From: a virus
Reading direction: 5' to 3' (one strand)
DNA: 43,172 nucleotides
IMG/VR virus record: IMGVR_UViG_3300020202_000128
Span: 1 to 43,172 of that record
Shown here: positions 1-43,172 of the stretch, piece after piece
How the letters are laid out: each line of letters begins with the position of its first letter
Position numbering within the stretch: position 1 is the stretch's first letter
The notes under the pieces: model-generated
The model's database searches: none
The model's input: only the letters and a program-made list of their open reading frames with translations
Told to the model about the DNA's origin: nothing
Translations under genes and position numbers: made by a program

Positions 1-57
1 GTCATTTTTCCATGTCTCCAAAATGGAGCCATTCCAATTTCCGTATAGGAGTCCGCA
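1..57. other. Left-end leader before terminase
   Basis: Short non-coding lead-in. It contains a small perfect inverted repeat at 16-28 (CTCCA-AAA-TGGAG) and a good ribosome binding site, TAGGAG, at 46-51 in front of the GTG start at 58. In phages where an HNH gene precedes terS, the packaging (cos) site usually lies here. Whether this window edge is a real DNA end cannot be seen from one strand of text. Confidence 0.4.
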
Positions 58-432
58 GTGGGCCGCCCCCGAACCCCGTCGAACGTCTTGGAACTGCGGG
101 GTTCCTTCAAAACACACCCCGAAAGACGGCGCGAGGACCTCGCCGGCGTGGGCGCATTCAACCCGATGCCGCCGCCAGACCTGCTCGCGAGCCTGGTCCC
201 TTACTGGAAGAAGATCGTCGACCAGATAAACCCGGTGGTGCTCACCGCCAGCGACGTGAGCTCGGTCTCCGTGATGGCGCGCATCCTGTGTCAGTTCGAG
301 CTCACCGGGGATCTGCAGCACGCAAAAGAGCTGCGGCAGTGGTTCGCACAGTTCGGCATGACGCCGGTCGGCCGCACGAAGATCGCAGCACCGAAGAAGG
401 GGCCCGGCGGCAATCCATACGCTGACGCTTGA
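58..432 (+). CDS. Terminase small subunit, P27 family
   Basis: Probable DNA-recognition subunit of the packaging motor, which binds phage DNA and hands it to the large subunit. It is 124 aa, a usual length for P27-type small terminases, with a basic N-terminus beginning MGRPRTP and a helical middle. The GTG start at 58 has TAGGAG six bases upstream. The stop overlaps the next start (TTGA), so the two terminase genes are translationally coupled. The call rests on family resemblance and on the position immediately before terL. Confidence 0.85.
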   Translation: MGRPRTPSNVLELRGSFKTHPERRREDLAGVGAFNPMPPPDLLASLVPYWKKIVDQINPVVLTASDVSSVSVMARILCQFELTGDLQHAKELRQWFAQFGMTPVGRTKIAAPKKGPGGNPYADA

Positions 433-2114
433 GCGTGCAATCGCACGTTGCGGCGGGCGAGAAGTACGCCCGCGACGTCATTGCGGGCCGGATCCCGGCC
501 AGTAAGTGGACGAGATTGGCGTGCGAGCGCCACTTCGAGGACAAGAAACGCTCTCGAACCAAGGCGTTTCCGTACAAATTCGACGCCGAAAAGGGCGAGC
601 GCTTCTGCCGGTTCGCTCAGCTACTGCCTCACATCAAAGGCCGCTGGGCGCGACCGGACCCTAAAAAGCCGGCGGCGAACTTCATCCGGTTCGAAGGCTG
701 GCAGAGTTTCATCGGAATCAGCCTGTACGGATGGGTGCACAAGCGCTCGGGCCGTCGCCGATTCCGAAAAGCGTCTATCTACCTGCCGAGAAAGAACGGC
801 AAGTCGACACTCGCCGCGACGATCGGCCACTTCATGGCCTGGAAGGATGGGGAGGTCGGCGCCGAGGTGTACTCAGGCGCGACGACGGAAAAGCAGGCCT
901 GGGAAGTGTTCGGGCCGGCTCGGCTCATGGCGCTACGCACGCCGGCGATGTGCGAGGGCCTCGGCATCGAGGTCAACGCGCAGTCCCTCATCCGAGAAAG
1001 TGACGCTTCGAAGTTCGAGCCGATCATCGGCAAGCCCGGTGACGGCGCTTCGCCTCACTGCTCGATCACGGACGAGTACCACGAGCACCAGACCAGCGAA
1101 CAATTCGACACCATGCTCACTGGCATGGGTGCCCGCGAGCAGCCGCTCGCGCTGATTATCTCGACCGCCGGCGACAACCTGGCGGGTCCGTGTTACGACG
1201 ACTGGCTGACGATTCGGAAGATCCTCGAGCGCGTCATCGAAGACGGCGACGATCATTTCGGAATTATCTACACCGTCGACGAGGAAGACGACTGGACGAG
1301 CGAGCTCGCGCTACGCAAGGCGAATCCTAACTACGGGATCAGCGTCGGCGAGGAATTCCTGCAGCAGCAGCAGCGCGACGCGATCAACAACGCGCGCAAG
1401 CAGGGCACGTTCAAGACGAAGCATCTGAACGTCTGGGTTCAGGCGCGCGATGCGTACATCAACATGCAGCGATGGGCCGAGTGCTTCGATCCGGCGCTAC
1501 GCATGGAAGAGCTGCGCGGGAAGCCCTGCTTTGTCGGGATGGACCTCGCGAGCAAGGTCGACTTGGCCTCGCTCAATCTGATGTTTTCTCTCGATGACGG
1601 TCACTTCGCGACGTTCTCGAAGCACTATCTACCCGACGAGACGGTGCAAGAGCCGGAAAACCAGCACTACCGCGGGTGGGCGAAGGACGGTTGGCTCACG
1701 GTTACCGAGGGCAACATCATCGACTTCGGGCGGATCTTCGACGACATCCTCGAGATAAACAGCGTTTTCGGTATTCAGGAGCTCGCGTACGACCCCGCTC
1801 AGGCAACGAAGCTCGTCACCGAGCTGCAGGCCGAGGGCATCACGTGCGTCGAACTACGCCCGACGGTGCTCAACTTCTCGGAGCCGATGAAGCTCATCGA
1901 GGCGCACATCCGTAACCGGACCCTCGCGCACAACGGCGATCCGGTCACCACCTGGGCGCTGTCGAACGTGGTCGCGAAGGCGGACGCGAAGGACAACGTC
2001 TACCCGCGCAAAGAGCGGCCCGAGAAAAAGATCGACCCCTTTGTCGCGATGTGCGCCGCGATGGCGCGCGCGTCGACCGCGCCCGCGGCGGTCAAATCAT
2101 TTTGGGAGCACTGA
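429..2114 (+). CDS. terL: Terminase large subunit (ATPase/nuclease)
   Basis: Packaging motor: its ATPase drives DNA into the prohead and its nuclease cuts concatemers. It is 561 aa. A Walker A-like motif LPRKNGKST lies at about residues 119-127 and a Walker B-like acidic pair in ITDEYHEH at D215/E216. The RNase-H-like nuclease domain begins around GMDLASKVD with D372. This is the HK97-type (Terminase_1) arrangement. The TTG at 429 overlaps the terS stop; a GTG two codons later is an alternative start. It abuts the portal gene with no gap. Confidence 0.95.
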   Translation: MSVQSHVAAGEKYARDVIAGRIPASKWTRLACERHFEDKKRSRTKAFPYKFDAEKGERFCRFAQLLPHIKGRWARPDPKKPAANFIRFEGWQSFIGISLYGWVHKRSGRRRFRKASIYLPRKNGKSTLAATIGHFMAWKDGEVGAEVYSGATTEKQAWEVFGPARLMALRTPAMCEGLGIEVNAQSLIRESDASKFEPIIGKPGDGASPHCSITDEYHEHQTSEQFDTMLTGMGAREQPLALIISTAGDNLAGPCYDDWLTIRKILERVIEDGDDHFGIIYTVDEEDDWTSELALRKANPNYGISVGEEFLQQQQRDAINNARKQGTFKTKHLNVWVQARDAYINMQRWAECFDPALRMEELRGKPCFVGMDLASKVDLASLNLMFSLDDGHFATFSKHYLPDETVQEPENQHYRGWAKDGWLTVTEGNIIDFGRIFDDILEINSVFGIQELAYDPAQATKLVTELQAEGITCVELRPTVLNFSEPMKLIEAHIRNRTLAHNGDPVTTWALSNVVAKADAKDNVYPRKERPEKKIDPFVAMCAAMARASTAPAAVKSFWEH

Positions 2115-3365
2115 GTGGCTGGATTCTTCGCAAGAGCATTCAGCCGAGTGTTCCGTAAGTACGACTCGCTCGCCTTGTTCCGGGATGTGTTTGGAGGCCG
2201 GGAGTCTTGGGCGGGGAAGGTGGTGAACCTTGAGACTGCCCTACGTGTCTCGACGGCGCTCGCCTGCGGCCGCGTGATTGCCGAAGGCCTCGCGATGCTG
2301 CCATTCAAGGTGTACCGGCAGCAGGGACTCACGCGATCGCCGGCGCCGGCGCACCCGCTCTACGACAAGCTCGCGACGTCGCCGAACCCGCTGCAGACCT
2401 CGTTCGAATTCATCGAGACGATGGGCCTGCACCTGGCGTTCACGGGGAACGCGTACGTCTATGCGCCGCGCATCGGCGCGGTGGGCGGAACGATTCCGCG
2501 CCAAGTGGATGCGATGTACTTGCTGGAGCCGCGATGGCTGACGGTCAAGTACCAGTGGCCGCATGCGCCAACGTACGGGGTCAAGCTCGACGGTGGACGC
2601 ACGCTGCAGATGACCTCGGCGGACATCTGGCACATCCGCGGTCCGTCGTGGTGTTCGTATACGGGTCTCGATGTCTTAGACCTCGCGCGGCAAGCGCTCG
2701 GACTCTCGATGGCGCTAGAGGAGGGGCAATCGAAGCTCCAAGCCCGCGGCGTAACGATGCCGGGGCACCTGGTCTATGAGAAGGAACTCACGAAGGCGCA
2801 GCACGAGCAGCTGCGCGCCTGGCTTGAGAAGGAACATCAGGGCGCTGAAAACGCGGGCCTGCCGATGATCCTCGACCGTAACGCGAAGTGGTTCGCGAAC
2901 GGCATGAGCAACACGGACGCCCAGGCGCTCGAGCAGCGCCGATTCGCCGTCGAGGAGGTCTGCCGTTTCATGCGCGTCCTGCCGATCATGGTCGGTCACG
3001 CTGACAAGACAGCCACCTACGCAAGCGCCGAGCAAATGTTCCTGGCGCACGCGATCCACACCCTCGGCCCCTGGGCCCGGCGCCTCGAGCAGAGCGCGGA
3101 CAAGTGGCTGCTGACGCCCGAAGAGCGCGCCGCCGGCTACTACACGAACTTGAACGAGAAGGCGCTGCAGCGCATGACTGCCCGCGAGCAGATGGACTAC
3201 CTCGCTCGCGGTGTCATCGGTGGCGTCCTGACGCAGAACGAAGCCCGAGAAGTCCTCGATTACAACCCGAAGGACGGCGGCAACGAGCTGCTGAGTCCCG
3301 CAAACACTTTCAGCGGCCCGCCGCCCAAGGCGCCCGAGCCGACGCCATCGCCCTCAGGAGATTGA
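2115..3365 (+). CDS. Portal protein, HK97 gp3-like
   Basis: Forms the dodecameric ring at the capsid vertex through which DNA enters and leaves and to which the tail joins. It is 416 aa, normal for the family. Portal-typical blocks include the N-terminal region near residues 30-60 and a GLDVLDLARQALG segment near residue 185. The C-terminus is proline-rich and probably disordered. The GTG start directly follows the terL stop. The order terL-portal-protease-capsid is the classic HK97 order and supports the call. Confidence 0.93.
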   Translation: MAGFFARAFSRVFRKYDSLALFRDVFGGRESWAGKVVNLETALRVSTALACGRVIAEGLAMLPFKVYRQQGLTRSPAPAHPLYDKLATSPNPLQTSFEFIETMGLHLAFTGNAYVYAPRIGAVGGTIPRQVDAMYLLEPRWLTVKYQWPHAPTYGVKLDGGRTLQMTSADIWHIRGPSWCSYTGLDVLDLARQALGLSMALEEGQSKLQARGVTMPGHLVYEKELTKAQHEQLRAWLEKEHQGAENAGLPMILDRNAKWFANGMSNTDAQALEQRRFAVEEVCRFMRVLPIMVGHADKTATYASAEQMFLAHAIHTLGPWARRLEQSADKWLLTPEERAAGYYTNLNEKALQRMTAREQMDYLARGVIGGVLTQNEAREVLDYNPKDGGNELLSPANTFSGPPPKAPEPTPSPSGD

Positions 3366-3370
3366 ACCCT

Positions 3371-4054
3371 ATGCGCTTCGAACGACTCGCCTGCGGTCTC
3401 GAGCTCAAGCTCGCGAGCAGCGACACGAAGGCCGGCGCCTTCGAGGGCTATGGCTCGGTGTTCAACAACGTGGATGGCGGCGGTGACCTCATCGCCCCCG
3501 GTGCGTTCAAGAAGTCGCTGCGCGAGTGGAAGCAAAAGGGGAAGTTTCCCCCGATGCTGCTCCAGCACGGCGGGTTCATCGGCCCCGCCGAGGACGGCAT
3601 CCCAGTCGGTAAATACACCGACATGTACGAGGACGATCACGGCCTCTATGTGAAGGGCGAGCTCTTCGCACTCGATACGCAGAAGGGTCGCTATATCCAC
3701 GAGGGACTGAAGTCCGGCGCTCTCGACGGGCTCTCGATCGGCTACATCGCGCGCGAGGTCGCGTACGGGAAGAAGCCCGAAGAGCCGCGCCGCACGCTGA
3801 AGGGTATCGATCTTCGCGAAGTGTCGATCGTCACCTTTCCGATGAACGACAAGAGCCGGATCACGGCGGCAAAGTCGATCGAAACGCTTTCGAACCTGGC
3901 CGACGCCGAGGAGTACCTCCGCGAAGCCGGATTTTCCCAATCACAAGCCAAGGCATTTGTGTCTCGGCTGAAAAGTCTTCGTCCGTGCGATGCGGAGCTG
4001 ACTGACGACGCGAGAGTCGCCGAGATGGCGAGTCGCCTGCTCAAAGCAATCTAA
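3371..4054 (+). CDS. Prohead maturation protease (HK97-type)
   Basis: Serine protease of the U35/S78 group that cleaves the scaffold (delta) part of the capsid protein during head maturation. It is 227 aa from the ATG at 3371, with AGGAG ten bases upstream. Putative catalytic residues are H66 in LLQHGG and S122 in GLSIGY, and the family motif LREVSIVTFPMN follows. An open frame continues upstream to 3104 but runs inside the portal gene, so the ATG at 3371 is preferred. Confidence 0.92.
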   Translation: MRFERLACGLELKLASSDTKAGAFEGYGSVFNNVDGGGDLIAPGAFKKSLREWKQKGKFPPMLLQHGGFIGPAEDGIPVGKYTDMYEDDHGLYVKGELFALDTQKGRYIHEGLKSGALDGLSIGYIAREVAYGKKPEEPRRTLKGIDLREVSIVTFPMNDKSRITAAKSIETLSNLADAEEYLREAGFSQSQAKAFVSRLKSLRPCDAELTDDARVAEMASRLLKAI

Positions 4055-4077
4055 CCACTCACACGGAGTAGAAAACC

Positions 4078-5412
4078 ATGGATCCCGTCGAACAGTTGAA
4101 GCAGACCTGCGACCAGATCGCCCGTCGCTTCGAAGAGTTCAAGAAGGAAAACGACAACGCGATCAAGAAAGGCGTCAGCGATGCGCTCGCCGAGGCGAAT
4201 CTCGCCAACTTGAGCCAGGCCATCGATGACCTGACCGGCAAGCGCGAGGACCTCGAGAAGCGCGTGAAGGCGGATGCCGAGGCGCGCGTCGCGCTCGAGC
4301 GTGCCGTGAACGAGCTGAAGCTGAAGGGCACGCCCGACAACGCCGATGAAGCGAAGTCGATCATCGTCTACCACGAGACGATGAAGGCCCTCTCGCACAA
4401 GCGCGGCCTGCCGATCCCGGCGGCACTCTCGCCCGAGGAGTATCGCGGGCTGTCTGCGGTGCAGCGCAAGTGGCTGCGGCAGGGCAAGGATGCGCTGAAC
4501 GCCGAGGAGACGAAGGCGCTGCAGGCCGGCCTCGACACCGACGGCGGTTTCTACGTCAATCCGGACCTGACCGGCCGCATCGTGTCGAAAACCTTCGACC
4601 TGTCACCGATTCGCCAGATCGCGAGCGTTCTCTCGATCGCGAGTGACGCCCTCGAAGGAATCGAGGACATCACGGAAGCCGATGCCGCATGGGTCGGTGA
4701 AGTGGCCACCCGCACCGACACCAACACGCCCACCATCGGCAAGTACCGCATCGAGACCTTCGAGATGTACGCATCTCCGAAGGCGACGCAGCGGCTGCTC
4801 GACGATTCGAGCATCGACATCGAGGCGTGGCTCGCCGGCAAGGTTGCGGACAAGTTCGCCCGCCTGGAAGGCGCCGCGTTCTGCGTGGGCACGGGCGGCA
4901 ACAAGCCGCGCGGCTTCGCCTCCTACACGACCGCGGCGACCGCGGACGCGACCCGCGCATGGGGTCAGTTGGAGCACGTTGTGACGGGCGCGAATGGTGC
5001 CTATCACACGACCGGCGCCGATCCGCTGTTCACGCTGCTGGGTGCGTTCAAGCCCCGTTACCTGCCGAACGCGCGGTGGGTGACCCGCCGAGAAGTCATT
5101 GCCGCGACGCGCAAGCTCAAGGGCAGCGACAACAACTATCTGTGGCAGCCAGGCCTTCAGGCTGGTCAGCCGGATCGGTTGCTCGGGTATCCGATCGTCC
5201 TGGCCGAGGATCTGCCGGCGCTCTCGACGAACGGCCTGTCGATGGCGTTCGGTGATTTCCGCGAGGGTTACCAGATCGTCGACCGGCTGGGCGTGCGCAC
5301 GATCCGCGACAACCTCACGGACAAGCCTTACGTGAAGTTCTACACGATCAAGCGCACGGGCGGCCAGGTCGTGAACTTCGAGGCGATCAAGTTCATCAAG
5401 TTCTCGACCTGA
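4078..5412 (+). CDS. Major capsid protein, HK97 fold
   Basis: Main shell protein. It is 444 aa. The first ~100 residues are charged and strongly helical and look like the scaffolding delta domain removed by the upstream protease. The mature coat domain probably starts in the stretch before the GFYVNPDLTG motif (about residue 158). The ATG at 4078 has GGAG upstream. A GC-rich hairpin follows the gene at 5431-5456. Confidence 0.93.
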   Translation: MDPVEQLKQTCDQIARRFEEFKKENDNAIKKGVSDALAEANLANLSQAIDDLTGKREDLEKRVKADAEARVALERAVNELKLKGTPDNADEAKSIIVYHETMKALSHKRGLPIPAALSPEEYRGLSAVQRKWLRQGKDALNAEETKALQAGLDTDGGFYVNPDLTGRIVSKTFDLSPIRQIASVLSIASDALEGIEDITEADAAWVGEVATRTDTNTPTIGKYRIETFEMYASPKATQRLLDDSSIDIEAWLAGKVADKFARLEGAAFCVGTGGNKPRGFASYTTAATADATRAWGQLEHVVTGANGAYHTTGADPLFTLLGAFKPRYLPNARWVTRREVIAATRKLKGSDNNYLWQPGLQAGQPDRLLGYPIVLAEDLPALSTNGLSMAFGDFREGYQIVDRLGVRTIRDNLTDKPYVKFYTIKRTGGQVVNFEAIKFIKFST

Positions 5413-5430
5413 CACATCGTCGCAACGCTA

Positions 5431-5456
5431 GCGGCAGCCCGAGGGCGGGCTGCCGC
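5431..5456 (+). terminator. Strong hairpin after capsid gene
   Basis: An 11-bp perfect stem (5431-5441 with 5446-5456) and a 4-base AGGG loop lie directly behind the capsid gene. Only a weak T-rich stretch follows (GTTGTTGTTG), so it may be a partial terminator or an mRNA-stabilising hairpin that leaves capsid message more abundant than downstream message. Confidence 0.6.
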
Positions 5457-5483
5457 ATCCGTTGTTGTTGAAGGAATTCTGCA

Positions 5484-5918
5484 ATGAATGTTCATGAATT
5501 GAAGAACCAGACGACGGTGCGTCACGGCTTTGGCCCGGTGGCGATTGGCGCGAATGCCACCGTCAACAGCAAGATCATCGACCGCCTGGGTTACGGCGGC
5601 CTGCACTTCATCCTCGGGTATGGCGCCATTGTCACCACCGGCACGGTGGTCACTGTGGTCGTCAAAGAGGGTGACGTGACCGGCACCCTGACCTCGGTCG
5701 CCGATGCCGATCTTGTGGGCACCGAAGCGCTGGCGAGCCGCCTGGGCGGTGCCACGACCTCGGGCGTGGGTTCAAACGTGCGCAAGGCGATCGGCTACAA
5801 GGGGTCGAAGCGATACGTTCAGGTGAGCCTCGTGAAGACGGGCACGACCTCGGTCGGCTGCGTCGATGTCACCGCGTTGCTCTTCAACCCGGAGACCACG
5901 AACGGCATGCCGGCCTGA
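5484..5918 (+). CDS. Capsid-adjacent structural protein, unknown
   Basis: 144 aa, no motif I can name. The N-terminus (MNVHELKNQTTVRHGF) and beta-rich, valine/threonine-rich body resemble small proteins found just after the capsid gene in many HK97-like phages, often present in virions. It is flanked on both sides by hairpin terminators, so it is a separately tuned unit. A head decoration role is an inference from position and composition only. Confidence 0.75.
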   Translation: MNVHELKNQTTVRHGFGPVAIGANATVNSKIIDRLGYGGLHFILGYGAIVTTGTVVTVVVKEGDVTGTLTSVADADLVGTEALASRLGGATTSGVGSNVRKAIGYKGSKRYVQVSLVKTGTTSVGCVDVTALLFNPETTNGMPA

Positions 5919-5941
5919 CGGCTGCCCATCGTCGAAGCAAT

Positions 5942-5972
5942 GACCGCGCCGGGTTCACCGGCGCGGTCTCTT
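5942..5972 (+). terminator. Rho-independent terminator
   Basis: Perfect 11-bp GC-rich stem (5942-5952 with 5958-5968) with loop GTTCA, followed by TCTTT. It lies between the capsid-adjacent gene and the next gene at 6003. Confidence 0.75.
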
Positions 5973-6002
5973 TCCAGACCGTTTCAATAGTTAGGGAGTC
6001 AC

Positions 6003-6749
6003 ATGTCTGAGCAGCGAGTAGCGCCGGAACATGTCGCGATCCTGGGCATGGGCCCGTCGCTGAATCAATACGTGCTCATCGCTCGCCAGCTGGGCGCGCG
6101 CAACAAACTCGCCGACGAGGTCTGGGGCATCAACGCCCTGGGAGACATCCTGCACTGCGATCGCATTTTCCACATGGACGATGTGCGCATTCAGGAAATT
6201 CGGGCGAAGGCGCGACCGCTGAGCAACATCGCGAACATGTTGGAATGGATGCGCAAGCATCCGGGTCCTATCTACACGAGCCGCACCCATCCCGACTACC
6301 CGGGACTCGTGCCGTTCCCGCTCGAGGATGTGTACAACCACCTCGGCTATATCTATTTCAACAGCACCGCAGCCTATGCCGTGGCTTACGCGATCCACAT
6401 CGGCGTCAAGCGCATCACGATCGCGGGTATGGACTTCACCTACGACAACGCCCACGACTCGGAGAAGGGCCGAGGCTGCGTCGAGTTCTGGCTCGGTATC
6501 GCCGCCGCGCGCGGGATCAAGCTGACCATCGTGCGCACGTCGTCGCTGATGGATGCCTGCGAGCCCTTCGATAAGCGAAGCTATGGGTATGACACCGTCG
6601 CGCTCTCGTTCGAGAAGCGGGACGACGGCTCGACGCGTATCGTTTTCACGGAGCGCGCGCCCGAGACGCTGCCGACCGCCGACGATATCGAGTCGGAGTA
6701 CGACCACAGCGCACACCCGAACCCGCTCGTCACGGGCGAGGCGGCCTGA
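6003..6749 (+). CDS. DUF115/MptE-like Rossmann-type protein
   Basis: 248 aa. The N-terminus carries a glycine motif ILGMGPSLNQY (residues ~13-23). A later block, NSTAAYAVAYAIHIGVKRITIAGMDF when read in parts, matches the pattern of DUF115/6-hydroxymethylpterin pyrophosphokinase-like and sialyltransferase-like phage proteins: small residues, helix, then a strand ending in G-x-D. In bacteria the family includes proteins tied to glycan or pterin chemistry. In the phage head module its function is unknown. The next gene overlaps by one base (TGATG). Confidence 0.6.
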   Translation: MSEQRVAPEHVAILGMGPSLNQYVLIARQLGARNKLADEVWGINALGDILHCDRIFHMDDVRIQEIRAKARPLSNIANMLEWMRKHPGPIYTSRTHPDYPGLVPFPLEDVYNHLGYIYFNSTAAYAVAYAIHIGVKRITIAGMDFTYDNAHDSEKGRGCVEFWLGIAAARGIKLTIVRTSSLMDACEPFDKRSYGYDTVALSFEKRDDGSTRIVFTERAPETLPTADDIESEYDHSAHPNPLVTGEAA

Positions 6750-7336
6750 TGGGTCTCTCGCTCGTCACCGCTCCGACCGGTGAGCACCTGACGCTCGTCG
6801 AGGCGCGGGATCACCTCAAGGTCGAGACGTCGGAAGACGACGGCCTGATCGCGGGTTACATCCTTGCCGCCCGTGAGGCGGCCGAGAACTACACCCGCCG
6901 CAAGTTCTACACCCAAACGTGGGACTTCACGATCGACGGCACCTGGCCGACCGAGAAAGTCAACGGGTACGCGCGGCCGCGCATCATCCTCCCGCTGCCG
7001 CCCGTGCAGTCGGTGAGCTCGATCACCTATTACGACACCTCGGGCGTCCAGCAGACGCTGGCAGCCGATCAGTATCGGGTGTCCCTGAAGGAATACGCGG
7101 GGCGCATCGAGCCCGCGTACGGCGTCACCTGGCCGTCGGTGCGGGACATGATGGAGACCATCACGGTTCGCATGGTGGTCGGCTACACGGCCCTCCCTGA
7201 GGCGATCCGCCAGGCGCTGAAGCTGACCATCGGCCACTACTACGCGAACCGCGAGTCGGTCGTCATCGGCACCATTTCGACCGAGCTCCCACAGTCCGCG
7301 CAGCTGCTGCTCGACCAGTACCGGTCGTATTCCTGA
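6749..7336 (+). CDS. Head-tail connector, gp6/phiE125 gp8-like
   Basis: 195 aa. The N-terminal pattern LTLVEARDHLKVETSEDDGLIAGYILAAREAAENYTRR is the hallmark (shown here only to define the block at residues ~13-50) of adaptor proteins that attach below the portal. A beta-rich centre and a C-terminal helix follow. The ATG overlaps the preceding stop by one base and the stop abuts the head-closure gene, as expected for a connector operon. Confidence 0.82.
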   Translation: MGLSLVTAPTGEHLTLVEARDHLKVETSEDDGLIAGYILAAREAAENYTRRKFYTQTWDFTIDGTWPTEKVNGYARPRIILPLPPVQSVSSITYYDTSGVQQTLAADQYRVSLKEYAGRIEPAYGVTWPSVRDMMETITVRMVVGYTALPEAIRQALKLTIGHYYANRESVVIGTISTELPQSAQLLLDQYRSYS

Positions 7337-7662
7337 TGCGCGCGGGCCCGCTCGATCGTCGCCTGACGCTCGCGCACAAGACTCACGGGGCCCAGGCGGC
7401 GAGCGGCGACTACACGATCACATACACCACGTATGCGACGGTCTGGGGCAAAAAGATCGAGCTGAACGGCCGCGAGACCTTCGTCGGTGGCGCGAAAGAC
7501 GCCGAGACGGCGGTGCGGTTCGAGATCCGCTACCGCTCCGATGTCGTGGCCACCGACCGAGTAACCCTCGACGGGGTGGTGTACGAACTGACTGCCCCGC
7601 CGGCCGAGCTCGGGCGCCGCCGCGGCCTGGCTCTGCTTGCGAAGGCTGTCATCAATGCCTGA
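7336..7662 (+). CDS. Head closure protein (head-tail joining)
   Basis: 108 aa beta-barrel-type protein of the Phage_H_T_join/SPP1 gp16 kind, which plugs the connector after packaging and receives the tail. Typical features are the MRAGPLDRRLTL start, the TYATVWGKKIE segment and the DRVTLDGVVYEL turn. The start overlaps the previous stop and the next gene starts inside its end. Confidence 0.83.
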   Translation: MRAGPLDRRLTLAHKTHGAQAASGDYTITYTTYATVWGKKIELNGRETFVGGAKDAETAVRFEIRYRSDVVATDRVTLDGVVYELTAPPAELGRRRGLALLAKAVINA

Positions 7663-8194
7663 TCCGATCGAGGTCTCGGGCCTCGCTGAGCTGCGCGAGA
7701 CGCTGCTGAAGCGCCTCCCGGAGTCCCTGCAGGGCAAGGCCTCGCAGGCGGCCCTGACCAGAGCCGCACGCCCGATCGTCGATGCTGCGAAGGCCAAGGC
7801 GCCTACGCGCATGGTCGGACCGGTTCAGCCGGGCAAGCAGGCCCGCGGGCGCCTGCGCGACTCAATCAAGTCGTGGCGAAACCGCGAGAGTACGCGGACC
7901 TATGAGTCGCGCTACATCGGCGTGACCGCTCGAGCTTACTACTGGCGCTGGATTGAATTCGGCCGCGGCACCATCGAGGCGACGAAGTCACTCGGCACGG
8001 TCATCAAGGGGTTTTTCGGCAAGACGATCAAGGCGGTGCCCGCCCGGCCGTTCCTGCGCCCGGCCTTCGAGGAGAACGCCGCGCGCGCGATCGAGATCGT
8101 CCGGCAGTCGCTCGGACCTGCGATCGAGCGCGTCGCCGAGCGCGCCCGCCGCCGGAATATTCGAAGTCTCGCGAAGAAGATCACGGGGTTCTAA
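7655..8194 (+). CDS. Tail-completion protein, HK97 gp10-like
   Basis: 179 aa from the ATG at 7655, which overlaps the head-closure gene by eight bases. The N-terminal helix (VSGLAELRETLLKRLP), AAKAKAP segment and YWRWIEFG motif are typical of HK97 gp10-type proteins at the head-tail interface. The C-terminal third is unusually arginine-rich (RARRRNIR). A TTG at 7637 would add six residues but has no better ribosome site. Confidence 0.85.
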   Translation: MPDPIEVSGLAELRETLLKRLPESLQGKASQAALTRAARPIVDAAKAKAPTRMVGPVQPGKQARGRLRDSIKSWRNRESTRTYESRYIGVTARAYYWRWIEFGRGTIEATKSLGTVIKGFFGKTIKAVPARPFLRPAFEENAARAIEIVRQSLGPAIERVAERARRRNIRSLAKKITGF

Positions 8195-8554
8195 ATGGCC
8201 GTTGCCACTGTCCGAGCCGTGCTGATTGCTTCGGCTCCAGTGACCGCGCTCGTCCCCGCGACGCGCATCGAGCCCTTGCGGCGGACGCAGTCCCTCGCGG
8301 TGCCGGCGATCTCGCTGCAGAGGATCTCCGAGACCCCATTCCCACACCTGCGCAGTAGCGCTGGTCTAACTATCAATTCTGTGCAGCTGGATATCTGGGC
8401 AATCGGATACACGGCGGCGAAAGCTATCGCGGACGCATGCCGTTCGGCTCTCGAAGCCGCAACGCATGAATTCGTAGGTGAATCGGACGGGTACGAACCG
8501 GAAACCGACCCGGAGCTGTACCGCATCACGCAAACGTGGTCGGTCTTCACGTAA
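8195..8554 (+). CDS. Tail terminator-like protein, DUF3168
   Basis: 119 aa with the DUF3168 pattern: an N-terminal helix ending ALVPATRIEPLRRTQ, P-A-I-S-L after it, a central VQLDIWA strand, and a C-terminal YRITQTWSVF strand. Proteins in this slot cap the tail tube at the head end. The ATG directly follows the upstream stop. Confidence 0.83.
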   Translation: MAVATVRAVLIASAPVTALVPATRIEPLRRTQSLAVPAISLQRISETPFPHLRSSAGLTINSVQLDIWAIGYTAAKAIADACRSALEAATHEFVGESDGYEPETDPELYRITQTWSVFT

Positions 8555-8569
8555 TCAGGAGCGACTCTC

Positions 8570-9214
8570 ATGACTCAGCAGGCGGCCAAACAGGCCTACT
8601 TGAGTGTTTCCACGGCGGAGGCTGCCGCCGACACGATCACGGGCATTTCGGCGGCGAACCCCGGAGTCGTGACCGCAGCGTCCCATGGCATCGCCGACGG
8701 CGCGATCGTTCGCATCACGGGCGTGCTGGGCATGCTGCAGGTGAATAACCGGGCGCTCGTGGTCGACAACCCCGCGGCTAACACCTTCGAGCTGAAGGGC
8801 GAGGACACCTCCGTACATACGCCGTATGCGTCCGGCGGCCAGGCTTTCGCGCAGACGATGACCGAAGTCTCGTATTGCAGGGTACTGGGGCCTGGTTTCA
8901 ACGGCGAGGCGCCGGACGTGGACGTGAGCCACCTGCGTTCGCTCGAAAACGAGACGCTGCTCGGCATGAACGACCCCGGCACGCTCGACTTGCAGCTGTG
9001 GTATCCGTCCGTCGTGGACACGAGCCACGCCCGCCTGCGCGCGCTGAAGCGCTCGGGCGCCGCCGCCGCGTTCTCGATCACGCTCGCAAGCGGGCAGATC
9101 GCGGCCTTCATGGCTTCGGTGAAGTCTTTCACCCTTGAGCCGCTCAATAAGGACGGTGCCGTCGGCGGTACTTGCAGCCTGCGCCTGCGCGCGGGCGAGT
9201 CGTGGTTCGCATGA
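8570..9214 (+). CDS. Major tail tube protein
   Basis: 214 aa, placed between the tail terminator and the chaperones, where the tail tube protein is always found. It starts with ATG at 8570 behind AGGAG. The body is beta-rich, with an early ITGISAANPGVVTAASHGI segment of the type seen in tube proteins carrying an added small domain, and a C-terminal GTCSLRLRAGESWFA strand. The stop overlaps the next ATG. Confidence 0.85.
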   Translation: MTQQAAKQAYLSVSTAEAAADTITGISAANPGVVTAASHGIADGAIVRITGVLGMLQVNNRALVVDNPAANTFELKGEDTSVHTPYASGGQAFAQTMTEVSYCRVLGPGFNGEAPDVDVSHLRSLENETLLGMNDPGTLDLQLWYPSVVDTSHARLRALKRSGAAAAFSITLASGQIAAFMASVKSFTLEPLNKDGAVGGTCSLRLRAGESWFA

Positions 9215-9543
9215 GCGTCCTCGACAAGATTGCACAGCGTCGGTCGACGGCCATCAAACTTGCGAGCCTGCCGGACGTCGCGGTGTTCGTGCGCGCCCTC
9301 ACGGCGGCCGAGTTTATCGACATGGGTGAGCGTGCCATCAAGCACGAGGGCCGCCTCGCCAGGAAGGCGATCGAAATGGAGACCGCGCTCGTCGATGAGA
9401 ACGGTCAGCCATTGCTCGCGAAGGGCGAGGGGCAAGCGTTCATGGAGCGCATTGCCGCCGCCGATTATTTGGCGATCGACCGCGCGCTCGACGCGGTGAA
9501 CAACCTCAATCCCGCGACGCTGGAGACCGCCGAAAAAAACTGA
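9211..9543 (+). CDS. Tail assembly chaperone (lambda G analogue)
   Basis: 110 aa, short form of the tail chaperone that keeps the tape measure soluble while the tube polymerises. The ATG at 9211 overlaps the tube-protein stop. The last codons GAA-AAA-AAC-TGA contain the slippery heptamer that redirects some ribosomes into the -1 frame. Size, position and frameshift all match the lambda G/GT arrangement. Confidence 0.88.
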   Translation: MSVLDKIAQRRSTAIKLASLPDVAVFVRALTAAEFIDMGERAIKHEGRLARKAIEMETALVDENGQPLLAKGEGQAFMERIAAADYLAIDRALDAVNNLNPATLETAEKN

Positions 9544-9770
9544 CGGCCCGGCCTGTGCGCCGGGTAGTCATTGCTCTAGCTACTGAGCTCGGCCTCGCTC
9601 CGCGCGAGGTCGAGCAGTGGCCAATGCCGGATATTCGCGACTGCGTGGCGTATCTCAACGCCAAGCACCGCCCAAAGCCCACCAATCCCGAGACGACGGA
9701 GCTACCGCCTTTCGTCCCGCAGTCGGATGAGGAGCTGATGGCGGCCTTCCCGCGATCGAAACCGAAATAG
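9211..9770 (+). CDS. Frameshifted tail chaperone fusion (lambda GT analogue)
   Basis: Predicted -1 frameshift product: 110 residues of the G-like protein, then 76 more read from 9540 (CTG ACG GCC...) to the stop at 9768-9770, about 186 aa in all. The -1 frame is open across the site. The extension carries the helical stretch ATELGLAPREVEQWPMPDIRDCVAYL and an acidic C-terminus SDEELMAAF, typical of T domains. In lambda only a few percent of product is fused, and the ratio matters for tail assembly. Confidence 0.85.
9534..9564 (+). promoter_or_regulatory. Programmed -1 frameshift signal
   Basis: Slippery heptamer A-AAA-AAC at 9534-9540, in the correct phase (GAA AAA AAC). The zero-frame stop TGA follows at once (9541-9543). 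Six bases after the heptamer a hairpin can form, CCCGGC (9547-9552) with GCCGGG (9559-9564) and a six-base loop. Confidence 0.85.
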
Positions 9771-9780
9771 GGGAATAACC

Positions 9781-11565
9781 TTGGCACGACTCGGGCAGCT
9801 GCTTATCGAGCTGGCGATGAACACCGCCCGCCTGCAGACCGATGCAGGCAAGGCGGTTGGCATCGTCGAGAAAGCAGCGAGCCAGATCAAGACAGCGTTT
9901 AAGTTCGCGGGTGGCGGCCTCATCGGGGCCGCCCTCGCGAACACCGTCAAGCAGTCGATTCAGTTCGGCGACGAGATCGCGAAGGCGGCGACGAAGGCCG
10001 GACTCGGATCACGGGCGATGTCCGAGCTTGCGTACGCCGCGAAGCTGGCTGATATCGACATCGGGGCTCTGTCGACCGCATTGCGGAAGATGCAGATCTC
10101 GCTGTCAGAGGCCGGCACCGGGGCAAAGGGGCCGAAGCTGGCGCTAGATGCGCTTGGGCTCTCGATCGGCGAGATCCGCGACAAAGCCCCGGACAAGCAA
10201 TTCGAGATGCTTGCTCAGCGTATCTCAGAACTGAAGGATCCTGCGGACCGCGCCCGCGCGGCGACGGAACTTTTCGGAAAGGCAGGGGCGGATCTCTTGC
10301 CGCTTTTCGAGCAGGGTGCAACAGGGATCCGTAAGGCGCGCGAGGAGGCGGAGAAGTTAGGGCTCTCGTTCGGCGACGACACAATCAAAGTGCTCGCGCG
10401 CGCAGATGATGCCGCGAAGCGTCTAAACGCCTCCTGGTCGGGATTCGCGGCCACAATGGTTTCAAAAGTCGCCCCGTCCCTCTCTTACGTCATGGACCTG
10501 CTTTCGGGCGCGGACTCCCGAGGCCGCGACGAGAAGATCCGCGCGCTCGAGGCCCGTCTATCCAGTTTCGCAGGGGGTGGATATGTCGCCCCAGGCTCGC
10601 CTTTGGCTGCGGAGAAGGCAGCCATGGAAGCAGAGCTCGACCGCCTGCGCGATGAGGAAAAGCGGGAATGGGCGGCGCAGACCACTATTGGCGGCGGGTC
10701 TCGCGGCATGGGCACGCGCGGGTCGCGCGCGAAAGGATTCGGCGCCGCCAGCGCCGACGAAGCTGCGAAGGAAGCACAAAAGAAAGCGATCGATGCTGAG
10801 GAGAAGGCGGTCGCCGAACGCTACAAACTGCATGAGGAACTGTTTGCCGAAGAGATGAGAATCTTCGAAGGCAATCTCGAAGAGCAGTTCGACATCTACC
10901 TGCAGCATGAGGAGCGGCAGGTTGAAGTGGCGCGTGAGAAGGCCGAGGAGATTGCCAAGATACATCGCGAAGAAGCGGAGAAGCGTGCCCGAGAGACCGA
11001 GCGCCTGGGCGAGCTGCTCGATGACCAGCTGATGAATGCCTTCAAGCGAGGCAAGGAAGGCTGGAAGGACATGCTGGAATACTGGGTCACGCAGCTAGCG
11101 TTCAGCGGGATTAACCAGTTATTCGGCGGCCTGCTCGGCAAGGGCGGCAAGACACTCGGCGGCGGCCTCGCGGAGATTTTCTCCGGCGGTGGGCTTGGCG
11201 GCGGCGGTGGGATGGGCATCGCCCAGGGCGAGTGGGACTGGCTGGGGAAAATCGGCGGCTTTGGCGGCGGACTCTTCGGCAGCGTGGGGAAGATTTTCGG
11301 CTTCGCCAACGGCGGCCGCCCCCCGCTCGATCGCCCGAGCTTGGTCGGCGAACGTGGCCCCGAGCTCTTCTGGCCTGACGGTGCCGGCGCCGTGATCCCT
11401 GGCGGGATGGGCGGGAATATCACCATCGCGCCCGTCTACCAAATCGATGCGCATGGAAACACTGATCTGGAGCGAGCGCTCCCGAGGATCTTCCGCGAAA
11501 ACAATGCGGCCCTTGAGGCGCTGATCGTCACTCGTCTGAAGAAAAACCACTACGGACTCCGATGA
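9781..11565 (+). CDS. Tape measure protein
   Basis: 594 aa; sets tail length and is ejected with the DNA. It starts with TTG at 9781 behind GGGGAA. An N-terminal lambda-H-like region is followed by long charged helices (residues ~320-420) likely to be coiled coil, a glycine-rich hydrophobic stretch at ~450-500, and the conserved C-terminal motif NGGRPPLDRPSLVGERGPELF. For a tape measure it is short; at about 0.15 nm per residue the tail would be near 90 nm (inference). Confidence 0.9.
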   Translation: MARLGQLLIELAMNTARLQTDAGKAVGIVEKAASQIKTAFKFAGGGLIGAALANTVKQSIQFGDEIAKAATKAGLGSRAMSELAYAAKLADIDIGALSTALRKMQISLSEAGTGAKGPKLALDALGLSIGEIRDKAPDKQFEMLAQRISELKDPADRARAATELFGKAGADLLPLFEQGATGIRKAREEAEKLGLSFGDDTIKVLARADDAAKRLNASWSGFAATMVSKVAPSLSYVMDLLSGADSRGRDEKIRALEARLSSFAGGGYVAPGSPLAAEKAAMEAELDRLRDEEKREWAAQTTIGGGSRGMGTRGSRAKGFGAASADEAAKEAQKKAIDAEEKAVAERYKLHEELFAEEMRIFEGNLEEQFDIYLQHEERQVEVAREKAEEIAKIHREEAEKRARETERLGELLDDQLMNAFKRGKEGWKDMLEYWVTQLAFSGINQLFGGLLGKGGKTLGGGLAEIFSGGGLGGGGGMGIAQGEWDWLGKIGGFGGGLFGSVGKIFGFANGGRPPLDRPSLVGERGPELFWPDGAGAVIPGGMGGNITIAPVYQIDAHGNTDLERALPRIFRENNAALEALIVTRLKKNHYGLR

Positions 11566-13148
11566 ACGACCTCGTCCTTCCCCTTTCGCTGCGGTGGGCC
11601 CGTTCGCGGGTGAACTACATCGACGCGACGGGCGTCACGCGTGGCTGGGGCAGCGGGGGCACTGCGGAGACGACCGACTTTGGCGGCTCGCGCGTAGGCG
11701 CGACGATCGACTTCACGCCGCACGGCGGGCGAACCTCCGAAGATCAGCGCGAGCGCGCGAAGCTCCAGTCATCACTGATGGCTCTGAGGGGAAAGTCCGG
11801 CCGCATCTGGCTGGGCGATGACTCGTACCTGCAGGAAGGGAATTTTCCAGCACCCGAGATTTTCTCGAACTCCGATTTCAGCCTCGGCACGAATGGATGG
11901 ACCGCCGGCGGAACGGGCGCCATCAGCGTTGACGACGCGGTATTGCGTCTCGCCGCCACCGCGTCCGGCGGTACACCGTCCCTCGTGCAGTCCGTTTCCC
12001 TGGTTCAGAACGCGCCGTACGCATTGCGCTCGTTCATCATGGATGGGCTGAATTCCTCCGGCCTATCGGTGGGCGTGCAGCTGGCCCTCTCGGGTTCAGT
12101 CTCGGTCACCACCTACTCGACTAGCCGCGGATATCACCTGGCATCGGGTGTTGTTCTCGATCCTGGGTCAATCAGCCGTGCGGCGGCTGTCATCGCATCG
12201 ACCACGGGGTACACCTCCGACGTACACATCGAGGTGCCGTTCACCTCCCTAGCTCGCTGCATGCTGGTCGACGGCGGCGGCAACCGCCTGCAGTACAGCG
12301 ATCAGCAAGACAACGCGGCATGGACGAAGACGGAGCTCACCGCTACCGCCAACGCGGCCACCGCGCCGGACGGAACCTCGACGGCTGAGAAGCTCACCGA
12401 AAGCACCAACCTCGCCGATCATTTCATCCTGCAAGCGCAGCCTCGTACCTCCCAGGCCGAGGACCTGTGCGCCTATGGCTACTTCAAGCAGAACACGCTC
12501 GACCGAGACGTGCGGCTGCAGATCGATGACGGCGCGGGCAACGGCGGGTTCGCAATCTTCGACCTGAGCGCCGGCACCGTGGGTTCGGTCACGGGACTCT
12601 CCGCTGGGAGCCATGCCCGCGCCTTCATTTCGAGCGCCGGCGGCGACTGGTATCTCTGCCAAGTGATCGCGCGCTGTCCTGCGACGACCTCAATCCGTGC
12701 GGTCGCCTACATGGTCAGCGCTGGTGCGATCAACTACACCGGTACGACGGGCGCGATCTCTTCATGGCGTATGGGCGCCTATCAGTCGTCGGTCCCCACC
12801 CGCGGCACGCAGACGACGAATGCGGCGGTGGCTGCCGAGACCCGCGCCGGCGTTGCCCTCTACGTAAAGGGGCTACCCGCCTCGACGACGAATCTTCTGC
12901 GCCGTGGTGCATGGATCGAGATCGACGGCCAACTGAGAATGGTTACGACTCGCCTCGATTCGAACGCCGCGGGCCTCGGGTATCTGCAATTCTCCCCGCC
13001 GTTGCGCCGCGCGGTTTCGGATAACACGCCCATCATCGTTCATCGTCCGATGGGCCGCTTCATGCTCGCCGGAGACGCGGGTTTTAACAACGTCCCTGGC
13101 CGCTGGACGAGCGCCTCGATCGATCTCGAAGAGGCGAACGCCGCGTGA
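11562..13148 (+). CDS. Distal tail-type protein with carbohydrate-binding-like insert
   Basis: 528 aa. The first ~95 residues and the last ~110 residues (from LYVKGLPAST to the end) look like two halves of one distal-tail type domain. Between them sit two beta-sandwich modules: residues ~98-235 (begins SDFSLGTNGWT) and ~238-420 (YSDQQDNAAWTKTELT, then APDGTSTAEKL). The latter is a pattern common in phage carbohydrate-binding or concanavalin-like domains. Likely role: tail tip hub with surface-glycan contact. The ATG overlaps the tape measure stop (ATGA). Confidence 0.7.
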   Translation: MNDLVLPLSLRWARSRVNYIDATGVTRGWGSGGTAETTDFGGSRVGATIDFTPHGGRTSEDQRERAKLQSSLMALRGKSGRIWLGDDSYLQEGNFPAPEIFSNSDFSLGTNGWTAGGTGAISVDDAVLRLAATASGGTPSLVQSVSLVQNAPYALRSFIMDGLNSSGLSVGVQLALSGSVSVTTYSTSRGYHLASGVVLDPGSISRAAAVIASTTGYTSDVHIEVPFTSLARCMLVDGGGNRLQYSDQQDNAAWTKTELTATANAATAPDGTSTAEKLTESTNLADHFILQAQPRTSQAEDLCAYGYFKQNTLDRDVRLQIDDGAGNGGFAIFDLSAGTVGSVTGLSAGSHARAFISSAGGDWYLCQVIARCPATTSIRAVAYMVSAGAINYTGTTGAISSWRMGAYQSSVPTRGTQTTNAAVAAETRAGVALYVKGLPASTTNLLRRGAWIEIDGQLRMVTTRLDSNAAGLGYLQFSPPLRRAVSDNTPIIVHRPMGRFMLAGDAGFNNVPGRWTSASIDLEEANAA

Positions 13149-13348
13149 AGTACCAGATCGCGGTTTACTTCAACGGCCCGCGATCGCAGTGGTCCGAGAA
13201 GCTGCACGAGTCGGAAGTGATCTACCTCGACGAGGCGCCGTTCCTCTGGCTGGCCCGTTACCTCGCCCGCGCCAATCTCGGCAACACGGGGCGTTGCGCC
13301 TACGTCATCACGTCGACGACCGGGTATTCGGAGCAGGGGGATAAGTGA
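13145..13348 (+). CDS. Small tail-tip module protein, unknown
   Basis: 67 aa, GTG start overlapping the previous stop (GTGA) and GTGA overlap with the next gene, so clearly part of the tail-tip operon. Sequence is mixed, with an aromatic VIYLDEAPFLWLARYLARANLG core. I do not recognise it. Confidence 0.7.
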   Translation: MKYQIAVYFNGPRSQWSEKLHESEVIYLDEAPFLWLARYLARANLGNTGRCAYVITSTTGYSEQGDK

Positions 13349-13968
13349 GCTGGTTCGAGGATCCGGCAGTCGAGGCGGCCGCGATCGCCGAGCGTGCTGC
13401 CGTGGCCTACGCCGTCGAGCTCGACTTCCCCTCGGGCTTCGTACGCCTCACCACCTGGTCGGGAAATCTCTCGATCGGTGGTGACACCTATGACGGCATC
13501 GGCGGGCTGGGCTCGATCTCCGATATCCCCGAGCGCGTGCAGCTGGTTTCCGAGCGCTGGACGTATTCGCTTTCGGGCATCGATCCCAGCGTCGTCCCCG
13601 AGTCCGAGATCGACAACTGTTTCGGCCGGAGCTGCACCGAATACGAGGTGTGGCTGAACCCGGACACGCATGCGGTCATCGGCTATGAGCTCAGGCGGGA
13701 AGGGCGCATGGGTCGCGTGCGCCGGCGCGAGGGGCGCGAGCCTCTGATCGAGATCAGCTGCGAGAGTCGCCTGGTTGTCCTCGAGCAGCCGGACGGCTGG
13801 CGCTACACCACCGAGCACCAAGAAAAGTTCTTCTCTGGCGACCTGGGCTGCGACTTCGCTCGCAACCTCGACAGTGAAGAGATCATCTGGGGTGGCCGCC
13901 GCGTCGGCAGTCTCGTCAGCGAGATCGGCGCCCGCGCTCTCGACCGCTACCGGCCACGCGGCAGCTGA
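13345..13968 (+). CDS. Minor tail protein, DUF2163/BR0599-like (lambda L position)
   Basis: 207 aa. Features of this tail group are an N-terminal region ending YAVELDFPSGFVRLTTWSG, a middle beta domain, and a C-terminal block with cysteines (C in DLGCDF). It occupies the slot of lambda L, just before the K-like cysteine peptidase. GTG start overlapping the preceding stop. Confidence 0.75.
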   Translation: MSWFEDPAVEAAAIAERAAVAYAVELDFPSGFVRLTTWSGNLSIGGDTYDGIGGLGSISDIPERVQLVSERWTYSLSGIDPSVVPESEIDNCFGRSCTEYEVWLNPDTHAVIGYELRREGRMGRVRRREGREPLIEISCESRLVVLEQPDGWRYTTEHQEKFFSGDLGCDFARNLDSEEIIWGGRRVGSLVSEIGARALDRYRPRGS

Positions 13969-14363
13969 TGCGCGTCACGAACTGGCGCGACAACCTGCAG
14001 AGGGTTTTCGACGCCGCCCACGGCCAGCCCTTCCGCTGGGGCTTCCATGATTGTTTTCAGTTCACCGCGCGCTGCGTGGCCGCGGTCAGCGGGTACGACG
14101 GCCGGATCCTCTTCCCCCGATACACCACCAAGCGCGAAGCGCTGGCGTTGCTCGAGCAGGAGGGCGGGGCGCGGGGAATTCTCATCAAGGCGCTGGGTGA
14201 GCCCGTGCACGTCTCGCGGGCAGGGGTAGGGGACGTGGTGCTGATCGACATGGGCCGAGGGTTTCAGCCGGCAATCTGCATGGGCCGTGAGTGCTTCGCA
14301 CCAGGCCGGCGCAAGCTCCAGCCCTATCCGACGCTGCGCGCTGTCGCTGCCTGGGTGCTCTGA
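13968..14363 (+). CDS. NlpC/P60-like tail protein (lambda K position, DUF6950)
   Basis: 131 aa. The FRWGFHDCFQFTA block has the HDC signature, with C29 as the likely nucleophile. A later segment, GDVVLIDMGRG, is typical of NlpC/P60-fold tail proteins. Such proteins sit at the tail tip and may cut peptidoglycan during DNA entry. It overlaps both neighbours by one base (TGATG). Confidence 0.78.
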   Translation: MRVTNWRDNLQRVFDAAHGQPFRWGFHDCFQFTARCVAAVSGYDGRILFPRYTTKREALALLEQEGGARGILIKALGEPVHVSRAGVGDVVLIDMGRGFQPAICMGRECFAPGRRKLQPYPTLRAVAAWVL

Positions 14364-16702
14364 TGCCTCAGGCCGTACCGTTCATCGTCGCGGGTGCCCG
14401 CGCGCTCGCGCGCGTGGGCGTGCAGCTGCTGAAGGTGGGGGCGATGACCCTCATCCAGAAGGCGCTCACCAAGCGCCCTGGCCAGGGCATGACGCCGCTG
14501 AACGTCACGGCTCGCTCGACGATCGCCTCTCGAAAGATCATTTGGGGCACCGTGCGCGCCGGCGGTGCGCTGCTCTTCGTCAAGACGTCGGGCACGAACA
14601 ACAAGTATCTCTGGTACGTGGTCGCCTACGCTGGGCACCAGTGCACCGCACTGAAGGACCTCTACCTCGACAAGTTCAAGATCGCGGCCGCGGACATCAA
14701 TGGCACGACGGGCGCGGTCTCGACGGCCTCGATGGACGGCAAGCTGAAATGCTGGGACCACCTCGGCACCCAGGCGCAAGCCGTCGACTCGACGCTCGAT
14801 ACGGAGTTCACCCAGTGGACCAGCAACCACCGGTTGCGGGGTATCTGCTACCGCGTCATCCGGTTCGAGCGTAGCGACAAGGCGTTCCCCACCGGAGCGC
14901 CAGAGAGCTGCTCGAGCATCGTCGACGGGGCGAAACTGTACGACCCGCGGCTTGATTCCACGAACGGCGGGGCGGGCACGCACCGCAGGACCGACCCTCA
15001 GACCTGGGCCTTCAGCAGCAACCCGGCGCTTGTCCTGCGCTGGTTCCTGACCGGCGGGTCGGTGGTGAACGATCAGGCGACGCGGCTCGTCCGCTACGGC
15101 CTCCGGGAGAGCGACGACCGGATCCCTGACGACTACACGATCGCGGCCGCGAACATCTGCGACCAGTCGCTGAGCGGCGGCAACGCGCCGCCCTCCGGCG
15201 CCCAGTCCCGTTACACCTGCAATCTCGAGGTGTCCTGCGACGAGATCCGCCGCGAGATCATCGAGAAGATTCTCGACACTATGGGGGCGACCGGCCTCCC
15301 GTGCGTACATGGCAAATGGCGCATGTGGGCCGCGCAATACGACGCCCCGAGCCATACCTTCGATCAGAACGACATCTGCGAGGGCCTCGATGTCGAGGAC
15401 ACCACGGGCGACGAGGAGCGAAAGAACCAGATCTCGGCGGCCTTCGTCGACGCCACGAAGGATTACACCTGGCAGACCACGAAGCCGCGCACGAATGCGG
15501 CCTACGTCACCCAGGACAACGGCGAGGAGCACTTCGACGAGATCAGCCTGCAGGGCGTGACGAACGAGTACGCCGCCCAGCGCCTGGCCGAGCTCGCCCT
15601 GCGACGCAATCGGCAGATGCGCCGGGTTCGCATCCCGTTCAAGCGCTGCGGTCTGGCCATCGCCCCGCACGAGACTTTCACGCTCGACTATCCGCGCTAC
15701 GGATGGTCCGGCCGGGTGTTCCGCTGCGTTGTCGCCCGCGAGATCGAGTACAACGAAGAGGGCGGAATGATTTGCTGGGTGACCGCGACCGCGGAAGCCT
15801 CCAGCGTCTACACCGACCTCGTGACCGCCGACTACACGACCGGCACCAGCGTCACGAATTCTCTGCAGTCGGAGCCGCCCGACGCGCCGACGAACCTGAC
15901 AGCCGTAGCTCTCGCCCGTGCAATTGAATTCCGGTGGACGCTTGGGGAGTTCTGGCGGCAGAACGGCATCGTCGAACTGATCCGCCACACCGCGTCGACG
16001 CCGTCCTCCAGTGGCACCGTCGTATGGCGCGGCCGCGGCGAGCGCGCGGTCGTTCAGATCGAAAACTCCACCGTGTACTACTGGTGGGTGCGCCTCTCCA
16101 CGATCAGTGGCCAGACAAGCGCCACGGATCCAGCGAGCACCGGCCTTGCGGCCGCGGCCATGCGTGACGAACGACTGGTTGTTGACCCGAATTTCGAGCT
16201 GGCCACTGATCAGACCTACTGGCTATTCCGGGACGCCGTCGGAAACGCCGCGACGAATATCTCCATCGTTGCATCCGGTGGTGTTCAAGGCGGGGTGCTG
16301 CAGCTGGTCGGCGACAGTACGAACAAATTCGCGTGGAACTTGCGATCCGATGTCGTGCCCATCATCACTGGCCAGACGGGGCGGGTGCGCCTCCGCTGGC
16401 GACGAACGAACACTGTTAATTCTGCGAACCCGACGGACGCAATCTTTTCCGTCTCCGTCGACACCACGGACGGCGGTGTACCGCCGACATCTTCAGTGAA
16501 CGACGGGATTCTGACGAAGACGAGGGCGCAGATCGCAGCGGTGACCGTGAACGAATGGCAAGAGGAGGAGTTCACATTCACTGTCGCGAACGTGGCGAAA
16601 AGCTCACCGCAATTGCCATACCTCGCGTTCTCCATCCTGATGGTCGCCGCCTGCACGAGCGGAACAATCCAGATCGATCAGGTGCAGGCGCACCTCAACT
16701 AG
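14363..16702 (+). CDS. Host specificity/central tail tip protein (lambda J-like)
   Basis: 779 aa from the ATG at 14363 (TGATG overlap). An N-terminal hydrophobic helix (residues ~5-35) precedes the hub. The middle shows the tail-tip block EYAAQRLAELALRRNRQ and the following HETFTLDYPRYGWSGRVF region. A fibronectin-like domain begins at PPDAPTNLTA (~residue 505). The last ~170 residues form a separate beta-sandwich (starts VVDPNFELATDQTYW), probably receptor-contacting. Shorter than lambda J (1132 aa). Confidence 0.88.
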   Translation: MPQAVPFIVAGARALARVGVQLLKVGAMTLIQKALTKRPGQGMTPLNVTARSTIASRKIIWGTVRAGGALLFVKTSGTNNKYLWYVVAYAGHQCTALKDLYLDKFKIAAADINGTTGAVSTASMDGKLKCWDHLGTQAQAVDSTLDTEFTQWTSNHRLRGICYRVIRFERSDKAFPTGAPESCSSIVDGAKLYDPRLDSTNGGAGTHRRTDPQTWAFSSNPALVLRWFLTGGSVVNDQATRLVRYGLRESDDRIPDDYTIAAANICDQSLSGGNAPPSGAQSRYTCNLEVSCDEIRREIIEKILDTMGATGLPCVHGKWRMWAAQYDAPSHTFDQNDICEGLDVEDTTGDEERKNQISAAFVDATKDYTWQTTKPRTNAAYVTQDNGEEHFDEISLQGVTNEYAAQRLAELALRRNRQMRRVRIPFKRCGLAIAPHETFTLDYPRYGWSGRVFRCVVAREIEYNEEGGMICWVTATAEASSVYTDLVTADYTTGTSVTNSLQSEPPDAPTNLTAVALARAIEFRWTLGEFWRQNGIVELIRHTASTPSSSGTVVWRGRGERAVVQIENSTVYYWWVRLSTISGQTSATDPASTGLAAAAMRDERLVVDPNFELATDQTYWLFRDAVGNAATNISIVASGGVQGGVLQLVGDSTNKFAWNLRSDVVPIITGQTGRVRLRWRRTNTVNSANPTDAIFSVSVDTTDGGVPPTSSVNDGILTKTRAQIAAVTVNEWQEEEFTFTVANVAKSSPQLPYLAFSILMVAACTSGTIQIDQVQAHLN

Positions 16703-16717
16703 GTAGGAAGCATCCCG

Positions 16718-16798
16718 ATGAGACATTTCGCGCTCGCAGCGCTGCTGCTGGCGGGCGTCACCGCGCCCGCGTTTTCCTGCTCCGAGATCTGGTTCTGA
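16718..16798 (+). CDS. Tiny signal-peptide-like peptide, 26 aa
   Basis: ATG at 16718 behind AGGAAG, stop TGA at 16796-16798. It reads as a nearly bare secretion signal: MRHF, a hydrophobic core ALAALLLAGVTAPAF, then SCSEIWF. The next gene starts two bases later. The cysteine after FS is near where a lipobox would be, but the site is not canonical. Possible small lysis or membrane peptide; function unknown. Too short for ordinary gene callers. Confidence 0.45.
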   Translation: MRHFALAALLLAGVTAPAFSCSEIWF

Positions 16799-16799
16799 C

Positions 16800-17162
16800 A
16801 TGCCACAAGAAACGCTGCTTGGGGGTCTAATGGGAGAGGTGAAGCGTTCACCGTACACATCCGTTACCGCGGGGGTGTGCCTCGTGGTGGTCGTTTGGCT
16901 GGCCTTCAACAAGGCCGACGCCTCTGATACCAAATCCTTGAGCGCGCAGATCAGCGAGCTCGGGAGAACCGTCAAGCGGGACTCGGTGAATGCGGAGCTG
17001 CGCGACATTCGCAGCGAGCTCTTCGAATTGAACCTGCGCATCACCTCGCAGGAACGCGAAGGCACTGCGGTCGACATTTTGCTACTGCGCCGGCGCGACG
17101 AGCTGCTTGCCCAGCAGCGACGCCTCGAATCGATGCTGCAGGCCATGGACGCCGGGCAATGA
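16800..17162 (+). CDS. Single-span membrane protein with coiled coil, lysis cassette
   Basis: 120 aa. One membrane segment at about residues 19-36 (YTSVTAGVCLVVVVWLAF) is followed by a charged helical tail (residues ~45-118) of clear coiled-coil character. It lies directly before the endolysin and overlaps it (ATGA). Holin, pinholin-like or accessory lysis protein are all possible; no family recognised. An in-frame ATG at 16830 is an alternative start. Confidence 0.7.
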   Translation: MPQETLLGGLMGEVKRSPYTSVTAGVCLVVVVWLAFNKADASDTKSLSAQISELGRTVKRDSVNAELRDIRSELFELNLRITSQEREGTAVDILLLRRRDELLAQQRRLESMLQAMDAGQ

Positions 17163-17626
17163 ACGACGACGTCGTGCTGTCCGCGCACTTTAACCTGCGC
17201 GAGTTCGTCTCATCGCAGACCGCCGCCCGCCTGGGGCGGGAGATCATTCCGCCGCCCGACGTGCTCGCAAACCTGCACCGACTCTGTCAGCAGCTGCTCG
17301 AGCCGATCCGCGTGAAGCTGGCCCGCCCGATCATCATCACCTCTGGCTATCGGCCGAAGTGGCTGAACCAGGCGATCGGCGGAAGCCTCACCAGCGCGCA
17401 CATGACCGGCAATGCGGCGGACGTGAAGGTCGTCGGCATGTCGCCGTGGACGTTCTGCCGATGGGTGCAGCAGCACGCGCCGGGCGAGGGATGGCCCATC
17501 GATCAATGCATTCAGGAATTCGGGCAGTGGACGCACCTCGGCACCGCGCTGGCGCCGCGTGGCCAATACCTCACCGCCAAGCATGTCGACGGCCGCACGA
17601 CCTACCTACAAGGAATCCACCAATGA
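17159..17626 (+). CDS. Endolysin, peptidase M15 family
   Basis: 155 aa zinc peptidase of the M15A (Peptidase_M15_3) type that cuts peptide bonds in peptidoglycan. Motifs: TSGYRPKWLN at 61-70, SAHMTGNAADV with zinc ligands H81 and D88, and QWTHLG with H126. There is no signal peptide, so it needs a holin to leave the cytoplasm. The start overlaps the upstream membrane gene and the stop overlaps the holin candidate. Confidence 0.88.
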   Translation: MNDDVVLSAHFNLREFVSSQTAARLGREIIPPPDVLANLHRLCQQLLEPIRVKLARPIIITSGYRPKWLNQAIGGSLTSAHMTGNAADVKVVGMSPWTFCRWVQQHAPGEGWPIDQCIQEFGQWTHLGTALAPRGQYLTAKHVDGRTTYLQGIHQ

Positions 17627-18012
17627 TCGAGCAAGCGCAGAAGATCGACGCCGGCGCGACCTGGTTCGAGACGTTCATCGTCGCCCACCCCGTGGTGACC
17701 TGCATTGCCCTGGCCTGGGTCGGGAGCTGGGTGCTCACCATCCTCTTCAAGAAGCCGCTGTGTCACTTAGTGGCTGATGACTGGGAATGCTGGTGGCTGC
17801 GCTTGCTCGACAGCACGATCGCCGTTGGCATCGTTGCGTACATGTGGCCCATCGACCACGTCGTCGTCTGGTCGATAGTGCTCGGCGCATCCAGCCCTGT
17901 CGCCTATTGCATCCTCGGCGCGGTCCTTTGCTGGTGGCGTCCTGCGCTCAAGCCGTATCTCTCGCTGCCCGAATTCCTCGTGCACGAAACACCCAAGGAC
18001 CACGCACCATGA
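17623..18012 (+). CDS. Holin candidate, three membrane segments
   Basis: 129 aa from the ATG at 17623 (AAGGA upstream, ATGA overlap with the endolysin). Likely membrane spans lie near residues 18-42, 62-84 and 86-106, with a short charged C-terminus. Size, topology and the place next to the endolysin suit a class I holin, but there is no sequence family I can name. Confidence 0.65.
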   Translation: MIEQAQKIDAGATWFETFIVAHPVVTCIALAWVGSWVLTILFKKPLCHLVADDWECWWLRLLDSTIAVGIVAYMWPIDHVVVWSIVLGASSPVAYCILGAVLCWWRPALKPYLSLPEFLVHETPKDHAP

Positions 18013-18653
18013 TCAACGCATTCCTTCGCCGGCATCCGGCGCTGCTTCCCGGCCTTCTGCTCGCTCTCGTGTGCGCCGGCGTTGCGCAAGCACAAACCAC
18101 GGGCACGCGCGTCACCCCGTGCAACCCGGCGACGAAGAACAACGAGCTCTGCCTCCTGTACACCGCGCCGGCGGTCAACACGGACGGCACGCCGATAACG
18201 GGCCTCATCACCTACCACATCGAACGTCTCCAGCAGGTCACGGGCGGCTCGTGGATGGAGATTGCCACGACGTCGCAGACGCAGTACCTGGTGACCAACC
18301 TGGCTCCCGGGACCTATACGTTTCGCGTGTCGGCTGCTGTCGGTATGGCGAAGTCCGCGCCAACGCCAACGGCCACCGGCACGGCTACCGCCCTTCCGCC
18401 ACCGATCCCAAATCCGCCCACCGGGATTCAAGTCGTGCAGGTGATCATCGGCGTTGACCACGCGCCGGTGTTCACTGTGCTCTCCGATGGCTCACGCTCG
18501 AGCACGGTCGGCGGCATGGTCCCGATCGGCACGGCATGCGAGGGGCCCGTGCTGTTCCGCTACCGCGGCAAGGACTGGCGCAAGCCGTCGACCTTCAAGC
18601 CGTGGGGAGTGTCTGCCTCAGCGCGTGTCGCCGCGCCATGCGCGAGCAGCTGA
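18009..18653 (+). CDS. Secreted fibronectin-III-like protein
   Basis: 214 aa. A clear Sec signal (HPALLPGLLLALVCAGVAQAQ, cleavage near residue 29) is followed by an FN3-like domain at ~50-125 (LYTAPAVNTDGTPITGLITYH, then LAPGTYTFRVSA), a proline-rich linker (PPPIPNPP) and a C-terminal part with two cysteines. It overlaps the holin candidate by four bases. A secreted FN3 protein inside the lysis cassette is unusual; it may act in the periplasm or on the cell surface. Confidence 0.72.
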   Translation: MINAFLRRHPALLPGLLLALVCAGVAQAQTTGTRVTPCNPATKNNELCLLYTAPAVNTDGTPITGLITYHIERLQQVTGGSWMEIATTSQTQYLVTNLAPGTYTFRVSAAVGMAKSAPTPTATGTATALPPPIPNPPTGIQVVQVIIGVDHAPVFTVLSDGSRSSTVGGMVPIGTACEGPVLFRYRGKDWRKPSTFKPWGVSASARVAAPCASS

Positions 18654-19264
18654 CCTTCTGCCAACGCGAGCGTTTGTTCAGGAAGGAACACGTCGCGAAG
18701 CTGTTGAGGGCGGCGAACCGTGGCCATGCTGCTAGGGCTGCTGCGCTCGCCGGCTACGCCAGCGTGGATGGCTTTTATCGATACCTGCGGACTCTGGGTA
18801 TCAAGGCACCCAAGGCCGTGACCGTCCCCACGCCGCCAACGGTCGACGCGGCTGTCGCCGCGTTTCGTCGGGGCGAGATCCTGCGGCACTTGGCGGCCAC
18901 CAAGTGGCACGTCAGGAATGCAGCACGACGAGCGGGGATTCACGAGATGACGTTCCGCTATCACATGACCCGCCTGGGGATTCGTCGCCCATCCCGAGGA
19001 CGCTACGGAAACCGCGGCAATGCCGAATGGCAGAAGTTAGGAGCGTCAGCACGTGAGACTCCCAAGCAAGCTCGACATGATTCTCTGGGGCCTAGCCGCA
19101 GCGTGCGCGCTGGGACTGCTCCTCGTCGTGAAGAGCTGGCACGACCGGGCGGTGTACGACCTCCCCAAAGCTCAGGCGCAAGTCGAGCAGCTGCGCGCCG
19201 ATTACTCCACTCTCAGCACGGCAGCCGCCGCCAACGCCACCAAAACGGAGAGACACGGCAATGA
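18638..19264 (+). CDS. FIS-type helix-turn-helix protein, tail overlaps Rz
   Basis: 208 aa from the ATG at 18638, which overlaps the previous gene by 16 bases. Two helix-turn-helix-like units: residues ~20-50 (AKLLRAANRGHAARAAALAG) and ~72-110, where RNAARRAGIHEMTFRYHMTRLGI matches the FIS/HTH_8 pattern. Beyond ~residue 138 it is read in a different frame through the start of Rz, and its TGA (19262-19264) overlaps the ATG of Rz1. The C-terminal ~70 residues are low-complexity and arginine-rich. Confidence 0.6.
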   Translation: MREQLTFCQRERLFRKEHVAKLLRAANRGHAARAAALAGYASVDGFYRYLRTLGIKAPKAVTVPTPPTVDAAVAAFRRGEILRHLAATKWHVRNAARRAGIHEMTFRYHMTRLGIRRPSRGRYGNRGNAEWQKLGASARETPKQARHDSLGPSRSVRAGTAPRREELARPGGVRPPQSSGASRAAARRLLHSQHGSRRQRHQNGETRQ

Positions 19265-19544
19265 ATTCGAAACCGCTGAGCGGGCTCTCGAGGCTGAGCG
19301 CGCTGCTACCCCTGTGCGCAATGTTCGGCTGTGCGTCAGCCCCGACTTGCCCGCCACCCCTCCCGCGCGCAACGCCCCCCGCGCAGATCATGCAGCCCGT
19401 CCCGAAGAACTTCCGGAAGCGCCTCGACGAGACGCTCAAGCGGGGCCAGACATCGGCCCCGAGCTCTACGACATCGTCGACGACGCCGACCACTGTGCCC
19501 TGACGCTCGAGCGCGCTCAGGAATGGATCCGGGACAACCAGTAA
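19053..19544 (+). CDS. Rz: Inner-membrane spanin (Rz-like)
   Basis: 163 aa. N-terminal membrane anchor at ~9-27 (MILWGLAAACALGLLLVVK), then a helical periplasmic domain of Rz type with a C-terminal LTLERAQEWIRDNQ. It would pair with Rz1 to fuse inner and outer membranes in the last step of lysis. GTG start at 19053 behind AGGAG; an ATG at 19077 is an alternative. It encloses Rz1 in another frame, the best support for the call. Confidence 0.82.
   Translation: MRLPSKLDMILWGLAAACALGLLLVVKSWHDRAVYDLPKAQAQVEQLRADYSTLSTAAAANATKTERHGNEFETAERALEAERAATPVRNVRLCVSPDLPATPPARNAPRADHAARPEELPEAPRRDAQAGPDIGPELYDIVDDADHCALTLERAQEWIRDNQ
19261..19503 (+). CDS. Rz1: Outer-membrane spanin lipoprotein, embedded in Rz
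   Basis: 80 aa, wholly inside the Rz gene in the +1 frame. It has a lipoprotein signal with lipobox MFGC (C24 as the lipidated residue) and then a proline-rich mature part (CPPPLPRATPPAQIMQPVP), both typical of Rz1. ATG at 19261 overlaps the stop of the HTH gene (ATGA), a likely re-initiation point. Confidence 0.82.
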   Translation: MNSKPLSGLSRLSALLPLCAMFGCASAPTCPPPLPRATPPAQIMQPVPKNFRKRLDETLKRGQTSAPSSTTSSTTPTTVP

Positions 19545-19723
19545 CGCGCGCGCCGATACCCACCGATTCCGACCTTGCGCGAATGCCCCGCGAGGAGAGA
19601 TTCCGAAGCGCGCTGATGGGAATCGCGGCGTGCGCTACTCGCTGCCCTTGCTGCCAGATGCTTCGGGAGATCGCACAGAGAGCTCTCGACGAGAAGGCCG
19701 CGGCCCCTGGTGCCAAACCCTGA
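19523..19723 (+). CDS. Small cysteine-containing protein, end of late operon
   Basis: 66 aa if started at the ATG at 19523, inside the end of Rz; a later ATG at 19583 is possible. It has a C-x2-C-x-C-C cluster (CATRCPCC). The 3' part is antisense to the small minus-strand zinc-ribbon gene. No family recognised; the weak ribosome site keeps confidence low. Confidence 0.4.
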   Translation: MDPGQPVTRAPIPTDSDLARMPREERFRSALMGIAACATRCPCCQMLREIAQRALDEKAAAPGAKP

Positions 19724-19862
19724 GCAGATCGGCCCCGACATGACTGCACGCTCTGCAGCGTAGCCGATCCTGGCAGCCGACGAGATCGTTCCCACCTGGT
19801 CGCTTCACCTCTCGCCGGCATCTGCGGCACGTGATGTGCCACATCTCGTACCCTTCGGCCAT
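19635..19862 (-). CDS. Small zinc-ribbon protein
   Basis: 75 aa from the ATG at 19862, with GGTGA six bases upstream; a TTG at 19868 is the alternative. Cysteine pairs CRRC and CRAC, with another cysteine between, suggest a treble-clef or zinc ribbon. It is the last gene of the leftward operon and converges on the end of the lysis cassette, overlapping it by about 90 bases. Confidence 0.5.
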   Translation of the reverse strand: MAEGYEMWHITCRRCRREVKRPGGNDLVGCQDRLRCRACSHVGADLLRVWHQGPRPSRRELSVRSPEASGSKGSE

Positions 19863-19868
19863 GGGCAA

Positions 19869-20111
19869 TCACCCAGCGCGCCACGCAGCCGTGAGGCACT
19901 CGTACAGCTGCCTGCTCAGCGGATCTCCGGGCTCCCCGAAACTCCCCACCGTAACAGTGACGTCGCCGCCTTGGCCGGTCGACACCCCGGCGATGTACAT
20001 CCGCCGCTTCCCCGCCCTCGCCATTGAAATCATGAGCTCGAGCTGCTCAATGCAGAGGAGAGTACGCGCATCGATCACGGGCGCTTTTCTCGCCCTGGCC
20101 TTCTTCTTCAT
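19869..20111 (-). CDS. Small hypothetical early protein
   Basis: 80 aa, lysine/arginine-rich start (MKKKARARK), then an ordinary mixed sequence with a GGDVTVTVGSFGEPGDPLSRQLY segment. The next leftward gene begins beside its stop. No recognised domain. The reading frame looks coding, but the ribosome site is weak. Confidence 0.6.
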   Translation of the reverse strand: MKKKARARKAPVIDARTLLCIEQLELMISMARAGKRRMYIAGVSTGQGGDVTVTVGSFGEPGDPLSRQLYECLTAAWRAG

Positions 20112-20159
20112 GGAGCCAGTCTAATCCCGGCTATATAGATGAGTGACCCCGAGAGGGCG

Positions 20160-20450
20160 TCAGCGCCTGCCGGCGGCCTCGCGGGATCGCTTCAGGCTGC
20201 ACCGGGTGCAGCGCCCGGCCAGGAAGTCGCCCGGGTGAAAGATCATCCGCTGACCGTTGATCGTCCTCTGTACGTCGCCCCGCAGCCCGCAGAGGGAAAC
20301 ATAGCCGTCCGTCAGATCGACCCGCCGCCAGTAGTGCGGGAGCGGCAGGCGATACGAGACGCGCCCCGCCAAGTGAACCAGTGCCCACCCCTGGCGCAGA
20401 TCCTCGAAGGGCCCGCCGGACATCCCATAGACGCGTCGCCGCTCACCCAT
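20160..20450 (-). CDS. Small hypothetical protein after integrase
   Basis: 96 aa from the ATG at 20450, which overlaps the integrase stop by eight bases and has GAGG upstream. Sequence is rich in aromatic and basic residues, with HPGDFLAGRCTRCSLKR near the C-terminus (a CxxC pair). The frame stays open upstream inside the integrase, but the overlap start is preferred. The 48-base gap that follows (20112-20159) is the only non-coding stretch near the integrase, so it is one place to look for attP. Confidence 0.6.
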   Translation of the reverse strand: MGERRRVYGMSGGPFEDLRQGWALVHLAGRVSYRLPLPHYWRRVDLTDGYVSLCGLRGDVQRTINGQRMIFHPGDFLAGRCTRCSLKRSREAAGRR

Positions 20451-22002
20451 GCCGACGCCTCGAACTGATCGGCATGTAGACCCGGTTTGGTCGATGGTTC
20501 CAAAGCACGCCCCCGCTACCAGACCATAGACCGACGCCCGACCCGGTCCGCAGCAATACTCGATGCGCTGCCATCTGCGCGAGACCTTCCCCAACCTCTT
20601 GAGATACACCCGGCGGATTGATCTCGGCGACGAGGTACTCGCCCTCCGGCGTGCAGCGAACCTCCCCGACGAGCTCACGCAGAACGCCGCGGGCAGCCTC
20701 CAAGTCATCCCCCCGCAGTATGTCGGCCATCCCCTCGACCGCCTCGCGCCAAGCCTCTGGCGTCGGCCAGGGCAGGCCCTCGACCGGCGCTGCCCGTTGC
20801 ACCTTGAGCCGCGCTCGAGCCGCCTCAATGGCTGGGGCAGCGACCTCGGGCGATAGCTGGCCCGTGCGCACGAGGTGCTCGAGCGTCGTCACCTCGTGAT
20901 CCTTGGGCGGTGCCGGCGGTGCTTCGGCCTGGGTGCGCGCAGCGCGCAGCGCCTTCACACCCTCGGCGATCGCGGCCGGCGAGAGAAGCTCACGCTTCAC
21001 CGGCTCGAGGATGTATTCCTCGGCCGTGGACTTCGGCACCGAGTGGCGCATCGAACAGGCGTGATCGCCGCCGGCGTGGCGCGTGCCGCAGATGTAGCGC
21101 TTCTGACTCCCGCCCGAGACGATCATCCGGCCATTGCACCAGCCGCAGACGAGCAGGCCGGACAATATGTAACTCTGCGACCCATACCGCCCCGGGTTCG
21201 GCTTGAACCTCGCCTGAGCTCTCGCCCAGGTATCCCCATCGATGAGCGGCTCGCACGTGCTGACAATCCATTCGGATTGCGGCCGCTCCCGCCTGTGACG
21301 CGTTCCGCGATCCGGGTCCTTTACCCACCTCGACCGATTCCAAACCTCCCGCCCGACGTAGCGCTCATTCTTCAGCAGCGCATGCAGCGTAGACACCAGC
21401 CACTTACCTCGCGGCCGGCTTCTCGCCTTCCAATTCGCGCCAGGTGAGGGAATCTCCCGCTTGTTCAAGTCCGACGCGATCGCGATCAGCGACTCGCCAT
21501 CAGCGAACCTCCTGAAGATTTCCGGCACGATTACCGGATCCGCGTACGCCTTCCCACCTGTTGGTCGCCCATCTCGGGCCCGCACCTCGAGCGCGCTATG
21601 CGTGCGGTCAGCGACCATCATGCGGAACTCTTCCGACATGATCCCCGAAAGCCCCGCCTGCATGCGCGCGGTGCGCGCGTCGGAGTCGAACCCATCCTGC
21701 ACACCGATGACGCGCACGCCGCGGTGGCGAAGCCTCAGGAGGAGTGAGGCGATGTCCTGAGAGCGGGAGAGGCGGGACAAGTCATTGACGATCAGCGCGT
21801 CGCCATCCTCGAGCGTCGCGAGCGCACCTTGCGCGCCTGGTCGGTTGCCCATCGCCGCGCCCGAGATTCCCTTGTCGTGGAACTCGCCGCCGATCTCCCA
21901 CCCGTGCACGCTTGCGTATTCGCGGCACACCCGCAGCTGATCCTCGATGCTGCTCTCGGTCTGGCGGTCGGTGCTGTAACGGGCGTAGATGACGCAGCGC
22001 AT
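20443..22002 (-). CDS. Serine recombinase (phage integrase)
   Basis: 519 aa large serine recombinase, expected to join attP and attB through a 5'-phosphoserine link. The N-terminal resolvase domain has catalytic S10 in YARYSTDRQ and DLSRLSR at 74-80. The Recombinase domain follows (~150-260), and then a zinc ribbon with C286/C289 and C305/C316. The C-terminal region is alanine/proline-rich. It is not next to an obvious att site but lies near the end of the leftward early operon, so it is presumably made only when PL is active. Confidence 0.93.
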   Translation of the reverse strand: MRCVIYARYSTDRQTESSIEDQLRVCREYASVHGWEIGGEFHDKGISGAAMGNRPGAQGALATLEDGDALIVNDLSRLSRSQDIASLLLRLRHRGVRVIGVQDGFDSDARTARMQAGLSGIMSEEFRMMVADRTHSALEVRARDGRPTGGKAYADPVIVPEIFRRFADGESLIAIASDLNKREIPSPGANWKARSRPRGKWLVSTLHALLKNERYVGREVWNRSRWVKDPDRGTRHRRERPQSEWIVSTCEPLIDGDTWARAQARFKPNPGRYGSQSYILSGLLVCGWCNGRMIVSGGSQKRYICGTRHAGGDHACSMRHSVPKSTAEEYILEPVKRELLSPAAIAEGVKALRAARTQAEAPPAPPKDHEVTTLEHLVRTGQLSPEVAAPAIEAARARLKVQRAAPVEGLPWPTPEAWREAVEGMADILRGDDLEAARGVLRELVGEVRCTPEGEYLVAEINPPGVSQEVGEGLAQMAAHRVLLRTGSGVGLWSGSGGVLWNHRPNRVYMPISSRRRHG

Positions 22003-22003
22003 G

Positions 22004-22246
22004 CTAGGCCCTGCGCTTGTTGCGCATCCAGAAGGCTATTGCTTCCAGCTGGTCGGCGGTGAACCTGCCATCTAGATAGGCGGTGTCCCGCCGTTCGGGC
22101 GCATCGTATTCGGCGTCATGCGCGGCATCCCATTCGACAATGTCCGCCTCTGGGAACTGCGCGTAGAGGTCGTCCTGCCTGTGAAGGGCAGAGTCCGCGG
22201 ACTGAATCCACGCCTCAAGTAGTTCCCTGGCTCTCGCTTCATCCAT
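22004..22246 (-). CDS. Small acidic hypothetical protein
   Basis: 80 aa, strongly acidic, helical, ending GRFTADQLEAIAFWMRNKRRA. The ATG overlaps the preceding gene by eight bases and the stop lies one base before the integrase start. This suits a small co-expressed early protein; its tie to the integrase (for example directionality) is only a guess from position. Confidence 0.7.
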   Translation of the reverse strand: MDEARARELLEAWIQSADSALHRQDDLYAQFPEADIVEWDAAHDAEYDAPERRDTAYLDGRFTADQLEAIAFWMRNKRRA

Positions 22247-22484
22247 GGGCGGGGACCTTTACACCTTCACCGGCCCTCTGGTTCCACGCTGCCGCGGCTT
22301 CCTCGGGCGAGGCGTATCGATGTTCTGGATCGCCGTAGCTGTCGAAAACCACGCCCAGCTGGGCGGGACACTTCTCGCATTCGACGCCGTAGCACTTGAA
22401 CGTAACGCTCTTCAGCATCGACGCCGGCCCGGCGCAGAAAGGACACGGTTTCAGTGCCAGCGCATCGGCAAGTGTTTTTTGCAT
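22239..22484 (-). CDS. Lar-like zinc protein (restriction alleviation family)
   Basis: 81 aa with PCPFCAG (C14, C17), a second pair C36/C39, and the C-terminal SPEEAAAAWNQRAG. This is the layout of the Lar_restr_allev family, whose founding member from the Rac prophage eases host type I restriction. Many phage members are uncharacterised. Start ATG at 22484 with AAGGT upstream, which overlaps the stop codon of the preceding small gene. Confidence 0.72.
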   Translation of the reverse strand: MQKTLADALALKPCPFCAGPASMLKSVTFKCYGVECEKCPAQLGVVFDSYGDPEHRYASPEEAAAAWNQRAGEGVKVPAHG

Positions 22485-22495
22485 GGGCGCGGACC

Positions 22496-22615
22496 TTACG
22501 CGGGTCTCGTGGGTGTCGGCAACTTCCGACGCATCTTCGCGCGCGCGAGCAGGCGTATCAGCGCCAGCTGGGCAGGCGAGAGGGGCGGGGCGGATTGCTG
22601 CCGGGCGGGTTTCAC
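22496..22615 (-). CDS. Very small protein, 39 aa
   Basis: GTG start at 22615 overlaps the preceding stop (GTGA) and TAA lies at 22496-22498. The core PPLSPAQLALIRLLARAKMRRKL is a basic helix of a kind seen in tiny phage early proteins. Supported by the overlap and by the operon's tight packing, not by any family. Confidence 0.45.
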   Translation of the reverse strand: MKPARQQSAPPLSPAQLALIRLLARAKMRRKLPTPTRPA

Positions 22616-22893
22616 GGGAGCGTCTCCACACGAATCCCGGCCGGCCGCAGGTGCGGCATGTGCATGTACGGGAGTTTCTTCCCCATCATGTCCGGCGTGC
22701 ACCGGTACAGGTGACCGGAGAGCGAGCTCGCGTAGTGGTCGTCTGGCTGTATCACATCGCCCGGGCCGAGCATGCGCCACAATTGAAACGTTCGCGTCTT
22801 CTGCTCGACGTTCACGGTGTCGACGTAAATGCCGCAACCGATGCACAGCTGCCAGCGCGTCATATACCGATTGCAGCGCGCGCACCTTTCCAT
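22612..22893 (-). CDS. Cysteine-pair protein, hypothetical
   Basis: 93 aa. The N-terminus carries two CxxC pairs (CARC and CIGC, residues ~4-21), likely binding zinc. Then a mixed region follows with HYASSLSGHLYRC. The ATG follows the upstream stop directly (TAAATG). Unknown function. Confidence 0.7.
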   Translation of the reverse strand: MERCARCNRYMTRWQLCIGCGIYVDTVNVEQKTRTFQLWRMLGPGDVIQPDDHYASSLSGHLYRCTPDMMGKKLPYMHMPHLRPAGIRVETLP

Positions 22894-23481
22894 TTACGCG
22901 GCCGCCCACCGATTCAAGGCGTATTCGATCACTGGCCGGATGTCAGCCGGATAGGCGACCCTCGGCTCAGCGGACACCCATTCGGTCCCGGCTGGCCAGA
23001 AGACAGAGGCCTCCTCGAGCGGCGGACCCTGTGGCCGCTCCAACAGCGTGACCGTGCCATCCTGCGGAATGCTGCGATGGATCTCATAGGGCGCCTGCTC
23101 GTACGACTGGCCGGCGATGTAAACCTCTGGGCATAAGCTCACGATCTCGACCGGCGTCACGTCGCCGATGAGCCCGCCGCCTTCCCCCGTCTTGATCCTG
23201 CTGTGTAGATAGGGCATCCCTGGCTCGTCTTCTCGCTGCTCCTCGTGGAGCGCAATCCTGAACCGCTGGTTGATGAGCTCGCCGGAAATAATCGTCGACT
23301 TCAGCGGCCACGGGTGAGTGTGCATAGTCGAGACCTTCGGCACGGCGAGCCTGGAGTTCCACACATGAATGCGCCCGACGTCGGCCAGCTTCGTTCGGAT
23401 GAATCCGAAACCCTGCACGGTCCACTCATAGGCGTGATGCTTTTCGAGGATGGCGCGAACCATCGCGGCTTGTACGTTCAA
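22894..23481 (-). CDS. Cupin-like hypothetical protein
   Basis: 195 aa. The segment STMHTHPWPLKSTIISGEL has an H-x-H plus a glycine turn as in cupin metal sites, and a later GTVTLLERPQG strand fits a small beta-barrel. The substrate is not evident. TTG start at 23481 overlaps the preceding stop (TTGA) with GGAGG four bases upstream; ATG at 23463 is the alternative. It sits directly after the DUF5131 gene, so the two may work together. Confidence 0.65.
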   Translation of the reverse strand: MNVQAAMVRAILEKHHAYEWTVQGFGFIRTKLADVGRIHVWNSRLAVPKVSTMHTHPWPLKSTIISGELINQRFRIALHEEQREDEPGMPYLHSRIKTGEGGGLIGDVTPVEIVSLCPEVYIAGQSYEQAPYEIHRSIPQDGTVTLLERPQGPPLEEASVFWPAGTEWVSAEPRVAYPADIRPVIEYALNRWAAA

Positions 23482-24719
23482 GAGACCTCCGGGAATGCGT
23501 CATGTGTGCGGCCGTCGAGCTCTCGCCCAGCGCCTTTCTTTCCGGCGCGGCAGAAGATGTCGCGACCGATTTGCCGGGCCTTCACCTTGCGGTCGTCGAT
23601 GTAAAACGAGCTCACGCTCTCGGCCTCGTGCTCCCAATTGAAGTAGGCCCAGTCTCCCCACTGCTTGAAGAGATAGGCGACGCCGGCGGCCGCGCATTGA
23701 TCGCGCAGAGAGCGCGCCCATGCCGGGTGCATTGGCCTGGAATCCTTCGCCCCAGACTCACCGCCCACAATCACCCAGTTGATACCCTGATAGCTGCCGC
23801 TCACCGGTCCCGGGTCTAACAATCCGCTGCGCGGAGTGCTCGTAACCTCAGCGTTTCCGTGGTCGTCGACCAATACGCACATGTTGTTCCATGTGTGCAG
23901 GAACCGGCCCTCGATGGCCTTGCGCTCTCCGCGCGCGCCCTTCCGCTCGTCGCGCATGAGCGCGCCGTGCGGCGCGGCACGCTGCTGCACGGCGTCCCGC
24001 AGCCATTCTCGAGGACCGCGGTGATACTTATCGGACCAGAATTCTTCGATGTTCCTTCGCCACCGCTCAGGCACCCACTCGGGCCACAAACCTTGCGCGT
24101 TCCATTCGGGCCACGTCTTCGGCGCGGACTCCGGCGGCATCATGGCTATTGGTTTCATGAAGGCGCCGAGGTCGATCGGCCCGAGCAGCGGCTCACAGGA
24201 AAGAAAGCGCGCGCGCGCAGGCGTGCGCAATAGCTTCGGGATGTCCCTGTCAGCTTCCTCCTGATTCGCAACCGTCGCGCCTAGCCAGACGTTCGGCAGG
24301 TAGTCGGGAATCATCCCGAGCACCCGGATCCCAGCGTCGCGCATGGCATGCCACATCATGTGGGGCGCATTGCCGATGCGCTTCGTCAGGAGCAGCCAGT
24401 CGAGGTGCTCCGTACTGCTTATCAGCTGGAAGAGATCCGAGCGCCACTGCGGGTCGATGACATTGTCGAAAACGTCCGCGAGCGAGGCGCAGAACACCCG
24501 ACGTCGCACGCCTTCGGCCTTCGCCTTGTCGTTCCACCGGAACGGCTGCTGCCAATACTCGACGGTCGTCCGCCTGCGCGCGCCCTGCCATAGCTGCGGA
24601 TCCCCGGCACGCTTCGCCCAGGCTTCCGCGTAGCAGTGATCGCAGGCGGGCGAGACCTTCGTGCAGCCCAGCCACGGGTTGAACGTGTAGTCGGCCCACT
24701 CGATCGACGTTTCACCCAT
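23478..24719 (-). CDS. DUF5131 / phage Gp37-Gp68 family protein
   Basis: 413 aa. N-terminal TSIEWADYTFNPWLGC and a C-x6-C-x2-C cluster (C19, C26, C29) are the signature of the Gp37/Gp68 (DUF5131) family, whose cysteine cluster recalls radical SAM enzymes. Further blocks are LADVFDN, LLLTKRIGN and WVIVGGESGAKDSRP. The reaction is unknown to me. It overlaps the neighbours by eight and four bases. Confidence 0.85.
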   Translation of the reverse strand: MGETSIEWADYTFNPWLGCTKVSPACDHCYAEAWAKRAGDPQLWQGARRRTTVEYWQQPFRWNDKAKAEGVRRRVFCASLADVFDNVIDPQWRSDLFQLISSTEHLDWLLLTKRIGNAPHMMWHAMRDAGIRVLGMIPDYLPNVWLGATVANQEEADRDIPKLLRTPARARFLSCEPLLGPIDLGAFMKPIAMMPPESAPKTWPEWNAQGLWPEWVPERWRRNIEEFWSDKYHRGPREWLRDAVQQRAAPHGALMRDERKGARGERKAIEGRFLHTWNNMCVLVDDHGNAEVTSTPRSGLLDPGPVSGSYQGINWVIVGGESGAKDSRPMHPAWARSLRDQCAAAGVAYLFKQWGDWAYFNWEHEAESVSSFYIDDRKVKARQIGRDIFCRAGKKGAGRELDGRTHDAFPEVS

Positions 24720-24966
24720 GCGCGTCCCTCCGCTGCGACCAGCCGTCCGCGAGGATCGTCACGCAATCCTCGAAACTGCCGGCGTGGATCAGCTTGCCGG
24801 CGAACACGAACTGCCACTCGCCGCCCGCGCACCATTGCAAGCTCACGCGCGGATCGGTCGGCAGCGCCTGCAGCAGGCGGTGCGCGGTATCGGTGCTGTA
24901 TTGGACACATGGTCTGATGCCCCAGCGAATGGCCTGCTGGTGCAACTTCTCGACATCCACACTCAT
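24712..24966 (-). CDS. Small hypothetical early protein
   Basis: 84 aa from the ATG at 24966, which overlaps the methyltransferase stop. The longer frame upstream lies inside the methyltransferase and is not used. Sequence includes VSLQWCAGGEWQFVFAGKLIHAGSFEDCV. No family recognised. Confidence 0.68.
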   Translation of the reverse strand: MSVDVEKLHQQAIRWGIRPCVQYSTDTAHRLLQALPTDPRVSLQWCAGGEWQFVFAGKLIHAGSFEDCVTILADGWSQRRDAHG

Positions 24967-26057
24967 ACTGCTAACCCCACTTGCTGTGATCGGTGCTGCT
25001 TGAACATCGCCGCATACTCGGGATTCAGTTCGCACCCGATGAAGTGGCGACCGAGAGAGAGGGCGACCTCGGCGGTGGTGCCCGAGCCCATGAAAGGGTC
25101 GAACACGATGTCGCCGGGGCGCGAGCCGGCGAGGATGCAGCGGCGTACGAGGTCCGGCGGGAAGGTCGCGAAGTGTGCGGCAGAGAACGGGGCGCTCGGG
25201 ATTGTCCACACAGTGCGCGCGTTGCGCTCAAGCACGGGCTCGGTGACGGCTGAGCAGAAGCTCTCGTTTTGTTTATTGCGCCAGCCTTTCCCCCGGCCGA
25301 ATTTCGTCGAGTCTTTCAGGCCGTCCTTGGCTCGGGCATGGTCCTTCGCGGAGTGTTTCCCGCTCCCGGTTGCCCACCCAGCAGGAACGACCCTCGCCTT
25401 GGGATTGACGCCATCGCCGCGGGGCCGTGCTGTGCTGGTCGTCGGCTCTGCGATCGCCTTCGAGTCGTAGTGATACCGGGGGGACTTGCTCAATAGAAAC
25501 AGATACTCGTGCGATTTCGTCGGCCGATCCTTGATCGACTCTGGCATCGGATTCGGCTTGTGCCAGATGATGTCGCTACGTAGAAACCAGCCGTCATCCT
25601 GCAGCGCGAATGCCACGCGCCAGGGCATACCCACGAGGTCCTTATCCTTCAGCCCGACCTGGCGCCGGCGGTTTGGGCCGTCGACATCGGGCGGACGGAT
25701 GCGTGACTTCATTGCGCGCGATGCCCGCCGGAATTCTTCCTGCGTGCGCTGGCCGTTGATCGTCGAATTCGATCCAACCCCGCCATTCGCACGACTCGTT
25801 ACGTAGCTGTCGCCGTAGTTCATCCAGCACGTGCCATCGGCGGCGAGCAGCGCGCGCACCTCGCGAAACGTGCCACGTATCCGCGCAACGTGCCGCTGCC
25901 AGGATCTTTCCAGCCCGAACTGACCCGCGACCCCGTAGTCACGAAGCCCCCAGTACGGCGGCGAAGTGACGACGCAATTAACCTGCACACCATCGGCCAG
26001 CATGCGTAGCATGAGCTCGCGACAGTCGCCGACGTGGATCTGATCGAGCCAGTTCAC
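24963..26057 (-). CDS. DNA methyltransferase, N4/N6 (beta-type)
   Basis: 364 aa amino-methyltransferase. The catalytic motif TSPPYWGLRDYG lies at 31-42 and the AdoMet motif DPFMGSGTT at ~320-328, followed by FIGCELNPEY. This order (catalytic motif first) is the beta class; SPPY can mean N4-cytosine or N6-adenine. No restriction enzyme partner is visible, so it is probably an orphan enzyme that protects phage DNA or alters regulation. GTG start overlaps the upstream stop. Confidence 0.9.
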   Translation of the reverse strand: MNWLDQIHVGDCRELMLRMLADGVQVNCVVTSPPYWGLRDYGVAGQFGLERSWQRHVARIRGTFREVRALLAADGTCWMNYGDSYVTSRANGGVGSNSTINGQRTQEEFRRASRAMKSRIRPPDVDGPNRRRQVGLKDKDLVGMPWRVAFALQDDGWFLRSDIIWHKPNPMPESIKDRPTKSHEYLFLLSKSPRYHYDSKAIAEPTTSTARPRGDGVNPKARVVPAGWATGSGKHSAKDHARAKDGLKDSTKFGRGKGWRNKQNESFCSAVTEPVLERNARTVWTIPSAPFSAAHFATFPPDLVRRCILAGSRPGDIVFDPFMGSGTTAEVALSLGRHFIGCELNPEYAAMFKQHRSQQVGLAV

Positions 26058-26647
26058 GCCGCGCGCTCCTGCACGCGGGCGCCGCGAGCGATGCCGATGA
26101 GCAGATCCCGGAAGGCCGCAGGTGTCGCGGCCGCAGCCTTTTTGCTGAGCCGCGGCAATGATGAATTGCCATGATTCTTGCAGAAGGAAACTTGCGCGGT
26201 GGGCTCAGGCACGGACCACCTCAGCGCCGGCGGCGCAACGTCGCCGCGGTAATACAGCCACGTCAGCTTGATCGCGCGATGACCGTATGCGGCTTGGGAA
26301 ACCTGGCACACCCAGCCGCCCTCGATGTCCCGCCGCCAGCCCGCCGCCGTCGGCTCCGGCAGATGGAAGTGTGGCCACGCGTATGAGAAGGCCGGATGTT
26401 CTAAGACCCCCCCCCACGTCCTAACAGCATCGAGCGCGCGCTCGAAGCAACCGCCATCGTCCCCGACGCGGTGCCCGTATCGCTTCTGATTCATGTATGC
26501 GAGCTGACACCAGCGACTGCACGGCGGGTGTGCGACCACGGGCCAGGGCCCGGCATAAAGGCGCGCGTCACGCTTCACGTCCCACGGGTCGACGTCCGGC
26601 AGGCCGAAGTAACAGCCGTTGGTCTGCACGTACAGGGCCGCGATCAC
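26054..26647 (-). CDS. Conserved phage protein with PPC motif, possibly methyltransferase-related
   Basis: 197 aa. The motif VVAHPPCSRWCQLAY (residues ~37-51) and a later VLEHPAFSYAW block recall the catalytic P-C region of cytosine C5-methyltransferases. However, the protein is much shorter than those enzymes and lacks a clear AdoMet glycine loop. GTG start overlapping the previous stop (GTGA). It lies next to the amino-methyltransferase, so a DNA-modification role is reasonable but not shown. Confidence 0.65.
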   Translation of the reverse strand: MIAALYVQTNGCYFGLPDVDPWDVKRDARLYAGPWPVVAHPPCSRWCQLAYMNQKRYGHRVGDDGGCFERALDAVRTWGGVLEHPAFSYAWPHFHLPEPTAAGWRRDIEGGWVCQVSQAAYGHRAIKLTWLYYRGDVAPPALRWSVPEPTAQVSFCKNHGNSSLPRLSKKAAAATPAAFRDLLIGIARGARVQERAA

Positions 26648-26997
26648 GCCGCCCTCGCATCGTCATCCGCCTTGCCGGCGGCCTTCACCACCGTCTCGCA
26701 GCGCTGGCACAGGTACCGACTCTCGAGCTCGCCCGTGCGCCGGTCCCGCACCTCGACCGTCTGGCAGATCACGCGGAACAGTTTCAGGAACAGCTGCGGA
26801 CCGTGCTTGCCGCACCAGCCCTTGCGCCCAGGCGAGACTTTCACCCGCACGTCAGGGCCGGCGTCGACCTCATAGGCGGGGTGAAACATCCCGTCGCTGT
26901 CGCGGCCGCCCAGGGCGAAGTTACGTACGCCGCAGAGCTCGCAGCGACGCGGGGCGGGGCGAATGTCGTCGGCCTGGTCGGGCTGCTCGAGCGTCAC
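26644..26997 (-). CDS. Zinc-ribbon-like hypothetical protein
   Basis: 117 aa from the GTG at 26997 (GTGA overlap). Cysteine pairs CELC near the N-terminus and CQRC near the C-terminus, plus CGKHG between, suggest a zinc fold. A TGELESRYLCQRCE segment resembles phage zinc-ribbon proteins. Function unknown. Confidence 0.7.
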   Translation of the reverse strand: MTLEQPDQADDIRPAPRRCELCGVRNFALGGRDSDGMFHPAYEVDAGPDVRVKVSPGRKGWCGKHGPQLFLKLFRVICQTVEVRDRRTGELESRYLCQRCETVVKAAGKADDDARAA

Positions 26998-27422
26998 GCC
27001 GTTTCCTTCGTGAGGTCCGGGTGCCACGTGGTCAGCGGCCACTGCTGCGGGTCCGCCGGCGTGAAGTCGAGGCGCGGCTCGGAATCGTCCTCAGCCTTCG
27101 GCGGTTTCTTGCGCAGATACTCGCGGGGAAACCAGTGACAGCCCGGCCTATCTGGCGCAATCGACGGGAAAGGCGTCGCGGCAAATCTCACAACGGAAAC
27201 GCGCGCGTGGATTCGATTGCAGCCCAGGCCAGCTCCGACGTGGCATTGCACTCGACACCCGGCGTCGGCCTCAACGACCTCACACTCGAGCCCGACAAAT
27301 GCATCCATCGTCGAGCAGCATGAGCCGACCACGACACAAACATCGCCGTCTTTGAAGCCATCGCCCACGGCAGGATCGCTAAAGAACTTAATGAGCCGAG
27401 TGATCGTCTCGCGCGCGCTCAT
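26994..27422 (-). CDS. Hypothetical early protein
   Basis: 142 aa. N-terminal helix (ARETITRLIKFFSD), then a cysteine-rich stretch (CVVVGSCC and further), then the segment PGCHWFPREYLRKKPP and an aspartate/proline-rich end. Four-base overlaps with both neighbours. No recognised family. Confidence 0.68.
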   Translation of the reverse strand: MSARETITRLIKFFSDPAVGDGFKDGDVCVVVGSCCSTMDAFVGLECEVVEADAGCRVQCHVGAGLGCNRIHARVSVVRFAATPFPSIAPDRPGCHWFPREYLRKKPPKAEDDSEPRLDFTPADPQQWPLTTWHPDLTKETA

Positions 27423-27610
27423 TTCCCGCGCCTCACCGGCCGCACACGCGACACCCTGGCGCGCCGCACGTTCGCGGTCTTCATGCCGCGGTAGGTCACG
27501 CAGGGCAGTGTGGCGTTCAAGTCATCCGCGATGGTCGCGACGAGAAAGTCGCGGGCCTCGGTCGTCTCCGCGCTGACCTCGATCGCCAGCGTTGCAATGT
27601 GTCGCTTCAT
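27419..27610 (-). CDS. Small basic hypothetical protein
   Basis: 63 aa. N-terminus KRHIATLAIEV, then a helical middle, and a very basic end (ARVSRVRPVRRGK), which could bind nucleic acid. ATGA overlaps with both neighbours. Confidence 0.65.
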   Translation of the reverse strand: MKRHIATLAIEVSAETTEARDFLVATIADDLNATLPCVTYRGMKTANVRRARVSRVRPVRRGK

Positions 27611-27900
27611 TCGGCCCTCGTCGTCAGCTTGTAAAGGAACCCGCCGTCGGGGAGTTTCATCCCGTGACCCAGCGGGGCTTTCGGTCCAAAGAGAGCAGCG
27701 CGCACCACGCGCGCGGAGACCTGGCCGGCGGGGCTCTGTCGCCCGTCCTTCCTCAACACGTAGGCGGGCTCAGCGGACGCCGCTGCGGACTCGGGGAGCG
27801 GCAACATCACGAGGTCGTAGCCGAGGCGCAGGACGCGAATGAGGTCCTTCACGGTCAGAATCGTCGGCCAGACCTCGCGGCGGAATTCGGCCTCGGTCAT
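27607..27900 (-). CDS. Hypothetical early protein
   Basis: 97 aa, ATG at 27900. Begins with an amphipathic helix (TEAEFRREVWPTILTVKDLIRVL) and carries a glycine-rich GHGMKLPDGGFLYKL turn. No domain recognised; four-base overlap with the next gene. Confidence 0.65.
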   Translation of the reverse strand: MTEAEFRREVWPTILTVKDLIRVLRLGYDLVMLPLPESAAASAEPAYVLRKDGRQSPAGQVSARVVRAALFGPKAPLGHGMKLPDGGFLYKLTTRAE

Positions 27901-27934
27901 GGCGTCACCGGCCCATTCGGCGCCTGCCTGCGGC

Positions 27935-28153
27935 TCAGCGTGAGAGGTGGCCGCGCATCGCCTTCTCGAACTCGGATTGCCACGCCCGGTAGTCCGGTTC
28001 CTTCAGGCCATTCCTCGTCGGTGGTGGGTCGACCTTCAGGAGCGGGCCGGCAGGCCTGCCCCCGAGTTCCCGCCACAGCTGCGCCCGCCGCGCCCGCTCG
28101 CTCTGAATCGCTGAGCGCCGGCGCTCGATACTCTCGAGCAACCACTTCAACAC
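27935..28153 (-). CDS. Small charged hypothetical protein
   Basis: 72 aa from a GTG at 28153 with AAGGGGG six bases upstream. Strongly helical and basic at the N-terminus (LKWLLESIERRR), acidic-aromatic toward the end (WQSEFEKAM). A longer competing frame (27897-28223) exists; this frame is preferred for its ribosome site, codon bias and amino-acid make-up. Confidence 0.55.
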   Translation of the reverse strand: MLKWLLESIERRRSAIQSERARRAQLWRELGGRPAGPLLKVDPPPTRNGLKEPDYRAWQSEFEKAMRGHLSR

Positions 28154-28219
28154 ATTCGCCCCCTTGTGCCGGCGACCTCACGCCCTCGGTTTCCATTTCC
28201 AGGTGCACAGCGCGCGGGA

Positions 28220-28435
28220 TCATCGGATGTCCTCACGCAGCAGCCCGTAGCGTTTCGCAGCGGGAAGGCCGCGGCGCAGATCACGATCGCCCTGAAGCTG
28301 CCGCAGATCCCGCCGCGCGCGCAGGTAGCCGTGCACCAGCGCGCAAAGCCAGAACAGCAGGACGAAGAGCACGCCCCACATGCTGAGGAGCTCAGCTAGA
28401 TAGGCCTCGCGCAGCTGGTCGGCGGCGTCGCTCAT
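28220..28435 (-). CDS. Small membrane protein
   Basis: 71 aa from the ATG at 28435 (ATGA overlap with upstream gene). One strong membrane span at ~14-32 (LSMWGVLFVLLFWLCALV), then a basic cytoplasmic helix. Role unknown; small early membrane proteins of this type sometimes act in superinfection exclusion (general knowledge, not evidence here). Confidence 0.65.
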   Translation of the reverse strand: MSDAADQLREAYLAELLSMWGVLFVLLFWLCALVHGYLRARRDLRQLQGDRDLRRGLPAAKRYGLLREDIR

Positions 28436-28860
28436 AGCTTCCCCGCCATGGCTTCGAGGATGGCGGCGTGCGCTGCGCATTCGTCAGCCCGCTCTTTGGA
28501 AACTGCGTTGCGATGCGCCGTGTATTCCTCTCGGAAATCATCCTCCTCGCGTAGCAGCGCAGCGCGACCAGCTAACAACGCCCGTTGCATCTCCTCTGTG
28601 GGCCTGCGCTGCTGGAGCTGTTGGATGATCTCCCACGCATATCGTGCAACACGCTGCGGAATCATCGAGTCTGGCAGTGCGCATGTTGCGTAGCGCTCAA
28701 CCATCGCCAGCCGCTCCTCGCTCACCGCCCCGGATGGCGCGGCTTTGCCGGTGCAGTCAGGGCAGCCCATGTCGGCGCGGTTCCACGCGACGTCCGGCGG
28801 GTGAGGAATCTTGCGCACGTCACCGGTGCCCCCGCACGTCGCGCACGTAGAGGGGGTCAT
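28432..28860 (-). CDS. DnaJ-type zinc motif protein
   Basis: 142 aa from the ATG at 28860. The N-terminus has CATCGGTGDVRK and CPDCTGK, the CxxCxGxG pattern of DnaJ central domains, which binds zinc. After it come helices rich in arginine and glutamate. A full DnaJ is not present. ATGA overlaps with both neighbours. Confidence 0.7.
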   Translation of the reverse strand: MTPSTCATCGGTGDVRKIPHPPDVAWNRADMGCPDCTGKAAPSGAVSEERLAMVERYATCALPDSMIPQRVARYAWEIIQQLQQRRPTEEMQRALLAGRAALLREEDDFREEYTAHRNAVSKERADECAAHAAILEAMAGKL

Positions 28861-29051
28861 GGCCGGCTTCCCACTGGAAACACTTCTCGTCCGCCACACC
28901 AGCGGCACTCGAACTGCGCGTAAGACACGGCCTTGTCCGGTGGACTACTAGCGACGGTGGTTGAAGTCCACGTGTTCCATGGTTCTTCGATCTGCCTGTA
29001 CGCATGCGGGCAGTCCCATCGCGGGATATGCATAAGGTTGCTAGCGCCCAT
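28857..29051 (-). CDS. Small hypothetical protein with CxxC
   Basis: 64 aa. Aromatic-rich N-terminal half and a single zinc-knuckle-like CRWCGG near the C-terminus. The ATG lies just after the frame-B stop of the upstream gene (TAGATG), which helps show where that gene ought to end. Confidence 0.65.
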   Translation of the reverse strand: MGASNLMHIPRWDCPHAYRQIEEPWNTWTSTTVASSPPDKAVSYAQFECRWCGGREVFPVGSRP

Positions 29052-29844
29052 CTATGCCCCCTTGCCCGCGTCGGTGGCGGGTACTGGCACGAATTCGTGA
29101 TGAACCGGATGCCCCGGCCAACGCTGCGCAGCGCCGCAATATCGGCCGTCCTCTTTGACGTGATAGCAGTACGGCCCGCCGTTCAGCCGATGCTGGCCCG
29201 CGTCGTATTTCGATACGTCGGCGTCGGGGTGCGGAACACCGGGGACGTCCACGTGCGTCTGCTGTTTGCCCGCGTCGGTGTACGGTGGTGGAAGTGGGAT
29301 GGAGTAGTAAGCGCAAACATCCGGCCGAGAAAAATGATGCAGGCCGAAAGGCCGCTGTCGGTGTTTCACCGTTCCAATTGCCATATGAGGGAGTGAATGC
29401 ACACCAGTACATGCCGTCAGCCGGCAACGCATCCCCCGGCTTCCACGCTATCCACTCTCCCTGCTGCCGGGTGAGCGCGGCGATGGCGCGCTCTACAGCC
29501 TTAGCGGAGTGCTCTAGATCAGCATGGCGAAGCGTGCTGGCAACGTGGCGCAACTCTATTGCGGCTATCTCGATCGCCCCGGCTGGCTGCCGGGTGAGCG
29601 CGGCGATGGCGCGTGTTACGGCTGCGCGCATTTCGTAGCGCGACGGAACCGATAGGAACGCAATGACCGGCGCCAATTCGCGCACGATGTCGTCCACCTC
29701 CCCGACTGGCGGCTGGGGGGATTGCGAGGCAGAAACGCAATTAATGAATATGGACCAGTCGGCCTCGCACCCATTGCATTCGTAGCCCGTGTCCAATTCG
29801 GCACCGCAGTCCGGGCAATGATTCCAGTCGAACGTTACGGGCAT
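29041..29844 (-). CDS. Zinc-finger early protein, apparently frameshifted near its end
   Basis: 267 aa as read from the ATG at 29844. N-terminus has CPDCGAEL and CNGCEADW (zinc ribbon), then two copies of a RAIAALTRQ helix, then WIAWKPGDALPADGMYW and a WNGETPTAAFRP block. After ~29335 the frame turns into an arginine/serine-rich nonsense-like tail. The neighbouring frame instead carries YYSIPLPPPYTDAG and CYHVKEDGRYCG, normal endings for such proteins. A one-base change in the A5 run at 29330-29334 would restore a ~263-aa protein ending at 29052. Confidence 0.55.
   Translation of the reverse strand: MPVTFDWNHCPDCGAELDTGYECNGCEADWSIFINCVSASQSPQPPVGEVDDIVRELAPVIAFLSVPSRYEMRAAVTRAIAALTRQPAGAIEIAAIELRHVASTLRHADLEHSAKAVERAIAALTRQQGEWIAWKPGDALPADGMYWCAFTPSYGNWNGETPTAAFRPASFFSAGCLRLLLHPTSTTVHRRGQTADARGRPRCSAPRRRRIEIRRGPASAERRAVLLSRQRGRPILRRCAALAGASGSSRIRASTRHRRGQGGIDGR
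29052..29384 (-). pseudogene. Displaced C-terminal part of the gene above
   Basis: Open frame read one base out from the upstream gene. It contains IPLPPPYTDAGK, a GGPYCYHVKEDGRYCG zinc-knuckle-like block and HPVHHEFVPV, and stops with TAG directly before the next ATG. It could be a separate 110-aa gene from the ATG at 29384, but that start sits inside the upstream gene with no clear ribosome site. It is better explained as the lost end of that gene. Confidence 0.5.
29463..29613. repeat. Direct repeat, two 28-base copies
   Basis: Identical 28-base copies at 29463-29490 and 29586-29613, 123 bases (41 codons) apart and in frame. They encode the repeated RAIAALTRQ helix of the zinc-finger early protein. 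Confidence 0.8.
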
Positions 29845-30470
29845 CGCACGCACTCCTCGGCTGAGATGAACTCGCGAGCGGCTTGCAGATGAGCGAGGCA
29901 CATTACGTGCAGCCGATCACCATGCCATTCGCACGCGCAGCGACCGTTGCGCAAATCCTTCGGTAGCCCCCCCTCTGTGCGCGGCTGCGAGAGATGGGCG
30001 AGAAACGTGTCCACATCCTCGTGTCCGTCTTCAATGCCTAGCTCGTACAGTGCTTCCCCCAATTCCTTGAGGTCATTGGTTCCGTCAGCACCACCCAAGT
30101 AGGTTACGGCGCCCGTCTGCGCGTTTTCCTCGCAGTCATCGGCCACGTGGAATGCAGCGTGCAGCAGCTTGCGCAATGCAGGCCACGGCTCCCCCTCTGT
30201 GCGCGGCTGCGAGAGATGGGAGATGAAGGCCAAGACCCGTTCCACGTAGTCCCTTGGGACCTCAACGTCCGGACTGTTGGGCCTGTACCACTTGTGCATT
30301 TCCAGGCTGAAGCGCGATTGTTCGATGATCTCCCCGGCCTCCCTGGAGGTCGGCTCCCAGAGACGAAAGTCGAGTAGGGTGAGCAAATCGGCCAGTGAGT
30401 CGGAATGCCTCCATGCTCGCGGGGCAATCTCGCGCAGCTCTTGCAGCCGCTCCCGTGTAACTTCGGTCAT
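29835..30470 (-). CDS. Hypothetical early protein with internal repeat
   Basis: 211 aa. Two copies of a HLSQPRTEG segment (residues ~85-93 and ~158-166) mark repeated units; the C-terminal part has CACEWHGDRLHVMCLAH and ends EECVRCP. Mostly acidic and helical. It overlaps the next gene by ten bases and the previous by four. No family assigned. Confidence 0.68.
   Translation of the reverse strand: MTEVTRERLQELREIAPRAWRHSDSLADLLTLLDFRLWEPTSREAGEIIEQSRFSLEMHKWYRPNSPDVEVPRDYVERVLAFISHLSQPRTEGEPWPALRKLLHAAFHVADDCEENAQTGAVTYLGGADGTNDLKELGEALYELGIEDGHEDVDTFLAHLSQPRTEGGLPKDLRNGRCACEWHGDRLHVMCLAHLQAAREFISAEECVRCP
29969..30220. repeat. Direct repeat, two 30-base copies
   Basis: Identical 30-base copies at 29969-29998 and 30191-30220, 222 bases apart (74 codons, in frame). 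They encode the repeated HLSQPRTEG segment. Confidence 0.8.
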
Positions 30471-30733
30471 GAGCGGCTCCGCAGGAAGACGATGACCGCC
30501 GCCGTGATGAGGGCCGCGACGATCGCGAATCGCCGCCAGAACCGACGCCAGTCGCGCAGGCCAACGAGCGAGACGGTCGGCACCGTTACCCAGCTTCCGC
30601 CATCGAGCCGCACCAAGCAGAAGTCATCGGGCGCTTCGTAGTCGGCGGCGATCGAGTCCACGGTGCCAGTCTTTCCTGCGACCGGGCCATAGAGCACCTT
30701 CACGCGGTCGCCGACCTTGATCTCGGCGCTCAT
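30467..30733 (-). CDS. KOW-like domain fused to a membrane segment
   Basis: 88 aa. Residues ~5-25 (IKVGDRVKVLYGPVAGKTGTV) fit the KOW motif seen in NusG and ribosomal proteins, with a small beta-barrel continuing to ~55. Then comes a basic linker (RDWRRFWRRF) and a C-terminal membrane span (AIVAALITAAVIVFL). A KOW module tethered to the membrane is unusual. ATGA overlaps with both neighbours. Confidence 0.65.
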   Translation of the reverse strand: MSAEIKVGDRVKVLYGPVAGKTGTVDSIAADYEAPDDFCLVRLDGGSWVTVPTVSLVGLRDWRRFWRRFAIVAALITAAVIVFLRSRS

Positions 30734-31035
30734 CGGAACGGCCTGTAGGTGACCGCGACGAAGGGGTACTCAGTGCCACGGTCTCGGGTCGTCGAGATCG
30801 TCGAGACGTGTTTCAACCCGAGGTCGATGCGCCAGCCGTTCGGCAAGTCCGCTTCGTAGCCGAGGCGGAACGTGCCAACCGGTCCGGTGCACCAGCGATC
30901 GCGGCACCAGCGGCCTTCGTACGACCCGTCGGAGTGGCGGTATGGGCGAGGGGTGAAATCAATCTCGCCTGAGACGTACACGTTCGAAGGATCGAACAAG
31001 CACGCGCCTAACAAGTACAGGAGACAGGCGTTCAT
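30730..31035 (-). CDS. Putative exported beta-rich protein
   Basis: 101 aa from the ATG at 31035. Short hydrophobic N-terminus (NACLLYLLGACLF), possibly an export signal, then an aromatic, beta-strand-rich body (GTFRLGYEADLPNGWRIDLGLKH, VAVTYRPF at the end) reminiscent of outer-membrane beta-hairpins. Unknown role. Confidence 0.62.
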   Translation of the reverse strand: MNACLLYLLGACLFDPSNVYVSGEIDFTPRPYRHSDGSYEGRWCRDRWCTGPVGTFRLGYEADLPNGWRIDLGLKHVSTISTTRDRGTEYPFVAVTYRPFR

Positions 31036-31268
31036 CGGACGGGCGGCTCGACGATGCCGAACACCTCGCGGGCCTGCTCGACGAGCGCGGGGCCGTAGTA
31101 GTCGGCGTCCGGATCGCTCTGCGCCCACTTGTCAGCGAACTGCACCGCGCGAACGATGATGCCGAGGTCAGCCAGGCTGACGTTCAGCACGACCCCGTTG
31201 TCCTCGATGGCTCCGTCAGCGATGGCCGCATCGGCAACGCGCTGAAGTTTGTCAAGCAGTGCTTTCAC
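31032..31268 (-). CDS. Small acidic hypothetical protein
   Basis: 78 aa from a GTG at 31268 with GGAG upstream. Helical, acidic, with a DKWAQSDPDADYYGPALVEQAREVF segment. The frame is open further upstream but that stretch is arginine-rich and overlaps the previous gene, so the GTG is preferred. Function unknown. Confidence 0.6.
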   Translation of the reverse strand: MKALLDKLQRVADAAIADGAIEDNGVVLNVSLADLGIIVRAVQFADKWAQSDPDADYYGPALVEQAREVFGIVEPPVR

Positions 31269-31288
31269 GTAGGGCTCCGTGCGCGGCT

Positions 31289-31504
31289 TCAGGCCGCGGC
31301 CTTGTTGTGGTGGTCGCGGGTGAAAAGCTGCGCGGCATGGGCCGCACTCAGGTATTCGGACTTCGCGACTAGGTAGGCGCGGTACTTGGCGCGCGCGATC
31401 GAGTGGAGGCGGAGACACTCGGCAACAGGCTCGCCTCCGGCGCTCTGGCCGTAAGCGCCGTCGGTGACACCGGCCTGGGGGTAAGAAACATCCGATGGCT
31501 GCAT
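31289..31504 (-). CDS. First gene of leftward early operon, unknown
   Basis: 71 aa, ATG at 31504, with GGAAGGA upstream and the PL promoter 31 bases away. In lambda this slot holds N, but this product lacks a strongly arginine-rich N-terminus. The centre has SIARAKYRAYLVAKSEYLSAAHAAQLF, an amphipathic helix. Antitermination or any other role is unproven. Confidence 0.65.
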   Translation of the reverse strand: MQPSDVSYPQAGVTDGAYGQSAGGEPVAECLRLHSIARAKYRAYLVAKSEYLSAAHAAQLFTRDHHNKAAA

Positions 31505-31534
31505 TGCCGCTGATCCTTCCGTAAGACGGTTGGA

Positions 31535-31562
31535 ATAATAGCAATGCTAATCGCCATGTCAA
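31535..31562 (-). promoter_or_regulatory. Leftward early promoter PL
   Basis: Minus strand: -35 TTGACA (31557-31562, perfect), 16-base spacer, -10 TATTAT (31535-31540, five of six). The start would be near 31528, giving a ~24-base leader with a Shine-Dalgarno site before the ATG at 31504. One operator lies between the -35 and -10, another overlaps the -35. Confidence 0.8.
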
Positions 31563-31578
31563 TAGCGGTGCTATTGAC
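31537..31578. promoter_or_regulatory. PL operators (two palindromic sites)
   Basis: Site A at 31558-31578 is a perfect palindrome, GTCAATAGC-GGT-GCTATTGAC (9-bp arms, 3-base spacer). Site B at 31537-31551 is AATAGC-AAT-GCTAAT, nearly symmetrical. Their centres are 24 bases apart. The same two-site pattern is found at PR, so these are the likely repressor/Cro operators. Confidence 0.78.
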
Positions 31579-31710
31579 GATATCGGGAAGACCCCTAAGT
31601 TGCGAATTGCGACACGCTTCCTGCGGCATTAAGGACCGAGCTTGACGACCGGTAGAAGAGCCCAGGACTATTGCTCGGCCGGGCAGAACAACAACAAGAA
31701 TGAGGCGACC

Positions 31711-31989
31711 ATGTTCTTCATCCTCTGGATAGGCTTCAGCATCATCGCGGCCGTAGTAGCCGGCAACAAAGGAAGATCCGCCGTGGGATTTTTCTTTCTG
31801 GCGCTGCTTCTCTCGCCATTGATCGGGCTCATTGCCGCCTTCGCGGCCGCACCTAACAAACCGAACGTGGAATCTGCACAGCTACAATCGGGTGAGTCGA
31901 AGAAGTGCCCGTACTGTGCCGAGCTCATAAAAGCTGAGGCGATGGTCTGCAAGCATTGTGGACGAGATCAAACGTCGCCCGCGAGCTAG
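31711..31989 (+). CDS. Membrane protein with C-terminal zinc ribbon
   Basis: 92 aa from the ATG at 31711 with GAGG upstream. Two membrane spans (~2-18 and ~24-46), then CPYCAELIKAEAMVCKHCG with C66/C69 and C80/C83. It is the only plus-strand gene between PL and the repressor gene, outside both lytic operons. That makes it a candidate for expression from the prophage (a moron, perhaps for exclusion of other phages). An upstream frame extension to 31642 is less likely coding. Confidence 0.68.
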   Translation: MFFILWIGFSIIAAVVAGNKGRSAVGFFFLALLLSPLIGLIAAFAAAPNKPNVESAQLQSGESKKCPYCAELIKAEAMVCKHCGRDQTSPAS

Positions 31990-32062
31990 GGCGTCTCGGG
32001 GTCGCTCTCCAAGGTCGCGATCACTTCCTCTGGTGTCAGCTCGCGGCATTCCTTGCGCGAGT

Positions 32063-32521
32063 TCAAACTTTTTTTCGACTCGATTCCTCGATGTCGACTA
32101 TCTCCCCGAGCACCTTGCCCTCGATCGCTATTCGTTGACCTCGCGTCAGGCTGAAGAATCGTTCGGGTGTGATTCGCTCAAATGGCCATTCAGCCAATGC
32201 GGCTTGCTCGGCGATTTCTCGAGCGAGGCGGGGGCTGAACGCCTGTACCTCAACTCCGAGTTCCTTCGCAAACTGACTGGCCCGCTCCGCATTCAGGGAA
32301 CGCAGTCCGGCGAACAGCTGCGAGACCACTCCCTGTGTGAAGCCGTGCTCTGCTGCGAACTCCGCCTGGGAGCGTTTCCAATGCTTCGACCAAAGCGCCC
32401 GTAGGAGTTCTCCCTCCCGCTTCGCGACCTCTTTTGGGACGCCTTCCCCAGGACCGGGGCGTTTTTTTCTCGTTGCCACCGCCGAAAGGTCGGCGATTGC
32501 TATTTGAGCCTCAACGAGCAT
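32063..32521 (-). CDS. CI-like repressor, short XRE type
   Basis: 152 aa from the ATG at 32521. A basic N-terminal arm (ATRKKRPGPGEG) is followed by an XRE helix-turn-helix at ~51-95 (SQAEFAAEHGFTQGVVSQLFAG) and a C-terminal ~55 residues with no S24/LexA autoprotease motif. It diverges from the Cro-like gene across the operators, the standard immunity layout. Its ATG (32519-32521) lies inside the centre of the left PR operator. The loss of a cleavage domain implies induction by a route other than RecA-driven self-cleavage. Confidence 0.8.
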   Translation of the reverse strand: MLVEAQIAIADLSAVATRKKRPGPGEGVPKEVAKREGELLRALWSKHWKRSQAEFAAEHGFTQGVVSQLFAGLRSLNAERASQFAKELGVEVQAFSPRLAREIAEQAALAEWPFERITPERFFSLTRGQRIAIEGKVLGEIVDIEESSRKKV

Positions 32522-32554
32522 GCTATTGACGGCGACCAATAGCGCCGCTATTAA
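32510..32554 (+). promoter_or_regulatory. Rightward early promoter PR with operators
   Basis: -35 TTGACG at 32526-32531, 17-base spacer, -10 TATTAA at 32549-32554, so transcription should begin near 32561. Operator B, CAATAGC-GCC-GCTATTA (core 32538-32552), fills the spacer. Operator A overlaps the -35 through its right half GCTATTGAC (32522-32530); its left half (32510-32518) is degenerate. Same geometry as PL. Confidence 0.78.
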
Positions 32555-32561
32555 TAGGCCG

Positions 32562-32774
32562 ATGAAGCTCAGAGAGTATTTGTCGGAGGAAGGAATCACC
32601 CAGTCGGAGTTCGCCCGACGAATGAAGGTCACGCAAGGAATGGTGTGGCAGTGGGTCAGCGGCCGCCGCCGCGTGTCCGCGGAGCAGGTTCGTCCGATGG
32701 AGCTCGCGACCGATGGAAAAGTGACTGGCCACGACGTTAGGCCGGATCTTTATCCGCGGCAAGACGCGGCCTGA
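32562..32774 (+). CDS. Cro-like YdaS-family HTH protein
   Basis: 70 aa from the ATG at 32562. The sequence EYLSEEGITQSEFARRMKVTQGMVWQWVSGRR read in parts (helix, TQSEFARR, turn, GMVWQWVSG) is the YdaS/Cro pattern, ending with the typical VTGHDVRPDLYP. It diverges from the repressor. There is no convincing Shine-Dalgarno site, and the predicted mRNA start almost coincides with the ATG, so translation may be leaderless. Confidence 0.85.
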   Translation: MKLREYLSEEGITQSEFARRMKVTQGMVWQWVSGRRRVSAEQVRPMELATDGKVTGHDVRPDLYPRQDAA

Positions 32775-32949
32775 GGCAAGGATCGAGAGCTGCTCGCATG
32801 CGAATCGCCACCGGGTTCAACTTAACGTTCGGACATAGCGCGGGCCAGCTGCGCATTAAGGGTTTATACGGGGGTGGCACGATACATGCGCTGCCGCGAG
32901 GCGCGTGGGGAATGCGACGTAACGCCCTAACAACCCGCGCGGCGCAATC

Positions 32950-33204
32950 ATGAGTTGCATCAAGACGAGACAGCTCTCCGCCGAGGAGGCAGCGGCCCTC
33001 GAATACGCACGCCGCCACGGCGGCACCATCGAGCGCACCGAATACGGCTGGGGAACGCAGGACCTCTCGAAGCTCGAGGACGTGTTCAGCACCGGCACGG
33101 TGAAGGCCCTCGTCGCTGCCAAGCGCATGAAGTGGACGCTGCACGAGCGGCGCAACGGCTCGAGCGTTCCCATCGAGGCGCGCCTCGTGGACGGTGCCGC
33201 ATGA
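32950..33204 (+). CDS. Hypothetical early protein
   Basis: 84 aa after a 175-base untranslated stretch downstream of cro. N-terminus CIKTRQLSAEEAAALEYARR helical, then a DLSKLEDVFSTGTVKALVAAKRM segment. In lambda-like phages cII sits here, but I see no HTH. Weak ribosome site; ATGA overlap with the next gene supports it. Confidence 0.6.
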   Translation: MSCIKTRQLSAEEAAALEYARRHGGTIERTEYGWGTQDLSKLEDVFSTGTVKALVAAKRMKWTLHERRNGSSVPIEARLVDGAA

Positions 33205-33389
33205 GCACGGAGCGGGAACTGCAAGAACGCCTCGCGCGAGCTCGCGAGAATCACAGCAAGGAATCGAAGCTGCGCGAGCATCTCGCGCTCGGGCAGTTAG
33301 GCAAGGCCACGCAGATTGCCGACGAGCTCGGCGGACCTCTGCCGCGCGGGGTTGTCGTCTCGCTCAGTCAGGCGAGGGCGCGGCAGTGA
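33201..33389 (+). CDS. Small charged helical protein
   Basis: 62 aa, ATG overlapping the previous stop (ATGA). Lysine, arginine and glutamate-rich helices (TERELQERLARARENHSKESKLREHL). No family recognised. Confidence 0.62.
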   Translation: MSTERELQERLARARENHSKESKLREHLALGQLGKATQIADELGGPLPRGVVVSLSQARARQ

Positions 33390-33550
33390 TCCTCAATCCC
33401 AAAGTGTGGCGTTTGTGGGTGCGGGAGTCCGGGGCCGCGAACGCGATCGCTTTCGCCCTGCGACAGGGATTCACGCGCGAGCAGATCCTCGCCGCAAATC
33501 GGGTCTGGCTTGCTGCTGCGCTGCTCGAAGCCAACGGGGCGCGCCAATGA
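33386..33550 (+). CDS. Small hypothetical protein
   Basis: 54 aa, GTG overlapping the previous stop (GTGA). Tryptophan and alanine-rich helices (KVWRLWVRESGAANAIAFALRQGFTREQIL). It resembles the size and make-up of many short early phage proteins; function unknown. Confidence 0.6.
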   Translation: MILNPKVWRLWVRESGAANAIAFALRQGFTREQILAANRVWLAAALLEANGARQ

Positions 33551-33792
33551 GATACACCACCAAAGGGGATAACCGCGCTGTAAGCGCGGGGTCAAGTCAT
33601 GAGAGCCGGACACGTCTGCGTGACGCCCGGCATTGTTCGCCGTCGTGCGGCAGCCGGCTCGGTGCTGATGACCGACCCGTCCCTGCACGAAGCGCCGGGA
33701 AACTCCGCACGCAGGACCTCCCCAACACTGAGAGCCCGCAAGGGCATGCCAGCCCGGGAGGGGGTGTTCCCCTCCCGGGCGCGGCTAGTTAG
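33547..33792 (+). CDS. Doubtful ORF in structured region
   Basis: 81 aa if translated from the ATG at 33547, which does overlap the preceding stop (ATGA). The amino-acid make-up is serine, arginine, glycine and proline-rich with little hydrophobic content, and the DNA underneath forms several GC-rich hairpins. I consider a structured untranslated region more likely. Confidence 0.25.
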   Translation: MRYTTKGDNRAVSAGSSHESRTRLRDARHCSPSCGSRLGADDRPVPARSAGKLRTQDLPNTESPQGHASPGGGVPLPGAAS

Positions 33793-33923
33793 AGGGTTCA
33801 CGATTTGAGAGCTGACAGGCCTAACCACTGCAAGCGGGCGCTGCCCGCTTTTTTTCCGTCTCAAGGGTTTCCTGTAGGCGCGCGCCCACAGGCGCTGCTC
33901 TTCGCCGCTGACGGAGAGCGCGC
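33551..33923 (+). other. Mostly non-coding structured stretch before the initiator gene
   Basis: No convincing gene. It holds a 7-bp hairpin at 33573-33589 (CCGCGCT-GTA-AGCGCGG), a 12-bp perfect hairpin at 33752-33780 without a T-tract, and the terminator at 33833-33855. The whole could be a leader, an antitermination target or a small RNA ending at the terminator. Confidence 0.5.
33833..33855 (+). terminator. Rho-independent terminator after cro operon
   Basis: AGCGGGC-GCT-GCCCGCT stem-loop (33833-33849) followed by a run of seven T (33849-33855). A textbook terminator that would stop PR transcription before the replication genes unless it is antiterminated, like tR1 in lambda. Confidence 0.88.
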
Positions 33924-34883
33924 ATGAGCAATTGGGCAATGGGCTGGGCTCAACGCCAGCGGCTGGGGGACCCGGTTGCCAAGGCGATTCTCTCGACCAT
34001 GTGCTACCTGATGAAGGACGACACGCTGCTGTCATTCCCGAGCGTGCCGACCTTGGAGGAGTACACCGAGTACGACGATCGAACTATTCGGAAGGCGCTT
34101 CAGCGCCTGGCCGAGGCCGGGAAGATCCTCGACACCGGGCTAAAGAAGAACAACGTCACCGTATGGCGAATCCCAGGCTACGAGAACTGGCTGCGGAAGC
34201 AAAACGAAAGCCCTGACAAAAATGAGAGGGCTTCGGAAACAGACCTTCGTGCGCTGGCCCAAGTCGCTGAACTGACGAAGCAAAAAACCGTCGGCGGGCC
34301 TAGCAAAGCCAAGCCCCCGCAAAAAGGGGAGGGCTCAGAAAAGGCCCCCTCACATTTGCCGGCAAGCCCTCCCACTTCTGCGGAAAACACCCATCAAGCC
34401 CCCCCAAAAATGGGAGGCAATCTTCAAGAGGATCTTTCAGAAGGATCTTCAGGCGCGCGCGCGGGCGAGCCCTCCGGGCCCACGCGCGCTCTGGAGTCGG
34501 AACCCACCCCCGATGTTCCACGCGGAACCAAGCCAGGGCGCGAGCCTCCCGCGTTCGACGAGCAGCGAACCCGGGTCTATTTCTGGAACATCGCCCGCAA
34601 TCAGGCCCTGCTCGACTCGGGGCTCTTCGGCATCTGTCCGAACCCACGGCCCGCGCTCTTCGACGACATCCCGAATACCGAGCCCCTGTACGCCCGCGCG
34701 GCTCTGGTGAAAGTCTGCGAAGAGGCGACGGCCTGGGCGATCGGGGAGGCGAGGGCGAAGCACCCGATGACCCCCGCCGATGACCGGGCCATCCACGACG
34801 GCGTGCGCGCCCGGGTGAACGACGAGATCGTACGCCTGAGCCCGCAGCCGCTCGCCCGCCGTCCGCCACCGGTGGCCGCCTGA
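33924..34883 (+). CDS. Replication initiator, lambda O-like
   Basis: 319 aa. Residues ~1-100 form a winged helix-turn-helix of the phage replication type (KAILSTMCYLMKDDTLLSFPSVPTLEEYTEYDDRTIRKAL in the expected order). A long low-complexity linker (~100-210; PPQKGEGSEKAPSHLPASPP) follows, then a helical C-terminal domain. In lambda the origin lies inside this gene; here five iteron-like repeats lie in the linker DNA. A separate helicase loader (P) was not recognised, so the C-terminal domain may recruit host helicase directly. Confidence 0.78.
   Translation: MSNWAMGWAQRQRLGDPVAKAILSTMCYLMKDDTLLSFPSVPTLEEYTEYDDRTIRKALQRLAEAGKILDTGLKKNNVTVWRIPGYENWLRKQNESPDKNERASETDLRALAQVAELTKQKTVGGPSKAKPPQKGEGSEKAPSHLPASPPTSAENTHQAPPKMGGNLQEDLSEGSSGARAGEPSGPTRALESEPTPDVPRGTKPGREPPAFDEQRTRVYFWNIARNQALLDSGLFGICPNPRPALFDDIPNTEPLYARAALVKVCEEATAWAIGEARAKHPMTPADDRAIHDGVRARVNDEIVRLSPQPLARRPPPVAA
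34218..34421. repeat. Iteron-like repeats, candidate replication origin
   Basis: Five 16-base repeats related to AAAAATGGGAGGGCTT: 34218-34233 (+), 34321-34336 (+), 34345-34360 (-), 34364-34379 (-) and 34406-34421 (+). The two minus-strand copies stand back to back around GCC-GGC. They lie in the low-complexity linker of the initiator gene, as the lambda iterons do in gene O. Confidence 0.62.
34514..34529. promoter_or_regulatory. parS-like 16-mer, site 1
   Basis: TGTTCCACGCGGAACC, a near-perfect palindrome that differs by one base from the parS form TGTTCCACGTGGAACC that I recall from pseudomonads. It lies inside the initiator gene. Could bind host ParB, or be chance. Confidence 0.4.
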
Positions 34884-35629
34884 TGCCGGGCCCGGTCCTC
34901 ACCCGCGCGCAGCGCGACGCCCTTGTCGAGGTGGCGAAGCGTCGCATTGACCTGATGGCGAAGATCCGGGCGAACCCGGCGACGTGCGGACCGCTACGCG
35001 CGAAGCTCAACAAGCTGCCCACAATCCGCGAGCTCGCCGCGCGGCACGGCATCACCTACCAAGCCGTACTGGATGGTCAACAACCCGCCGAAGATGGAGC
35101 ACCCGCTCGACATCATGGCGCGGGAAATGGCCGAGGGGCGCGTCTGATGCGCGGCCTGCGCCTGAAAATCCCGGGACGTGGCCGAGGGGCAGTCTTGCTT
35201 GCGCAGGCCGTTCCTGACGGTCACACCATCGCGTTCGCGCCCGATCAGCTGCTCGAGGTGCTGCAGCCGAAGCGGGGCAAGCGATCGAGCGCGCCCGCCG
35301 TCGATTTCGAAGGCTGGCTGGCGCGGGACATGACGGTATTGGGGTTGCCGTCATTCTCGCGCCAGTTCGCCTATGCACCCGGCCGCAAGATGCGCGCCGA
35401 CTTCGCATTCGAGCCGCAGCGGCTGCTCGTCGAAGTGCAGGGCGGCATCTGGCGCCGCGGGGGTGGTGCTCACAGCCACCCGACGAAGCTCCTCAGCGAC
35501 ATCGAGAAACACCAGCTGGCCGTCATCAACGGGTGGTTTGTGTTCCCAGTAACGACCGACCAAGTGCGCAACGGCGAAGCCGTGCGTCTCATCGAAATCG
35601 CGCTCAAGGCGCGGGGGTGGCGACCATGA
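34883..35629 (+). CDS. HTH protein running into DUF559-like endonuclease (fused ORF)
   Basis: As it stands this is one 248-aa frame. Residues 1-~65 are an HTH-type protein (LPTIRELAARHGITYQAV). Residues ~66-88 (DGQQPAEDGAPARHHGAG...) look out of frame. From M89 a nuclease-like protein begins. In the +1 frame the stretch YWMVNNPPKMEHPL continues sensibly and stops at 35145-35147, overlapping the ATG at 35147. The simplest reading is two genes, the first damaged by a small indel near 35070. Confidence 0.5.
   Translation: MPGPVLTRAQRDALVEVAKRRIDLMAKIRANPATCGPLRAKLNKLPTIRELAARHGITYQAVLDGQQPAEDGAPARHHGAGNGRGARLMRGLRLKIPGRGRGAVLLAQAVPDGHTIAFAPDQLLEVLQPKRGKRSSAPAVDFEGWLARDMTVLGLPSFSRQFAYAPGRKMRADFAFEPQRLLVEVQGGIWRRGGGAHSHPTKLLSDIEKHQLAVINGWFVFPVTTDQVRNGEAVRLIEIALKARGWRP
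35147..35629 (+). CDS. Endonuclease of the DUF559/VSR-like fold (likely separate gene)
   Basis: 160 aa from the ATG at 35147 with GAGGGG upstream. Blocks typical of the restriction-like nuclease core are MRADFAFEPQRLLVEVQGGIW (D and E-x-Q as likely metal ligands), HSHPTKLLSDIEKHQLAVINGW and FPVTTDQVRNG. It sits in the replication arm where lambdoid phages keep NinG/RusA-type resolvases, so a recombination or Holliday junction role is plausible but unproven. Confidence 0.65.
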   Translation: MRGLRLKIPGRGRGAVLLAQAVPDGHTIAFAPDQLLEVLQPKRGKRSSAPAVDFEGWLARDMTVLGLPSFSRQFAYAPGRKMRADFAFEPQRLLVEVQGGIWRRGGGAHSHPTKLLSDIEKHQLAVINGWFVFPVTTDQVRNGEAVRLIEIALKARGWRP

Positions 35630-35946
35630 CCAAGGGGAATTCTGTGGCGATGTGCATGACGCATCGTCGACCGCTGAACGTCTGCCAGTGCGGCTCGACC
35701 GCGCCATTTGTCGGCGTGGCTGAGCACGTGAGCGACCTGCGCGAGCGCCAGGCCGCGGTGAACGCCGAGCAGTGGCTCGATCAAGCCGAGGCGCGAGATC
35801 ACGCCGAGCGTGTGGCCGAGTGGACTGGGGAGGATGTTCCACGTGGAGAAGGCCTCGCGGTGTTTTGGTGGGGCGTGGGCATCGGTGCTGCCGGCATCGC
35901 CTGCGTCCTGATCGCCCTCTACATGGCGACGCAGGGGCGGGTATGA
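35626..35946 (+). CDS. Small membrane protein, C-terminal anchor
   Basis: 106 aa, ATG overlapping the nuclease stop. N-terminal cysteine cluster (CMTHRRPLNVCQCG), an acidic helical centre and a C-terminal membrane span at ~80-100 (VFWWGVGIGAAGIACVLIALYM). The second parS-like site lies within it. Function unknown. Confidence 0.68.
   Translation: MTKGNSVAMCMTHRRPLNVCQCGSTAPFVGVAEHVSDLRERQAAVNAEQWLDQAEARDHAERVAEWTGEDVPRGEGLAVFWWGVGIGAAGIACVLIALYMATQGRV
35835..35850. promoter_or_regulatory. parS-like 16-mer, site 2
   Basis: TGTTCCACGTGGAGAA: the first 13 bases match the parS form TGTTCCACGTGGAACC exactly. Inside the small membrane protein gene. Confidence 0.35.
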
Positions 35947-36329
35947 GCGAGCGAACAGCTGCCGATGTCATTCCGACGGACCAGATCGTCGAGGGGCTGA
36001 AGTCGATCGAGTCCGCCGTGCACACGGGAAACTGGAACGGCGAACTCGCGTGGCTGGTCCGCGCCTGCCGTCGATTGACGGGCGAGGATGGGTACGTTGC
36101 GCCGTCCCCAGCAGTTAAAGCGGTCACCCCCGATGCCGACGTTATCCCGGCGGGGTCGATCACGGGGAAGCGCATCGAGCTCAGCGAGGGACGTTCCGTC
36201 TTTGTGGGCCGTCACGGAGATATGGCGCTCATCAGCTTCAAGAATCGCCGCGGAGATGTGACCAACATCGCCATATCCCAGGAAGCACGCGGCGCGTTGG
36301 TGCAGCTGCTGCTCGAGGACTGCGCATGA
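35943..36329 (+). CDS. Hypothetical protein, two-part
   Basis: 128 aa. N-terminal helical half (TDQIVEGLKSIESAVHTGNWNGELAW) and a C-terminal beta-rich half (KRIELSEGRSVFVGRHGDMALISFKNRRGD). ATGA overlaps with both neighbours. No family recognised. Confidence 0.65.
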   Translation: MSERTAADVIPTDQIVEGLKSIESAVHTGNWNGELAWLVRACRRLTGEDGYVAPSPAVKAVTPDADVIPAGSITGKRIELSEGRSVFVGRHGDMALISFKNRRGDVTNIAISQEARGALVQLLLEDCA

Positions 36330-36643
36330 AAGCCGAGAACAACACACGGACGCCGCTGGTCGTCTATGACGATGACACTTTGGACGCCTTGTACATCACG
36401 ACCGATGCGCGCCTCGCTAACAGCAAAGCCGCCATTGCCGAAATTTCCATCGGCTACGACGAGCCTTTCGAGAGCGAGCAGCGGCAATACGCTGACGACT
36501 TGGTCCACCGCTACAACAGCCACGACGCCCTGGTGGCGGCGCTGGAGGAGCTGCTAGCCGCTGAGCAGATCGACTACCACGCGCCGGGCGTACTCGACAG
36601 GGCCCGCGCCGCCCTCTCCCAATCACGAGGGGAAAAGCCGTGA
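36326..36643 (+). CDS. Hypothetical early protein
   Basis: 105 aa. Acidic, with ALYITTDARLANSKAAIAEIS and a C-terminal AALEELLAAEQIDYHAPGVLDRARAAL helix common in phage proteins that carry a block of 'HDALVAALEELL' type. Four-base overlaps at both ends. Confidence 0.65.
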   Translation: MKAENNTRTPLVVYDDDTLDALYITTDARLANSKAAIAEISIGYDEPFESEQRQYADDLVHRYNSHDALVAALEELLAAEQIDYHAPGVLDRARAALSQSRGEKP

Positions 36644-36969
36644 GCAAACTCACCATCGAGCGAATGCTTGCCGACTACGACTGGCAAGCGGCCTTTGAGT
36701 ACGCCTCGTTCAAGATCGAGGATGTAGCGGAAATCCACGGATCGGACGACGGCGAGAACGACGGTGACGAATGGGTCATGTGGGGTCGCCTGCGCGACGG
36801 CCGTTGGTTCTACCTGCATGCCGGCTGCGATTACACGGGGTGGGATTGCCAAGCCGGCGGCGACAGTGTCGTACACGAGTCGCGCGACGAAGTAATCCGC
36901 ATGGGGATGGACTTCGGTGCCCGACAGCGCTTCGGCCTGCTACTACCTGGCGAAGGCGAGCAGCCATGA
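36640..36969 (+). CDS. Acidic hypothetical protein
   Basis: 109 aa, GTG start overlapping the previous stop (GTGA). Contains GRWFYLHAGCDYTGWDCQAGG, a conserved-looking aromatic block found in phage proteins of unknown role, and an acidic GSDDGENDGDEW stretch. Confidence 0.65.
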   Translation: MSKLTIERMLADYDWQAAFEYASFKIEDVAEIHGSDDGENDGDEWVMWGRLRDGRWFYLHAGCDYTGWDCQAGGDSVVHESRDEVIRMGMDFGARQRFGLLLPGEGEQP

Positions 36970-37430
36970 GCGCGGGGAAGGTGACGCCGGGAGTGTGGAC
37001 GTGGTGGACGAGCAATAGTTGGCGGCGCCTGTTTGCAGAGAACGGCAGCCGGCGCCATTCCGTGCTGATGCCCGTTACATGCCACGACGGGCATCCGGAT
37101 ATCTCCGTGACGCAGGCCGATATGGATCTGATCGCCGAGGCCGGCACGGTCCACAACGAGACCGGCAAGACGCCGCGCCAGCTCGCGTCCGACTACGACG
37201 CCCTCTCCCATCAGCGCGACGAGTTGCGGGAGGAGAACGAGCGGCTGAACGAAAAGGACCGCATGAAGACGCACGAGATCAACGTGCTCACACCGGAGAA
37301 TCGTGGCTTGCGGGAGGCGCTGATAGAGGCTCGCACCTTCGTCGATAGACACAGCGAGTCTTGGTGCAGCAGCGGACAAGAACTGCTCAGGCGCATCGAC
37401 GAAGCCCTCAACAGCAGAGGTGGCCAATGA
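36966..37430 (+). CDS. Ead/Ea22-like protein with coiled coil
   Basis: 154 aa. A central coiled coil (SHQRDELREENERLNEKDRMK) and the C-terminal REALIEARTFVDRHSESW...RRIDEALN are typical of phage Ead/Ea22-type early proteins. ATGA overlaps with both neighbours. Function not established in the family. Confidence 0.62.
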   Translation: MSAGKVTPGVWTWWTSNSWRRLFAENGSRRHSVLMPVTCHDGHPDISVTQADMDLIAEAGTVHNETGKTPRQLASDYDALSHQRDELREENERLNEKDRMKTHEINVLTPENRGLREALIEARTFVDRHSESWCSSGQELLRRIDEALNSRGGQ

Positions 37431-37861
37431 ACGCAGCCGCCGACGTTGTCGTATCCAAGCCCCGCGCACCGCGGCGCCTCGACGGCCGCGAGCGCTCGAT
37501 AATCGATTCCGAACTCGAACTATGGGGAGAATGGTGGGAGCAAAACCCCATCAACGGATACCCGAGCGCCTCGGCTCTGGTGGCGTTCATCGAAGGCGCC
37601 GGGGGTCGTCGCCTCGGCAGTCGCGAGCTTCACAAGGGCATGCCCAATGCCGTCTACTGGATTCACCAACGCTGGTTGCAGCTCGAGTCCTGCTTTCAGG
37701 TGGTCATCTGGCTGCACTTCGTTCCACGTGTCGACCAGGAAACCGGCCGGTGTCGCAGCGACGAGGAGAACGCGCAGCTGCTCGACATCAGCGTGGATGC
37801 CTACCGCATGCGCCTGACGCGTGCCCGATACGCATACATTGGGGTCCCGTGCCCTCTGTAG
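37427..37861 (+). CDS. Q-like late antitermination protein
   Basis: 144 aa. The C-terminal half (VVIWLHFVPR, then EENAQLLDISVDAYRMRLTRARYAYIG) resembles the helix-turn-helix of phage Q/antiterminator proteins and sigma region 4. It is the last gene before a terminator and the late genes, exactly the place of Q. It would load onto RNA polymerase near the late promoter and let it pass the terminator at 37935-37960. Confidence 0.65.
   Translation: MNAAADVVVSKPRAPRRLDGRERSIIDSELELWGEWWEQNPINGYPSASALVAFIEGAGGRRLGSRELHKGMPNAVYWIHQRWLQLESCFQVVIWLHFVPRVDQETGRCRSDEENAQLLDISVDAYRMRLTRARYAYIGVPCPL
37720..37735. promoter_or_regulatory. parS-like half site, site 3
   Basis: GTTCCACGTG at 37721-37730, then diverging (TCGAC). 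Weaker than the first two sites; it lies in the Q-like gene. Confidence 0.25.
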
Positions 37862-37863
37862 GA

Positions 37864-37895
37864 TTGACCCGACGTTATAACTATCGTAACGTCGG
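37864..37895 (+). promoter_or_regulatory. Putative late promoter / antiterminator site
   Basis: TTGACC (37864-37869) overlaps a perfect inverted repeat CCGACGTTA (37869-37877) / TAACGTCGG (37887-37895); TATAAC lies at 37876-37881. No ideal -10 is seen at 17 bases from TTGACC. By position between Q-like gene and terminator this should be the PR'/qut region. Confidence 0.45.
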
Positions 37896-37934
37896 CGTAG
37901 GTTCCGCCTCTGCGCTCAGCGGAGTCTGACACCG

Positions 37935-37960
37935 AAGCCCGCCTGAGCAGCGGGCTTTTT
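37935..37960 (+). terminator. Terminator ahead of late genes (tR'-like)
   Basis: AAGCCCGC (37935-37942), 7-base loop, GCGGGCTT (37950-37957) and a T-run to 37960. It would end a short leader RNA unless read through with the help of the Q-like protein. Confidence 0.85.
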
Positions 37961-38082
37961 CATTTGACCTCCCTGAAGAAAAACCGCCCGCCCATTTGCG
38001 CGGGCTTCCGCGGCCGCTCGACCTTTTCGAGCAGCGTGTGACGACGCTTTCCGGCGCGCCCTCATTCGTGCGCTGGACCGGC

Positions 38083-38091
38083 CGCTCTTTA
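38083..38091 (+). promoter_or_regulatory. boxA-like sequence
   Basis: CGCTCTTTA, identical to the boxA consensus that binds NusB/NusE during antitermination. It lies between the terminator and the first fibre gene. No clear boxB hairpin follows, so the assignment is tentative. Confidence 0.35.
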
Positions 38092-38105
38092 TTCCCGCGA
38101 GACCC

Positions 38106-39581
38106 ATGCAGCAGACGCAAGCCTCAACCCTGCGCCGGCGACTGCTGGGCCTCGCGCTCGGCCTCATTGCCGCCCTGGGCATCAACGCGCCCACGGGCGC
38201 AGCCTTCGTCAACATCTCGGGCGCAGGCAGGCACGTCATCGAGGCGGCGTCCGAGGACTCAGGCCCCACCCGCTACACGGCCACGCACCACGTGCGGTGC
38301 GATGCCAGCGGATCCGGCAACGGCCTCACGTACGAGACGGCCTGGACGCCGACTCAGGCGAAGGCCGCCGTCGCCGGCAATATCGTGCAGTGGCACCCGG
38401 GCTCGGGTGGCCTCTGCCAGTTCGCACCCACGGGCAATGATGACGGGGCCTGGGCGCCGACGAACTCCGGCACATCCGGCAGCCCGATCATCCACTACGC
38501 CTCGTATGCGGCGACGTTCCTTTCGACGCCGACGAGCAACGCGAACCGCACGGAGCTCTCGCACTCCGGCAACGGAACTTCGAACGCGCAGCGCAGCGCG
38601 ATCATCGACAGTGGCGGGCAATCGAACGTCATCTTCGACGGGTTCCTCGTCAACTGGGCGAACGCGAAGCCGGCCATCGATGGCGGCTGGTTCAACATCG
38701 GCGGCCAAGCTGGTGGGTATGAGAACGTTCAGATTCTCAATACCTACATTCAGGCCGCCGAGGACACGATCGGGGGCAACTACCCCGCGGTGTGGGTCGA
38801 GGGTGTCGACGGGTTCGTCTTCTCGGGCAACGTAGTTAGGGACCTCTCGAGCTCGACCGACACGAGCCAGAACGTCGCCGCCGTCATCACGTACGGCTGC
38901 GAAAACATGGTGGTGAGCTATAACACGCTCATCAACGTGCAGACCGGGTTCTACATCAAGGGCTCGGCCACCGGAATGCAGAATTCCGGGACGATCAGCT
39001 ACAACCTGATCCAGGACGTGACGCGCGGCATGCGCATCGCGGACGTGAGCGCGACAACGCGCCTCGTGGTGAGTTTCAACCTCATCACCGACTTCAGCGT
39101 TTACGGCATCCTCATCACGTCGAATGGTGCTGACGACGGTCGGATGACTGACCTCTTCAGCAACACGATTGCACGTACCTCGGGCACGCCCGGCGCCCTG
39201 ATCTCGGTCAACGAGACCACGGGCACCACGATCCGCATCCGCGACAATGTGCTGTTCAACGACAACGACTCGACGGGTTTCTTCGACGCCGGCGAGTACT
39301 CGCAGCCCTGGCAGGTGCTCGACTATCAGTGGCACGTGCAAAACCCGGGCACGTTTCAGGCCTCGTACAACGGTAGCAACGCGACATCACTGGCGGCCTG
39401 GCGAACGCTCACGGGTGCGGAAGCCAATTCGACCGTCACGGCCACAATTCCCTTCGTCGACGCCGCGAACGATGACTTCGCAGTCACGGGCGCACCGACG
39501 ACGGCATCGAGCACTGGCGGCCCTGTGGGCTGCTGCAACGGCGCCGAACTTCCAGGATTCAAGCTGGTGTCAGGACTATGA
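38106..39581 (+). CDS. Parallel beta-helix protein with signal peptide (fibre or spike-like)
   Basis: 491 aa. N-terminus has a basic start and hydrophobic core (RRRLLGLALGLIAALGIN), a typical Sec signal to ~residue 32. From ~190 to ~400 the repeated pattern NVQILNTYIQ, GFVFSGNVVRD, NMVVSYNTLINV, TISYNLIQDV, LVVSFNLITD, TDLFSNTIA marks a right-handed beta-helix, as in tailspikes and pectin lyases. Two cysteines near residues 60 and 100 would suit the periplasm. First gene of the late operon; weak ribosome site. Confidence 0.75.
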   Translation: MQQTQASTLRRRLLGLALGLIAALGINAPTGAAFVNISGAGRHVIEAASEDSGPTRYTATHHVRCDASGSGNGLTYETAWTPTQAKAAVAGNIVQWHPGSGGLCQFAPTGNDDGAWAPTNSGTSGSPIIHYASYAATFLSTPTSNANRTELSHSGNGTSNAQRSAIIDSGGQSNVIFDGFLVNWANAKPAIDGGWFNIGGQAGGYENVQILNTYIQAAEDTIGGNYPAVWVEGVDGFVFSGNVVRDLSSSTDTSQNVAAVITYGCENMVVSYNTLINVQTGFYIKGSATGMQNSGTISYNLIQDVTRGMRIADVSATTRLVVSFNLITDFSVYGILITSNGADDGRMTDLFSNTIARTSGTPGALISVNETTGTTIRIRDNVLFNDNDSTGFFDAGEYSQPWQVLDYQWHVQNPGTFQASYNGSNATSLAAWRTLTGAEANSTVTATIPFVDAANDDFAVTGAPTTASSTGGPVGCCNGAELPGFKLVSGL

Positions 39582-40288
39582 AGCGGCTGCTATCGATCCT
39601 GCTGCTGTGCCTGCTGCCGTTTTCGGCGCAGGCGCAGATCGCGCTCGGCGCTCAGGCCGACTCGGTCACGGCGAGCACCACGACCGGCACGTGTACGGTG
39701 AGCCCGACGGCGGGCTCGCTTCTCGTCGTCGCCTGGGTGCTGCGCGGTGGCAACTCGCTCACGAGCATCACCGACGACCGCGGCCAGACCTACACGGCTG
39801 TCACGACGCCGATCCTCGACGCCGCGCGCGCAGGCATCCACTACGTCGCGAACGCCGCGTCAGGATCGACGACGGTCACCGTGCAGGCCGGCGCGACCGA
39901 AACGGTCATCATCAATTGCTCGTATTGGACCGGTGCGGCGACTAGCTCGGTCGTCGAGGCCTTCGACAGCATCGCGAACCCTTCGGGGCTTTCTCATCCG
40001 CACGGCGCGACGGGCGTCTCGGCGCAGTCCGGCGACCTCATCGTCACGGTGTGCGGGCAGAGCTCGACGATTACCGATGAGGTGGTCGCGGCGAACTACA
40101 CCGCGCTTACGATGGCCACGGGCGGCAACAACCGCCACTGGTGGCAGTACCGGCTGGCCGCATCGAGTCTCACCGGCGAGACCGCCCCCTATACGGCGAG
40201 CTCGCATAGCTCGGCCTGCATGATCGGCTCGTTCAACCAAGCCGCCGCCGCCTCCTCGGGGCTCCTACTTCGGAGACGTAGATCGTGA
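39578..40288 (+). CDS. Secreted beta-rich fibre-like protein
   Basis: 236 aa. Signal peptide KRLLSILLLCLLPFSAQAQ with cleavage near residue 20. The body is Ser/Thr/Gly-rich beta-strand, with DRGQTYTAV and NCSYWTGAA blocks as in jelly-roll type domains. It ends ASSGLLLRRRRS, a short hydrophobic patch with four arginines. ATGA overlap with the beta-helix gene and GTGA with the next, so the three are one unit. Confidence 0.7.
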   Translation: MKRLLSILLLCLLPFSAQAQIALGAQADSVTASTTTGTCTVSPTAGSLLVVAWVLRGGNSLTSITDDRGQTYTAVTTPILDAARAGIHYVANAASGSTTVTVQAGATETVIINCSYWTGAATSSVVEAFDSIANPSGLSHPHGATGVSAQSGDLIVTVCGQSSTITDEVVAANYTALTMATGGNNRHWWQYRLAASSLTGETAPYTASSHSSACMIGSFNQAAAASSGLLLRRRRS

Positions 40289-42225
40289 AACACGCCCGCG
40301 CATTGCTTGCTGCGCTGCTCGCCTTCGGCTCGATCAGCACGGCCTGGGCGGAAGTCTGGCATGCCCGCTATGGTGTCGCCGAGACTTTCAATTTCAAGCT
40401 CTACAACGCCGACGGGACGCTCGACGTCGATGAGGCGGATGGCGGCACCGAGGTCTCGCTCTCGTGCAATGAGGGCGCCGAAACCACGGCGACGAATGAC
40501 TTCGCCGACGAGGGCACGTTCTACTCGATCGCCCTGACCGCGGCCGAAATGCAGTGCGAGCGCATTGCGGTCGTGATCGCTGCGACCACGACGGAAGTGT
40601 TCTTCATCCAGACGCACAGCAACGCGTCTGCGATGACCCCGACCGAGGACGTCGACGTTCAGGAGATCGGCGGCGCAGCGGTCAGCACCTCGACCGCACA
40701 GCTCGGCGTGAACGTGGTGAACGCGGGCGGCACGGCATGGGGCTCGGGCGCCATCACGGCGGCCAGCATCGCGACGGACGCTATTGGCGCCGCCGAGATC
40801 GCCAGCGCGGCAATCGCCGCTGATGAAATTGCTGCGGACGCCATCGGATCCTCCGAGATCGCTGCCGATGCCATCGGGGCGAGTGAGCTCGCGAGCGCGG
40901 CGATCGCTGCCGACGAGATCGCAACGGATGCCATTGGCGCCGCGGAGATTGCTGCCGATGCCATTGCGGCCTCGGAAGTGGCAACGGATGCAATTGGGGC
41001 GGCCGAACTCGCTGCGAACGCGATTGGCGCAGCGGAGATCGCCGACGGTGCCATCGACGGGAATACCTACGCGTGCCCGGCCACTGCGGGCGCGATGGCT
41101 GCGCTCGGCATCATCGATTGCGGTACGGCTCAGGCAGCCACCGGAACCACACTACAGCTGCGCGCCGCCGCGGCCTTCGCCGATGACGAGATCATCGGTG
41201 CAACGTGCCTTGTCACGGGTGGGTCGGCAGGTGTGGGTCAGGCGCGCACCGTCTCGGACTACGTCTCGAGCACGGATACCGCGACCGTTGCGACGTGGAC
41301 GACCACGCCGACGGGGACCATCACCTACGTCTGTTTCGGCACCGCCACCGGCTCGAGCGGCTCGGTAACGATCGCCGCCGGCGGCATCACGGCATCAAGC
41401 TTCGCCTCTGGCGCCATCGATTCAGCCGCCATCGCGACGGACGCGATCGGCGCTGCCGAACTCGCTGCTGATGCCATCGGGGCGAGTGAGCTCGCGAGCG
41501 CGGCCATCGCTGCCGACGAGATCGCAACCGACGCCATTGGTGCCGCGGAGCTCGCGGCCGATGCTGTGGGCACGAGTGAGATTGCGACGGACGCCATCAC
41601 CGCGACGGAAGTCGCTGCGGACGCCCTGGGCGCCTCTGAGATTGCGGCGAGCGCCATCGGCTCGAGCGAACTGGCCGACGGCGGCATCACCTCGGCCGAA
41701 TTCGGATCCGGGGCCATCACGGCCACGGTCATTGCGACGGATGCGCTCGGCGCTGCCGAGCTCGCTGCAGACGCGGTGACCGAGGTGCAGAGCGGCCTGG
41801 CGACCTCCTCGGCGCTGTCCACGCTCTCGACCACCATCGGAAGCCCAGCTGGCGCGAGCCTGGCTGCGGATATCGCGGCCATCGAGGACCAGACCGACGA
41901 GCTCGCGGCCTTCATCACGGACGTAGGCGTCAACGGTGCGGGCCTGACGGCGCTGCCCTGGAATGCGGCCTATGACGCCGAGGTGCAGAGCGAAGTGACC
42001 GACGCCCTGAACCTGCTGCTCCTCACCGAGCCGGCGGCCAAGCCCACATGGGGCTCGTCGACGGTGTGGGACGGCATTGCCTGGCTGACAGCCTGGTCGC
42101 GCAACAAGGTCACGCAGTCGACCACGACGAAGACGCTGCGGAACGACGCCGATAACTCGAACCTCGTCACCTGCACGGTCAGCGACGCCGGCGGGGTGTT
42201 CACGCTGAGCGAATGCTCGCCCTGA
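40285..42225 (+). CDS. Repetitive fibre-like protein with signal peptide
   Basis: 646 aa, GTG start with GGAG upstream. Signal peptide to ~residue 22 (LLAALLAFGSISTAWA). Residues ~24-110 resemble the N-terminal domain of phage fibre/BppU proteins. Two tracts (~155-260 and ~365-500) are repeats of the type A-I-G-A-A-E-I-A-x-D, separated by a non-repetitive domain with cysteines. The end (PTWGSSTVWDGIAWLTAW onward) is a separate module. Probable extended fibre; the Sec signal is unexpected. Confidence 0.72.
   Translation: MKHARALLAALLAFGSISTAWAEVWHARYGVAETFNFKLYNADGTLDVDEADGGTEVSLSCNEGAETTATNDFADEGTFYSIALTAAEMQCERIAVVIAATTTEVFFIQTHSNASAMTPTEDVDVQEIGGAAVSTSTAQLGVNVVNAGGTAWGSGAITAASIATDAIGAAEIASAAIAADEIAADAIGSSEIAADAIGASELASAAIAADEIATDAIGAAEIAADAIAASEVATDAIGAAELAANAIGAAEIADGAIDGNTYACPATAGAMAALGIIDCGTAQAATGTTLQLRAAAAFADDEIIGATCLVTGGSAGVGQARTVSDYVSSTDTATVATWTTTPTGTITYVCFGTATGSSGSVTIAAGGITASSFASGAIDSAAIATDAIGAAELAADAIGASELASAAIAADEIATDAIGAAELAADAVGTSEIATDAITATEVAADALGASEIAASAIGSSELADGGITSAEFGSGAITATVIATDALGAAELAADAVTEVQSGLATSSALSTLSTTIGSPAGASLAADIAAIEDQTDELAAFITDVGVNGAGLTALPWNAAYDAEVQSEVTDALNLLLLTEPAAKPTWGSSTVWDGIAWLTAWSRNKVTQSTTTKTLRNDADNSNLVTCTVSDAGGVFTLSECSP
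40867..41553. repeat. Long in-frame duplication inside fibre gene
   Basis: Nearly identical ~84-base segments at 40867-40950 and 41470-41553, 603 bases (201 codons) apart. They are embedded in two tracts of shorter 10-residue-like repeats. Confidence 0.8.
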
Positions 42226-42240
42226 TATAGGAGACGTCCC

Positions 42241-42447
42241 ATGGCCATCGACACTGCTGCGAAGCGCGCTGCTGCGCTCGGCGCTGGTCTGACGCCAGGG
42301 GTTGTGCTCCCGGTTCCTGACGGAACCATCAGCGCGGCTGATCGAGCGTCCCTCGTAGGCGTCTACATGCCGGGGAGCGTGACCATCACGCCCCGCTTCA
42401 CGGTGGGGCTGCGTGCTCGACATTCCTCGGTGCGAGTGCCGCAGTGA
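42241..42447 (+). CDS. Small virion-type protein, unknown
   Basis: 68 aa behind a strong AGGAG. The N-terminal pattern MAIDTAAKRAAALGAG, VVLPVPDGTISAADRASLVGVY is a recurring small phage protein found beside fibre and head genes. No function assigned. Stop overlaps the next start (GTGA). Confidence 0.72.
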   Translation: MAIDTAAKRAAALGAGLTPGVVLPVPDGTISAADRASLVGVYMPGSVTITPRFTVGLRARHSSVRVPQ

Positions 42448-42719
42448 CGATCCCGCTCGTACACCCGTCCGACTCGGCATCGATCCCGCTCGACTGGTCG
42501 GACGTGCTCGGCGATTCGCTGACGCTCTCGAGCGTCACGCATACCCTGCCCGCAGGCCTGACCAAGGTGAGCGAGAGCACGGACACGGCGAACGGTTTGT
42601 CACAGGTGACGGTCTCGGGTGCAACCCATGGCCAGCTGTACCACATACAGGCTGCTGCCACCTTGAGCGACGGGCAGGTGGTGACGCGAGTCATTCCTGC
42701 CCGTGCATTCAACGCCTGA
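42444..42719 (+). CDS. Small beta-sandwich virion-type protein
   Basis: 91 aa, GTG start. The arrangement IPLDWSDVLGD, SVTHTLPAGLTKVSES, GQLYHIQAAATLSDGQ is common in small phage proteins with an immunoglobulin-like beta-sandwich. It overlaps the HNH gene by one base. Confidence 0.7.
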   Translation: MTIPLVHPSDSASIPLDWSDVLGDSLTLSSVTHTLPAGLTKVSESTDTANGLSQVTVSGATHGQLYHIQAAATLSDGQVVTRVIPARAFNA

Positions 42720-43123
42720 TGCCTCGGGCCGCACCGCACCCGTGCTGCCACCCAGGATGCACGACGCTCACGGGAGCGCGCTTCTGCCCTGTGCACGTGC
42801 GCAGCGTGAAGCGAGAGATAGATAGACGCCGAGGAAACTCGGCTGCGCGTGGCTACGACTATGAGTGGCGCAAGCGAAGCAAGGCATATCTGCTATCGCA
42901 CCCACTGTGTGAATGCGACGAATGCAAGGCTGGCGCGCTGAGGGTCACGGCTTCTGAGGTGGTCGACCACATCAAGCCCATAGCCACGCACCCCGAGCTC
43001 AGGCTGACCGAAAGCAACTGGCGAGCGATGTCGAAGGCATGCCACGACAGGCACACCGCACGCACGCAGGCATTCGGTCGAACGAGAGGGGCAGGGCAGC
43101 GGCCTAGCTACCCAGGGCGCTGA
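42719..43123 (+). CDS. HNH endonuclease (packaging-associated)
   Basis: 134 aa. Two N-terminal cysteine/histidine clusters, then the HNH core VVDHIKPI (D83, H84), N100 in TESNW and H109/H112 in CHDRH. HNH proteins next to the terminase assist the specific cutting of cos DNA in HK97-like phages; the terminase genes are the next genes if the ends join. ATG overlaps the previous stop (TGATG). Confidence 0.9.
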   Translation: MPRAAPHPCCHPGCTTLTGARFCPVHVRSVKREIDRRRGNSAARGYDYEWRKRSKAYLLSHPLCECDECKAGALRVTASEVVDHIKPIATHPELRLTESNWRAMSKACHDRHTARTQAFGRTRGAGQRPSYPGR

Positions 43124-43172
43124 GCCCTTAGGGGGATGGGGGTCGGATCTCTGGGGCTTTTGCTTTGGTGAC
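43124..43172. other. Right-end non-coding stretch
   Basis: 49 bases after the HNH gene, with G-rich runs (GGGGGATGGGGG) and then TTTTGCTTTGGTGAC. Joined to the left end it would make TGACGTCA across the junction. Candidate cos region by position. Confidence 0.35.

Follow-up and report, generated by a model that had tools for sequence, protein, structure and literature searches.

The fiber cluster and its surroundings

The stretch of DNA analyzed here (the window) comprises the 43,172 nucleotides of the IMG/VR record IMGVR_UViG_3300020202_000128 and belongs to a siphovirus of lambda-like type, with a tape measure and a J-like tip. Three adjacent genes, on the + strand like the other features described in this section, form a compact cluster. 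Protein 1 (38106-39581, ATG start, 491 aa) looks like a beta-helix by eye, a type that was read from the sequence only, and relatives with signal peptides have beta-helix proteins in the same slot. Protein 2 (39578-40288, ATG start, 236 aa) is beta-sandwich-like and ends in GLLLRRRRS; its AlphaFold model is poor (pLDDT 48) and shows beta strands. Protein 3 (40285-42225, GTG start, 646 aa) is a repetitive tail fiber protein that matches phrog_892 (tail fiber, E 4.7e-16) and other tail fiber PHROGs, matches to which the repeats may contribute. The preliminary description saw here a beta-helix protein, a jelly-roll-like protein and a fiber coupled by four-base overlaps. Both overlaps, ATGA (39578-39581) and GTGA (40285-40288), are indeed found and the fiber label holds for protein 3, while the first two fold labels are weaker. 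None of the three proteins has a Pfam match, and searches of cultured phages and of the PDB with them as queries gave no useful relatives. A PDB fold search with a fragment of protein 3 returned nothing at E <= 0.001, and the fiber domain had zero matches in GTDB genomes.

Three domains can be delimited in protein 3. The mature N-terminal domain (40351-40626, beginning EVWHARYGVAETFNFKLYNADG) is 91-96% identical in three related loci (L006, L134 and L135), where signals are present too. The middle domain (41104-41361) is predicted with pLDDT of about 85-93 over most of its length, has matches among the predicted phage proteins of BFVD (E about 2e-5 for the best) and contains a cysteine pair (TGC at 41206-41208 and TGT at 41332-41334). 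The C-terminal domain (42043-42222) contains another pair (VTC...ECSP); a copy without signal peptide also occurs in a Microcystis phage (L132).

Directly before the cluster lies a small regulator-like ORF (37427-37861, in an open frame that extends at its longest from 37361), with a weak match to phrog_5285 (E 0.01) that its positional counterpart in L034 has as well. The counterpart in L003 matches a family of phage transcriptional activators (E 3e-4), and the one in L023 an antitermination Q-like family (E 0.04). A pattern scan placed a terminator-like hairpin between regulator and cluster (37934-37958), a suggestive assignment as such patterns show no excess over shuffles in the region; a promoter scan was empty. 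Downstream of the fiber come a 68 aa ORF (42241-42447) with zero Pfam or PHROG matches, a protein without signal peptide resembling the fiber-tail adaptor Gp77 of podophage GP4 (42444-42719; PF23148, E 3.4e-10, 40.7 bits against a curated cut-off of 27) and an HNH endonuclease (42719-43123; PF01844, phrog_144) that adjoins the terminase, whose large subunit TerL is found at 429-2114 (phrog_9, E 3e-164). The order fiber cluster, adaptor, HNH, TerL is seen within one contig in L002, and the Gp77 adaptor also appears in the contigs of L008 and L023 that carry signal peptides and, weakly, in that of L005.

Predicted signal peptides

Signal peptides were called with a home-made, rule-based scorer that weighs the charge of the n-region, the lack of charge in the h-region and an A-x-A type site. 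It gave at least 9 to seven of seven author-labelled exported proteins and to no cytosolic one in a region of E. coli K-12, and it does not separate signals that are cleaved from membrane helices at the N-terminus. All three proteins show the n-, h- and c-regions of a Sec signal, as had been proposed, with predicted cuts (marked by a slash) at MQQTQASTLRRRLLGLALGLIAALGINAPTGA/AFVN in protein 1 (38106-38201, + strand, 32 codons, score 11.5), MKRLLSILLLCLLPFSAQA/QIAL in protein 2 (39578-39634, +, 19 codons, 12.7) and MKHARALLAALLAFGSISTAWA/EVWH in protein 3 (40285-40350, +, 22 codons, 10.5). No lipobox cysteine was found at these predicted cleavage sites. The other ORFs of the window that reach 9 at any start (16800-17162, 30467-30733, 31642-31989 and 32063-32632) are short or membrane-protein-like. 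A frame or start-codon artifact was ruled out by the presence of the signals in many contigs and by their alignment with the starts of homologs. Export of the three proteins is well supported.

Signal peptides among related fiber loci

We have compared the cluster with about 84 distinct metagenomic phage loci that have related fiber genes, and the majority of their fibers have no signal peptide. Where the fiber has one, so does the gene just upstream (12/12 loci, including L135, versus 0/62 loci with signal-less fibers; p about 5e-14, a value that, like the others given here, overstates independence since the loci share ancestry). Before L135 was added the same test gave 11/11 versus 0/62 (p 2.8e-13), and without the hand correction of two automatic calls (L023 and L031) it gives 9/10 versus 1/63 (p 1e-9). 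The gene two upstream in L031 scores under the cut-off, and a candidate exception outside the tested set is L037 (MW202621), with signal-like ORFs just upstream of a signal-less fiber. In the cluster of L008 two Tat-type signals (MDRRHFLQ... and MNRRRFLRN...) stand beside two Sec signals, and L046 has a depolymerase-like protein with a signal peptide (match below the cut-off). At least three switches are forced on one fiber-domain tree and at least two on a second one, so that the signal was gained or lost at least five times, in two fiber families. Signals were found in only three of the best 80 relatives of the LKQST N-domain, so export is rare and not the norm.

A close relative is L003 (IMGVR_UViG_3300020215_000155), of whose unit L002 is a near-identical copy with the same metagenome code. 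It has homologs of proteins 1 and 2 and a fiber that shares the middle domain, arranged in the order of the window and with the terminase downstream, but its tail fiber unit lacks signal peptides. Its homologs are the closest signal-less relatives of proteins 1 and 2 (57% and 76% identity, respectively) and both start at the predicted mature N-termini of the window proteins. Among the fibers, the starts of signal-less versions and the predicted cuts of the others are mostly within 2 residues (maximum 7), and the N-terminal domain is kept intact. To judge from these alignments, versions with and without the signal peptide are otherwise the same proteins.

Cysteine content

Mature fibers with signal peptides contain 1.34 cysteines per 100 aa versus 0.45 in those without (p 5e-7), even counts outnumber odd ones in the former (9:3) and not in the latter (13:34; p 0.006), and at least two cysteines are present in 12/12 versus 26/72. 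Paired replacements by cysteine occur at three sites, for example LGSTQGYW to CGSTQGYC. The middle-domain pair is present in the signal-bearing fibers of the window, L006, L008 and L017 and in none of the signal-less copies, while the C-terminal pair of the window, L005 and L023 corresponds to ATS...GEWS in L078 and STS...GEWS in L059, both without signal. The upstream partner proteins show no difference in cysteine density (p 0.36); the count in protein 1 is odd (5), and the L003 homolog of this protein has 10 scattered ones and shares none of the new cysteines of the window. The fiber pattern is as expected for disulfides formed outside the cytoplasm. Taken together, the concordance across whole clusters, the starts of the signal-less homologs, the cysteine pattern and the repeated switches indicate that the export of complete fiber sets is a real and recurrent state and not the product of chance.

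A proposed route and its alternatives

In homology, order and position the unit is an ordinary fiber set: signal-less versions are the majority in related phages, and it adjoins the adaptor and terminase genes. The suggestion that it is not a standard set calls for correction, the unusual point being the redirection of the entire set into the export pathway. The model that we favor, to which we give about an even chance, is that of periplasmic, disulfide-bonded fibers mounted on the virions at lysis. The fiber and two adhesin- or enzyme-like partners would be made late and cross the host inner membrane by Sec, signal peptidase would trim them to the mature N-terminus that signal-less relatives have, and they would fold and form disulfides in the periplasm, in a pool kept apart from the cytoplasm, where heads and tails are put together. 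Virions would meet this pool at lysis, and the fibers would attach then or later, probably by way of their N-terminal domain, which is unchanged, and of the gp77-like adaptor, a cytoplasmic protein. The signals, the cluster-wide export, the precise N-terminal extension and the disulfide-type cysteine pattern are the parts supported by sequence. Incorporation into the virion is what the phrog_892 match, the neighboring Gp77 adaptor, the BFVD matches and, with a match below the cut-off, the depolymerase-like protein of L046 point to. Late export with possible addition after lysis, already put forward in the preliminary description, fits all of the findings, with late timing, the periplasmic pool and mounting as its conjectural elements.

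A rather unlikely alternative, although the most serious one, is that these are non-virion adhesins, lectins or depolymerases, soluble or on the cell surface, exported from infected cells or lysogens for example in receptor masking, superinfection exclusion or the loosening of capsule or biofilm. The export signals are real, the phage is temperate (it has a serine integrase), a terminator-like hairpin lies just upstream, and the exported proteins Cor (PMC4936722) and Lom (PMC12309495) are also coded beside fiber genes. However, the signal-less homologs, which are the majority state and have the same order, could exit the cell only by lysis, the fiber N-terminal domain is intact, the cluster adjoins the fiber-tail adaptor and the terminase, and neither Cor nor Lom is a fiber, both being membrane proteins. 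It is improbable that the hydrophobic N-termini are retained, for instance as oligomerization or virion-anchoring helices: the scorer would call such uncleaved helices as well, but the A-x-A type sites coincide with the starts of signal-less homologs, one cluster (L008) has Tat-type signals in place of Sec signals and the cysteines fit an oxidizing compartment. Very improbable too is that export serves another step in the host, for instance to reach an envelope of non-standard type or to let the phage out other than by ordinary lysis; the signals are of the short A-x-A form, which is usual for diderm bacteria, but the window has a gene for an M15-type endolysin (17159-17626), and this speaks for ordinary lysis. 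Chance hydrophobic N-termini in Ala/Leu-rich genes of a G+C-rich window (64%) are rejected, since random draws from the composition of each protein reach 9 in just 0.3% (protein 1), 1.5% (protein 2) and 0.4% (protein 3) of cases and since the concordance is 12/12 versus 0/62.

Implications and comparison with known systems

Tail fibers are taught to be cytoplasmic products, with assembly complete before lysis. Our literature search found no description of exported tail fibers in tailed phages, and the papers searched contained no direct precedent for mounting fibers from another compartment. Returning to mounting at lysis, its extension to other phages, namely that in some tailed phages the receptor-binding apparatus is built in a second compartment, by Sec (or Tat) export of whole fiber sets and periplasmic disulfides, with mounting only at lysis and several switches among lineages, is a tentative proposal that falls just short of an even chance. 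If true, a cluster-wide, recurrent export switch would give tailed phages a new route of assembly, one that would permit disulfide-bonded fibers, and the system would be suited to testing the completion of virions outside the cytoplasm. It is also a warning for annotation, as a signal peptide on a protein from the late region of a phage does not by itself mark a host-conversion gene.

Among named phages, Microcystis phage Mvi-Yong1342-1 (PP496355) has an upstream protein ending in IPVFMNHYLQQGIR and an LKQST-type fiber with a C-terminal domain of a similar kind, but no signal peptides, a single cysteine in the fiber and a different N-terminal domain. The adaptor at 42444-42719 matches the family of gp77 of GP4, which is a podophage, whereas the window phage is a siphovirus. 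Among the papers searched, those that report signal peptides in phages deal with endolysins, with Cor or Lom, or with filamentous phages. Cor (PMC4936722) and Lom (PMC12309495) resemble the window proteins in being phage-coded, with an export signal and near fiber genes, but they are, respectively, a small lipoprotein and an outer-membrane beta-barrel that act at the host surface and are not fiber homologs; neither a lipobox (at the predicted cleavage sites) nor an outer-membrane beta-barrel (by Pfam) was found in proteins 1-3. Signal-arrest-release endolysins (P1, 21 and phiKMV) are likewise tailed-phage proteins that pass through Sec (PMC4640515), but they are lysis enzymes and not structural. 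The coat proteins of filamentous phages are Sec precursors cut by signal peptidase and are there virion proteins, a subject of works listed in PMC3185693; unlike what we propose for the window set, they are assembled at the membrane during extrusion, and in phages that are not tailed.

Signal peptides of the fibre cluster

The preliminary description had proposed that three adjacent fibre-like proteins, encoded on the plus strand at 38106-39581, 39578-40288 and 40285-42225 (proteins 1, 2 and 3), overlap by four bases and all carry Sec signals, perhaps as an exported set. The coordinates, the overlaps and the signal peptide calls were all correct. Signals were called with a rule-based scorer of our own, checked on 50 kb of E. 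coli K-12 sequence, in which all seven proteins that we labelled as exported and no cytosolic protein scored at least 9, a score that N-terminal membrane helices attain as well. Proteins 1, 2 and 3, scored from their own starts, have values of 11.5, 12.7 and 10.5, and random draws from each protein's own amino-acid composition reached 9 in 0.3-1.5% of trials.

The window phage is a lambda-like temperate siphovirus (IMG/VR virus record, 43,172 bases, 64% G+C, no end repeats in this window), with terminase, portal, major capsid protein, tape measure, distal tail protein, a J-like tip protein (14291-16702), an M15-type endolysin and a serine integrase. Towards the far end, a small regulator-like gene and a terminator-like hairpin precede proteins 1-3. 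On their 3' side come a protein matching gp77, the fibre-tail adaptor of podophage GP4 (E 3e-10), and an HNH endonuclease, followed by the terminase in a near-identical contig (L002). A 68-aa ORF (42241-42447) sits between the fibre and adaptor genes, and its residues 1-30 (MAIDTAAKRAAALGAGLTPGVVLPVPDGTI) resemble the start of a head-decoration-like protein of the related locus L005 (MALDTAAKRAAALGAGLTPGVILPVPDGEI).

Related fibre loci

IMG/VR scans with three fibre domains provided 106 loci for the counts, 84 once near-copies were removed. Signal-bearing fibres are a minority (3 of the 80 top-ranking relatives of one N-domain), and were found in L002 (the window), L005, L006, L008, L017, L023, L031, L034, L046, L052, L110 and L122, with L134 and L135 added by a final scan. 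The neighbours of these fibres carry signals as well, and runs of three or four consecutive signal-bearing proteins appear in L005, L006, L008, L023, L034, L046, L052 and L110. The gene immediately before the fibre gene has a signal in 11/11 loci with signal-bearing fibres (12/12 including L135) vs 0/62 of the others (p 2.8e-13; this and the other p-values assume independence once near-copies are out and are optimistic, since the loci are related). Before the automatic assignments of L023 (wrong upstream frame) and L031 (fibre in the wrong frame) were corrected by hand, the figures were 9/10 and 1/63 (p 1e-9). A possible exception outside the counted set is L037, from another collection (MW202621, a siphovirus genome from Manatee Spring), where two signal-like ORFs (3415-4933) precede a signal-less fibre gene; the second is incompletely annotated and overlaps the fibre start, so that it may either have been read in the wrong frame or be a genuine exception. 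Two of the four cluster proteins of L008 have twin-arginine signals (MDRRHFLQSAAGLL..., MNRRRFLRNAAGLL...), so that the common feature of the clusters is export and not one type of N-terminus. Supported tree branches require the signal to have switched at least three times in one N-domain family and at least twice in a second (four times on its best tree).

At most loci the protein just upstream of the fibre ends in a conserved tail (window 40240-40285), perhaps an attachment or oligomerisation peptide. It is IPVFxHHYRQMR-like at signal-less loci (IPVFMNHYLQQGIR in the Microcystis phage L132), with the variants LPLLNHYY, LPRISFYLRQRRNR, IPVISFDLRQRRN and GLLLRRRRS at signal-bearing ones. The proteins directly 3' of the fibre in L005 (8522-9211) and L034 (6831-7454) match the phage head-decoration family phrog_20658, to which that of L134 (2802-3428), judged by eye, seems to belong. 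L046 encodes a signal-bearing beta-helix protein (7046-8692) with a weak, below cut-off match to PF25692, a phage depolymerase C-terminal domain.

Cysteines and the signal-less counterpart

Mature signal-bearing fibres contain 1.34 cysteines per 100 residues vs 0.45 in signal-less ones (p 5e-7); at least two are present in 12/12 vs 26/72, and even to odd counts are 9:3 vs 13:34 (p 0.006). Homologous fibre domains show paired cysteine replacements confined to signal-bearing proteins: ATC...Y[VTQK]C in the middle domain (window, L006, L008, L017), CGSTQGYC for LGSTQGYW (L023, L034), and in the C-terminal domain VTC...EC (window, L005, L023) vs [AS]TS...GEW (L078, L059). Judged from sequence, this is a disulphide-type pattern. 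Overall cysteine density of the partner proteins upstream of the fibre did not differ between the two classes of loci.

L003 (IMGVR_UViG_3300020215_000155), an IMG/VR contig that shares its metagenome code with L002, has homologues in conserved order, all without signals: of protein 1 (57% identity), of protein 2 (76%) and a fibre sharing the middle domain. They start at the predicted cleavage point of the window signals (mature QIALGAQADSVTAS... vs MAITLSGQADSVTAS...). Relative to L003, protein 2 has gained three cysteines and lost one (four in the mature protein), and protein 1 has gained four (columns 65, 104, 485, 486), lacks nine and keeps one. The L003 version of protein 1 (8046-9437) has ten, just one of them shared with window 38106-39581; free cysteines seem to have gone from the exported protein, with new ones in their place.

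Possible role of the exported set

Export of the three-protein set, as predicted from these features, is strongly supported. PHROG matches, middle-domain fold matches (predicted phage proteins, including tail and fibre proteins), the adjacent adaptor and the mostly signal-less homologues support their identity as fibre parts. The fibre N-domains, the usual attachment site of fibres, would be unchanged once the signal is cleaved. The simplest model joining these points is a periplasmic fibre pool that would be mounted on virions at lysis, and we infer such mounting from another compartment. In T4, fibres are known to be added late, to otherwise finished particles (PMC3185693). The main rival, a set that is secreted and never part of virions, may hold instead.

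A full-text search of the open-licence literature found no description of tail fibres exported as a set, a negative that does not prove novelty. Exported proteins are known in filamentous phages. Other cases are endolysins (PMC4640515), Cor, whose gene adjoins fibre genes (PMC4936722), and Lom (PMC12309495). None of these is an exported set of tail fibres.
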